Shown piece after piece: positions 1 to 64,000 of a DNA stretch of 64,000 bases. The DNA lies in NCBI RefSeq assembly GCF_949628265.1, contig NC_088789.1, positions 29,257,883 through 29,321,882 of the forward strand, read 5' to 3'. A program made the position numbers and the translations under genes. The notes beneath the pieces are model-generated. The model searched no databases and was not told where the DNA came from. It saw nothing but the letters and a program-made list of their open reading frames with translations. The stretch's first letter is position 1. Every line of letters begins with the position of its first letter. The DNA is from Cloeon dipterum (taxonomy: Eukaryota; Arthropoda; Insecta; Ephemeroptera; Baetidae).

Positions 1-1
1 A

Positions 2-643
2 GCACATGTTGCCAGAAAACACAGAACAGAAAAGCCATTCAAGTGTGACAACTGCGGTGAAATGTTCTCAACAAAGGGTAGTTTGCTGGATCATATGCGT
101 TTAAAGCATGTATTCAAACGCTGCAAAATTTGCACATTAGACGTTCCTGTCCGTACTTCCTCTCAACACATAAGAAAGGTGTCCTGCGTTCGCTGCAAAA
201 ACGAGTTCCATTGTTCAGGTTTGTACCAATCGCACCTACAAAAGTGCAGGGAAACTTTATTGAAATGTTCCAAGTATCCAAAGAGCTTTCAAATGCCTTA
301 TTTGCTTGTGTACCACATGAAACGAAAACACGGAAATCGCGAATGGCATGGTTTGAAGCACAAAGCTTTCGGATTCAAATGTGAACCCTGCAAAATGTGC
401 TTCAAGAGTGCGAACCTTTTGAAAGTGCATATTAACAGGATGCACAAACAAGCCAAATTGAAGCACTGTGCCGATTGCCGTCAGAGTTTCGTTTTCACTT
501 CTCATTTGATTAACCATCTCGCTAAGAAACATAATTTGTTTGAGCTTGAATTTGAATGTGATGCATGCAAAAAAAAGTTCATTTCCAAACGTTCTCTTCG
601 CATGCATATCATGTCAATTCATTTCAAAAAAACGAAAATTTAA
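2..643 (+). CDS. ZAD-family C2H2 zinc-finger protein, 3' part (copy 1)
   Basis: The reading frame is open from base 2 and stops with TAA at 641-643; the 5' exons lie outside the window. It encodes the last part of a multi-finger C2H2 protein, probably a nuclear DNA-binding factor. About seven fingers are visible, beginning with the end of one finger (HVARKH) and then FKCDNCGEMF. It aligns end to end with the C-terminal half of the gene at 4769-6350, so the two are tandem duplicates. One finger has lost its second zinc cysteine (KCSKYPKSF here, KCSKCSKIF in the neighbour) and should bind zinc poorly. A ZAD dimerisation domain is expected upstream by homology but is not seen. Confidence 0.85.
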   Translation, partial: AHVARKHRTEKPFKCDNCGEMFSTKGSLLDHMRLKHVFKRCKICTLDVPVRTSSQHIRKVSCVRCKNEFHCSGLYQSHLQKCRETLLKCSKYPKSFQMPYLLVYHMKRKHGNREWHGLKHKAFGFKCEPCKMCFKSANLLKVHINRMHKQAKLKHCADCRQSFVFTSHLINHLAKKHNLFELEFECDACKKKFISKRSLRMHIMSIHFKKTKI

Positions 644-808
644 AATGTGTGAAAAATTAATCGCTATTACTAAGTTGAGGAAACATTTGCTACAAATTCA
701 TGAACTTCAATTTGCGCTTTTATTCTCTTACCTTTCTTAATATATAGCATTGTAATTGTATCATAGTTGTTCATAATTTTTGATTTGATATTCTGTATTA
801 AAATGTAA

Positions 809-814
809 AATAAA
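809..814 (+). terminator. poly(A) signal of zinc-finger copy 1
   Basis: AATAAA lies 166 bases after the stop codon. The duplicate gene has AATAAA in the matching place (6508-6513). Confidence 0.5.
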
Positions 815-1849
815 AAGTTCATTAACGAATTCTTTTTCTTTATTTAGAATAAATACACTCTACTATCTTGTTTGCGAGAAAGAAGGAAATAAATAAGAAT
901 TCGAAAAATGTCTCAAAATTCTCTAAATTCAGGCCGATAATTCCTATAACGCACAAAAGCCTTTCTTCTCGCGGTGGGTTCTACGACCGCCAGCTGCAGC
1001 AATTTCAGAAATTCCTCGAGCAAATATTTTAAAAATCTCTATGCACAAAGAATAAGAGAAAGCCAAATTTAAAACCGCGCTACTTAACAAGACAATTGAT
1101 TTTATTTAATTAAGTTCCTATTTTTAATCAAAATGGATTTCTAGTCTCTAAAAACGAGATAAAAGTCAATTTTCTTAGGCGTGCTGCCCGATTGTTAATT
1201 TTTTAACTGTAAATAATACATTTGTATTAAATAAACGATAATTATTTTCCAAAATATGACCGAATGAGACAGCAGAGCCGAATTAAAGGTTTATAAATAT
1301 CTCAAAATAGACGATGTTTTTATGAGATGTTTTGTGTTCAATATTGACGCTCTCTGAGCAGATTTTAGTCAATAATTGGCGTGGCACAAACAATATTTGT
1401 TATGAATTTTCTCGGATTTTGTAACCATTTCAGATATTTAAGCCGTTTAAAATTGCAATATTTTAGATTTGAGCTCATTTGAAGCGTCATGGAGGTTTAA
1501 ATGGAAAAAAAATAGTTGACTGTCTAAAACGCACACTATTTTTACCAAACTTTTGGTCCTTGTAACCACATCTCCGCACACGAATACGAAATGAATAAAT
1601 AAACAGATTTTTGTTATCCTCTGCTCAGTACTTGCCGTGGGCTATGAGCTCACTGGGTCCTAACAACAACGCCGAGCGGATACCATATGGGGCCGCAGAA
1701 GAGCTTTTCGCCTGCACGCCGCACCGAGGTCTTTTTATTGAAACGCCTCCTAGATATTACATATATTGAGCGCCGTATATATTTTTATCATTATCGTGTT
1801 GACTCAAACCTAATTGGCAGAAAGGCGATTATTTAGGTGCAAAGTGATC

Positions 1850-2110
1850 TTTGTCTCTTTTTTATTGCATGAGGCAGACACCGTAAAGGGGCCTAGTGAG
1901 TGAGAGTGAGAGAAACACGCTTCACACGTCAAGGTCGACGGCGCTGGTGACCGCGCATCTAGGAGCCGCGGCTGAATTGGCCTAGCCGAATCTATCTGCT
2001 CGCACAATCAGTCGGTGCCCGATCGCGGTCGCTGGGCCACGCTCAAGAGAACGATCCTCGATCTCCTTCGCCCAGCAACAGGCTTTAATCCTCACGGTGA
2101 ACACATGCTT
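1850..2110 (+). promoter_or_regulatory. GC-rich conserved block, candidate promoter/5' exon with TCAGT initiator
   Basis: This GC-rich island is nearly identical to 7565-7830, while the flanks have drifted more. It contains TCAGT at 2008-2012, which matches the usual arthropod initiator. It lies upstream of the ankyrin exon at 2333-2550, which begins after a pyrimidine-rich stretch ending in AG. A promoter with a first non-coding exon is an inference; the open frame on the minus strand here has no protein features. Confidence 0.35.
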
Positions 2111-2332
2111 TCATTTTAAGTTTGATCAATTAACAATAATTGAAATTGTGACAGTGTTCTAATTTATTTGGAAAATTTCTTGACGAGTATTATATTACAA
2201 TTAAAAAAAGATTATCTGTTATTAATTAATAATTCGAGTCTAAAATAGTTATGCCGAGATGCCACTCTCGCGTCAAATCAATCGATTGCTTTTGTACTTT
2301 TAATAAAAGTAACGCGACAATTTTCTCACTAG

Positions 2333-2550
2333 CTGTCGTCCACGAACTGGGGAGAGGGAGGGAAAGCTCGCTGCACATCGCGGCCGAGGGCGGAGACCTG
2401 GAGGTGTGTCGCTGGGTGGTCCAGCAGGGCGTCGATGACGTCCACGCCCGGACCGCAGGGGGGAAGTCGGCGATCGACTATGCCGCCAGCAGGGAATTGA
2501 AGCAGTTTTTTACTGCTTGGGGACGCGTGCCCCTCATTACGCAGATCTGA
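2333..2550 (+). pseudogene. Ankyrin-repeat exon fragment
   Basis: After a good acceptor (TTTTCTCACTAG) the frame encodes a short ankyrin segment: SSLHIAAEGGDLEVCRWVVQ, then a second helix pair ending near AIDYAASRELKQFFTAWG. It stops with TGA at 2548-2550, and AATAAA follows at 2738-2743. The codons are much more GC-rich than in the large ankyrin gene at 15400-25575, so it is not a piece of that gene. It could be the last exon of a small ankyrin gene driven from the GC-rich block upstream, or a fragment of a larger gene left by duplication. No other coding exon could be found for it in the window. Confidence 0.45.
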
Positions 2551-4768
2551 ATTTGTGTTAATTATTAAAGAACTAGACACTGTATGCAATTTATTTAGAT
2601 CTGGTTACACCTTCTGATTTGATAGAAAAAATAGCTTGGATTACTTTTAAAAACCTAAAAATGATTATTAAATCCACAGTGAATGATGAAACAGCCTCTT
2701 GATATGGTTCTTGTTTAATTTTTATTTGATATTGTACAATAAAACCAAGGAGGAAAGATTGACTTTTGATTATTTTCTGGTTTGAATATCTACCCTAATT
2801 TATTTTTTGTAAAACTTGCCGTCTTGCGCGGCAGTTACCAACTAGACCGTCGGCTCTGAATACGTGATTCCTGAATATTGCTCGCTCTGACGCGGCCTGA
2901 CAGCTTTGCATATCAACAATCATTAGTTTTTGTTTGTCTCTGGATGAACAACATTACAATTTGACCCTTTGACCCTCAAATTCCAGGTTTTGTTTTTATT
3001 TTAATCTTCTCGAGTGATTATTCTTTCTCTCTAAATAAAAAATAAAAATAAAATATCCTTTGATAACCCAATGATACTTTTTGTTAAATTATTTTGCTAA
3101 TCAGCAATTTTCTGTGCTAAATAAATAAAAAAATCTGCTCTATATGATAAGATATATATTAAATTCTTCTGAGGTGAACGAACGCGTGGAATTGACCCAC
3201 GTCTCCTGGTTGACCAGTAATCATTAAACCTGCAAAAAAGAGAATAGAATCACAGAACGCTAAATCTCGGCCAAAATATGATAGCAAAAGTCAGGAGGCC
3301 AGTCACATTAATAGAGCTGCGAATTTTAGAAGGCTTTTCCCTTTTCCTCAAAATATTCGTTAATTGATACAAAATAGACGGTTGCTGAGCTAGTTTTTGC
3401 AGGTGATTCGGCCCAAAGTGGCCCTCTTTTCGCTTCCCCGCACCAAGCTCTTTAATTGAAATGCTAGAAATTTGTCCCTAAAGCTACTGGAAAGGTGCAG
3501 AAACCAGCAAGTGGCAAGTCGGCACCCACACAGCTGAACTATTTGAGAAATTCGAGTCAATCAACTAACCACCCTTTTCCATTTCTCATATTATGGTAGC
3601 CAGTATTAGACCCCCTAACTGCTCAAATATCTCACATTGCTTTGACACTCCTGAGAATGCCGCTGAACAATGCGAGCCAACGGGCTGGTTTAAACAGCTT
3701 AAAAATTTATGATTTGTGCTCCTTCGAAAACCTCATAGATATTTTCATAAATAAATTGTCAACCATCTAAAATTCACAACATTTTTTCTTACTTTTTGAA
3801 ATAAAATTGTATTGGTCTTTGGATTCATTTCTGTACACACGACACACTTAATAGATCCGGAAAAAATGCGAAGCTGTTTTGAGCTCCAGTAGATAATATG
3901 TAACATTAAAAAAATAATTAAATTACGCTGTCTCTTAAATAATTATATCATTAAACTTTCGTTTCTGTAAAAATAAATTTTGATTAATTTTTATATCAGG
4001 TTTCATGGCCACGACTCTATAGAAAGGCTTGAAGAGAAGAATCCATATTTAAAAAAAATTGTTAATTTCAATTTTTACAACAAAGGTTAATCGTACTGGT
4101 AGCCTTTAAGTAAATTTAACGTCTCTTCACTCTATGCAGACTGTTCCGCCAATCATTGCTACGGTGCAGGTTGCATATCAACACAGTGAAAATCGACGGT
4201 TTTTAGCTTCATACTAGAATTAATTAAAAACGGTATTGTTCATTTAATGTTTAATAAAAAACTATCCGCGTCTCAGGCCACTTTTGAATTCGTCGATATG
4301 CGTCTGATATTGCTGCCTGCTGAAGCCCTGTTCGGCGAAAGAAAGGAACAACACACCCAATGGCATATGGTTTCAAAGAAAGAAGCTACTGACTTGCGTC
4401 TCTTAAAGGAACCTGTATCGAAAACTTGAGTTTTAATAAAAACCAACATAGATAATCTCTGCTCTTATTTATTTGCCCTTGAATTTTGAAGGAGAATTGT
4501 TGATATTATTATGCACACACTTACTTTATCAAAAGGGTATAAAGCATATTATAAGATTGTACTAAATAGTGTGCTTTTAAAAGCAATAAATTAAAAAAAT
4601 TACGTTTTTGCTGCCGATTGCATACTTAATCAACCAACATTAAGCTCTTTTCCATCCCACATAGATGGCGTGAAAATTTTCAAAAATTAACTGACATCTG
4701 AAGCGGCGCTGCGATCGCGTATCCACCTTTCTGGAACCTTCTATTCAGGTTCAGGTGGTCTGTCTGAG
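2551..4768. other. Gene-free interval upstream of zinc-finger gene 2
   Basis: A/T-rich DNA with a poly(A) signal for the ankyrin exon (2738-2743) near its start. No convincing exon, RNA gene or complete mobile element was seen. A 60-codon open frame at 4247-4429 has no recognisable features and was not accepted. The last 100 bases before 4769 resemble the 5' leaders of the two minus-strand paralogs. Confidence 0.5.
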
Positions 4769-6350
4769 ATGTCGTGTCAAAAGGCGCTGTGCTTGATTTG
4801 CGAGCTTCCGACGGCGGACGGCGCTGTCCTCGCTGTCCACGTGGACAAAGAGAAACTGCGGACTTGGTTCTTGAACGTCTGCGGACACGAGTTGGCCGAC
4901 GAAATCGAGGACGAGGACAAAATTTGCTACTTTTGTCTGTGGCAAGCCGAGTGAGTTTCTCAAAGGAATTAAGGAATTTCATGAATTTAAGTAATTTTCT
5001 CTAAGGTTTCTTTGGGAATTCAACGGAATGTCAGACGAAGCCTTGGTTTGGTGGAATGTAGATTTGGACGATGCAGCAAAGGAGCTGCGAAAATATTACT
5101 TAGGTAAAAATTATCTTTTATTTATTATTTTCTTATTTTTAATAATACCGTTGTTTTCAGAAGGAAATGTTGAGCAATGTTGGGTGCCATTGGATGAGAT
5201 CGATCTGCCCGAAAGTGAAGAAGATAAAAACGAAAGGGAAGTGGTGGATTTGGAATCTGAGAAACAATCCAACATTTGTTCACAAAATATAAAATGTCTC
5301 TACTGTGGTAAACTATATAAATTATCGAAGATATTGTTCAAGCATGTCAAGAAAACACACAAAGACGCTATCAGGTGTGAAAGCCATAAATGTGCCACAT
5401 ATTTTCACACAATCGAGCAAAGGGAAAAACACAACGTAGAAGTACATGAAAAACCGAAAGAACAGAAAACATTCAAATGTGATTTTTGTAGCAAGGAATT
5501 CGTTGGAAATGATAAGCACGTCAAACATGTTCGTAATGTCCATCGTGAATTTCCAGTCAAGTGCGCTTTTCATGGCTGCGTCTCGTTTTTCAAAACTAAA
5601 ATCGAAATGAGGGCTCACTTTGACTCTTTTCACAAAACTGATATTGCGAAAATGATTGATTGTGAATATTGCCAATTCAAAACAAGAAATAAAAAAGCTC
5701 TACAAACACATGTTGCCAGAAAACACAGAACAGGAAAGAAATTCAAGTGTGACAAATGCAGCAAAATGTTCCCAACCAGTTATGATTTATCCCTCCACGT
5801 GAAAAAAGTTCACACATTTAAGCGGTGCCGGATTTGTAAATTAGATGTGTCGGTCGGTTATTTCGCTCAACACGTTAGAAAGTCTTCCTGTGTACGCTGT
5901 AAAATCAAATTTGAATGTTCAGGTTTGCTCAAATCCCACCAGAAAAAATGCAAAGAAACTTTGGTCAAATGTTCCAAGTGTTCAAAGATCTTTCAAAAGC
6001 CTTCTTTGCTTGTATACCACATGAAAAGAAAACACGGAAGTCGCGAATGGCGTGGCTTGGAGCACAAAGCTCTCGGATTCAAGTGTGAACCCTGCAAAAG
6101 GTACTACAAAAGGGCGACACTCTTGAAACAGCATTTTAATAGGATGCACAACCAAGCCAAATTGAAGAACTGTGCCCATTGCCAAAAGAGTTTCGTTTTC
6201 ACTACCAATTTAATTAACCATCTCGCTAAGAAACACAATTTGTTGAAGCTTGAATTTGAATGTGATGCATGCAAAAAACCGTTCAATTCCAAACGTTCTC
6301 TTTGCCACCATATCAAGTCATCTCATTTAAAAAAAAAAACGAAATTTTAA
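4769..6350 (+). CDS. ZAD/C2H2 zinc-finger protein (gene 2), 489 aa
   Basis: Three exons, 4769-4950, 5006-5103 and 5161-6350, join in phase to 489 codons plus stop. The N-terminus carries the two CxxC pairs of a ZAD zinc-binding dimerisation domain (CLIC near residue 8, CYFC near 54), followed by a conserved FLWEFNGMSDEALVWW segment. About twelve C2H2-type fingers follow from roughly residue 134; two are C-x4-C variants and one pair is CCHC-like. ZAD proteins are arthropod nuclear transcription factors; the target here is unknown. The start was chosen because the paralogs share the short MxxQKxLC beginning. The second intron is 57 bp, in frame and free of stops, so its retention would insert 19 residues. 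This is the tandem duplicate of the gene at the window start. Confidence 0.9.
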
Positions 6351-8056
6351 AATGTGTGGAAAATTATTACTAAACTAAGGAAACATTTGCTATAAATTCA
6401 TGAATTGCAATATGTGCTTTTATTCTCTTACCTTTCTTAATAAATAGCATTGCAATTGTATCATACTTGTTCATAATTTTTGATTTGATATTCTGTAGCA
6501 AAATTTCAATAAAACTCATAAAAGGTCATTAACGAATTCTTTTTCTTTATTTAGAATAAATACACTCTACTATCTCGTTTGCGAGAAAGAAGGAAATAAA
6601 TAAGAATTCGAAAAATCTCTCAAAATTCTCTAAATTCAGGCCGATAATTCCTATAACGCACAAAAGCCTTTCTTCTCGCAGTGGGTTCTACGACCGCCAG
6701 CTACAGCAAATTCAGAAATTCCTCCAGCAAATATTCTAAAAATCTCTATTCACAAAGAATAAGGGAAAGCCAAATTTAAACCCGCGCTACTTAACAAGAC
6801 AATTGACTTTATTTAATTAAGTTCCTATTTTTAATCAAAATGGATTTCTAGTCTCTAAAAACGATATAAAAGTAAATTTTCTTAAAAGCATGCTGCTCGG
6901 TTGTTAATTTTAAAGTGTAAATATTACATTTGTATTAAATAAACGATAATTATTTTCCAAAATATGACCGAATGAGACAGCAGAGCCGAACTAAAGGTTT
7001 ATAAATATCTCAAAATAAACGATGTTTTTATGAGATTTTTTTGTGTTCAGTATTGACGGTCTCTGAGCAGATTTTACTAAATAATTGGCGTGGCACAAAA
7101 ATATTTATTATGAATTTTCTCGGATTTTGTAACCATTTCAGATATTTAAGCCGTTTAAAATTGCAATATTTCAGATTTGAGCTCATTTGAAACGTCACGG
7201 AGGTTTCAATTGAATACAAAAAATTGTTGACCGTATAAAGCGCGCACTATTTTTACCAAACTTTTGGTCCTTGTAACCACATCTCTGCGCACGAATACTA
7301 AATAAATAAATAAACAGATTTTTGTTAACCTCTGCTCAGTATTTGCCGTGGGCTACGAACTCACTGCATGGGTCTCAATATCAACGCCGAGCGGATACCA
7401 TAATATGGGGCCGCAGAAGAGCTTTTCGCCTGCACGCCGCACCGAGGTCTTTTTATTGAAACGCCTATTAGATATTACATATTGAGCGTCGTATATTTTT
7501 TATCATTAACGTGTTGTCTCAAACCTACTTGGCAGAAAGGCGATTATTTAGGTGCAAAGTGATATTTGGCTCCTTTTTATTGCATGAGCAGGCAGACACC
7601 GTAAAGGGGCCTAGTGAGTGAGAGTGAGAGAAACACGCTTCACACGTCAAGGCCGACGGCGCTGGTGACCGCGCATCTAGGAGCCGCGGCTGAATTGGCC
7701 TAGCCGAATCTATCTGCTCGCACAATCAGTCGGTGCCCGATCGCGGTCGCTGGGCCACGCTCAAGAGAACGATCCTCGATCTCCTTCGCCCAGCAACAGG
7801 CTTTAATCCTCACGGTAAACACATGCTTTCATTTTAAGTTTGATCAATTAACAGTATTTGAAATTTTTACAGTGTTCTAATTAGTTTGGAAAATTTTTTG
7901 CCGAGAATATAAAATATTATTAATTATTAAACAAAATTCCCGCTAATTCCCATTTATGAAATAGGTAAGAGTTATCCCGAGGTGCAACTCTCGCCTCGAA
8001 TAAATCGCTTAATTAACTTTTAATCAATTTAGAGCGACAATTTTCTCACTAGCTGT
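6351..8056. repeat. Duplicated non-coding segment downstream of zinc-finger gene 2
   Basis: Second copy of the segment at 644-2340. It includes the GC-rich block (about 7565-7830, TCAGT at 7726-7730). It diverges from the first copy around 8056, just after the shared CTCACTAGCTGTCGT; the ankyrin exon is absent here. Confidence 0.8.
6508..6513 (+). terminator. poly(A) signal of zinc-finger gene 2
   Basis: AATAAA lies 158 bases after the stop codon, at the position equivalent to 809-814 in the duplicate. Confidence 0.5.
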
Positions 8057-10028
8057 CGTGCCTTGCGCTCCTCCTCACGTTTTTGCTCCGCGCGGGCCTC
8101 CTCTCTGTCAATATTGCTCTTCTCGCGGCTTTATCGCGCGACCGGCACGCTCGCCGCTGTAAACATACCACTCCCGCATCCTGCTCCTCCAAATATTTAT
8201 TATTTTTAGCACGGCCGTGAACTCGATGTGGAGCGTTTCTGTTTCAAATGATTAAGAGACAAATACCAATAGTCGATGGCTTGCTTGCTTTTTCGGCCTT
8301 TCCTGTGGAACCAAAACGTTCTCTAATTTTTCAATGTGTACACTAAAATCGAGATAAAAAAATCAATCAAGGAGCGATTAAGACAGCTAGGCCAAATTAA
8401 AGGATTTCCTCTCAAAATTTTTATAATTTTTCAATGTGTACGCTAAATAAATAAAAAATTTGTCATTAATTACATTAAATTAAAGTAGAATGAATGGCAT
8501 TATAGGCAAGTAATTTTGTTTAGAGCGGTTGCTGATTCGGTACATTAAAAAAGCGGAAACCACACACCACAACCGCAGAGGTTGGTATTTTTATTTTGCG
8601 GTGCGGAACCGCAAAAAATCGCATATCTCGAAAAGCAATATTTACCATTTTAATGTATTTTTGAATTTAAAATTTATAAAATTATTTGCCAGAGCCAACA
8701 CCTGACTTTGCAACTATGTGTTGTCTCTGTTCAAGATTAGACTGTTCATTTCGAAGAGGTGAACGAAGGCCAAAGAAGTAGCTTGCAGACCTGCTATTCC
8801 CTATCGAAACAGCAGCGATCCCATCAGCCATGGGTCCAGATCTATAGGTGAGAATGTTTTCCGATAATTGTAGCACTATTTGTTGCACCTTGACATATTG
8901 AGAGAACGGAATATTTTTAAATGTGTTATATTATCAGGATGGGTGGAAGCGAAATACAAATTAATTCAAGTCCAACAAACAAAAAATTAGTAAATGAGAA
9001 GAAGGGATATGGATGCGTAACTGTTAAAGTGGAATGATACTGGGCAACAATTGAAAATTATTTAAATTGATTGTTGGATGCCTTAAACAATTGACCGATA
9101 AACAATTTGTTCAACAATTTGCAATAATAAAAAATGACCTTCCTACAATAAAAATTCAAATTTTGCCAATTTTCTACAAAATTTACAGTGCTCGAAAACA
9201 TTTTCTCGGCATATTCCGATTCCTCTCGTCGAGACCTGTCCAATTGTGTATGCTACTTATTGGGGAAACTCTTGGTTTTCCAATAAAATCGGATTTCAAG
9301 TAAGGAGACAGCCATTGCCATTTGAAAAGCACGGCAACTTTCCAGCCAATTTTCTCAAAAAATTACAGCGCTCCTTAGGTCAATTTAGGCTTTAACTGAA
9401 TCCTAAGGGATGAGTTTATGCATTGGTAACAAGCATTTTCCAGACTTTTCCAGTATCATTCCTCTTTAAAAAATAATTAGTATTCCAACCGTTGAGCTGA
9501 ACAAATTTTGGTTAGCCATATTATTAAAGTAAAGCTTTACAGAAAATTTGTGAAATTTCATTACTATCTTCTCTTGAAATACTATCTGAAATTGAAGAAA
9601 GAGCTTTAAATTTTCCAACTTTTGCCGTTTTAATTTTTGAGGAAATCTCGGCGAAAAAGTTTGCATGCTAATGCTAATCTATTGTGTCCTTACTGGATAT
9701 TCACGATTTAATTCTCAATTTGCGACAAGAGGAATCAAATCAAGAAGTCATTTAATTTTCGAGGAATTTAGGAAAATATGAAATTTATTGTTTCTCAGTG
9801 CTGAATTCATTATTTCACATTGTTGCTGAATTTCACAAACAATTTAACTTCAACCTGCTGAAGTCAACAATGCAAAATTTTCATAATATATTAAGCTTTA
9901 CTTGTTTAAAAAATGGCCTTGAACTATTTCATTTTTTTAATTACAGATCTTGCAATTAGAGATCGGAAAGAGAAAAATATCAAAGACAGCTAGTGGAGTG
10001 AAGATTTTGGCAAGAGGGGCCATTTAGA
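8057..10028. other. Gene-free interval with one small transposon-like element
   Basis: A GC-rich patch (about 8060-8200) is followed by A/T-rich DNA. The only structured item I see is the TTAA-flanked element listed separately. An acceptor-like site just before 9947 suggests that the next gene has a 5' untranslated intron here. Confidence 0.5.
9024..9469 (+). mobile_element. TTAA-flanked MITE-like element, copy 1
   Basis: An element of about 446 bp bounded by inverted ends, TTAAAGTGGAATGATACTGG on the left and CCAGTATCATTCCTCTTTAA on the right. The same sequence occurs in opposite orientation at 49509-49953 and 55922-56364. There is no transposase reading frame, so it is a non-autonomous DNA element. 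TTAA at both edges is compatible with a TTAA-targeting (piggyBac-like) family, but the family is not proven. Confidence 0.7.
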
Positions 10029-13000
10029 ATGCAGGAAGCAGATCGATACTTTGCTTATTGTTATTTCCCAACTAGCAACAAATATTGCATTTTGCCGTCA
10101 AAGTTTCTGGAGCCTCGCCCGAAATTAAAGGAATCAAGTGCAGGGGTTGCTTGGGCAACCCTTGGAGACGAGTATTGGGGGGCTACATTCCGATCAGCAT
10201 GGCATGACAGGTTGGAAGTGTTCCCTAAAAAAGCGATTTTTCTGGACGGAAACTTAAAAAATGATGAGGATTTCGAAATCGTGTTGGCAAATGCCAAGTT
10301 CTACGATTGCTTTGTGCTGGCAACTGCTTCTTCCGTGGAACAACTGCAACTATTCATCGCGACCTGCGACATCAAAATTCCGAAATTGAAGAGAAAACTG
10401 CCAGAAAGCCCGGCGAATCTTGAGGTTGAAAAAGAGGTTAGTAGTTCAAAATGTATTTATGTGATTTTAGAAAAAAACTAATTTAAAAATATTATGAACT
10501 GAGCTTTTTAATAAAGCAAAAATCATATAAATTGTTTAGATTGGTGTGCGTGCAGCAGAAACGGATGTATTAAGTCCAAATATCGACACCAACGACGAAC
10601 AAAAAAATCCAAGCAGTGACCTGCAGCTTCCAGAAGAAAAAATGATAGGTATTCAAGATCAAAATCACGAGTCTGCCGAAATTAAGTTAACAGGTAATAC
10701 CGTCGTATGTGTCTCATGTATTATTAATAATTTTGCAGCTGAAAATTTGTATATTAAACTATTTACTTGCATTTTTATAAGGATAACCACACTTTGCAAT
10801 TTAAATAAAGGCCATAAATATATAAATTTTGTAAATTTACAGATTTAGAGATGATCAAATTGGAGGAAATTCTGAAGCAGGGTAAGGCAAAATTTTATAT
10901 AATATTATAATTGCAAGATAAAATTAATTTTTCCCTAAATCAATAGCGTAAATTTCCTTAATTCAAGGTATACGAATAAAATTCAAAGGTTTTAAATTTT
11001 AGGGGAATCTGAAGGTCGTCCGGAAGGAGAGGCAAAGCTGGGTTATTTCGAAGTGGAATTGGATGGGAAAATTACAAAACAAAACGCAACAAAGTAAATT
11101 TTTATTCATACATAACCGCGGTCCATGAACTTACTAACTGATCATTTCAAGTGTTTTTGTCCTTGTTGTGCACTACGACTTCAAAAACACCGAAAGATTT
11201 CGAAAATGTGACGCACCTGACGTGGAAAATCTGTGGACGACGTTTAGGCAGAACAGGAACTGCAACATGCGTGAGCTTTTGTCACCGAATAAAATGATTT
11301 TGCTCAAGCTCCTCTCCGACCAAGAAATGCTTCTGCGCTTTTTTCGCTCTACAGGTATTTGGATTTTACCAAATAATAAATTCATCCTTTTCATTACAAT
11401 TTTTAGATGTTCCGGACCTCTTTGTGCTCTTTGTTCTCTCTCATGGGAATGAAAATGGAACAATTTTCACAGACCACAAAGAATTGAATGAATTTGTGTC
11501 CTTCACAACGAACGAAGTGTTTACGTCCTTGAAAAAATTAACCGCATTCGAAAAATGCCTGAAGCTCATCAACTTCGGGGTAAATAATTCGCTTTTTTGA
11601 GTATTTTTTATCGCTATAACTCTTTAATGCTAGCCTTGCCGAGGAACTTTGACAGACGAAAGCGTTGTCAGTGACAAAAACCAATGCGACGACGACAATA
11701 ATGAAAATAGAAACGCTTGCCGGATCACTTTTCACCCTGCGATCCACAATGTGGTCATTTTATATTCGACTGTTGAAAGTATGAGCACAAAAGGTTGTGA
11801 ATTCTTTGGTTGTATTTTAGATTTTTCAGAGATCCTGGCAAACACTAGTAAAATGGGATCGTACTTCATCAGGAAATTCTGTGATTGCCTTAACTGGATC
11901 ACTGATGGAACGCCGCTGTTGACATTTCTCACCTTTGTCCAGCACTTTATTCACAACGGACCTAAAGGCCAGTCGCCAGAGTTAAAAATGTTTCCTCAGG
12001 ACAAAAAATTTGTACTCTGGGGGTGAGTCTTTACAAACTCCACGTGTTTTTGACAATTGGATCTGTGTGGTTTTTTGTCTCAGCTCCGATTTAATTTTTT
12101 TGTGATTTTTTTCAGAAGTTTTAAAATTTGTTTCTTATGCTGATCATATTTGAGATAGAAAAAAACCACCTTTAAAATATTTTAATATTATTTGTAGGCT
12201 AAGCAAAAATGATGCTAAAGTAGATGCATCAAGGATAATCACAACATTGCCAGGATTTTACTCTTGGAGGTCAGAAAAAGCTAAAAATATTAGAGGGCGG
12301 CGAGCGTTCGTCTTGTTTGAAGAGCAGAAGAAAGAAGTGCTAGATATGGAAAATGCTCTGCATCAGAATTTGGACTTCGAGACAAGCGAATGGAGACTGA
12401 GCGAAAGCAATTTGAACTTGTATTTCGAGAAAGGTTCGTGTCCGGTTGAAAGAAAAATACACCAGATTGTAAAGGTCGTCTTTACATTCACAGTGTCTAA
12501 ATTAGAACATGACGTCGGCTGCATTTTGACTTGCATTTTCGGACAAATATGCGAGAATGAAGGAAAGGAAGTCTGCGTTCTGGTGGACAAGAAGGAAAAA
12601 CCAATCACGGATATCTTGCACAGATTTGTCGGCCCGAAAAATAGAAAGTGGATCGGAAAACCCAAAATCTTCTTTCTCGTCAAGCAAAAAGCGCGGGAAA
12701 AGGGCACCGTAAGCAGACCACCGTGTTTTATTTCTTGTATTTGATTAAAATTCAATTTTCCCATTTTAAAAGGACTCGTTGCTCACTTATTCAGATGCTC
12801 ACATCTCTGCTTCTAACCACAGTGGCTGGCTCGTATTGATTTTGAATGATGAAGGTATGCAGATTCAATAGAAAATGTTGAACAATTTTACGAAAGTTTT
12901 AATTTATTTCCACAGATTCCCTGATGCAGCTGATAAAAATCTTGCAAGGCAAAGAGCTGAAACAAGAGGAGAGGAAAAGCAGTCTTCAAGAACTTCTAGT

Positions 13001-14207
13001 TCCTCTGCTTATTTCAAAGACAAAAGAGATAAAAATTCTGTTGAATTCGACTCTGCACTGCTGCCTCAACTTTCCTAACTGGCCGCGGACCTTCATTCAA
13101 CCCGAATTAAAAATTAAAAAGGATGGAAACTCGCCATTTCAAAAAATCGGCTTCGGTGAACTAATTGATAAAGTTAAATTTTCATCCAAAGAGAGCCAAA
13201 AGGACGACTCAAGTGGAGCAAATAATCGTGAGACAGAAGATTCTGCTTTGGCCTGGCTCTTGAGTTCCGTTGCCGGCGCGGGGAAAACCACTGTTCTCAA
13301 AGAAATCGCTTATCAGTTAGCCAAGTTTGATTTAGGGATCAAAGTCCTGCATGTTTCCCTTAAGAAACACTCAATATACATGTTGAATATGTCTGAGGTG
13401 GAAATAAATATTGTCCAATTCCTCGCGGAAACTACGTGGACTGACCCGGATGACATGAAAAACTGGGTTGAAAAGAGGAAAGTCGTCGTGTTCTTAGACG
13501 GTTTTAGTGAAATCCTTTCAGGTCAGAGAGACAAGGCGCTTAAAATTGCGAGGACTTTAAAAGAAATGAGAATTCCTTTCATTATCGGAGCACGGCCCAA
13601 TGAAACTGAAGGGATTCTGAAAAATTTGGAAAATGTAGCAATCGTTGAAATTCAGCCTTTGGACGAAGAAAAACAAAGAGAGCTTTTGCAATTGGTTGCT
13701 CGGAAAAATGAGGCTGTCATCGAAAAACTCGTAACCAATATTGAATTAAAGGACGTCATGGGAAATCCCCTGTATCTTTTATTGCTGGCCGAGTCCGATT
13801 GCGAAGGAGGCATTTTTGATATTTTTGACCATGTGGTGCGGAAGATTATGAAAATATGTATGGAGCGGGACAATGATGACAAGGAAGTGACCGATGAAAA
13901 AGTTGAAATTAATTTAGACCGCCTTCGGTTGATAGCTCATCACGCTCTGAAAGAATTGGATGTCGTTGGACAGGGAGTTTCTGATGAAACCCTGGAAAAT
14001 ATGTGTATACTTGGATTTACGACTGTTTCTGCTGGAAAAGTCAATTTTGTGTATGAGTCTGTTGCCAAATTCCTCACTGCGCAGCGATGCTTGAAAAATC
14101 TTGTTGAAGCATACTCTTCTGATGTCTTGATGTTTGTGGAATCGAGACTGCAATCAAAGCGATTGAGTCAAACATGTAAATTAAATAATAATGTGTTGGA
14201 TAGTTAG
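10029..14207 (+). CDS. Caspase-like/pseudocaspase/NACHT protein without ankyrin repeats (gene A), about 1076 aa
   Basis: Twelve exons join in phase: 10029-10436, 10540-10693, 10843-10881, 11003-11093, 11152-11354, 11407-11579, 11634-11778, 11830-12022, 12198-12433, 12494-12708, 12773-12854, 12916-14207. Order of domains: an unrecognised N-terminal domain (about 1-125); an acidic linker; a caspase-like domain (about 215-450) with the His motif VLSHGNENG (H311) and the Cys motif PCRGT (C358); a second caspase-fold region (about 490-650) with both catalytic positions lost (IFGQ; FFLVKQKARE); a NACHT ATPase with Walker A VAGAGKTT (K770) and a Walker B-type FLDGFSEI; then a winged-helix-like FVYESVAKFLTAQ. 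It stops shortly after this, with no ankyrin repeats. The exon plan and phases match gene B at 15400, its tandem paralog. Ser replaces the second Asp of the usual DGxDE. It is likely a cytoplasmic sensor or regulator; that role is inferred from architecture. Confidence 0.85.
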
Positions 14208-15399
14208 AAAAATTTTGTCATTAATTAAATGTAGCGTTAAGGGCTTTAATCAATATGCTATAACGATGCGCTGCAGAAATGTACCATAGATTCTGATTTA
14301 CTTTTTATTTGTATCGGTGCAGTTCCCGCAATAAAATATTTAGTAGCCCCCTGGATTGATAATGTGTTTTATTAATTCTGGCATATTATGTATATAATAT
14401 TTAAATATTGACCGTGGTCCAAATTATCAGAGTTTCGATGTTGAGGATGTTAAAATTTGAATAGCACGTGCAGTATTTATTTTAAAAATAATAAATATTG
14501 GAACATTAAATTTATAATATTATTAAAATGTAAGAAACCATATATATTAATAAAATCTAACAAATAAAAATTAAATAATTATATTAGTAAAATAGTTTTA
14601 TTAAATTTAACAACAAAAATTAAATAAATGTTTACTTACTAGATTTTTATTAGTTTAGTTTAAAATAGTTGTATATATTTTTAATTGTTTGCATTTAAAC
14701 CTGCGTAATATGCATTTTTTACCAATTTTGATGGGGTGAAAGGTGGAAAAGATTATTTTTCAATAAGACACGATTTAAAGGTAAAATACTGAAAAGATCG
14801 TTTTACTTTGTCAAACCTTTAAAATTAGCTATGGATGCCCAGATGAAGAAACGTGCGCGAGGCCACTTTGCAGTCTCGCGGCGCACGAGAATAATTGGAA
14901 CGTGCGCGGATAAAGGCTTAAGCGGTCAAGGCTCTTCTAAAGGTTAAAACGTTGCCTACTTTCCTTGTTAACTCACGAAAAAAGACACGATGAACAATTG
15001 GAAATTGATTTGCTATGTTTCGTCCTGTGAAGCGTAAGGCTTGCTAATTTTTAATTTATTATATGCATGAATTTAATCGTCTTTTGCGTAAATATTCCTA
15101 CAAAATGCACATTTTTTAATGTAAGCTCATTTTCTAAGTCTCTCCAACGATCAACGATCTGCATTCTTGCAAATTTCATTGCTGCATGAAAATGCGACGC
15201 AGGAATAAAATAATGTATAGCCAGACAGTTGGCGAGCCCCATAATAGTCGTGTTAAAAAGCATTGAGTCATATAAATTATTCAGTGAAAATTCCTAACAA
15301 ATCCTGAACTAAAAAATTACGATTTGAAATCTTTTTTACATTTGATTGCAGGTTCCATGCGCTCCTCGGAAGAGTGAAATACACTGCACATTATCAAAC
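14208..15399. other. Spacer between the two caspase-NACHT genes
   Basis: Very A/T-rich, with no exon apart from a probable 5' untranslated part of gene B: the acceptor TTTGATTGCAG ends at 15350, 49 bases before its start codon. No repeats or RNA genes were recognised. Confidence 0.5.
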
Positions 15400-18300
15400 A
15401 TGGAGGTGGATCGATATTTTGCATATTGTTTATTCACTTCTAGTGAAAAATACAGCATCCTGCCGTCAGACTGTTTGAATCCAAAGCCAAGATTAAAAGT
15501 TTCTACGCCAGGAATTGCGCTGATTTCCCTTGGGAATGAGTATTGGGGGGCAATATTCAAAGCGGCTTGGCATGAGTCATTGGAGGTGGACCCTGATGGC
15601 GATTTTCTCGATGGAAATGAAAAAAACGAAGAGGATTTCAAGCTCTTGTTGCCCGATGTCGAGTACTGCGATTGCGTCGTTCTGGCCACTGCTCCGTCCG
15701 TTGGACAACTTCAAAAAATTGTTGAAACCTGCGGAATCACCGATCCAGATTACAAGAACAAGCGAATAATGGCTTCATCCGTAGAAACAAAAAATACAAA
15801 CGAAAACCAGAATGAAGAGGTACGTCAAAACTAAAGCTGGGTTTTTAATTTAAAATTTAAAAATATATTTCTGTATGAGAATTGTGTTTCAGTAAATGTA
15901 AAATTAATGCATATAGTAATGAATAAAATGAATATGCTTCAGCTGGTTGATCAATCAGAAAGAGTCGGACCAAATCCACACCTCACAAAACAAATCAGTA
16001 TTGATGGAATAGGCAAAAGAAGCGAAGACAATCTAACGTCCCCTCAAGACCTGAAAGAGTACACTTTCCTGGAAGCGGGTAATTTATTAAATATTTTTCA
16101 ATCTTTAAAGATATATAGTGCGCTATTGCCTTGAAAAATTGTATTGTGTTTAATATTTTGACATAAAACACAGGACTTGCTAAGATAACGATGGAGGAAA
16201 TTTTAAAGCGAGGTAAGGAATGAACTCGAATATTAATTTTTTGGGTTTGGAATAAGTTTGCGCCCTTTGTAGGCGAGGATGAAGGCAATCCAGATGGACC
16301 AGCAATGCTTGGATTTTTTCAATCAAATTCAAACGGAATTATCACGAGACAAAACGCCGACAAGTAATTTATTAATGTTTCCCCAGCTAAATCTTATAAT
16401 CTAATTTTGAATATTTTATAAGCGTTTTCGTCCTTGTTGTACATTACGATTTCAAGAACAGCAAGAACAATTCAGATTTTCGAAATTGCGACGCTGCAGA
16501 CGTGCAGAATCTTAGGGAGACGTTCGAAAAAAACAGAAACTGCAATTTTCGTGATCTTTTGTCACCAAACAAAACGATTTTGCTGGAGCTCCTTTCCAAC
16601 AAAGAAATGCTCCTCAGATTTTTCAATTCAGCAGGTACCAATAAAAGAGCAAAAAATGTAATTTCAGTTAAAATGAACAAGCGTACTGATCCAGAGATCC
16701 CGGCGGTATTTGTTCTAATCGTCCTATCTCATGGAGACGAAAATGGGAAAATTTTCACCGACCAATGGAGTGAAGATTTAAACGATTTTGTTCACTTTAC
16801 AACTGATGAAGTTTTTAATTCCTTGAGCAGGCTCTCTGAATTCGACAAATGCCTCAAAATTATTAATTTAGGGGTAAGTCATGCCATTTTAGTTGCAAGA
16901 GGACGAAGAGAAAAATTAATTTGTGTATTTAAATCAGCCATGTCGTGGAACATCGCCTGATACCATAATTAAAAATACCAGTGCTACCAGCACGCACGAA
17001 AACAAAAATCCATGCAGAATTACTTTCGCTCCTGCAGCCCACAATATGGTTATTCTCTTTTCTACGGTTGAAAGTAAGCTTTTAATTATTTAGTTTTGAA
17101 GCCTCCGTGATTGAACTGGAAACATTTCAGCAACCTACGCCAACACGGATGCAAGCAGGGGATCTTGGTTTGTCCGCAACTTGTGTAATTGCCTCGATTG
17201 GACCGAGGAAAAGCCACTTTTGCCTTTTCTCACGACAGTCCAGTTCGCTATGCACCAAGAGTCGCTAACAGCGATGAACTTGCTAACAAAAGACCCTCTT
17301 GGACAGACGCTAGAGATTAGATTGTTTTCTCAAAACCAATGCTTCTTTATTTCGAGGTGAGTTTTATCTAGTTCAAAATATATTATTTAAGCGCAGATAT
17401 ATATATTTTAATGATAAGAATGAACTGCATTCTTAATTACTATAAAACCCTATATGTACGCATATATAATTACAATGATAGGGGTTTTAGCAGGTGCCTA
17501 AAAGAGGATTTGGAAAACAGCATCAAAATATCGGAGTCCGTGAACTACTCGTGGAAATCAGACCATGGGCAAAACATCAGAGGACGGTCAGCCTTTATCT
17601 TGTTCGAGCAGAAAAAAGAAGAAGTAGAGGAATTAAAAAATGCCCTGCAACACAATTTGGACTTTGACACCAACGATTGGAAACTGAGTCAAAGAAATTT
17701 GAACCTGTATTATCAAAAAGGTTATCAGCCAGTTCAAAGACTTTCAACTGGAACTTATATTGAGCTTTGCAATTTTCAGTTTCAAATTTAGAACATGATG
17801 TTGGCTGTATTTTGACCTGCATATTCGGCCAAATAAGAGAAAACAAAACGAAAGGGGTCATCGTGCTAGTGGACAAAAATGAAATACCAATCTCGGAAAT
17901 CCTGCACCAGTTCGTCGGTTCGAAAAATGACAGCAGCAGATGGGTCGGAAAGCCGAAAATCCTTTTTCTCGTTAACCAGGAAGCACTGGAATGCGACTCT
18001 GTAAGGCTTGTTGCTGGCAAAAGAATACATTTTACCTGAAATTTCTCCAACATATAGTTTGCTCTGACAAAGAGCGAGGCACACATCTCGGCTACAAATC
18101 ACAGTGGCTGGATCGTTCTGATTGTAAATGATAATGGTGCGGACTAAACAATATTTTAACAATAATTTACATTAATTTATATGTTTACAACAGATACGCT
18201 AAAGCAGCTCATTGGAGTGCTGAACGATAAGAAGTTAAAGGAGGGGAAGAAGAGCCTGCAAGACCTTTTGATGCCGTTGCTGATTTCTCAAGAAAAGAAG

Positions 18301-21300
18301 GAAAAAACTCTGCTAAACTCGACATTGCAGTATCTCGTAAGCTTTCCCAACTGGCCTCTGTCATTTATTAGTCCCGATTTGCTATTTAAAAAATTTCACA
18401 ACTTTCCTGCCAAAACAATTAGGTTTGACGAGCTGATGGGTGAAGCTGAAATTTCCTTTATAGATACAATCAGAACAGATTCAGACCAAAATGAATCTGG
18501 CACTGGGAACCATGTTTGGATCCTAAGTGCTGTTGCCGGTGCTGGGAAAACAACCGTTTTGAAAGAAATCGCCCATCGGCTTTCTAAGCATGAGCGTGGG
18601 GTAAAAACTCTCGTAATCCCTTTAAAAAAATACTCCATGCAAATTTACAACATATCCTCACTAAATTTCGATGAAATTGAATTCCTCTCGAAAACTGCTT
18701 GTTATTCTATAGCCGATATTAACGACTTGATTCAAACGAAACAAATCATCGTTTTCCTGGATGGTTTTGATGAAATCTGTCAGAATCATAGAGACAAGGC
18801 TATGAAATTGGTGAAAGGGTTGAAGGATAAAGGAGTTCCCTTTTGTGTTGGAACAAGGCCTCACGAGATAAATGCGATTATGAAAATTTTGAAAAATGAG
18901 GCATTTTTTGTCGAAATTGAGCTTCTCACCAAAGCTAAACAACTAGAGTTTTTGCAGTCTGTGTCAGGGAAAAATAAGGACGAGAGCATAGAGTTTTTAA
19001 ACAGTCACGAAGAGAAGGACATCCTTAAGAACCCTCTACATCTCTCCCTTCTGGTCGAGTACAATCGCAAAGGAAACTTGTACGAACTTTATGAAAGTGT
19101 AGTGCAACAAAAAGTGAAGATGTGTTTGGAGAGGAGCAATGATTTTAAACCAGTTGCTGAGGAGAAAATAATATTTGCATTGCACCTCCTTCGCTTGATA
19201 GCTTTCCGGTTTTCAAGTGGAAAAGACCTAGTTGGACCAGGAGTTAGACTTGAAGACCTCAAAAAAATGAACGATCTTGGAGTTGCAACTGTGTTGGATG
19301 GAAATGTGACTTTTGTACATCGCACCTTTGCTGAATTTCTAACCGCACAAAAATTCGTAAATGATCTCCACGTTCTTGAAAAAACTGATGTACCTTTGTT
19401 TGAAGAAGGCTTTGAGCAGTGCAGACAGTTCGTCGATTTATTCTACTCAACTGCAAAGGCAATGAAAAGCGATGAGAAAAACACTAAAACTCTATCAACT
19501 TTCACGAACTCCATCGACCCATATAATTTAATGAAGCATACATGCGAAGAAAACCTGAGGAAGATTTTCAAGATGGTAAAGCCTCAGGTTTCATTAAAAA
19601 ACAAACAGGGAATGAATGGTTTGCACCACGCCTTAAGGCACCTGGAGATGGTTAAATTGGTGCATGAAAGAGACAGCAGCTTGGCCACCGATGTGACAAA
19701 AGACAGTGACACCTGTTTGCACCTTGCGATTAATGACTGGCATTGCAGCGAGGATGTGGCTATTTGGCTTATGCAGCACACTGGTGTCGATGCAAACGCT
19801 GAAAACAAAAATAGTGAAACAGCATTTCTATTTGCCTGCATGAGAGAAAAATGGGAAGTCGCCCGCACCTTGCTCGAAAACTGTTTTGACAGACTAAAAA
19901 AACACGGAAATGATATGGCTGTTCTGATTTGTGTGATACAATCAAGACGATCGGACATTTTGCAAAAACTGCTCAACCTTGGCTTGGATATAAGCGTTAA
20001 GACTAAAAAAGAAGGAGCAACTGCTCTCCATTTGGCTGTAAGGGAAAATTATCCCGAATTGGTCCAAATGCTTCTGGAAAATGGCTCTCAGGTGAATTCT
20101 CAAACAACAAAAGGAGAGACTGCACTGCATGAAGCCGTGGAAGGAAATAGGTTTGATTTAGCGCAAATGTTACTTGATCATGGTGCCGACGTAAATTTGA
20201 CAAATGAATCCGGTAAGAGCGCTCTCCACGTTGCCGTAACCTCAAATTATCCTAAATTAGTGAAAAAACTGCTTGAATTTGGTTCAGACGTTAATATTCA
20301 AGATCTTACAGGAATGACAGCTCTACATCATGCAGTGCAAAAAAATAATTTAGAAATAGCGCAGCTATTAATTGAGAATGGTGCAAGCGTTGATCTGAAG
20401 GAGGATGAGAACGGACGGACTGCTTTACACACAGCTACATTTAAGCATCACAGTGAATTGGTGCAACTTTTGCTTGAACATGGCGCCGATGTGAAAATAC
20501 AAGACAAAAACGGTCATAGCGCACTGCACCTGGCTATGGGTGAAAATGATCCAGAATTAGTTCAAAATCTCCTCGACCATGGTGCAGAGGTTGATTTACT
20601 AACACAAGATAAAGCTTCAGTTTTGCACCTTGCAGCGCAGAACAATTTTTCCGAAATAGTGCAAAAACTGATAGACAACGGTTCTGACGTAAATTTGATT
20701 GGAAGAAATGGATTTTCTGCTCTACATTCGGCTGTGATGAACAATAGTGCAGCATCAGTGCAAATTCTGCTTGATAATAACGCTGATGTGAATGCAAAAG
20801 AGTTATGGGGGTATACCTCTCTACACTTTGCAGTTCTTTACAATTTCCCAGAATTGGTACGTAAGCTTCTCGCTGCCGGTGCTGATATCGATTCAAAGAA
20901 AGAAGACGGGTGGACTGCACTTCACATCGCAGTTTGTAAAAATAGACCAAAAATAGTACGAATATTACTGGACCACAATGCTGACATGACCTTAAAGGAC
21001 AATAAAGGGTGGTCCGCTCTGCATGAAGCAGTTATAAAGAATTATCCAGATGTTGTGCAAGAGTTTTTATGCCATGGGTTTAACGTTGGTTTAGAAGAAA
21101 ACGGATTTACTGCACTGCACAACGCTGTTCGAGTTAATAATCAACAGTTAGTGCGCATGCTGATTCATGACGGAGCAGATGTCAATAAAATATCAGAAAA
21201 TGGATTAGCTGCTCTGCACATTGCAGCGAAAAATAAAAATGCAGACATGATTCAAATTCTGCTTGATCATAACGCAGAAGTGAATTTACAAACGAATAAA

Positions 21301-24300
21301 AAATGGACCGCTCTTCTCTTTGCCGTAAAAAATAACTGCAAAGAATCAGTACAGAAGCTGCTTGAGAATGGTGCAGACGTAAATTTGAAAGAAGAAGATG
21401 GACTCTCTGCTTTGCACTTTGCTGTGAATTTAAATTTTACGGGATTAGTTGAAAAGCTCCTCAACCATGGAGCCAAAGTAGATTCAGAAACGAATGAAAA
21501 AATTACTGCCCTTTGCATCGCCATAAATAAAAATGGCTATGAATCGGCACGAATACTGCTTGAACACGGAGCAAATGTAAATTTACCATCACCAAATGAA
21601 CAGACTGTCTTGCATGACGCCGTGAGCAACAATAAACGAGAGTTAGTGCAATTATTGCTTAAAAATGGCGCTGATGTCAACTCACGAACAAGATTTATCG
21701 CCCTAAATATTGCTGTGGAACGAAATTTCTCCGAAGTGGCACAAATTCTACTTGACCACAACACGGAAGTTAATTTGCAAACCAAAGAACAGCTTACCAC
21801 TCTCATGCACTTAGCTGTGGAAAACAATTTTGTTGAAATAGTGGAAAAACTCCTCTTCCACGGCGCCGATATAAACCTATGCCGAAATGGACGTATAGCA
21901 CTACACACAGCAGTAAACAAAAATAATCCAAAAGTGGCTAAATTGCTACTAAACAATGGGGCCGAAGTAAATTTAAAAGAAGAAAATGGTTTAGCTGCTC
22001 TGCACATTGCTGTATATAACAATGATTTAGAATTGGTGCAGCTTCTGCTTGATTTCGGAGCCGACATTAATTTAAGAATAGAGGCTGGAGGGACTGCTCT
22101 GGATCTCGCTTTAAATAAAAAATGCCCTGAATTGATACAAAAGCTACTGGAACACGGTGCTGACGTCAATCTAACGAATGAAGATGGATGGTCCACCCTT
22201 CACAAAGCTGTGAGCAAAAATGATTCAAATTTGGTGAAAAAGGTGCTAGACTTTGGAGCCCAAATAAATGCCCAAACACGTGAAGGATGTACTGCTCTGC
22301 ACATCGCCGCACTTAAAAATTATCCTGATGTGGTGAAAATGCTGATCGATCACGGTGCCGATACCACTTTGAAAGATATAAAAGGATTCACCGCTGTGCA
22401 CTTTGCCGTGAAGGGGAACAATCCTGCATTGGTGCAATATTTTCTCAACCACAGCACGGTTGCAACTTTACAGATACAAGATAAGTGGATTGCTCTACAT
22501 GAAACTGTAAGTAGAGTTGGCATGGAGAGTTCACAGGAGCTGATCTTCTACAGAGATTTTGTAAATCTGAAAGACGGAGATGGATGGACTGCTTTACACT
22601 ATGCTGTGTTCCTCAACGAAGCAGAGTTAGTGCAGGAGATTCTTGATTACGGAGTGGAAATAAATGCCAAAACAAGAAATGGACAGACTGCTCTACACTT
22701 CGCTTTGGATAAAAACAATCCAGAATTGGTTCAAAAGCTTATCGATCACGGATCAGACCTAAGTTTAGAGACCGATGGTATTTATCCAGCTTTGCACACA
22801 GCTGTGATTAGAAATCACGTAGAAATAGTTCAAATACTTATAAACAACGGCGCTGACGTAAATTTGAAACAAAATGACGGGTGTACTCCTCTGAACCTGG
22901 CTGTCCAACTAAATAAATTAGAAATGGTTGAAAAGCTGCTCTATCACGGTGCCGATGTAAATTTGAAGGCCCAAAAAGGATGGGCCGCGTTGCACGTAGC
23001 CGCAGGCTATAATTATTTGGAAATAGCGCAATGCTTGCTCACTCACGGAGCTGACGTTAGTTTAAAAAGTAATGATGGATCGACCCCCCTGCACTACGCT
23101 ATTATTTTAAATAACCCAGATATGGCGTTTAAGCTGATTGATCACGGTGCTGATACTAATATATGGGATAATGATGGTTGGTCCGCACTGCACCTCGCAG
23201 TGGGCAAGAACTTTTCTGAATTAGTACTGAAACTACTTCAATACGATGGTGTTGATGTAAATTTTCGAGCAAAAGACGGATCCACCGCTTTGTTCAATGC
23301 TGTTAAAAAAAATTTGCCTGATATGGTGCAACTTCTGCTCAACCACGGTGCAGATGCTAATTTGCAGTGTATTGATGAAGAGACTGCCATTCACATCGCC
23401 GTGAACACGAATCGTGTAGATCTGTTCCAAAAACTCATTGAGCATGGCGTTGATGTAAATATAAGAAATCAAGCTGGATTGACAGCTCTACATCTAGCTG
23501 TGCAGAATGATTTCCCACATTTGGCGCAACAGTTGCTTGAACATGGTGCGGAAGTTAATGCAAAAATAAATTCGGGAGAGACAGCATTGCATCTCACCAC
23601 GGATGAAAATTTTCCTGAATCGATGCAAATTCTGCTCGACCATGGCGCGGATGTAAATGTTCAAGACGAAGAAGGTTGGACCGCTTTGCACAAAGCTGTG
23701 TTGAACAATAATTTAGACTTTGCGCAGAGGCTTCTGGAGCACGGTTCAGAAGTGAATTTACAAACGAAAAAGGGACTTACTGCTCTTCATTTCGCTGGGA
23801 ACAAAAACCATCAGGAATTGGTGCAAATTCTGCTCAACCACGGTGCCGATACAAATGTTCAAGACAGAAATGGATGGACTGCTTTGCACGGGGCCGTGCA
23901 AAGTAATAATCCACACCTCGTGCAAAAGCTTATCGAGCACGGCGCCGAATTGAATTCACAATCAAACATTGGATATACTGCTTTACATGCTGCAGTGGGT
24001 CTTAATAATTCTTGTTTGACACAATTGCTGCTCGACCATGGAATAGACGCAAACCTCAAGGATGAATTAGGGAGAACCGCTTTGGGTATTGCTGCATATG
24101 AAAATTTTCCAGAAATTTTTCAAAAGCTAGTAAATCATGGTGCCGATTTGAATTTAGAGGGATGGTTTGAAGAGTCCGCCGCCTCGACCGACACTGAGGG
24201 ACAAATTTGTTTGATGGACACTGTCGTGAGCAAAAACCATCATGAAATTTTAAAAATACTTTTAAACCAGGACGTCGATGGCAATATTAGTAAAGCTCTT

Positions 24301-25575
24301 CTGCCACTTGCTGTGCTAAACAATAAATTAGAATTAGTGCAAATTCTTCTCGAAAACGGTACTGAAATAAATTCAAAAATGTGTCAAGGATGGACCGCTC
24401 TGCATTTGGCCGTGGAAAAACAGAATTACGAATTGTTGATCGTTCTTCTGAAACACAGCCCTGACTTAAATTTAAAAAACGCCAGGGGAGAAACCGCTTT
24501 GGAACTTGCTGTCCTGTACAAGTACAAAGAATTTGTGCAAACGCTATTAGAGAACGGCGCTGATGTAAATTCACAAGATCAAAGAGGAACCCCTCTGCAC
24601 ATTGCTGTGGGTCCAAATAATGCCGATTATGAGTTGGCGCAAATGCTTCTTGACCACGGCGCTGATGTAGATTTAAAAGCAGAAGGATTTTCGGCACTGC
24701 ACCTTGCTGTTCAAAACAATGATCCGGAAATGGCGCTTAAGCTGCTCAAACGTCGTGCCAATCCAAACCTCACGACAGACCAAGGATTTTCCGCACTGCA
24801 CCTATCAGTGATGGATAATTATCCAGAGTTAGCGCTAATGCTGCTTGAAAATGGCGCTGACATTAATTCAAAAACTCAAACAGGTATGACTGCTTTGTAT
24901 CTCGCTGTTATGAACAATAATAAGCAATTAACGGAGTTGCTACTTGAACAAGGTGCTGACTTAAATATCGTAAATGAAGACGGATATACCGCTCTGCACT
25001 TCGCTGTGTTTAGAAATTATCCCGAATTGGTGGAGACACTGCTCAATAAAGGGGCTAATACTAATTTACAAATACCAAATGGCTCGACTGTTCTTCATTT
25101 AGCTTTGCGCAATCGTAACTCACAATTGGTCTATAAGCTACTAGACCACGGCGCCGATGTCAATCTTAAAGACAATGAGGGATGCACCATTCTGCACACA
25201 GTTGTGAGAAACAACTTTCCTTTCTTGGTTGAAACGGTGATCAACTGTGGAGCGGATGTAAATTCAAAAACGTTTAAAGAATGGACTGCACTGCACTTCG
25301 CCGCGAAAAGAAAAAATCAACCCCAGCTTAAAATGTTGCTGGACAACGGCGCTGACATCGATGCACAGAACAATGTTGGAGATACTGCTCTACACATTGC
25401 AGCACAGAAATTCTTCCCAGATTTGGTTCAAACACTTCTCGACCAAGGTGCAGATTTCAGTTTGAAAAATAAGGCGGGAGATACTGCTGTGGACGTTGCC
25501 AAACGCATGAATGATCCAGAGTTAGTGCAAATGTTTGATGTCAAGGTTGAAAAAGAAACCGATAGCGAGAAGTAA
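15400..25575 (+). CDS. Caspase-like/pseudocaspase/NACHT/ankyrin(about 60) protein (gene B), about 3115 aa
   Basis: Twelve exons in phase: 15400-15819, 15943-16078, 16174-16212, 16273-16363, 16423-16634, 16695-16873, 16938-17073, 17131-17356, 17494-17720, 17780-18000, 18058-18136, 18194-25575. Domains: unrecognised N-terminal domain (1-125); caspase-like domain (about 215-460) with VLSHGDENG (H312) and PCRGT (C361) and a p10-like FSTVE...RGSWF; second caspase-fold region (about 495-690) with IFGQ and FLVNQEALE in place of SHG and QACRG; NACHT with VAGAGKTT (K774) and FLDGFDEI (D845); helical/winged-helix part ending FVHRTFAEFLTAQ; then about 60 ankyrin repeats (about 1128-3105), mostly G-x-TALHxAV...LLxHGADVN, all in one exon. 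The layout is NLR-like, with the protease module on the same chain. A sensing role with oligomerisation through NACHT is inferred. The exon 6 and exon 9 acceptors have in-frame alternatives, which does not affect the frame. Confidence 0.88.
19609..25545 (+). repeat. Ankyrin-repeat array, about 60 units of about 99 bp
   Basis: Tandem coding repeats inside the last exon of gene B. I count about 60 units of 32-34 codons. The first four and a few around 24130-24320 are irregular; the rest fit the ankyrin consensus. Copies differ substantially at the DNA level, so the array is not freshly expanded. It is a protein repeat, not a CRISPR or satellite. Confidence 0.9.
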
Positions 25576-27159
25576 CACGGCTTGAGGCTTGCAAGTCGCA
25601 GTAATGGTTCATGAGTTCATTTTTTATAAAGAAATAATTTGCATAAAAAATATACACTGGGAAATTATAAGGTGACAATTTTTTGAGTTAAACTAAAAAG
25701 AGGAAATTTATTTTGACCCACTCATTCAGCTCTGTCGTTTCTCAAGTTCTCTAATACAATTGCATAACATGCGTTTGTATCGAATATGTTTATGTATGAT
25801 AAGCGTGGAAAATTCAGCCTATTTTATTGTAATTATCGTATGTACTTATTTTTTTTAATTTTTCTATATTTTTAATTAATTAATGGCTTACTTGTGGCCA
25901 TTAAGAGATAAAAATATGATGAGGTAAATAAAACAGTATATAGCCATCGCAATGCGCCCGTAATTTAATGAATTATATTATTATAATGTATTAGGATAAT
26001 TTATTTTGTTACATTACCTACGAATTTAAATAAAATAAAATTTGTAAATTCTTTTAATAATTGTTTTATTTCTGGTCCTAAAAAATAGGTCTTAAAATTT
26101 CCCACAAACTGCCGATGCATGCGCCATTTTCATTGAAAAACATATCTCACCGCTGTGGGTAAATTTTGAACTCTCAAAGCTCTAATTTTGTTGAATAATT
26201 CACAAAATACCTACAAACCATATAAACCAACAAATAATATGTTGCGTCTATCAATTACACCTATTTTAATAAAAAAATGAGTCTCCGCCATTTTGAAATA
26301 TTGATTTGTAACTATCGCAACAGATCTAACTCCGGAAATAATAGCTTGGTATTAAACTAAACGAGAGAGTGTTTTATTAGCAGTTTTTCCTCGACATTTT
26401 TACGTAAGTAGAAGCTGTGCCGCTGAGCAGGCCTTCTTCGCGGGCTGCATAACATTCCAGAGAAGCAAGACGTTGCAGCACACGCGTAACCATCCGCACA
26501 CTCAAGCTTTTGTTATTTTGGTGTATAGGCTGGTGACTATTGCGGCGGGCAGCACCACATGATCGTGGATTTCTGTTCTCATCACTGTAATGGTAATTTA
26601 TATTTCAACTGATTCTATGTCATAAAGCAGTTCTGATTGGATTTATTTTGTTTTGTTTTATAAAATTATGAACGCTACAATATAAGCCACGCTCTTGAAA
26701 TGAAACTCGCATTTTATCGATTGGTGTAGACCGCAAGCGAGATAAAAGAGTTCAGCGCCGATTGTATGCCGTGTAACCCTGATAAGGTGTGTTTCATTCA
26801 CGTCGCAAATCTTCCGTGTTCATAAAATTTTGAACCTAAAATGCAAAGAAATTTATTTTATGCTTGTATTTGGGTGATATTTGTAAAAAATTAAAATTAT
26901 TTCATTTGGACAAGAAATTTGAATTGTTCAACGTGTTTTACTGATCTTCAATTGGGAAGAGGCGGCGTCCTTATCCTTGCTGGCATTTATAAAAGCTTTA
27001 GCGCTAAATGTCTGATGATATTGACAAGTACTTGACGTTGGCTTACCCTGCGCCAAGTGCCCCAAATCGTTTAAGTAGAACAATATACGACTTGCTGGAG
27101 GGACACGAGTGTATCTCAGGTTGCAACTTATGTATATTCAGGTAGCCAAGGAAGGATAG
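25576..27159. other. Gene-free interval after gene B
   Basis: A/T-rich DNA with several AATAAA signals soon after the gene B stop (for example near 25926). A possible upstream exon of the phosphatase fragment opens with ATG at 27008 and reads in frame to about 27119, but it does not join in phase to the next exon, so it is not accepted as coding. Confidence 0.45.
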
Positions 27160-27647
27160 AGCGCCACCCTGTGGCAGCCACCATACCAAAATGGGCATTT
27201 TTCTGATCGTAAAACACTTGGTAGAGCATGTTTGACTTGGTTCTCTCCACCAAACCTAGAATTGGTCATCAAACTCTGGGAAGATTTAAAAATCTGTGGC
27301 GGGAATGACATCGTTACGATTGCCTGCCAGTGAGTTGTTTATTAGTTTGTATTATTTCGAGTAATCTAATGCTCCTATCGCAGTGATGGAGCGACAGCCA
27401 GCGGCCTTTTCCTCGCAATTGGCTTTGTAATCGAAAAAATCAAGATGGAACAAAAGGTTGACGTAGGTCTGGCCGTGCGAACCCTGAAAAAGGCAAAACT
27501 GGTTTTCATTTCATCAGAAGTACGAATTTTCTTGCTTAATTTGTTTAGAAATTAATTTAATAGTTTTCACAGGTGCAGTTTGGTCTTCTCTACAAAGCTG
27601 CCAAATTCTATTTGAGCTCCTTCGAACCCTATAAAAACTTCAAATGA
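27160..27647 (+). pseudogene. C-terminal exons of a receptor-type protein tyrosine phosphatase D2 domain (degenerate)
   Basis: Three exons, about 27160-27329, 27384-27519 and 27573-27647, join in phase and end in TGA. The product matches the end of a PTP domain: a P-loop region IVTIACHDGATASGLFLA, then a helix, KVDVGLAVRTLKK, and a terminal QFGLLYKAAKFYLSSF. The usual HCxxGxxR signature reads ACHDGATA, so the leading His and the essential Arg are Ala and the domain should be inactive, as in many D2 domains. No transmembrane, D1 or other upstream exons were found nearby. It may be a fragment left by duplication or the end of a gene whose 5' exons I could not resolve; the start is approximate. 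Confidence 0.6.
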
Positions 27648-28962
27648 GGATAGAAATAATGGTCTTATATAATATTTACAGGCATATATTAACTTTGATG
27701 ATACTAATAACCTAATAGACAACAAATATTTTAGTTATTGATAACAAGAAATAGAACACAGCGCTTGTGAAACTAACACCATTTAATTAGCAATGATCTA
27801 ACAGTTTTGAGGCTTTGTTCAAGTCTATTGTTTTAATTTTCCCGCATCATGTGTGTATTCAATTTTTTGACTTTTGGAATTCAAATAAATAGTTCAAGTG
27901 TGTACGTGAGCTTTTATCTCAAACCCTCTAAACTAATACTACTTTAATGTGTTCAGTTACTAAAACCAAAATTTTAGCCAGCAAATTAATTTTCATTTTG
28001 CTTAAAAACCAACGAGATTTTAGCATTGCGATCGATTCGTCTCGTCAAAAAGAGTCTACAGCGGAAATACCCTTGTTTAATTGGAGGAGATCAAGCAAGA
28101 GCGGAGAATACACGGAAGCACAACAAAGTATTATGAAAATTCACATGCGTCTGCTGAGCCCGCAGACGGAGGCAAACAACGGATGGAAAAATGACGGCAG
28201 GAAACATTAAAATGGCGAAATATATAGGAACAAGTATTTTAACATTGAGTCACGGCACCGAGAGAGAAAATGCAAATAAATAGCTTTTTCCATCGAATGA
28301 AAAATTGATTTCGCCTCTTGTCCGCGCATAATAGAAAACCTGCTCTCTCCCGGAATTTCTTTTGTTCCAATTCTGTGTTTTATTTTTGCTTTCAAGAATA
28401 GGATTCCATCTCCGTTTCTCTGGGGAATAAATTCAAATGTTTGTGTTAAGTGAAAAATACTCACAAAAAGCTGTTTAATTTTAAAGCAAGAAATTTATTG
28501 AGTGAATTTATTATATGAAAGACAAGGATCGAAATTATTATATTGAATTCTCTTTTCATTTTCATCAAAATCCGGCAGTAATGATGTGCTTATAGTGGAA
28601 CAGCCTTACAAAAATTAATTTTATACATCTGTTGAAATTTCGATTAGCGTGTTTTTGTTTCAAAGTGTATTAAGGATTATTGGGTGTCAAAGAATTTCTC
28701 AGAATGGTTTACATTTCAACAATGGTACCTGGTATTAACATTGCAACAAAAAATGCAAGGAGAATAAAGCAATTTTAATCACGGACTGACGTTTCAGCGT
28801 GAATTAGGAGTACATGATTTCGCATGCGATTCGAGTATATCATCTTTCCACAAATGTAACAATTTTCCCGAACTTTGTTTTTTGCATGAACCACTTTTTA
28901 TGTATTTTTAGATATTACAATGAGACGAAAGTCTCAGTCCGGACATGGCAAATGACCAACAA
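27648..28962. other. Gene-free interval before zinc-finger gene 3
   Basis: A/T-rich. An 87-codon open frame at 27947-28210 has no recognisable features or paralog. The right end is the 3' flank of the minus-strand zinc-finger gene 3 and resembles the flank of gene 4 near 37.7 kb. Confidence 0.5.
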
Positions 28963-30415
28963 TCAAATTTTGTGATTTACAGAGATATGATGTTTCAAAT
29001 TAGTGATATTAGAGAAACTTTTCGGGCAGTGAGCGCAAAACTTCAAGTTGGCTTTGTTGTGGATTCTATTCAAATGTGTTTTCAACCATTTCTCACTTTT
29101 GTAGCACTTTTTGCAGGGTTCACACTTGAAACCGAACTGTTTGTGCTGAATTCCGCGCGTCCTGTGCTCTCTTTTCGTGTGGTATTTCATCAATGATATA
29201 TGCATGAATGTTTTTTGGCACTTGTCACACTTGAACAGAGTTTCTTTGCATGATTTCAAGTGTAACTGATATAGTCCTGAACATTGAAATTTATTTTTGC
29301 AGCGAAGGCAATTTTTCACACTAAAGTGACCACTTTGATTGAAACTCTTCACGGAGACACTCAATTTGCACAAAAAACAAACTTTGAAAGTGTGCAAACG
29401 CCTAATATGATATCTCAGTGAACAATCAGAAGAGAAAGAATGTCCGCAAATGTGGCACACACTTGATTTTGGGATATGTTTGCTAATGATGTGCTCTTTC
29501 AAACTATATTTAAACGTTGCTCTATAGCCACAATCATTGCATTGAAATCTCTTAGCCTCGTTTTCACTTTTGTGAGCAGAACCAAAGTGTGTTTCCATTT
29601 CCATTTCATTTCTGAAGAATGAAAGGCAACCATAACTAGAGCATTTTACAGGAAACTCTTTGTGAACACGCTGAACATGTTTGTTGTAGTTATTTGATCC
29701 CTCGAATTTCTTTCCACAAAAGCTGCACTCGACTTTGTCCCGTTGTCTTGAGCTTTCATGAACATTCTTTGTGTGCTCTTCTTTTTCTTCAAGAGTGTGG
29801 AAATAAGTGGAACACTTGCGATTTCTACATCTGATTGCGTCATTGTGCATATTCTTAATGTGTCCTGCCAAATTGCGGGAATATTTAAACCTTTTCCTGC
29901 AGTAGATGCATACATTGGGCCGTATTATAGCTTCAATTGGACTGTCATTTTCTTCTCTCTCACTGTTCGATTCAATTTTCTCCAACTGCACCCAACACGG
30001 CTCCAATTTCCCCTCTAAAAATGGATAAATATTTAATAAAATTAAAAAATTCCATCTTTTATTTTTTCACCGAAATAGTTCTTCCGCAACTCCTTTTCCG
30101 CATCGTCCAAATGATCTGAATTCCTGGCGGGCCACCACACCAAAGCATCGTCCGCCATTCGGTCGAATTTCCAAAGGAACCTTAAGGGAAATTCCATGAA
30201 TCAATTGAAGAATTACTTCTTTTTTTAACTTACTCTGCATCCCAGGTGCAAAAGTAGCAAATCAGGTCGTGATCCTCGATTTCCTCAACAAACTCGTGTC
30301 CGCAGACATTTAGAAACGAAGTCTGCAGTTTCTCTTTGTCCACGTGGACAGCGAGGACAGCGCCGTCCGCAGTCGGACGCTCGCAAACCACGCACAACTC
30401 CTTTTGAAACGTCAT
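28963..30415 (-). CDS. ZAD/C2H2 zinc-finger protein (gene 3), 447 aa
   Basis: Minus-strand gene with exons 30234-30415, 30071-30180 and 28963-30014, in phase. The ZAD-type N-terminus starts MTFQKELCVVCERP and has its second pair as CYFC; a FLWKFDRMADDALVWW segment follows; then about eleven C2H2 fingers from PNVCIYCRKRF to HHISVNHKI. It has the same exon plan as the gene at 4769-6350 but four more codons in exon 2 and one finger fewer at the end. A longer upstream ATG exists in frame, but the internal Met matches the paralogs and the upstream part matches their leaders. Likely a nuclear DNA-binding factor. Confidence 0.9.
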
Positions 30416-31866
30416 TTCTATCTGACCACATGAACCTGAATGGAAGATGGAAGGTTCCAGGTGAAACAGGTCGATCGAAGCGCCATTCAAAGGGCAGAGG
30501 TAAAAACTCTATTTTGCGTGGTTTAGTTCAAACCATTGTCCGTTGCAGAAAATATGTTTGTTTTTTATCCTTCTTTATTTAAATGATTAATTAAATTTGT
30601 ATCTTTTGTTATCTTCCGGCAAAATTTGATTAAGAGCTAGACGAAAATTCATTCTTGGGAACAATCAGACGCGGCTTTTATAAAATTACAAAATTTCAAT
30701 TTGCTGCCTTTCGTAAAAGTTTAATATTCATAATTGTTTCATCAATTGAATTAAATGCATCTTAGGAACAAGCTGCGCAGGATGAAAACTTTATCCCTTG
30801 GAATCAATATTTCCGCCATTTTAAGAGGCTTCCCCTAATTTAGTCAAAATCTTCCACGGTTAACTCGGAATAGGCAATCTCTGATTTGTTCCGCTTAAAG
30901 AATTCGGCCACCAACGCGCATTTCTTTAGAAATCGACGAAAGGCCCGCCGCGTCAATACACCCTCTCAGCAGGTAGCCTGTCCGCTGCTTGCTCACAAAG
31001 AGGCATTATTCTCCATTGGGATTATTTTCTCACAATAGGTGAATAGCGCGCTCGCATTCTCCCTTGCTGGGCAATTCGCTTCGCCGGCTTATCCCTTCTC
31101 TACGTGTGGTCTTCTCACGCGATCTCTCTTTTTTCAACAATAAAACCCTCATAAATTTCGTATCTTTGCCGCTGCCGATTTTTCAAAGAAGTTAACCATA
31201 AATTTGGACCTCTCCTGATTTTTATAAATCCACTGCGTCATCTAAATTTTATTAATCTTCTAAATTTCCCTTCACAATTAATGACAATAAATTGGCAGGC
31301 TAATATGTGCGGGGTAAAATAGAGATTGCTTGTTGGCCGCTGGCATAATTGAAGCATCAATTTTAATTCTTATATTTTGTTGTTTATTCTCACACTAGGT
31401 CAATACAAAAAGGTCATGGGATCAAAAGAGTCGTCAAAATCAACACATTTTGACATGCCTCATATAATTTCGAGATGTAAAGCAACTTATTTTTTAGTCT
31501 GAATATCATCTTTTAAAACAAACGAATTATTCCGGCCATGTTCTGAAGTAAATGTTGCTATCGATTAATCAACCACAAAACCCACCACCAGTCTTCTTCA
31601 AATTTATGTGGTTCCATACAAGATTAAACTAGGCACCAAGCAACAAATAAATAAATCTCATATTAGATAAAAAATCACAATCAAAATAATTTTTCTTTTG
31701 CAAAAATATATATAAGCACTGCTATACTGTTAGAAGGAGGTTAACATTAAAAAAGTGTGTCCCAAATTTTATTTATCCACCACACAACCGAAAAGAACAT
31801 ATTTAAATAAGTACCAAATTATTTCCTTTCCAAAAAAATAAGTAAACAAGCAGCTTAAATTCCAGT
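30416..31866. other. Gene-free interval between zinc-finger gene 3 and lectin gene L1
   Basis: The first 250 bases are the upstream flank of zinc-finger gene 3 and align with 39203-39450. The rest is A/T-rich. TTTATT at 31768-31773 (AATAAA on the minus strand) is about 95 bases past the L1 stop and is its likely poly(A) signal. Confidence 0.5.
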
Positions 31867-34800
31867 TCACACAAAAGGCTGCAGTTTGCAAAGTGGTAAT
31901 GCGGGATAGGTGACATCAGGGCTTGCATAAAAAAATGAATCTTCCAACGTGTTTGAGAGGTTCAGAGTCACTAATGGATATTCTGGGTTTTTTTCTATGT
32001 CTGGCTGCCATTTCCACATTGAAAAATTTAGCGGCACTCTGGACGTGCACCATCGGAAGCCGGTGATTGTTCCTTTCCTCGATGCTGATGTCCATATTTT
32101 CGCAGGTCGGGCTATTCCACCTTAAAAACAATTTTTTAGACATTTTATCGGTTTAGTTATTTTAAACCTACCCAGGGGTGAATTGACAATGCACTGCAGT
32201 TCCTCAACTGTCTCGATCGATAGAATTTGAAGCCCATACGTGCAACACCACTTTGCGCAAGCTCCGAACGACATCTTTTTTATATTTTAATTAGTCAAAA
32301 TTCTGGTTTTGGTCTATTTTCATTTCGTACAGGATCATTTCCCAAGAGATAACGCTTGTTACAAATAGTCAGAATAGTTCCTGCCGGTAAAGCTATTAAA
32401 TAAAAAAGAAGATGGTTAATATTTTACCGAAGAAAAAAACGTTAAATAAATTTACAGCTTTCATATAAAAACCTCTGGCTCCTGTTCGACTGAGAAATTT
32501 TAATTTTTCATAAATTTCTATAATTTTTACTGATGTAGTTAAAGTTACGTCAACTTTGCATTCATATTCAATGCATTCTCCCAGTACTGGTTGCAGAGGC
32601 GATTTTTCCTAGTTATGGAATTGTCATAAGAGTGTGGGTTTAGAAAATGATTTTAATTTACAACTCCGGTGCTGTTCATTTCCATCGAGTTGATCACGTT
32701 CGCCACAAGGTTTGGCGCTTTTTCCTGTCCACACTGGAAAACGTTGGCTATCTTGTCACACTCGTTCATTCCCTCTGTAAAAAATCATTTACACAATTTT
32801 TCGTCGGTGTACGCTCAGTCAAAAGCAGTAAGAAAATTATCTAGTTCAAATATTTTAGTTTTGAAAGTTTTTTTGAGTCGTTTTGATAATTTGGATCAAA
32901 CTTGCTGGAGTTGGAGCACTCGTCGACAGCTCCCAAATTTTCCATCAGTTTTCCGTCGTCATTTGGTGATAAGATTTCGGCCAGTTTAATCAGTTGCTCA
33001 TCCACAATGCGACCATCAACTACCTTGAACGTGGATTTTATTTCAATTTTCAAATAATTATTAAAAAACATTCAACTCTTATAACAACTAACAAATTTTA
33101 GTTATATATTACTAATGTTTATATTTACAATTCCTCCAGTCTCGCCCAAACATTTCAAGAAACACTGCATGCAAATATTTCAAGAGAATAAAGATTTCGG
33201 ACTTTTAATTGAGTCAAACCTTGATCTTTGCACTGAAAGACGAGCTGTTGAAAATATTGTCCTGCTCACCTGTATTGAATTGAATTATTTATCTTCTTAA
33301 AACCAAGCTAATTTATAATTTAAACCGATTGAAACGTTATAATTGGTTGCACACTCGTCCTTCATGGCCTCTCCTTTACTCGTAGAATTACTCGTGTCCC
33401 TGGTCTGCTCAAATTTCAATTAACAAAATCAGCTTTAAATTATACACTTGCTTCACAAATAAACCGCAGAGCTAGTCTGCAATCTGCAGTCATCAGCGTC
33501 GTGTTTGTGCTGCTGACAGTCGCTGCGATGCAGTGGCTACCGTTGCGAGGCTCGTTTCTGGCCCACATCGCATTCCTGACCAGTTTGTTTTCAGCGCACC
33601 AGCCGAACGCTCCAGGGCAACCGTTTTCCGTGCCCGACGTCCAAAAGTTCGCATTGAGAGTCGCACTATCTTCCCCTTTTACGATCAATGCGTCAAAAAA
33701 TATTTGCAAGCAGCTATTAAATGATAAAACTCTCCGTGTTTAACAAGATAAAAGTTCAATATTTAAATATTTGTCTTTTTTTTTGTAAAAATACATGGTG
33801 AACAGACTACTTGCACCATAACATTGCAACGCGGTGCATGCAAAGCATATTAAGCGCTCAAAAATGCGAGCCAACGGCTGAATTGGTTAAAAAAGGGTAG
33901 ATTTTAATTAAATTGGAAATTTACCTGCAATTTGGGACAAGACAGAGTATTTGTAAGCGACATCCAGGCTCAAAAGCTTCATTCCTATGGAGCAACAGGT
34001 TCTTCTCGCGTCCTCCCACTACAAAAGGAATCAAATGTTATTGCTTCTTTATTTCTAATTAAAAAATAACTGTTTTGAATTCACGACTAAACATGAAAAT
34101 ACGGAAATTCATGCTTTTCCAGAGTCCATACTGCGTAGGTTCTGAATTTAAAATGTTTTTACTTTCACAACTTAAAAAAACCCAATTCGCACTTGAAAGA
34201 AATTTGGTGACCTTGTCTACTCCAACAGAAAACAAAGTATCCTTTTGCGAAAAATGATTAAAAAGGTTCATTGATTAAAATCTTTTACATTTTTGCTGCA
34301 TTTATCCTGAGGGCAGGCGGGAGCGAAACAACGTGGAGCCGGTGTCGTCATTCCCTAAATTTACCAATTTAGTCTGTCCAAAAGTAAAAAATCTTACCTT
34401 GCACGAAAACATGTAGAGGTTTGAACAGTTTTTCATCGTCATCTCGGTCAGGTTTTTATTTCGCGGAATAGACATGTGGACGCAAGAATCGTCATCATCT
34501 TTTCCTGTGTAATTAGCGGCCCACATTGAGGTGAGATTGGCGAACGAGCCGTGAGTCTCATAGGGACACCAGTTGAACGAGTAGTTGTTAAAAATCTGAC
34601 GTGCGGCCGTCCAGTAGTTGTAGTTGTACTGCCACACTTCCACTGTGACGTCAAACGTTTGATGCAGCGCGACTGAAACTTAAAAAATCGTACCTTTTAG
34701 CAATTTTTGCAGACAGCTGAATTTAGCGCTGGTTTCGAACGCTATCGGTTTCATCCCAATGGCGCAGCACCTCATTGCGTTTTCTTCCCACGTCACCTAA

Positions 34801-36945
34801 GGTTTACATCTTAAAACTGGGAAATTTCTCAAAATGTACAGTATACTATCGATTTCCCGAAAAGATAGAGCTCTCCGCAGATTTCCCTCCACGAACCGTA
34901 TTTTCTCGCATCTTTATTTTCCGTGCTCAGTTTGTTTCATTGCATACATAATTCTTAAAATTACCTATTAACTCTTCGGAAGAGTCAAAGAGGGACTTAT
35001 TTTTTAGACATGATAGTTCCGAACATTTGTAGAGCCTTTTGAGCTATAACAGCGACAAGAAAAAATCCCATTTGCTTTTCATATATGTTAAATAAAATTA
35101 CAGGACGTCGAGTTGTAGTTGATGGAATTTTGGTGACTTCATTTCTTATTGAGCTGGTACTCGAAGTCCAAGTTTTATAGAATGAAGTTGTAATTTTTGT
35201 TGAACCAGTGGTAACGGTGTCTGAGCTGCCAGACTTCGTCACGACGATTTTTGTCGAGACCAAAACCGTCTTAGTTGTTGTGCTCGCCTTCATTGTCGTT
35301 TTAGTCGTTCCGGGGGATTTAGTGTCGTCAGGTTTTACGGTGCTTTCTTTGGTCTACCAGAAGAGACAAAAATTAATATTTATTTTGCATTATCTTTACA
35401 AAAATTACAGGACGAGGAGTTGTTGAACCAGTGGTGACGGATTCTGAGCTGCCAAACTTCGTCACAACCGTTTTTGTCGAGACCAAGTTCATCTTAGTTG
35501 TTGTGCTCGACTTTATTGTCGTTTTAGTCGTTCCGGGGGATTTAGTGTCGTCAGGTTTTATAGTGCTTTCTTGGGGCTATCAGAAGAGACAAAAATTAAT
35601 ATTTATTTTGTATTATCTTTACAAAAATTACAGGACGAGGAGTTGTAGATGGTAAAATTGTGGTTATTTCAACGCTCGTGGAGTCGGTACTCGTAGTCCA
35701 ATTCTCAAAATAAGAGTTCGTCACAAGCTTATCTGTCGAGATGAAGTTGGTCCAAGTTGCCGTGCTCGACCCCGTTATTGCAGCTCCAGTCGTTCCGGTG
35801 GATTCCGTATCATCAGGTTTTATTGCAGTGCTTTCTTGTTCTTTTGAAAAATCCAGTATAGTAAAATTTGATTTTTTTGCTCTTTTTATCCCTGTCCGAG
35901 GACTGGGAAGGGCCCGCACTGCACTAGCACGAATGCTGAAACCCTGGTCCCAATAACACCGCGAACGGATATTATAAGCGCACCAGGCTGCACAGGGACC
36001 CAGCCCACTCAAGGGCCACTTGCCTCAAAAAAATATTTTCTGATTTTGTTTTTATTTAATAATTTAAAAAATCTGACATTAAAAACTCCCCGAAATGATT
36101 GATGGGTCATTTTGCACAAATTGATCATTAATGAAATGAATAGTAATAGCCTTTAAAATTTGTTTAAAAACCTTTGGTTTGCTAAAATTTATTTCAGATT
36201 TCCAGAGAGATTAAAATAAATCATTGATCCATTAATTTAAAAAAAAACCCGTCCATTTTCATTTAAGAATCATCTAGAGACGCGTTGAGCTACTCAACTA
36301 GATACATTTATAAATATTGCGTATTATCATACAATTGTTTTTATTATTTAAAACAAGTTATATTGCTTGTATGCGTGGTTCCTTCTGTAAATTTCCACTG
36401 AAAGTAAAAAAAACAATGTTTACTCACGAATGATCTTTGTTTCCTTCTGTTGTTCAGTTTCTGCAGGTTTTGGATCATCAGAACTCTTTTCAATAATTTT
36501 ATCTGAGCCTTTAGTTGAAAACCTCGATGAGGAAATCAAAGTTGGTTTGGTTGATTGCGTGATAATTGTGCGATTTGCTTTTTTCGGAGGCAATTTCGAG
36601 CACGACTTTCGTCCACAGCATTTTATGATGAACTTGCGATTACCTAGATTAAAAATTAATGCTATCAAACCTGCAGTAGTAGCTTTTTGAGGATGCACAA
36701 ACCTCGAGACTTCGCCATTTCAACCTGACAAAAGTTTAAATAAAGGAAAAATTGTATTAAAATTACTATAAAATTCGATTTTATATCATAAAACATAGGG
36801 CAAAAAGTAATAAATCCTTTTAACATGAAAATGATAAAGAATAAGATAAATGATATATTTAATTATTAAAAAAATAATTACCAACCTGTGCAATGCAGAT
36901 GGTTAGGAATATGAGCGCGATGGGAACAAGTGATCTCGTGTCCAT
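31867..36945 (-). CDS. Secreted multi-CTLD lectin with OBP-like domain (L1)
   Basis: Exons by homology and phase: 36886-36945, 36703-36724, 36428-36643, 35632-35840, 35409-35576, 35102-35353, 34965-35043, 34847-34911, 34694-34796, 34398-34642, 34289-34354, 34212-34241, 34071-34130, 33925-34018, 33446-33675, 33336-33404, 33220-33261, 33129-33164, 32902-33023, 32662-32774, 32531-32608, 32473-32489, 32331-32392, 32172-32274, 31867-32120. Signal peptide RSLVPIALIFLTICIAQ; a KCCGRKSC segment; Thr-rich exons sharing KPDDT-type repeats; CTLD1 (ending NLYMFSCK); CTLD2 (FWTSGTENG to LALRFICEAS); an OBP-like domain with CFLKC and CDKIANVFQC; a last CTLD containing MWKWQPD. Compared with L2-L4 it lacks CTLD3. 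Two joins (after 32902 and around 32473-32489) are out of phase in this model, so the gene may be decaying or has exons I misplaced there. Probably a secreted recognition protein. Confidence 0.7.
35102..35840 (-). repeat. Duplicated Thr-rich exons of L1
   Basis: Three successive exons (35632-35840, 35409-35576, 35102-35353) each begin with the same kind of sequence, roughly ESTxKPDDT followed by Thr/Lys-rich repeats, and all have phase 0 at the 3' end. They arose by exon duplication and lengthen the mucin-like, probably O-glycosylated, spacer. Confidence 0.75.
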
Positions 36946-37914
36946 TGCGGGCGCTCATTTCAAACTAGAGTGTGGCAATCAGAGCGGCAAATCGGCCGAA
37001 CAGGACGCAGACGAGCATGTCACAAGCTGTGGCTCCGCACCTGTCTAAAGTTCTATGGGAAAATTTATAGTGCTTGTGACATCCTGTCGACAACTGATGC
37101 TCTCGCACATGAAACTGCCTGCTCTTCTTCGTAACAACGTAACAAGCCGCAAAATATATTCGTGCAAAAATTAAATAATATAGTAGAAGGGTTTTACTTT
37201 GAAATATAAAAATTCAGACCAAAAGAAATTACTCAGATTTTCTTTACTTAAAAACAGAACGAATTGAATAAAACGTCACGGGGTCCATTTAAAATAAATT
37301 TCATAGATTTTGCCTTCAAAGAGACGCGTGTTGCGGACTGGCAACTGTTGCTTCCCTTTATCAGCGTCATGCGAGCTCTGCCTGTCGAAGAGCGCGCGTA
37401 AAATCAAATTTATATTAGGTTGAAATTGTGAAAGTTGTCACAGATGTCTCATTTTCTGCATGGACTTTAAGTTAATAACACCAATTAATAAAATTCAACA
37501 CAAAATTATAAAATAAGAATCATAATTTTTCGATGAAAATAGATTCAAAAGAATTATTAGAAAAAATTTTTATTTGAAATTCACGGAATGCAAAGAAGCA
37601 CTTAACTCAAAACTTTGCTTCAGTAAAATAACAAGTTGAACTAAATTGGCAAAATGAGATTGTAATTTTGTACGAATCAAATAGCGATATTTTTGATGCA
37701 ATTCGAATATGAAGATTAAAAACATGGCAAATGATCAACAATCAAATTGATGATTTACAGAGAGATGATGTTTCAAATTAGTGATATCAGAGAAACTTTT
37801 CGAGCAGTGAGCGCAAAACTTCAAGTTGGCTTTGTTGTGGATTCTATATAAATGATCTTTCAAGATTTTTTCACTTTTGTAGAACCTATTGCAGGGTTCA
37901 CACTTGAAACCAAT
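36946..37914. other. Interval between L1 and zinc-finger gene 4
   Basis: Contains the L1 upstream region (TATA candidate at 37064-37069). At about 37730-37914 it contains the former 3' coding end of zinc-finger gene 4, now beyond a nonsense codon: the remaining frame would still encode two fingers (one beginning FKCEPCNRFYKS) before a TGA. Confidence 0.6.
37064..37069 (-). promoter_or_regulatory. Candidate TATA box of L1
   Basis: TATAAA on the minus strand, about 120 bases upstream of the L1 start codon. The spacing allows a short 5' leader. No further motif supports it. Confidence 0.35.
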
Positions 37915-39202
37915 CTATTTGTGCTGAATCCCAAGCGTAATGTGTTTTCTTTTCGTGTGGTAATTCAACAATGATCTATTTATGAATGTTTTTTGGCACT
38001 TGTCACACTTGAACAGAGTTTTCTTGCATGACTTCAAATGTGACTGAAAGAGTCCTGAACATTGGAATTTATTCTTGCAGCGAAGGCAATTTTTCACGTC
38101 TAAGTGGCGTCTTTGGAAATTCCCCATGGATACACTCAATTTGCACAAGGAACAAACTTTGAAAGTGTGCGATTGCCTTTTATGAGATCTCAGTGAACAC
38201 TCAGAGGAGAAAGAATTTCCGCAAATGTTGCACTCACTTGAGGTTGGTATGTGTTTTCTAATAATGTGCTTTTTCAAATCAGATTTCAACCTTGCTCTAA
38301 AGTCACAGTCATTGCATTGAAATCTCTTAGCCTCGTGTTCACTTTTGTGAGCAGAGTCAAAGTGTGTTTTCATTTCAATTTCAGTTTTGAAGAATGAAAT
38401 GCAACCGTTATAAGAGCATTTTACAGGAAACTCTTTGTGAACTAAACGAACATGTTGGTTGTAGCTTTTTGATCCCTCGAATTCCTTTCCACAAAAGCCG
38501 CACTTGACTTTGTCACGTTGTCTTGAGCTTTCGTGGACATTCTTTGAGTGCTCTTCTTTTTCTTCAAGAGTGTGGAAATATGTAGCACATGTGTGATATC
38601 CACATCTGATCGCTTCTTTGTGAATTTTCTTACTGTGTCGAGTTAAATTGCGGAAATATTTAAACCTTTTCCTGCAGTAGATGCATACATTGGGCCGTGA
38701 CCATATTTTAGTTTCAATTGGACTGACATTTTCTTCTCTCTCACTGTTTGACAATTCAATTTTCTCCAACTGCACCCAACACGGCTCCAATTTTCCCTCT
38801 AAAAATAGATAAATATTTAATAAAATTAAAAAATTCCATCTTTTATTTTTTCACCGAAATAGTTCTCCCGCAGCTCCTTTGCCGCATCGTCCAAATGATC
38901 TGAATTCCTGGCGGGCCACCACACCAAAGTATCGTCCGCCATTCGGTCGAATTTCCAAAGAAACCTTAGGGGAAAATTCCATAAATAAGTTGAAGAATTC
39001 CTTTTTTCTTTTGAACTCACTCGGCGTCCCAGGTGCAAAAGTAGCAAATCAGGTCGTGATCCTCGATTTCCTCAACAAACTCGTGTCCGCAGACATTGAG
39101 AAACCAAGTCTGCAGTTTCGCCTTGTCCACGTGGACAGCGAGGACAGCGCCGTCCGCCGTTGGTCGCTCGCAAACCACGCACAATGCCTTTTGAAACGTC
39201 AT
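37915..39202 (-). CDS. ZAD/C2H2 zinc-finger protein, truncated by a nonsense codon (gene 4), 391 aa
   Basis: Exons 39021-39202, 38855-38964 and 37915-38798, in phase. The ZAD-type N-terminus starts MTFQKALCVVCERP; the fingers run to KRKHITLGIQHK, followed by TAG. In gene 3 the equivalent codon is CAG (HKQFGFKCEPC), so a C-to-T change has removed the last two fingers, whose sequence still lies just downstream (about 37730-37914). The remaining nine or so fingers and the ZAD are intact, so a shorter protein may be made. Gene 4 and gene 3 form a direct duplicate pair about 8.8 kb apart, inverted relative to the pair at the left end of the window. Confidence 0.8.
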
Positions 39203-40089
39203 TTCTATCTGACCACCTGAACCTGAATGGAAGATGGAAGGTTGCAGGTGAAACAGGTCGATCGAAGCGCCACTCAAAGGGCAGAGGTGAAAACTCTATT
39301 TTGCGTGGTTTATTTCAAACCATTGTCCGTTGCAGAAAATATTTATGTTTGTTTTTTGTCCTTCTTTATTTAAATAATTAATTAAATTTGTATCTTTTTT
39401 TATCTTCCGGCAAAATTTGATTAATAGCAAGACGAAAATTCATTCTTGGGAACAATCACAGACGATTATTTTGTAAAATTATAAAGCTCAATTTGCTGCA
39501 TTTTGTAAAAGTTTAGTGTTCATAATAATAATTGTTGCTGACTCTAGTTCATCAATAGAATTATGTGTATGGCAGGAACAGGGTGTGCCGCTGATCACAT
39601 CGAATGTGCAGGTTGCATAACATTCCAGTGAATGAAGACTATGTAAAATACGTGGAATTTTATCATGATATACAATTAAATGTTGATTTAAATTACAATG
39701 TTTAATTATTTTAACTATCGAATTTATTTATAAATTGTGTGAATCAACAATAATTCAATCCAAATTAAAAAATGTATGTCAAACATTATTGAATTAGTAT
39801 TAAAAAAAAAATGAAATCGTATTTATTAACGAGCTAAATTTTTCCAGTGAGCACGTTCGATAATTACATATTATGATTTTATATTTAATAGCCTTATTCT
39901 GGAAGGTGTAATTACTTTTATCAGCTTTTTTCCCGCCTCTAACAATCGAATGCGGTGTAGTCTTGCGCCACCTGAAGGTTCAAGAGGAAATATTGCACCC
40001 ATAACCACATGTGTTTGCCTTTTTCTCACTATCCACGACGGGACTGCACCAGAAAGTCTAATTAGATTTTACAAAGATTTGTTTTCGAT
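39203..40089. other. Interval between zinc-finger gene 4 and the LRR-like gene
   Basis: The first 250 bases are the upstream flank shared with zinc-finger gene 3. The rest is A/T-rich, with nothing I can name. Confidence 0.5.
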
Positions 40090-42092
40090 ATGGCGGAAGT
40101 TTCGCGTGATTTAGTTTTCGTCTTAACGATTGAAATGGAAATTCCTGTATTGGAACGATTAAATAGGATCGCGAAAAAGTTAGGTTTCGAGGATTTTGCC
40201 GACTTTCAAAACAACCAGAGTGAGTGCATCGCTTCTAATATTTTCAGCAGTAAAATTGTTTGGATGTTTCAGGTGACGAAATTCTGGAGCAGGTGCTGCT
40301 TGAAGTGCTCAAGATCCAGTGCAGCAAATCGGACGGAGACAATGACTTGATGTACGACCTCATGTACCCGGTGTTTAAACTCTTACTGGCAATCAGCACG
40401 ACATTAAAAATTCTGGACGTCACCGGCTTCATGTCCTTTAGTCCTAATAACCTGAAATATGACGTCTTTAAAGATGTATTAATTTTTTAACTCATAAATC
40501 TTCAGCATGGATTAAATTTTTTATTTATTAGTTGGTCACAGACATTGCCAAAGATGCTCCAAAAATCGAGGAACTGGTGCTGCTGAACAACACGGAGGAA
40601 TTGAAGGATGTCGAGTGCAGCATGGACAGAGTGCTGTTGGAGGAATTCCGAAAGTTGACGCGACTGCGCGTGCTGGTGGTGCACGAGCCGCTCTGCTTCA
40701 ACGTGGACGAGTTGCAGCAACTCGGCCAGAGTCTCCCCAGCCTCCGATTTCTGGACGTCAACCTGCTCTTCAACTGGAAACTGCCGACCAGAGAGCAGCT
40801 CCTCAGCCTCTCCCATTTGAGAGTTTTTCTTTACAGTCTGGACGCTGATTTAACGCGAAGCCTGGAATTCGCGTTCTACTGCGTCGACCACCTTCCAAAT
40901 TTGCAAGCCGTCTTCGAGCTGGCCAGTGAATTCAGTTCACACCAGGATTTTGAGTTTTCGGATCAGGCGGCTAACCCTGGAACCTCCAATCTGACTCATT
41001 TGAGTGTTTTTTTGAGCTACACCCTCAGAGATCGCATTTACGTCAAGTTCCCTCGTGTCACTCACCTGAAAGTTAGGAAATACATAAATTTTTCAAATTA
41101 AATTTTAAAAAAAATAACACAAACAGAGTTATTGGCTAAAAGAACCGCTAAAATCCTCGAATTGAAAATTTCCACTAATCAAAATACCCAGAAATTAATT
41201 ATTCTTAGATTTCTTGCAAAGACTTTTCCGATTAGTTAAAAATTTATTTATTAAAATGTTTCAGATTGAATGCATTGGAGATTTTCTGGAGCAAAATTTG
41301 CAACCGCTGTTGATGTTCACAAAGGTTAAAAGCCTGCAGTTGAACATTGGATACAGCAAAGCAATGCTGGACCTTTCCCTTCTGTTCTTCAAATTTTACG
41401 GAATGAAACTCGTTGAACTCTCCGTGGAATGCCGACTGACGAACCAATTTTATAGCCTAGAGCAAATATCTAAGGACTGTCCCAAACTGGAGAAGCTGAA
41501 ATTGTGGTGCAAGGAGATGAACAAGGGCAGTTCACAAAAAAAGGATAACCTTTTCCCAAATCTCAGGGAGCTAGAACTCCACCTGACTGAGTAAAATTTA
41601 ATATTGAATTAATTCAATTTTAATGCATTTGATCCGGTTTTTAGGATATCACAAAATGGCTACGAAGGAATTCTGTCTAAAGTTTTACATTCACCAAATT
41701 TGGAAAAAGTGAAACTAACCGGCAGCACGAAAGACTCAGACGACTTGTTTGCAGCCATTTCCAAAGTAGATTCCGGTCTTATTCTGGGCCAGCTGAAAAC
41801 GCTCATCATCGACATGGAATGCTTCAAAATGGCTAGCCTCAATACGACCTGTTTCAAATACTACATGGAGTTCATCAAAACGGCGAAGGATTTCTTGAAG
41901 AAGTTAAACAGTGTCAAATTTTCTCTCAACTGCTTCGAGGACTACGTAACAGTGGCGAGGAGTCTGGCTCGAGGGCGGAGAGTCAACGAAGGCACGTTCT
42001 TTGCCAACTTCGAGGTTTCAAATGAGATGCTGTTTGCCGATTGGTTCGTTGACGAAGAGCTGATTTGCATTCTTGAGGAGTGTGAGAATTGA
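40090..42092 (+). CDS. Leucine-rich-repeat-like protein, 548 aa
   Basis: Five exons, 40090-40219, 40273-40475, 40532-41071, 41265-41590 and 41645-42092, join in phase. From about residue 80 the protein has irregular leucine-rich segments such as IEELVLLNNTEEL, LTRLRVLVVHE, LPSLRFLDVN, LSHLRVFLYS and FPNLRELELHL. These resemble the LRR part of insect F-box/LRR or RNI-like proteins, but I see no clear F-box at the N-terminus (MAEVSRDLVFVLTIEMEIPV). There is no signal peptide or membrane segment, so it is probably cytoplasmic or nuclear. Exon 3 is distinctly GC-richer than its surroundings. The role is unknown; a substrate-recognition scaffold is one possibility. Confidence 0.75.
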
Positions 42093-42453
42093 ATGTGTTT
42101 GAATCGAGATAATTAATTGCTCCAATTCTACAGAGCAATTTTTGAATTTAATAGAAAAATATTAAAGGCGAAATATTAAATGATTTTGGACGGGCTTGTA
42201 TCGTTCATAAAATGTAAAATAGAATTGAACTGCTGCAGAAATCTTAAAGGGCTTGTATATAAAACTTATAAAAGATTAATTGCAATGTGCTGCAATAACA
42301 ATAGGTTGGTGATTTTTAAAGTCCCGCTACATTTTCTCTTGTAAGTGTCTTATCACAAATAAAGAGCAACAATTCGGATTTTTTCCGTTCTTGAAAACAT
42401 TTTGTTTAAATATTATTCGATCTTCCTTATTTGCTCTTTGAAATTTAAACTGG

Positions 42454-42634
42454 TTAAAGACCGTCATCTTTGACGAAGTTTTTGAGCACACCAATCGATT
42501 TTTGAGGGTCGAATAAGGGAAAGTTGATATTTTTGCGACCAAAAAGTTCAGCGCGACGTGCGAACTTTTTTCCCGCCAAAACAATATGAACCTGTATTCG
42601 AGAACTGCGCATGCGCCAGAGCTGGCTGGATCTG
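42454..42634 (-). repeat. Single arm of a fold-back repeat element
   Basis: Similar to both arms of the inverted repeat at 62252-62604; shared marks are GAGCACACCAATCGAT, CCCGCCAAAACAATATGA and GCGCATGCG. Only one arm is present, so it is a partial or solo copy of a dispersed repeat. Confidence 0.6.
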
Positions 42635-43085
42635 ACAAAGAAGTCATTCTTATACAGGTGATCTATCTGCAAGTGCTCAAACAAGCACAACAAACATGAC
42701 AATTTATCCTAAGATATTTTTTCTACTCTGTGAAGTGATCCACACACGTCGTGGCTTTTAATCCGCTTTTAACTCTAATTCCGACTTCAGGAAATTTCTT
42801 AAAAAAAAATCACTTGGAATTGATTGTAATACATCTATTCAGCAAAGATAGTCATCCTACCACGAATTTGGAAAATGTTTTGTCACTATGCTTCACTCGA
42901 AAATTCACCACGTTTTTGTTCCTCTTAATAATGACAGGAATTCACCTTCTGCTGAATTTTCTTGTTGGCTGCGTTGAATTTGGAATCTCAGGCTCAGCTG
43001 GCATCTCAAAAATTCAAAATTTTTTTCTTCATGTGGATTCTTTGCTTGCTGACTACTCGCGGATACTCGACAATACTGCATGGGG

Positions 43086-43146
43086 TTCAGGGTGCAATAT
43101 AGCGTGCATAAGAGGGAATTTTCAATTATCTATATTGCACTCTGAA
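43086..43146. repeat. Small inverted repeat (hairpin)
   Basis: TTCAGGGTGCAATATAG at 43086-43102 pairs with CTATATTGCACTCTGAA at 43130-43146, with one mismatch in 17 and a loop of 27 bases. It may be a remnant of a small transposon end or a transcribed hairpin. No other copy was noticed. Confidence 0.4.
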
Positions 43147-43601
43147 AGCCAGTACTGATTGCGACCTATCGTCAGGGGGCTGTTGTAAAAGGTGGAAATT
43201 TCTAAGGTAAATTTTCAAGACAATATTTTTATCAAAGGAATGCCATCTTTAGACATGAAAAAATTCAAAACACTGACGTTTCTCCAGCGCACAAAAATAT
43301 TTTTTATTTGAACTCTCAACTAAAAATTTGTTCCACTGCTGATATAAATTCCAGGCATTTTATTTATCGATGCCGAAGCACAACTCTGTTTATCTGAAGC
43401 CATAGTCAAAAGAAAATAAAACTCAAACAAAAAATCCTCTATAAATTTGATTTTAAGATAGATAAAATACAAAAACTCTCTAATTTTAGTAAGTAAATTG
43501 CAACTTATCATTCATTACCACCACCCCATTGAAAAATATTTATCAATATGTATTGAAAGCAAAAAAAGAAATGAACAAGTCGTGTATTTTTCTGCCAGTG
43601 C

Positions 43602-46600
43602 TCATTTCGGCGTGCAAATAAACATGCAAACATTTGCGCCAGGCTCCGACGTGAAATAAGTGGCGCTGGCATTGTTCATTTGCTTAATCATTCCATTTGG
43701 GATTTCCGCTCCTGGCACGTGAACCACCCTCATTTCATTATCAGCAAAAGGGATTGCGAGAAATGTGCTTTGGCATGCGATTTTGGTTTTATAATTTCTC
43801 CATCTGTCCTCGTACATGTAGTCAGGCACGGTCTTGCCGTTGCTGCACCAAGCATCTTCTGCGGGGCTGAGAGACCGGATTCCACCCAATAGGCCAAAAC
43901 AGTTGAAGCGTGGCGCTGTGTTGGTTTTTAAATAGTCACAAATATCTATGGTTATTCATTTGTAAATACCATATTTTCTAAAGGGGACCCAATCAGCGGG
44001 AGACATGGGCTCGAACAACTTCATATTCAAAGAGCAACAGTACGTGTAAGCAAAGGCAACATTCTGCGAGAAAATTATCAGAGTGATTTTATTTTATTTT
44101 AAATAATTCACTTCTTACGTATCCAATATTTAAACTAGCATTGGCGACGAACACGGTTTGGTTCAAGTATGCTACTGCCAATCCAATAGAGGCTAAAAAT
44201 CAATCAGTTAATCAATGAAAAAAAAATAATTCAAATGTTATTACTATGACCAGTGCTGTTAAATTCGGCAATCAGATTTTCCTGAGTATGAAGATGCATA
44301 AATAAAAATGGTAATTTTCCAAAAATAAAAATTATTTACGTTTGCGACGCATGGGAGCATCTCCTCCATCCAGCAGCTGTGCGGAATGGGAATGCACGGC
44401 ACTGGAGGCACGAGCTAAAAATTTATTTGTTTTCCTATATCTTGTACATTAATTAATTTATTTATTTTTACCTCTGTGTCATTGCCAGCATTGTTTGCCA
44501 CGATTTGGTTCACGATGTCTGGCGCCTTATCCATGCCGCATTTGTACGTGTCAAAGGCCGTCACGCATTCGTCGTCTGAATCTGGATAATTTTGATTTAA
44601 TCAATAAAACTAAAATTATAGATAAAAAACTAACTTTTGCCGCTGCACTCGTCGTAGGCGACAAATCCTCGCTTCATTTTAACGGGGTCTTCCATTGAGA
44701 CCGACTCGATGTTTCGCAGCATTGCAATTTCTTCCAGTCCACCCAGGCCGAACTTAAAAATCCTTCGTTTAATTTAAAAAATATAATTTCTAAAAGATCA
44801 CGAACCATCCCAACTTCAATTCCGACGCATTTCAAGAAGCACTGCACTCAAAATATTACAGTCCGGATTTTATAGAAAAATAACCTCAACTTACCCTTAA
44901 ATTCAGCGATATGTTTGCAGAGGACAGCGCTGCCGCACTAAGCAGTAAATCAATTTCCTCTATTAAATTTAAATTTATAGTAGAATAAAAATAGGGATTT
45001 TCTTTCTCTAACCTTCAGAGATGTCCCAGGTTTCAGCACACTCCCTCTGCATGGCGATGCCGGAGGTGCCTTTCTTCCTCACTTCGCACAGAAATTTCTT
45101 TTTTTCGTCGCAGTTGTCCGTGGCCAAGAGCATCGATCCGTTCCTCGCCTCCAAATAGACGCAATCAAAGCCGGCCTTCGGTTGGCCGCTCTTCCACGCG
45201 ATCTCGCTGCTCACGAATCTGCGGTCATTGGAGCACCAATGGAAATTCGATTCGCAGTTCAAATCGGTTCCAGACAACCACCAGTCGCCAACTGCGTCTT
45301 CATTTTCTAGGAAAAACATTAATTTAACTAATTTAATTATCTGAAATTGATATTATTCTTTACTAGCGACAATTTTGGACAAGCACTGTGACTTTCCAGA
45401 CGATTCAATTGTGGCCAAGGTCAAGCCAATCGAGCAACATGTGCTTCGTGCTGCCGTCCAATTTCCCTAAAATTTTATTAGTGCATTTAATACTAAATCT
45501 TATACAGGATGGAAGACGAACCGAGATGTTACGGAATAGTAAATTTCGTCCGCAGCCGGTATACCAACTGCCATAAGAGTAGAAGTCTGTTAAAAATGAA
45601 TTAAATAATTAATCATTTGATATAATTAGTATATCATATAGAGTAGAAACATTTAATTAACGCGTGCATTAAATATTTCAAGGACCTACTTTTCAGCTCA
45701 AAGCCTACGAATAAAGTTGGCTGAAATGCACATCACAATATAGGAGTCTACTGAGTTTTGATTTATTTTTTTTATACATTTCTAGTGCAGGCGGAAGTGA
45801 TACATGAGGCCTTGCAGGGTTTAGGAGTTGTCGTCAATGAACCCTTTCCATGCATTTTAAATAAAAAGTTTCTCAATAAAATAATTATATTCCTCACTTT
45901 GCAGGCGTAAATGTATTTGTTGGTGCAGTTTCTGTCGGAGAGAATCGCTCCCGTGTTGTTCAGCACGAAGCGGAAGTGGACGCAGCTTTCGTTCCCGCCC
46001 AGGTTGTCAGGCTGGCCGCGCTGCCAAATGAGAGAGGAGACGAGAGGCTTCGGCCCTCCGGGATCGCACCAAGAAAAATTCCCCTCTGGGGCTCCTTTCT
46101 GGGTGCCTGACGTCCAGTAGTTGAAATTCGCCGTCCAGTTGTCTTAAAAAGTCAAAATATCACAATCTTCTTATATTTTTAATAAGATAAAAATTTAAAC
46201 CTTTATTAAAAGTCAGGGAAAAAGCAGTCAGCATATTTTGCTCCGACAAACTGCCCACATTCAGAGTTTCCATTCCAAGAGCGCAACACCGCTGATAGTT
46301 GTCGAACCAATTCAGCTGGATTGAAATTTTTAAGATTTAAATTTGAAAGGTTATTTTGATTGAGATTTAATTTACTGGCTTGTTTCCAAGCAAATAGGTG
46401 AAGTTTCCGATATTGTACCACAGACCATAGGAGGATTTTTCTAAAAATAGGAATTTTAATTTAAATACAAAAATCTATATTAACACGAACTGATAATATT
46501 TCCATTGGCGTCAAAGAGGGAATTCTGCTCATTTCATAGAGTAAAATTACGCTTTAAAATTAAGAAAAATTTGGATAATACGTTTTTGTTGCATGTTTTG

Positions 46601-48690
46601 GGGCAGTCGACCGTATACTGGCAAATGTAGGGTAGCAGGTCTGTGCACATTTGGTGCGAAAATCCTTTTTTCTGGTCAGAATTGGTGAACGCGAGGCACC
46701 GCTCGAGGTCAGAGGTAGCGTTGGGCGTTGACCAAAATCTCTCTGAGCTGATTAAATTGGAAGAAATCTCGAACCCCGTCGAACACCACTTGTACCTTTC
46801 CATTTTGTAGATTGGTTCTTCTTTCGAGCCACTTGTCCAATATGTTGCAGCTATAATTTGAACATTAATTTAAGTGTCCTGAGATTAATTTACTTTTTTA
46901 AAAAAAATTAAATTGTTTGTAACCTTTAAATTTGGACAGGCAGTCCATTTCCTCAAAGGAGGTAACGGTCAGAAGGGCCATTTTAAGTGATTTGCACCGC
47001 AAAGCTGCATCGTTCCTCGAAGCCTTGATTATTTTTTAATGATTTGAAGATTGATTATTTGATCAACATTATTACCGTTGCCTTAGATACGTAATATTTT
47101 CTGCCGCAGATCGAAGTCTCCATAGCTCCATCTTCTTGGGAATTAAATTTTTTTTAAGACCTTTTTACTTTTACACATATTTATATACCGCTAGTAGATT
47201 GCATGGTAACAGTTGGATTCTGGGAGTCAAGACATTAAGTTGTTATTAGACTAAAAAAATAGAAAATATTCTACTATACCGCTAATAGAAATTGATCAAA
47301 ATCATCGCAAGCGTGGTTGTGTGGAGGGAGCTGCAGGAAAAATTATTATGTCAAATAAGAAAATTGCAATAATCGAATCTATATTGGCAGACTGTGGTTG
47401 TCGTCGTTGTTGGTGCTGTGGTTGTTGATATATTCTCAGAAATTGATGCTATTATATAATAAGCAGAAATGATCTCATAAAAAATTCTGAAGAAATTAAA
47501 ACTCTGTTTACTCAAACTGGCAGCATGAGAAGAAGAAGTTATTATTGTTGTAATAGTTGTTCCCTCGACGACCATAGTGGTTCCTTCCAAGAAGGTACTG
47601 GAGGAAGCTTTCATTTGGGTTGTCGAGACAGTTTCTTGATTTGCAGGAACGTCAGTCGGCAATGTAACTGGACCAGTGTCCAGCTGTGTGGCGGCCAGTG
47701 TTGTGGGGTCCACGCCGGTCGGAGCCGAACTCTCCCTCAGATTTTCTACAGCTGCGCTCAAATAATATGAATCAGTGTGAACATACACGTGCCAGAAAAA
47801 TCAGGCACAATACCCTCTGATGCTGAGGTTCCAGTGCCGGACGAAGCGGGAAGCGTCGTTTCCGTGAAAACGTCATTGCTGGTCGCTTTTTGTGACGTCA
47901 ACTGTGGTGTCTGACACGCAAACGGCGCGATTTCTCTTTTTACACAAGTTTTAATATTGTCATTTAATTCAATCTTACGGTATTTACGGAAATTCTGGTG
48001 GTGCTGTTTTTTGCTGGGAGGCACCTCTTGAAGCCGCAGCATCTCACAATATATCTCCTTTTCGATTGCTTATTTTTAAGGACCGGCGCTTTTAAAAAGC
48101 GTAAATAACATTTTTGTGCAAATTTTAGGGTGTATTTACCAAATTTTCCGGCAAAAAAGGATTTCGTGGTCTGCTGGACTTTCTTTTTGTCCTAAAGAAC
48201 ATTCTCTTAGGCATAAATTTAATCTTATTTTAAAAAATAAGGAAGAGAAAATATGATTTTTAAATTTGTTGAGTAAATCTTCACGAGTTCTTGAAAGATT
48301 TAAATAATCAGCAAAAGCGTCGAGTTATAAAAACAAAACATTTACAATTAGTTATACGTAACAGCGTAACAGCTATACATAATTATCTTTTTTTTATTTA
48401 GCTAATGAAATTGTAATTATTCTACGCCATTTGAAAAGGAAACAAGAAAATTGCCAAGTTAAAATGTCTATTTTAAGTGTACCATAACAATTTTAACCTT
48501 TTTCTGGTTACGTAAGAGAACAATATTAAAAAATCAGCAATTTTATGCTTAATCATTTGATAAATATATGAAACTAAGCTGATAAAGAGAAGGCAGAGAA
48601 ACGAAAATTAATACTAGCCTGTTTTTTAGCCCCTTGTGAAAACTGAAGCAGCAGTAGAATAAGCAGCAGAACGGCGGGACTAATCCTCAT
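43602..48690 (-). CDS. Secreted lectin with four CTLDs and an OBP-like domain (L2), about 1020 aa, 29 exons
   Basis: All 29 exons join in phase: 48619-48690, 48140-48182, 47979-48088, 47814-47910, 47512-47751, 47393-47448, 47280-47330, 47189-47219, 47076-47134, 46924-47023, 46582-46850, 46491-46524, 46376-46440, 46201-46315, 45898-46142, 45778-45843, 45690-45720, 45522-45586, 45364-45466, 45013-45306, 44895-44959, 44806-44841, 44635-44752, 44472-44581, 44340-44414, 44251-44281, 44119-44192, 43970-44063, 43602-43915. Signal peptide PAVLLLILLLLQFSQG; basic/Cys segment RCCGFKRC; Ser/Thr-rich spacer; CTLD1 (CGRKYYVSKAT to YICQYT); CTLD2 (YGLWYNIGNF to YIYACK, with WQRGQPDN); CTLD3 (GSWYTGCGRN to KKFLCE); an OBP-like domain C-x30-C-x3-C-x42-C-x8-C-x8-C; CTLD4 (ending FICTPK). 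No transmembrane segment, so it is presumably secreted. The first intron uses a GC donor. Canonical Ca-binding WND motifs are not evident, so sugar binding is uncertain. Confidence 0.85.
44472..45045 (-). other. OBP-like six-cysteine domain in L2
   Basis: From RECAETWDIS to CVTAFDTYKC and its helix. The spacing C-x30-C-x3-C-x42-C-x8-C-x8-C is that of classical insect odorant-binding proteins (PBP/GOBP fold), and the CFLKC pair sits in its own 36-base exon. It lies between CTLD3 and CTLD4. A hydrophobic-ligand pocket is expected from the fold; the ligand is unknown. The same domain is present in L1 (32662-33404), L3 (about 50.9-51.5 kb) and L4 (about 57.3-57.9 kb). Confidence 0.8.
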
Positions 48691-50026
48691 TTTCACAGCA
48701 GCTTTTGTCGGCTGATAATGATGCAGCCAACACTCTCTCTTTACTAGTAAAGTGACGCTCGTCACGATAAAACAGAGGGGATTTCACAAAACGATGGCTG
48801 CTGCATTATTTCCGTTCTGTGCAATCCGTTTACTGCTACCACAGAATTGTTGCGAAATAGTATTTTCATGTTAATTTATCGCCTTAACTCATGCGAGTTT
48901 TATTCACCATTTTTCTGAAAAAAAAAATATTTTTATGTTATAGTTTCTGTGGTGAACATGAACACCAAGGATAAAAACCACAATTTAAAATTGATTTTTT
49001 ATCCTTTATCGAGCATATTTGTGTTAACAGTGTAATGGAAATGATTAAACGCAATTATTGTAGATTTTTTTAATGCGCCTTTCTTTACATTGCTCATACA
49101 TCGTAAATTTTCTTCAACGTTTATACATATATTTTACTTTTCTTAGTATGTTCCGAATCCTCTAGGGTATCACACACTGTTAAGTCTTAAAAATGTAACA
49201 AAATTCACAAAACCCACAACCAAAAATTCACTCAGAACAGACAGAGAAAAGAGTGTGTATCAACAGCGATAGGACCACAACCAGCACACATTATAATTAC
49301 GTCATTGCTGGCTTAAATAAATCGTGCGATAATACAAGTATTTAAATGTTTCAAAGTATAAGAGAAACACGATTTTGACGGTTGATATAAGGTGTCAGGT
49401 GTCAAAATCAAAATTAACATAATTATAAAAACATTCTGACTTTAAATCAAGCTTGAGAACAAGACATCTTACTTGATACCCTGACGTTTTAAATTAATTT
49501 TTAATTATTTAAAGAGGAATGATACTGGAAAAGCCTGGAAAATGCTTGTTGCGAATACATAAACTCGTCCCTTAGGATTCAATTAAAGCCTAAATTGACC
49601 TAAGAAGCACTTCAATTTTTTGAGAAAATTGGCTGGAAAGTTACCGTGCTTTTCAAATGGTAAGGGCTGTCTCCTTACTTGAAATCCGATTTAATTTCAA
49701 AAAACCAAGAGTTTCCCCAATAAGTGGCATACACCGCTGGACTGATCTCGACTAGAGTAATCGGAATATGCCAAGAAAATATGTTCAAGCACTGTAAATT
49801 TTGGAGAAAATTGGCAAAATTTGAATTTTTATTGTAGTAAGGGCTGTTTTTTATTATTGCAAACTGTTGAACAAATTGTTTATCGATCAATTGTTTATGG
49901 CATCCAACAATTCAAATAATTTTCAATTGTTGCCCAGTATCATTCCACTTTAAAAGCAGTTTCCGTATTGGCATCCAACAAACTTCATAGCAATAATCGA
50001 ATTACCAACAGCTTTTTTGTCCGTGC
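48691..50026. other. Interval between L2 and L3
   Basis: The L2 upstream region followed by A/T-rich DNA and the transposon-like element at 49509-49953. The whole interval is duplicated at 55105-56437 with small differences. No gene was seen. Confidence 0.6.
49509..49953 (-). mobile_element. TTAA-flanked MITE-like element, copy 2
   Basis: Same element as at 9024-9469 in the opposite orientation: ends TTAAAGAGGAATGATACTGG and CCAGTATCATTCCACTTTAA. It was copied with the lectin duplication to 55922-56364. Confidence 0.7.
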
Positions 50027-53000
50027 TCATTTTGGCACGCAAAAAAATAATCCAACGATTTTGCCAGGTTCATTTGCTACGTTATAAGTGGCGCTGGCAT
50101 TGCTCATTTGCTTGATCATTCCATTCGGAACATCGGCTCCTGGAACGGAAACCACCCACATTTCATCTGCAATTAAAGGGTACACGATGAATGTGCTCTG
50201 ACAGAAGATTTTGATATTGTCGTATTTCCATCGGTCCTCGAAGAGAATTCCATTCACCGGCTTGCCGTTGCTGCACCAAACATCCCGATAGGGACTGATG
50301 GACCGCGTCCCAGCCACTGGACTGTACAAGTAGCCATTTCCCGCTGTTAAAAAATGTGTTAAATGAAACCGGAATCATATTTAAAATTCAAATAATAATA
50401 ATCAATTACCATATGCTCTGAAGGGTATGTACCAATCATTGAAAGTCTCGGGCTCCAGTAATTTCATATTCAGTGAACAACAGTATGTGTACGCAAAAGC
50501 AACATTCTGCATTTTTTTAAAATTTAAAACATATTATTAATTTAAGAAAAATGCATTTTACATATCCAATATTTGAGCTAGCATTCGAGACAAATGCTGT
50601 TTGGTTGAGGCTGGGACCAAATGCAGTTGCCTTTCCAATGGAGGCTAAATAAAAAATTAAAATTAATAAAAATATTTCCGTTTTTAATTAAAATATAATT
50701 TCGGTATTACTATATCCAGTGCTTTTAAACTCCGCAATCAGGGTTTCCTACATTTAAAGATGAAATAATTAATGGAGAAAATTATATATCAAAATTTACG
50801 TCTGCAACGCAAGGAAGCGTCTCTTCCATCCAGCAAGTGCGGGGAATTGGAATGCACGGCACTGGAGGGACAAGCTAAAAAAATTCAATAACCATCGATT
50901 TCTTCTCCTCCAAATTTGAAAATTACCTCCGTGTTGTTGCCAGCATTGTTCATCACGATTTCGTTCACAATGCCAGGCTCTTTATCCATGCCGCACTTGT
51001 AAGTTTCAAAGGCCGTCACGCATTCGTCGTCCGATTCTGAAAACTTTTGTCGTGATAAAGAACTCAAAAGTGCTAGGAATCACAAACTCTTTCCACTGCA
51101 CTCGTCGTAGGCGACAAATCCTCTCTCCATTTTTACCGGGTCTTCCATTGAGACCAACTCAATATTTCGGAGGGTTGCAATTGCGTTCAGATCGCCAAAG
51201 CCGATCTTAAAAATCCTTGATTATTTTATAAAATAAATTACAATTAATAGGAATAACCATTCCAACTTCCACACCGATGCATTTCAGGAAGCACTGCTCA
51301 ATTTTTTAATTATTATGCTGTCTAAAAATGCAAATTAAGTCTTCAACCTTTAAATTCTGTGTGATGTTTGCCGTCGAAAAAGCCAACACGTTCAGCAGTA
51401 GATCAATTTCCTCTGTTAATTGATATTTTATTAGCGGTAATTATAAAAAATTAACTCTTACCGGGTGATATGTCCCAGGTTTCAGCACACTCCCTCTGCA
51501 TGGCGATGCCAGAGGTGCCTTTCTTCCTCACTTCGCACAGAAATTTCTTTTTCTCGTCGCAGTTGTCCGTGGCCAAGAGCATCGATCCGTTCCTCGCCTC
51601 TAAATATACGCAATCAAAGCCGGCCTTCGGGTGGCCGCTCTTCCACGCGATTTCGCTACTCACGAATCCGCGGTCATTCGAGCACCAATGGAAGTTCGAT
51701 TCGCAGTTCAAATCGGTTCCAGACAACCACCAGTCGCCAACTGCATCTTCATTTTCTATGAAAAACATTAATTTAACTAATTTAATTATCTGAAATTGAT
51801 ATTATTCTTTACTAGCGACAACTTTGGACAAGCACTGTGACTTCCCAGACGTTTCAAGCGTGGCCACGGTCAAGCCAATCGAGCAACACGTGCTTCGTGC
51901 CTCCGTCCAATTTCCCTGCTATGTTATTTGTGCATTTAATACTAAATCTTATACAGGATGGAAGACAAACTGAGATGTTATGAAATAATAAATTTCGTCC
52001 GCAGCCGGTATACCAACTGCCATATGAGTAGAAGTCTGATAACAATTCAATTAAATTATTAAATTGATAATCAGTATAATTAGGATGCCATTTTAGATGG
52101 GAATTAATTTGATTAGAAAATTCAAAAGGACCTACCCCTCAGCTCCAAGCCTGCGAATAAATTTGGCTGAAATGCACATCACAAAATTAGAGTCTATTTG
52201 AGTTTTGATTTATTTTTTATACATTTCTGGTGCAGGCGGAAGCGATACACGAGGCCTTGCAGGGCTTGGGAGTTGTCGTCAATGAACCCTTTCCATGCAT
52301 TTTAAATAAAAAGTTTCTCAATAAAATAATTATGCTCCTCACTTTGCAGGCGTAAATGTATTTGTTGGTGCAGTTTCTGTCGGAGAGAATCGTTCCCGTG
52401 TTGTTCAGCACGAAGCGGAAGTGGACGCAGCTTTCGTTTCCGCCCTGGTTGTCCGGCTGGCCGCGCTGCCAAATAAGAGAGGAGACGAGAGGCTTCGGCC
52501 CTCCGGGATCGCACCAAGAAAAATTCCCCACTGGGGCTCCTTTCTGGGTGCCTGACGTCCAGTAGTTGAAATTCGCAGTCCAGTTGTCTGTTAAAAATAT
52601 GAAAATCTTCATTTTCGGGGAAGAGAAAAAATATATACCTTTATTAAAAGTCAGGGAAAAAGCAGTCAGCATATTTTGCTCTGACAAGCTACCCAAATTC
52701 AGAGTTTCCATTCCAAGTGCGCAACACTGCTGATAGCTATCAAACCAACTAAGCTGGATTGAAAGTTTAAGATTAATTTTCAAGGGTTTTATTGGTTGAG
52801 ATTTAATTTACCGGCTTATTTCCTAGCAAATAGGTGAAGTTTCCGATATTGTACCACAGACCATAGAGGGATTTTTCTAAAACAAATTTATTTTTATTAT
52901 AAAATAAAACATCTTTCAAGTCAACACAAACTTAAAATGCTGCCATTGGCGTCAAAGAGGGAATTCTGCGCGTTTAATATAACTTAATTTCGCTTTAAAA

Positions 53001-55104
53001 TAAGAAAATTACAGATAATACATTTTTGTTGCATGTTTTGGGGCAGTCGACCGTGTACTGGCAAATGTAGGGAAGCAGGTCTGTGCACATTTTGTGCGAA
53101 AATCCTTTTTTCTGGTCAGAATTGCTGAACGCGAGACACCGCTCGAGGTCAGAGGTAGCGTTGGGCGTTGACCAAAATCTCTCTGAGCCGATTAAATTGG
53201 AAGAAATCTCGAACCCCGTCGAACACCACTTGTACCTTTCCATTTTGTAGATTGGTTCTTCTTTCGAGCCACTTGTCCAATATGTTGCAGCTATAATTTG
53301 AACATTAATTTAAGTGTCCCGAGATTATTTTCCTTTTTTTAAAAAATTAAATTGTTTGTAACCTTTAAATTTGGACAGGCAGTCCATTTCCTCAAAGGAG
53401 GTAACGGTCAGAAGGGCCATTTTAAGCGATTTGCACCGCAAAGCTGCATCGTTCCTCGAAGCCTTGATTATTTTTTAATGATTTGAAGATTGATTATTTG
53501 ATCAACATTATTACCGTTGCCTTAGATACGTAATATTTTCTGCCGCAGATCGAAGTCTCCATAGCTCCATCTCCTTGGGAATTAAATTTTTTTTTTTAAG
53601 ACCTTTTTACTTTTACACATATTTATATACCGCTAGATGGCATGGTAACAGTTGGATTCTGGGATTCAAGACATTAAGTTGTTATTGGACTAAAAAATTG
53701 AAAATATTCTGCTATACCGCTAATAGAAATTGATCAAAATCATCGCAAGCGTGGTTGTATGGAGGGAACTGCAGGAAAAATTATTAGGTCAAAAATGAAA
53801 ATTACAATAATCGAATCTATATTGGCAGACTGTGGTTGTCGTCGTTGTTGGTGCTGTGGTTGTTGATATATTCTCAGAAATTGATGCTATTATATTAATA
53901 AGCAGAAATGATCTCATAAAAAAATTCTGAAGAAATTAAAACTCTGTTTACTCAAACTGGCAGCATGAGAAGAAGAAGTTATTATTGTTGTAATAGTTGT
54001 TCCCTCGACGACCATAGTGGTTCCTTCCAAGAAGGTACTGGAGGAAGCTTTCATTTGGGTTCTCGAGACAGTTTCTTGATTTGCAGGAACGTCAGTCGGC
54101 AATGTAACTGGACCAGTGTCCAGCTGTGTGGCGGCCAGTGTTGTGGGGTCCACGCCGGTCGGAGCCGAACTCTCCCTCAGATTTTCTACAGCTGCGCTCA
54201 AATAATATGAATCAGTGTGAACATACACGTGCCAGAAAAATCAGGCACAATACCCTCTGATGCTGAGGTTCCAGTGCCGGACGAAGCGGGAAGCGTCGTT
54301 TCCGTGAAAACGTCATTGCTGGTCGCTTTTTGTGACGTCAACTGTGGTGTCTGACACGCAAACGGCGCGATTTCTCTTTTTACACAAGTTTTAATATTGT
54401 CATTTAATTCAATCTTACGGTATTTACGGAAATTCTGGTGGTGCTGTTTTTTGCTGGGAGGCACCTCTTGAAGCCGCAGCATCTCACAATATATCTCCTT
54501 TTCGATTGCTTATTTTTAAGGACCGGCGCTTTTAAAAAGCGTAAATAACATTTTTGTGCAAATTTTAGGGTGTATTTACCAAATTTTCCGGCAAAAAAGG
54601 ATTTCGTGGTCTGCTGGACTTTCTTTTTGTCCTAAAGAACATTCTATTGGGCATAAATTTAATCTTATTCAAAAAAATAAGGAAGAAATTGTATGATCTT
54701 TAAATTTTTTCTCTTTAAATCTTCACGAGTTCTTGAAAGATTTAAATAATCAGCAAAAGCGTCGAGTTATAAAAACAAAACATTTACAATTAGTTATACG
54801 TAACAGCTCTAATTATTATCTTTTTTTATTTAGCTAATGAAATTTTACCTATTCTACGCCATTTGAAAAGGAAACACAAAATTTTAAAGTAAAAATGTCG
54901 GTGTAACATAACAATTTTAACCTTTTTCTGGTTACGTAAGAAAACAATATTAAAAAATCAGCAATTTTATTTGATAAATATATGAAACTAATCAGATGAA
55001 GAGGAGGCAGAGAAACGAAAATTAATACTAGCCTGTTTTTTAGCCCCTTGAGAAAACTGAAGCAGCAGAAGAATAAACAGCAGAACGGCGAGACCAATCC
55101 TCAT
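50027..55104 (-). CDS. Secreted lectin with four CTLDs and an OBP-like domain (L3)
   Basis: Same 29-exon plan as L2, from the signal-peptide exon 55033-55104 to the final exon ending 50027. The exons checked are intact with conserved phases. Order: signal peptide GLAVLLFILLLLQFSQG, RCCGFKRC segment, Ser/Thr-rich spacer, CTLD1 (about 53.0-53.6 kb), CTLD2 (about 52.3-52.9 kb), CTLD3 (about 51.5-52.0 kb), OBP-like domain with CFLKC and CVTAFETYKC (about 50.9-51.5 kb), CTLD4 ending LFFCVPK. Its 5' half is nearly identical to L2 and its 3' half is essentially identical to L4, so it looks like a hybrid made by unequal crossing-over. Probably a secreted recognition protein; ligand unknown. Confidence 0.8.
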
Positions 55105-56437
55105 GATCACAACAGCTTTGTCGGCTGATAATGATGCAGCCAACACTCTATCTGTACTAGTGAAGTGACGTTCGTCACGGCAACACAGAGGGGATTTCAC
55201 AAAACGATGGCTGCTGCATTATTTCCGTTCTGTGCAATCCGTTTACTGCTACCACAGAATTGTTGCGAAATAGTATTTTCATGTTAATTTATCGCCTTAA
55301 CTCATGCGAGTTTTACTCACCATTTTTCTGAAATAAAAAAAATATTTTTATGTTATAGTTTCTGTGGTGAATATGAACACCAAGGATAAAAACGATAATT
55401 TAAAATTGATTTTTAATCCTTTTTCAATCAAATTTGTGTTAACAGTAAAATTTAAATGATTAAACGCAATTGTAGATTTTTAATGCACCTTTCTTTACAT
55501 ATTGCTCATACATCGTAAATTTTCTTCAACGTTTATACATATATTTTACTTTTCTTAATTATATTCCGAATCCTCTAGGGTATCGCACACTGTTAAGTTT
55601 TAAAAATGTAACTAAATTCACAAAACCCACAACCAAAAATGCACTCAGAACAGAAAGAGAAAAGAGTGTGTATCAACAGCGATAGGACCACAACCAGCAC
55701 ACATTATAATTACGTCACTGCTGGCTTAAATAAATCGTGCGATAATACAAGAATTTAAATGTTTCAAAGTATAAGAGAAACACGATTTTGACGGTTGATA
55801 TAAGGTGTCAGGTGTCAAAATCAAAATTAACATAATTATAAAAACATTCTGATTTTAAATCAAGCTTGAGAACAAGACATCTTACTTGAAACCCTTACGT
55901 TTTAAATTAATTTTTAATTATTTAAAGAGGAATGATACTGGAAAAGCCTGGAAAATGCTTGTTGCGAATACATAAACTCGTCCCTTAGGATTCAGTTAAA
56001 GCCTAAATTGACATAAGAAGCACTGTAATTTTTTGAGAAAATTGTCTGGAAAGTTAGCGTGCTTTTCAAATGGTAATGGCTGTCTCCTTACTTGAAATCC
56101 GATTTAATTTCAAAACCAAGAGTTTCCCCAATAAGTGGCATACACCGTTGCACAGATCTCGACGAGAGGAATCGGAATATGCCAAGAAAATATGTTCAAA
56201 CACTGTAAATTTTGGAGAAAATTGGCAAAATTTGAATTTTTATTGTAGTAAGGGCTGTTTTTTATTATTGCAAACTGTTGAACAAATTGTTTATCGATCA
56301 ATTGTTTATGGCATCCAACAATTAAAATAATGTTCAATTGTTGCCCAGTATCATTCCACTTTAAAAGCAGTTTCCGTATTGGCATCCAACAAACTTCATA
56401 GCAATAATCGAATTACCAACAGCTTTTTTGTCCGTGC
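55105..56437. other. Interval between L3 and L4
   Basis: Duplicate of 48691-50026 in direct orientation, with small insertions and deletions, including the transposon-like element at 55922-56364. No gene was seen. Confidence 0.6.
55922..56364 (-). mobile_element. TTAA-flanked MITE-like element, copy 3
   Basis: Copy of the element at 49509-49953, carried along in the tandem duplication rather than newly inserted, since the flanks match as well. Confidence 0.7.
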
Positions 56438-59400
56438 TCATTTTGGCACGCAAAAAAATAATCCAACGATTTTGCCAGGTTCATTTGCTACGTTATAAGT
56501 GGCGCTGGCATTGCTCATTTGCTTGATCATTCCATTCGGAACATCGGCTCCTGGAACGGAAACCACCCACATTTCATCTGCAATTAAAGGGTACACGATG
56601 AATGTGCTCTGACAGAAGATTTTGATATTGTCGTATTTCCATCGGTCCTCGAAGAGAATTCCATTCACCGGCTTGCCGTTGCTGCACCAAACATCCCGAT
56701 AGGGACTGATGGACCGCGTCCCAGCCACTGGACTGTACAAGTAGCCATTTCCCGCTGTTAAAAAATGTGTTAAATGAAACCGGAATCATATTTAAAATTC
56801 AAATAATAATAATCAATTACCATATGCTCTGAAGGGTATGTACCAATCATTGAAAGTCTCGGGCTCCAGTAATTTCATATTCAGTGAACAACAGTATGTG
56901 TACGCAAAAGCAACATTCTGCATTTTTTTAAAATTTAAAACATATTATTAATTTAAGAAAAATGCATTTTACATATCCAATATTTGAGCTAGCATTCGAG
57001 ACAAATGCTGTTTGGTTGAGGCTGGGACCAAATGCAGTTGCCTTTCCAATGGAGGCTAAATAAAAAATTAAAATTAATAAAAATATTTCCGTTTTTAATG
57101 AAAATATAATTTCGGTATTACTATATCCAGTGCTTTTAAACTCCGCAATCAGGGTTTCCTACATTTAAAGATGAAATAATTAATGGAGAAAATTATATAT
57201 CAAAATTTACGTCTGCAACGCAAGGAAGCGTCTCTTCCATCCAGCAAGTGCGGGGAATTGGAATGCACGGCACTGGAGGGACAAGCTAAAAAAATTCAAT
57301 AACCATCGATTTCTTCTCCTCCAAATTTGAAAATTACCTCCGTGTTGTTGCCAGCATTGTTCATCACGATTTCGTTCACAATGCCAGGCTCTTTATCCAT
57401 GCCGCACTTGTAAGTTTCAAAGGCCGTCACGCATTCGTCGTCCGATTCTGAAAACTTTTGTCGTGATAAAGAACTCAAAAGTGCTAGGAATCACAAACTC
57501 TTTCCACTGCACTCGTCGTAGGCGACAAATCCTCTCTCCATTTTTACCGGGTCTTCCATTGAGACCAACTCAATATTTCGGAGGGTTGCAATTGCGTTCA
57601 GATCGCCAAAGCCGATCTTAAAAATCCTTGATTATTTTATAAAATAAATTACAATTAATAGGAATAACCATTCCAACTTCCACACCGATGCATTTCAGGA
57701 AGCACTGCTCAATTTTTTAATTATTATGCTGTCTAAAAATGCAAATTAAGTCTTCAACCTTTAAATTCTGTGTGATGTTTGCCGTCGAAAAAGCCAACAC
57801 GTTCAGCAGTAGATCAATTTCCTCTGTTAATTGATATTTTATTAGCGGTAATTATAAAAAATTAACTCTTACCGGGTGATATGTCCCAGGTTTCAGCACA
57901 CTCCCTCTGCATGGCGATGCCAGAGGTGCCTTTCTTCCTCACTTCGCACAGAAATTTCTTTTTCTCGTCGCAGTTGTCCGTGGCCAAGAGCATCGATCCG
58001 TTCCTCGCCTCTAAATATACGCAATCAAAGCCGGCCTTCGGGTGGCCGCTCTTCCACGCGATTTCGCTACTCACGAATCCGCGGTCATTCGAGCACCAAT
58101 GGAAGTTCGATTCGCAGTTCAAATCGGTTCCAGACAACCACCAGTCGCCAACTGCATCTTCATTTTCTATGAAAAACATTAATTTAACTAATTTAATTAT
58201 CTGAAATTGATATTATTCTTTACTAGCGACAACTTTGGACAAGCACTGTGACTTCCCAGACGTTTCAAGCGTGGCCACGGTCAAGCCAATCGAGCAACAC
58301 GTGCTTCGTGCCTCCGTCCAATTTCCCTGCTATGTTATTTGTGCATTTAATACTAAATCTTATACAGGATGGAAGACAAACTGAGATGTTATGAAATAAT
58401 AAATTTCGTCCGCAGCCGGTATACCAACTGCCATATGAGTAGAAGTCTGATAACAATTCAATTAAATTATTAAATTGATAATCAGTATAATTAGGATGCC
58501 ATTTTAGATGGGAATTAATTTGATTAGAAAATTCAAAAGGACCTACCCCTCAGCTCCAAGCCTGCGAATAAATTTGGCTGAAATGCACATCACAAAATTA
58601 GAGTCTATTTGAGTTTTGATTTATTTTTTATACATTTCTGGTGCAGGCGGAAGCGATACACGAGGCCTTGCAGGGCTTGGGAGTTGTCGTCAATGAACCC
58701 TTTCCATGCATTTTAAATAAAAAGTTTCTCAATAAAATAATTATGCTCCTCACTTTGCAGGCGTAAATGTATTTGTTGGTGCAGTTTCTGTCGGAGAGAA
58801 TCGCTCCCGTGTTGTTCAGCACGAAGCGGAAGTGGACGCAGCTTTCGTTTCCGCCCTGGTTGTCAGGCTGGCCGCGCTGCCAAATAAGAGAGGAGACGAG
58901 AGGCTTCGGCCCTCCGGGATCGCACCAAGAAAAATTTCCCTCTGGGGCTCCTTTCTGGGTGCCTGACGTCCAGTAGTTGAAATTCGCAGTCCAGTTGTCT
59001 ACTCATATTATGAAAATCTTCTATATCTTTAATAAGATAAAAATTTATACCTTTATTAAAAGTCAGGGAAAAAGCTGTCAGCATATTTTGCTCCGACAAA
59101 CTGCCCACATTCAGAGTTTCCATTCCAAGAGCGCAACACCGCTGATAGTTGTCGAACCAATTCAGCTGGATTGAAATTTTTAAGATTTAAATTTGAAAGG
59201 TTATTTTGATTGAGATTTAATTTACTGGCTTGTTTCCAAGCAAATAGGTGAAGTTTCCAATGCTGAACCATAGACCATAGGAGGATTTTTCTAAAACAAA
59301 TTTATTTTTAATATAAAATAAAACATCTTTCAAGTTAACACAAACTTAAAATGCTGCCATTGGCGTCAAAGAGGGAATTCTGCGCGTTTAATATAATTTA

Positions 59401-61512
59401 ATTGCGCTTTAAAATAAGAAAATTACAGATCATACGTTTTTGTTGCATGTTTTAGGACAGTCGACTGTGTACTGGCAAATGTAGGGTAGCAGGTCTGTGC
59501 ATATTTTGTGCGAAAATCCGTTGTTCTGGCCTGAATTGGTGAAAGCGAGGCACTGCTGGAGGTCAGAGGTAGCGTTTGGCGTTGACCAAAATCTCTCTGC
59601 GTCGATTAAATTGGAAGAAACCTCGAACCCCGTCGAACACCACTTGTATTTTTCCCCTTTGTAGATTGGGTCTGGTTTCGAGCCACTTGTCCAATATGTT
59701 GCAGCTAATTAGAAAATTAATTTAAAAGATCCGTGATATTCATATCTTTTTGTTTGAATTTGTTTGCTTTTAACAAACACATCATTAGATAATGTTAACC
59801 TTTGAAATTGAATAAGCAGTCCATTTCCTCAAAGGACGTCACGGTCAGAAGCGCCATTTTAAGCGATTTGCACCGCAAAGCTGCATCGTTCCTTGAAGCC
59901 TAGATTATACTTTTTAATAATTTGAAGATACGTTTGATCACATTTTTACCGTTGCATTAGATACGTAATATTTTCTGCCGCAGATCGACGCCTCCATAGA
60001 TCCATCCCCTAGGGAATTAAATTTTTTTAAGACTATTTACTTTTACACATATTTATATACCGCTAGATGGCATAGTAACAGTTGGATTCTGGGAGTCAAG
60101 CCATTAAGTAATTATTAAACTAAAAAAATCTACAATACCGCTAATAGAAATTGATCAAAATCATCGCAAGCGTGGTTGTGTGGAGTGAGCTACAAGGAAA
60201 AATTATTAGGTCAAATAAGAAAATTGCAATAATCGAATCTATATTGGCAGACTGTTGTTGTCGTCGTTGGTGCTGGGGTTGTTGTTGTTGTTGATATATT
60301 CTCAGAAATTGATGCTATTATATAATAAGCACAATTGATCTCATAAAAAAAATTCTGAAGAAATTAAAACTTTGTGTACTTGAACTGGCCGCAGAAGAAG
60401 AAGTTATTGTTGTACTAGTCGTTCCTTCCAGTAAGAAGGTACTCGAGGAAGGTTCCATTTCGGTTGTCAAGACATTCTCTTGATTTGAAGGAACATTAGT
60501 AGTCGGCAATAATGCACCTGGACTAGTTTCTAGCTCATGAAAGGCGGAGTCTGTTGCGGGGTCCACGCCGATCTGAGTGGAACTTTCCAGATTTTCTGCT
60601 GCTGATGAAACAATGAAAACGTGATCACTCACGTGAACAACAAAATCAGAAAATTTCGCAGTACCCGCTGGTGACGTAGTTTCATCGTCGGGCGAAGCGA
60701 AAATCGTCGTTTCCGGGGAAACGCCAATAATAATGGTCGCCTGTGACGTCAAATGCGGTGCCTGACATGCAAAAGTTTGATTTTTCTAATACAAATATTT
60801 ACTGTATCGTATTAATTATTTCTTACGGTTTTATTTATTGGGACCCTGCTGGTGGTGCTGTTTTTTGTTGGGAGGCACCTTTTGAAGCCGCAGCATTTCA
60901 CAATATATTTCCTTTTCGCGTGTTTCTTTTGGATCGGTGCTTTAATAGCATAAATAATTAGCATTCATTTGAAAAATTTACTATATACTTACCAAATTTA
61001 TCGGCAAAATTCGATTTTGCGGTCTTCTGGACTTTCTTTTAACGTGTAAGGCATTAAATTTAATCTTCTCATTTAATATTTCAACAATAACAAAGGAAAG
61101 ATGGGATTTTTTAATTTGTTGACTAAAATCTTCTCGAGTTCTTGAAAGATTTACATAATTAGCAAGAGCGTCGAGCATAAAAACAATTAATTCAGTTCCT
61201 CGTAATTGATAAAAACATAATTTTAAATGAAATATACAGTGTATTATATATGCCATTTAAAAATTGAACACAAAATTGTAATACATGTCTATTTTATTTA
61301 GCACAATTCAATTTTTAATGTTTTCTAGTTACGTATGAATATAAAACACACTGAGCAACTTTAGAATTAATTGTTTAATAAGTATGAGGCTAACCAGATA
61401 AAGAGAAGGCAATTAAAGAATCGAAAATTATACTAGCCTGATGTTTAGCCCCTCGTGAAAACTGGAGCAGCGGTAGAACAAGCAGTAAAACGGCGACGAG
61501 AACGATCCTCAT
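56438..61512 (-). CDS. Secreted lectin with four CTLDs and an OBP-like domain (L4)
   Basis: Same plan as L2 and L3, starting at ATG 61512 (signal peptide LVAVLLLVLPLLQFSRG) and ending at 56438 with LFFCVPK. The segments I translated keep the frame: KCCGFKRC exon, Ser/Thr-rich spacer with EGTTSTTITSSS, CTLD1 (about 59.4-60.0 kb), CTLD2, CTLD3, OBP-like domain, CTLD4. The 5' part (59.4-61.5 kb) is clearly diverged from L2/L3 and is probably the older sequence, while the 3' part equals L3. The spacer shows where the intron after GCG G (GTACTG) lies, and this resolved the same intron in L2. The first intron again starts with GC. Confidence 0.8.
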
Positions 61513-61744
61513 GTTCACAGCAGCTTTTGGTGCCTGCAAATGATTTGCGAGGTGATTTTCTCTCTCGCTCGCTCGCTCTCTAGGGAAGTGACGTTCGTCA
61601 TTGCAACATAGAGGTGATTCACAAAAATATGACAGCAATATTTCCGGTTTGCACAATTTGGTTTTCTGCTACCACGCAGCGAAATTGTATATTCTGGATG
61701 TTTCGAAACACATTTTCGTGATATTTTACATTCACGAATTCCGC

Positions 61745-61870
61745 ATTTTGTGCGAAAATCCTTTTTTTGGGTCCAGAATTGGTGAACGTGAAGCACCGCT
61801 CGTGCTTGAGGATCGACCAAAATCATTCTGAGCTGATTAAATTTGAAGAAATGTTGAATCCTTTCCAAAA
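61745..61870 (-). pseudogene. Small CTLD1 exon fragment
   Basis: The stretch resembles part of the CTLD1 exon of the lectin genes (compare 46660-46770) but with deletions and no surrounding exon, so it is a decayed duplicate. Confidence 0.45.
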
Positions 61871-62251
61871 TTACTGGAATTTACCTTCGAATCCATCCAA
61901 AACATAAAAATGGAATGAATGAGAAAATCCCTACTTAATATATTTTATCTATAAAATATATCTGTCAGCGCACTATTGAAACACGTGACTTTCAGCCCAT
62001 TTCATAAAACTTCGTGTTGGTGTTTCAACATCGCGTTCAGTGCTGTGGCTTCAGAGGAAATATATTTTCCTGTGAACGCGTCATTTCTGCTTTCCATCGG
62101 TTTCATGCCAGAGCCAGGCAGAAATTGTGAAACACGCCATTCATGAAATAATAATTGGGTCGCGTGTCCTGTTGCTTTTCAATATTCAAGCTGCAATAGT
62201 TGTGAATGAATATTCATCGGTTTCACTGGAGAATAATTTCTAATTTCAGTT

Positions 62252-62604
62252 AAAGACTGTTTTTGATGAAGTTTCTGAGCACACCAATCGATTCCTGAGG
62301 GTCGAATTAGGTAAAGTGGATATTTTTTCCGACCAATAAGTCCAGCGCGACTTGCGAACTTTTTTTCCCGCCAAAACAATATGATGAACAGCGCATGCGT
62401 CAGAGTTGGTTAGAGCACTTGCAGAGAGACCGCCTGTGCGAATGACTTTTGGCAGATCCAGCCAGCTCTGACGCATGCGCAGTTCATATTGTTTTGGCGG
62501 GAAAGAAAGTTTGCACGTCGTGCTGGACGTTTTGGTCGGAAAAATATCCACTGTACCTAATTCAACCCTCAAGAATCGATTGGTGGGCTTAGAAACTACG
62601 ACAA
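62252..62604. mobile_element. Fold-back (inverted-repeat) element
   Basis: Two arms of about 140-150 bp in inverted orientation (about 62258-62412 and 62455-62604) around a spacer of about 50 bases. Shared marks are CACCAATCGATTC, GTGGATATTTTT, CCCGCCAAAACAATATGA and GCGCATGCGTCAGAG. A related single arm is at 42454-42634. There is no coding capacity; it would fold into a long hairpin. Confidence 0.65.
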
Positions 62605-62757
62605 AGATATTCATTAAAATATTAAAAAAGCTCAGAATGCATTTGTTATTGGGATTGTTTCCAAAACTTCAAATAAAATCTATATGTATACATATTTAAT
62701 GTCAAAGTCCAAATAAAATCAAATAATCAGACAAGGAAAATATTGTCGCCTCCACCT

Positions 62758-62974
62758 CCCACCAAGAAATGAGACGTCTGTGGGCTGCCCTCAAATTCAA
62801 AATAATTTAATTTAAACCATTACTATTTTCAAATGTCCTTCACTGGTCTTGACTCGACTCATCCATTATTGGACAGGACAAAGAGGACGAGTTTAATTTT
62901 TTGGACCGTCCAAAACTGGTCCACACCGGTCCGTCCCGTCTGACTCGTCAAAACTTGTCCAGTTTCTTGGTGGG
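62758..62974. mobile_element. 217-bp element with CCCACCAAGAAA terminal inverted repeats
   Basis: CCCACCAAGAAA at 62758-62769 and TTTCTTGGTGGG at 62963-62974 are perfect 12-base inverted ends. The interior (several GTCC/GGAC and GACTCG motifs) has no reading frame. Consistent with a small non-autonomous DNA transposon; no second copy was noticed and target duplication is unclear. Confidence 0.5.
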
Positions 62975-63017
62975 GCTGTATGCCTTTTCATTCAGGAAGC
63001 GAACGGAAGCTTAAAGA

Positions 63018-64000
63018 ATGCTTCGATTTCTGATTGCACTGGTGTTCATTCTCCACAAGATATGCGAAGGTAATAGTTTTAAAATTAACTTATTTTCCCT
63101 CTCTCAACTAATTTAAAAACGTGAGCACAGGTGAAATGGACTCAAAGATCGTCATTAAAATAAACAAAAAATACTTCGACGTAGTAGCGACTGAAGAGGA
63201 TAATGATGCGTGGGTTGACATGGAAAGAGCCGACAAATACAGATTTAGCGAGGTCTACCAGCCTAGATATAAAGACGAGATCACACTTTTATTCCGCCCA
63301 GGAAAGGAATTGTTCGTTTGGGTATCTGCTCAGATAAAAATTAAAAGAATATCGAATTAATAAGTCATTTTTCAGCAAGTGCCTTTGTATTTCTATATCA
63401 TATTCTACGGATACCCGAGTGATACTGTATGGGTGAGTTCAAAAGGCTTTATTTGCCTAGAAAAGTATGGAGCGAGAAATTGCTACAACTACGTAGCTCC
63501 TTTGATGGCAAATTGGCTCTATGCGGACGACAGTTGGATCGGTTGCATCAGCTCAAGTATGAATTATTTTTATTCAAAAAATATAAATCATAAAATAAAC
63601 AAAAAAAATTATTGTAGACGGTTCTGTAACCATCCAGTGGACAAATTTGCGGCTCGTCCCCAAAAACGAGGCAAATGCAATGACTGTCAGCATGCAAGTT
63701 ACAGTGAATGAAAAAGGATCAATCAAGTTTTTGTACAGAATTGCTTCAAATGAAAAGAGTCTCAGGCCAAATCTTATCCGCATTGGAACCTCTGACTCCA
63801 TGCTAGCCTGTAAGTAGATCAAACATATTTTTTTTCAAAATTGTTTGATCATTTGTCAAATTTAGATGTGTTGGGCAGCCGTAGAGAAATGTACGGCACT
63901 GTTGAGCTTCGAAATTACTTCCACGATATTGCGAAACTAAACGCACTCGTTATCCAAATGCATCCGCTTCCCACGTGCAACTACTTCACTGACTGCGTTT
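63018..64000 (+). CDS. Plexin-domain-containing protein (PLXDC/TEM7-like), 5' part
   Basis: Exons 63018-63069, 63131-63321, 63376-63556, 63618-63809 and 63866 to the window edge join in phase. It starts with a signal peptide, MLRFLIALVFILHKICE. The next parts match the extracellular region of plexin-domain-containing (tumour endothelial marker 7-like) receptors: FYGYPSDTVWVSSKGFICL, then YVAPLMANW, NGSVTIQW, GSIKFLYRI and IRIGTSDSMLA. The final PLPTCNYFTDC is the expected beginning of a PSI cysteine-rich module. The transmembrane segment and cytoplasmic tail lie outside the window. Family members are single-pass cell-surface or secreted proteins; a specific ligand is not inferable here. Confidence 0.8.

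What the first reader, a model, noticed from the sequence alone, without database searches (positions are those of the whole stretch)
10029..25575. NLR-like pair with caspase, pseudocaspase and NACHT on one chain, one with about 60 ankyrin repeats
Two adjacent paralogs share a 12-exon plan: novel N-terminal domain, caspase-like domain, degenerate caspase-like domain, NACHT, and in gene B a giant ankyrin array. Sequence shows SHG and PCRG motifs, Walker A VAGAGKTT and Walker B FLDGFDEI. Established knowledge: NLRs normally recruit caspases through CARD or death-fold adaptors, and insects are generally described as poor in classical NLRs. A sensor with its own protease domains in an arthropod genome would be a self-contained immune or cell-death receptor. 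The immune role is inference.
Basis: partly seen in the sequence, partly recalled or inferred. Interest (0 to 1): 0.93.

Follow-up and report, generated by a model that had tools for sequence, protein, structure and literature searches.

The report
Caspase-NACHT receptor pair, one ankyrin-tailed
Two neighbouring genes in what looks like an animal genome encode proteins that join a caspase-type protease, a degenerate caspase-like part and an NLR-type ATPase switch on one chain, one of them with nearly 60 ankyrin repeats, which suggests an immune or cell-death sensor that carries its own protease.

Summary
Two head-to-tail paralogs, A (10029-14207, 12 coding exons, 1076 aa) and B (15400-25575, 11 coding exons, 3135 aa), splice into single open frames with GT-AG introns. 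Both carry an unknown N-terminal domain, a caspase domain (Pfam 55.6 and 56.7 bits, cutoff 21.4) with catalytic His and Cys, a second region that matches only the large-subunit half of caspases and has no SHG or QACRG-like motif, and a NACHT-type STAND ATPase. B adds 56 scored ankyrin repeats, about 59 in all. Computable dN/dS is 0.11-0.38, lowest in the degenerate region.

Corrections: A has one intron more than B; FLDGFDEI is only in B; the caspase motif is PCRG and two of three Asp-pocket residues are replaced; the second caspase-like part is supported over p20 only; NACHT falls just under Pfam's cutoff; "arthropod" could not be tested.

Most likely mechanism (inferred): ankyrins sense, NACHT oligomerises, and the clustered caspase, paired with its degenerate partner, cuts. 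STAND proteins with caspase-like proteases are described in fungi and bacteria, LRR-caspase fusions in amphioxus. So: a new variant of a known kind, with an unusual tandem caspase/pseudocaspase plan. The immune role is untested.

The parts
10029..14207 (+). Gene A, 12 coding exons: 10029-10436, 10540-10693, 10843-10881, 11003-11093, 11152-11354, 11407-11579, 11634-11778, 11830-12022, 12198-12433, 12494-12708, 12773-12854, 12916-14207; 1076 aa
   Evidence: single open frame, GT-AG at 11 of 11 introns; phases
15400..25575 (+). Gene B, 11 coding exons: 15400-15819, 15943-16078, 16174-16212, 16273-16363, 16423-16873, 16938-17073, 17131-17356, 17494-17720, 17780-18000, 18058-18136, 18194-25575; 3135 aa
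   Evidence: single open frame, GT-AG at 10 of 10 introns; phases
10029..10436 (+). A exon 1: N-terminal domain, no known family
   Evidence: no Pfam hit at E<=5; 53% identical to B exon 1; best model pLDDT 68.6, no PDB fold at E<=0.001
15400..15819 (+). B exon 1: same N-terminal domain
11152..12022 (+). A exons 5-8: caspase domain; SHG at residue 310, PCRG at 357
   Evidence: PF00656 55.6 bits, residues 235-458; PDB profile search; motifs
16423..17356 (+). B exons 5-7: caspase domain; SHG at residue 331, PCRG at 380
   Evidence: PF00656 56.7 bits, residues 239-469; motifs
12198..12854 (+). A exons 9-11: degenerate caspase-like region; GKPKI at residue 602, no SHG, no QACRG-like motif
   Evidence: p20 half by profile; p10 half not recognised
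17494..18136 (+). B exons 8-10: degenerate caspase-like region; GKPKI at residue 632
12916..14207 (+). A exon 12: NACHT-type STAND ATPase and winged-helix-like region, then stop; Walker B reads FLDGFSE
18194..19478 (+). B exon 11, first part: NACHT-type STAND ATPase; VAGAGKTT, FLDGFDE, FVHRTFAEFLTAQ
19906..25533 (+). B exon 11, rest: ankyrin array, residues 1247-3122 (converted to bases from the exon lengths); two weaker units lie before it at residues 1182 and 1217
   Evidence: 56 units with positive score of 59 hits
14330..14335 (+). AATAAA, possible poly(A) signal of gene A, 123 bases after its stop
   Evidence: one of 11 AATAAA/ATTAAA matches between the genes

Best explanation
A and B are a tandem pair of NLR-like proteins whose N-terminal effector is a caspase itself. 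Shown (from sequence): both genes keep, as single open frames under purifying selection, an N-terminal domain, a caspase domain with both catalytic residues, a degenerate caspase-like region and a NACHT-type ATPase; B adds an ankyrin array. Inferred: B is the sensor. Ligand binding by the ankyrins releases the ADP-bound NACHT, which binds ATP and oligomerises, bringing caspase domains together. Caspases work as dimers, so the degenerate region probably serves as the built-in partner that stabilises or gates the active caspase, as c-FLIP(L) does for caspase-8, within or between chains. The product is cleavage of a substrate that starts cell death or signalling. A, with no ankyrins and altered Walker B and winged-helix positions, would be a helper or regulator joining B's oligomer.
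For: Single-frame gene models with GT-AG introns and matching phases. Caspase domain far above Pfam cutoff in both; of 142 PDB sequences at E<=1, all 60 shown are caspases. SHG and PCRG in both. Degenerate region: 12 of 13 PDB hits at E<=10 are caspases, best E 0.0045; hhalign to a caspase profile 90.7% probability, score 47.2, against a top score of 31.7 (33.6%) in 100 column shuffles and 15.2 reversed. It has the lowest dN/dS, 0.11, measured over A residues 495-690, which include the start of exon 12. NACHT: NCBIfam EruA (NACHT antiphage protein) E 4.1e-07 in A and 2.3e-09 in B, though far under that model's full-length cutoff; Walker motifs. Ankyrin array. Precedents: fungal protease-NLRs (PMC12881547, passages); c-FLIP(L) pseudocaspase with caspase-8, which can raise or lower its activity (PMC7864959, passages); an Aedes caspase-like decoy that enhances its paralog (title in the reference list of PMC3141678).
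Against: Two of three S1-pocket residues that give caspases their Asp specificity are replaced (Gln to Gly, Arg to Thr; residue roles recalled), so activity or Asp specificity is uncertain. The p10 half of the degenerate region is not recognised (hhalign 0.2%, no better than shuffles); direct hhalign of the two caspase-like regions gives 0.03%; Pfam finds no caspase in it at E<=5; its structure model failed. NACHT is under Pfam's cutoff, B passes NB-ARC instead, and the PDB profile search finds no NLR. No RNA, ligand, substrate or infection data. Host not identified.
Confidence: 0.5

Rival explanations
1. Both caspase-like parts are inactive and act as a scaffold or decoy: the protein titrates or activates a separate caspase rather than cutting by itself.
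For: Gln and one Arg of the S1 pocket are replaced in both paralogs; the second region has no SHG and no QACRG-like motif; caspase-like decoys are described in Diptera (PMC3141678, passage).
Against: The catalytic His and Cys are kept in both paralogs although dS of the caspase domain is about 1.8, which is hard to explain without selection on catalysis.
Confidence: 0.25
2. An active protease switch of this kind, but with a role other than immunity, for example in development or removal of cells.
For: Nothing in the window ties the genes to infection; dN/dS is under 0.4 in the five computable segments, and the ankyrin repeats show no recent expansion (mean pairwise identity 37.7% aa, best pair 60.6%; best nucleotide pair 68.7%).
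Against: STAND ATPase plus protease plus a sensor part is a plan seen or predicted in conflict and cell-death systems of fungi and bacteria.
Confidence: 0.17
3. The caspase-like exons and the NACHT-ankyrin exon belong to separate transcripts and the joined protein does not exist.
For: No RNA evidence was available; gene models were built by hand.
Against: The junction between the exon before NACHT and the NACHT exon is phase 1 in both paralogs, splits the same Asp codon and keeps the flanking residues, while introns have diverged.
Confidence: 0.05

Closest known systems
Fungal NLRs with an N-terminal CHAT (caspase-like) or S8 protease domain
   Same: protease effector on the same chain as an NLR core; protease-repeat sensors with ANK, TPR or WD40 are related (PMC12881547, passages; PMC9815663, passages)
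   Different: CHAT, which the passage puts in the caspase clade with a separase-like fold, not a Peptidase_C14 caspase; no tandem caspase/pseudocaspase is mentioned in the passages seen
Amphioxus LRR-caspase and TNFR-caspase proteins
   Same: animal proteins that wire a recognition part directly to a caspase domain (PMC2575513, passages)
   Different: NACHT is not named as part of those chains in the passages; QACXG motif there, PCRG here
Caspase-8 with c-FLIP(L)
   Same: an active caspase paired with a catalytically dead caspase-like partner (PMC7864959, passages)
   Different: two separate proteins with death-effector domains; here one chain and no death fold found
Animal NLRs (NACHT plus LRR)
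   Same: STAND/NACHT core, in B with a C-terminal repeat array
   Different: ankyrins or nothing in place of LRR, no CARD/DED/Death/Pyrin by Pfam; protease on the chain. [quoted passage not shown]
Bacterial STAND/NACHT conflict proteins with peptidase or caspase effectors
   Same: STAND core with N-terminal peptidase or caspase in some members (PMC10907252, passages; PMC8195603, passages); the NACHT region's best NCBIfam hit is the NACHT antiphage protein EruA
   Different: prokaryotic, other domains; the pattern scan of the prokaryote collection gave 448 candidates, none confirmed as a relative, and that scan reaches only fairly close relatives

Membership tests
Caspase (Peptidase C14, PF00656) | profile match above the curated cutoff | tested here: met
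   55.6 and 56.7 bits, cutoff 21.4
Caspase (Peptidase C14, PF00656) | catalytic His and Cys | tested here: met
   SHG and PCRG in both paralogs, aligned to SHG and QACRG of typed caspases
Caspase (Peptidase C14, PF00656) | S1 pocket for Asp (Arg, Gln, Arg; roles recalled) | tested here: not met
   one of three kept: first Arg yes, Gln to Gly, second Arg to Thr in both paralogs
Caspase (Peptidase C14, PF00656) | proteolytic activity after Asp | not testable with these tools
   needs protein
Pseudocaspase (second region) | p20 half of the caspase fold | tested here: met
   by sequence profile only; against: Pfam no caspase hit, direct comparison with the first region fails
Pseudocaspase (second region) | p10 half of the caspase fold | tested here: inconclusive
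   hhalign 0.2%, score 11.4 against a mean of 11.0 in 60 shuffles; not part of the structure job
Pseudocaspase (second region) | caspase fold by structure prediction | tested here: inconclusive
   p20 half only, pLDDT 35.2 from three rows, query read through one in-frame 60-base intron
Pseudocaspase (second region) | catalytic residues lost | tested here: met
   no SHG; the His column falls on Gln or Asn depending on the alignment; the Cys position lies just past the aligned part and is judged by eye from GKPKI (Gln)
NACHT STAND ATPase | Pfam NACHT above cutoff | tested here: not met
   24.1 and 23.9 on the long chains; on the exons alone 26.3 (A) and 25.1 (B); cutoff 26.7; B passes NB-ARC (25.1, cutoff 23.5)
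NACHT STAND ATPase | Walker A and D-G-x-D-E Walker B (NACHT signature, recalled) | tested here: met
   both in B; A keeps Walker A but reads FLDGFSE
bona fide animal NLR | NACHT plus C-terminal LRR | tested here: not met
   ankyrins in B, no repeat match in A
bona fide animal NLR | N-terminal death-fold domain | tested here: not met
   no CARD, DED, Death or Pyrin hit by Pfam at E<=0.01 in A or residues 1-1100 of B
Ankyrin repeat protein (B) | tandem 33-residue repeats | tested here: met
   56 units with positive score, 43 of 55 spacings exactly 33; Pfam Ank_2 96.6 bits on the first part

The most novel reading that the evidence does not exclude
An animal NLR-like receptor that is a whole inflammasome in one chain: sensor array, NACHT oligomeriser, active caspase and its own c-FLIP-like activating partner, working as a sensor (B) and helper (A) pair; if the host is an arthropod, in a lineage reported to lack classical NLRs.
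Probability: 0.35. Interest if true: 0.85.

Novelty: new variant of a known kind. Interest (0 to 1): 0.62.

Why it matters
If the chain works as drawn, an animal cell would need no CARD or death-domain adaptor to go from sensing to proteolysis, and the question how an NLR switches on a caspase could be studied in one polypeptide. If the host is an arthropod, it would also show that an animal outside the NLR-rich groups built an NLR-like receptor of its own, with a protease-on-chain plan that the papers seen here describe in fungi and bacteria.

Tried and rejected
Own genome search: none held. Structure of the degenerate region: model too poor to use, so no fold search was made with it. Fold search of the N-terminal domain: 44 matches at E<=10, none at E<=0.001, highest probability 0.11; PDB sequence search 1 hit at E<=10, E 1.5. 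Direct hhalign of caspase region against degenerate region: 0.03%. PDB profile search of the NACHT region: 3 hits at E<=1, none an NLR. Relatives by pattern scan: none confirmed for NACHT in viral contigs or genome contigs, for the caspase domain in genome contigs or viral contigs, or for the N-terminal domain in viral contigs; genome contigs holds bacteria and archaea and viral contigs viruses, so absence says little about animals. Foreign origin of the ankyrin part: relative codon use correlates 0.76 with the rest of B and 0.75 with a zinc-finger reading frame, which gives no support for it. Ankyrin remnants outside B: none at E<=0.1 by tblastn. PADLOC: low-scoring matches only, best mad8 19.5 bits. 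Rfam and tRNA scans: nothing, so no help in placing the host.

Paper searches, listings only: (30 of 136 listed; 13 of 14; 15 of 15; 12 of 22; 20 of 72; 12 of 9,294; 4 of 4; 25 of 114; 3 of 3), 66 (5 of 5). No title or abstract start in these lists names a caspase-NACHT protein of an arthropod; the 25 listed matched only the phrase tandem caspase. The library holds open-licence papers only, so this does not show that none is in print.
Full report
What is there. Two paralogous genes lie head to tail on the + strand. Gene A runs from the ATG at 10029 to the stop at 14207 in 12 coding exons (1076 aa). Gene B runs from 15400 to 25575 in 11 coding exons (3135 aa), the last of them 7.4 kb. Introns are GT-AG at 11 of 11 (A) and 10 of 10 (B), and each spliced sequence is one open frame. 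A and the first 1000 aa of B are 48% identical over 1029 aligned columns. The 10 shared introns have the same phases; A has one intron more, phase 1, between its exons 5 and 6. I set the splice sites by hand with the paralog in view, so this agreement is support, not an independent test. Introns keep only short matches, the longest listed 28 bases.

Selection. By a crude Nei-Gojobori count dS is 1.16 (N-terminal domain), 1.80 (caspase), 2.01 (degenerate region, taken as A residues 495-690 and so including the start of exon 12), 1.44 (NACHT) and 1.36 (after NACHT), and saturated in the linker. dN/dS is 0.25, 0.15, 0.11, 0.31 and 0.38 in that order and cannot be computed for the linker. With dS this high the ratios are rough, but all five are well under 1. 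Neither gene looks like a pseudogene.

Caspase domain. Pfam Peptidase_C14 matches residues 235-458 of A (55.6 bits) and 239-469 of B (56.7 bits), cutoff 21.4. A two-row profile finds 142 PDB sequences at E<=1; all 60 shown are caspases, best E 7.4e-09. SHG is at 310 (A) and 331 (B), PCRG at 357 and 380. The roles of these residues are recalled. So catalysis is possible, but classical Asp specificity is not supported.

Degenerate region. Exons 9-11 of A and 8-10 of B. Pfam finds no caspase here at E<=5; the one family listed is AAA-ATPase_like, below cutoff. The PDB profile search gives 13 hits at E<=10: 12 caspases (10 of them caspase-8, best E 0.0045) and one phage capsid protein. hhalign against the caspase profile gives 90.7%, score 47.2; of 100 column shuffles the best scores 31.7 (33.6%); reversed it scores 15.2; NACHT and N-terminal profiles give 0.2% and 2.0%; the first caspase domain gives 97.1%. 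With a profile that also holds the first domain it is 92.0%. The aligned part is p20 up to GKPKI. There is no SHG, the His column falls on Gln or Asn depending on the alignment, and the Cys position, just past the aligned part, is Gln by eye. Against the reading: the p10 half is not found (0.2%, score 11.4, mean of 60 shuffles 11.0), the two caspase-like regions of the same chain do not align directly (0.03%), and the structure model has pLDDT 35.2. I call it a degenerate caspase-like region with a supported p20 half.

NACHT. Pfam NACHT scores are 24.1 (A, whole chain) and 23.9 (B, residues 1-1100) against 26.7; the exon pieces alone give 26.3 and 25.1. B passes NB-ARC (25.1, cutoff 23.5). NCBIfam's NACHT antiphage protein EruA matches A at 4.1e-07 and B at 2.3e-09, far below that model's full-length cutoff. 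Walker A is VAGAGKTT in both, Walker B FLDGFDE in B and FLDGFSE in A. A later motif reads FVHRTFAEFLTAQ in B and FVYESVAKFLTAQ in A; that the His contacts ADP in NLRs is recalled. The PDB profile search found no NLR in 3 hits. A STAND-type ATPase is well supported; NACHT is the better reading by motif.

Ankyrins. After three passes of a repeat HMM built from B itself, 59 hits remain, 56 with positive score, starting at residues 1247 to 3102; 43 of 55 spacings are exactly 33. The other three hits are weak units at 1182, 1217 and 2105. In base coordinates the 56 span about 19906-25533. Mean pairwise identity is 37.7%, best pair 60.6%, and neighbours (37.1%) are no more alike than distant units, so there is no sign of recent expansion. 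A has no array, and tblastn found no match to it outside B at E<=0.1.

N-terminal domain. Exon 1 of both genes, 53% identical, has no Pfam hit at E<=5 on the clean domain (a longer reading frame of B gave DUF5560 at E 0.03, below cutoff). Its best model is fair (pLDDT 68.6, pTM 0.64, but the other four models score 36-42) and matches no solved fold at E<=0.001.

Host. No genome is held. Spliceosomal introns and a Peptidase_C14 domain closest to animal caspases suggest an animal (inference). C2H2 zinc-finger reading frames are in the window, and two of three lectin-like frames scanned match Lectin_C just under Pfam's cutoff.

How it most likely works. The anatomy suggests sensor repeats, an ATP-driven oligomeriser and a protease that is switched on by being brought together. 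The degenerate region, with the lowest dN/dS, is most simply a built-in dimer partner, on the model of c-FLIP(L) and caspase-8 (PMC7864959, passages). B would sense, A would help or restrain. All of this beyond the domain map is inference.

What is known. Fungal NLRs with CHAT or S8 proteases, linked to gasdermin genes (PMC12881547, passages; PMC9815663, passages), bacterial STAND proteins with peptidase or caspase effectors (PMC10907252, passages; PMC8195603, passages) and amphioxus LRR-caspase proteins (PMC2575513, passages) cover the idea in other lineages. PMC8260672 (passages) names some of the domains found with NACHT in cnidarians, among them CARD and TIR; no caspase protease domain is named in the passages seen. 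PMC4083563 (passages) reports coral NACHT/NB-ARC proteins with ankyrin repeats and loci in pairs or triplets. [quoted passage not shown] I therefore file this as a new variant of a known kind. No animal protein database was available, so the same plan may already sit in public genomes as an unnamed protein.

Noticed in passing
window 44239-54778 and 50705-61186: Large tandem duplication, 90.7% identical over 10664 columns, with a further partial copy (44239-48707 against 57116-61529, 81.6%). It carries similar lectin-like reading frames at 45772-46143, 52217-52807 and 58628-59002; the first two were scanned and match Lectin_C just under cutoff.
   Followed up: partly
window 3-2339 and 5707-8059: Duplicated stretch, 87.6% identical over 2376 columns.
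   Followed up: no
window 28943-30734 and 37722-39526: Duplicated stretch, 89.0% identical, with zinc-finger reading frames; the one at 28963-30066 and another at 4995-6350 match zf-C2H2, the one at 37915-38850 was not scanned.
   Followed up: partly
window 2233-2550: Reading frame with an ankyrin match (Ank_4, 25.5 bits, cutoff 22.7); no match to B's array at E<=0.1.
   Followed up: partly
window 9024-9474, 49504-49953, 55917-56364: Copies of a 450-base sequence, 90-91% identical to the first, which lies about 550 bases before gene A and is inverted relative to the other two; perhaps a mobile element.
   Followed up: no
gene B exon 5, about 16635-16695: B has about 20 extra residues where A has its extra intron; the insert begins with GT and an AG follows 33 bases on, so it may be a former intron kept as coding sequence.
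   Followed up: no
gene A exon 12, 12916-14207: A's ATPase has Ser for the second Asp of Walker B and Tyr for the winged-helix His of B, as if A were a helper with a changed nucleotide cycle.
   Followed up: partly
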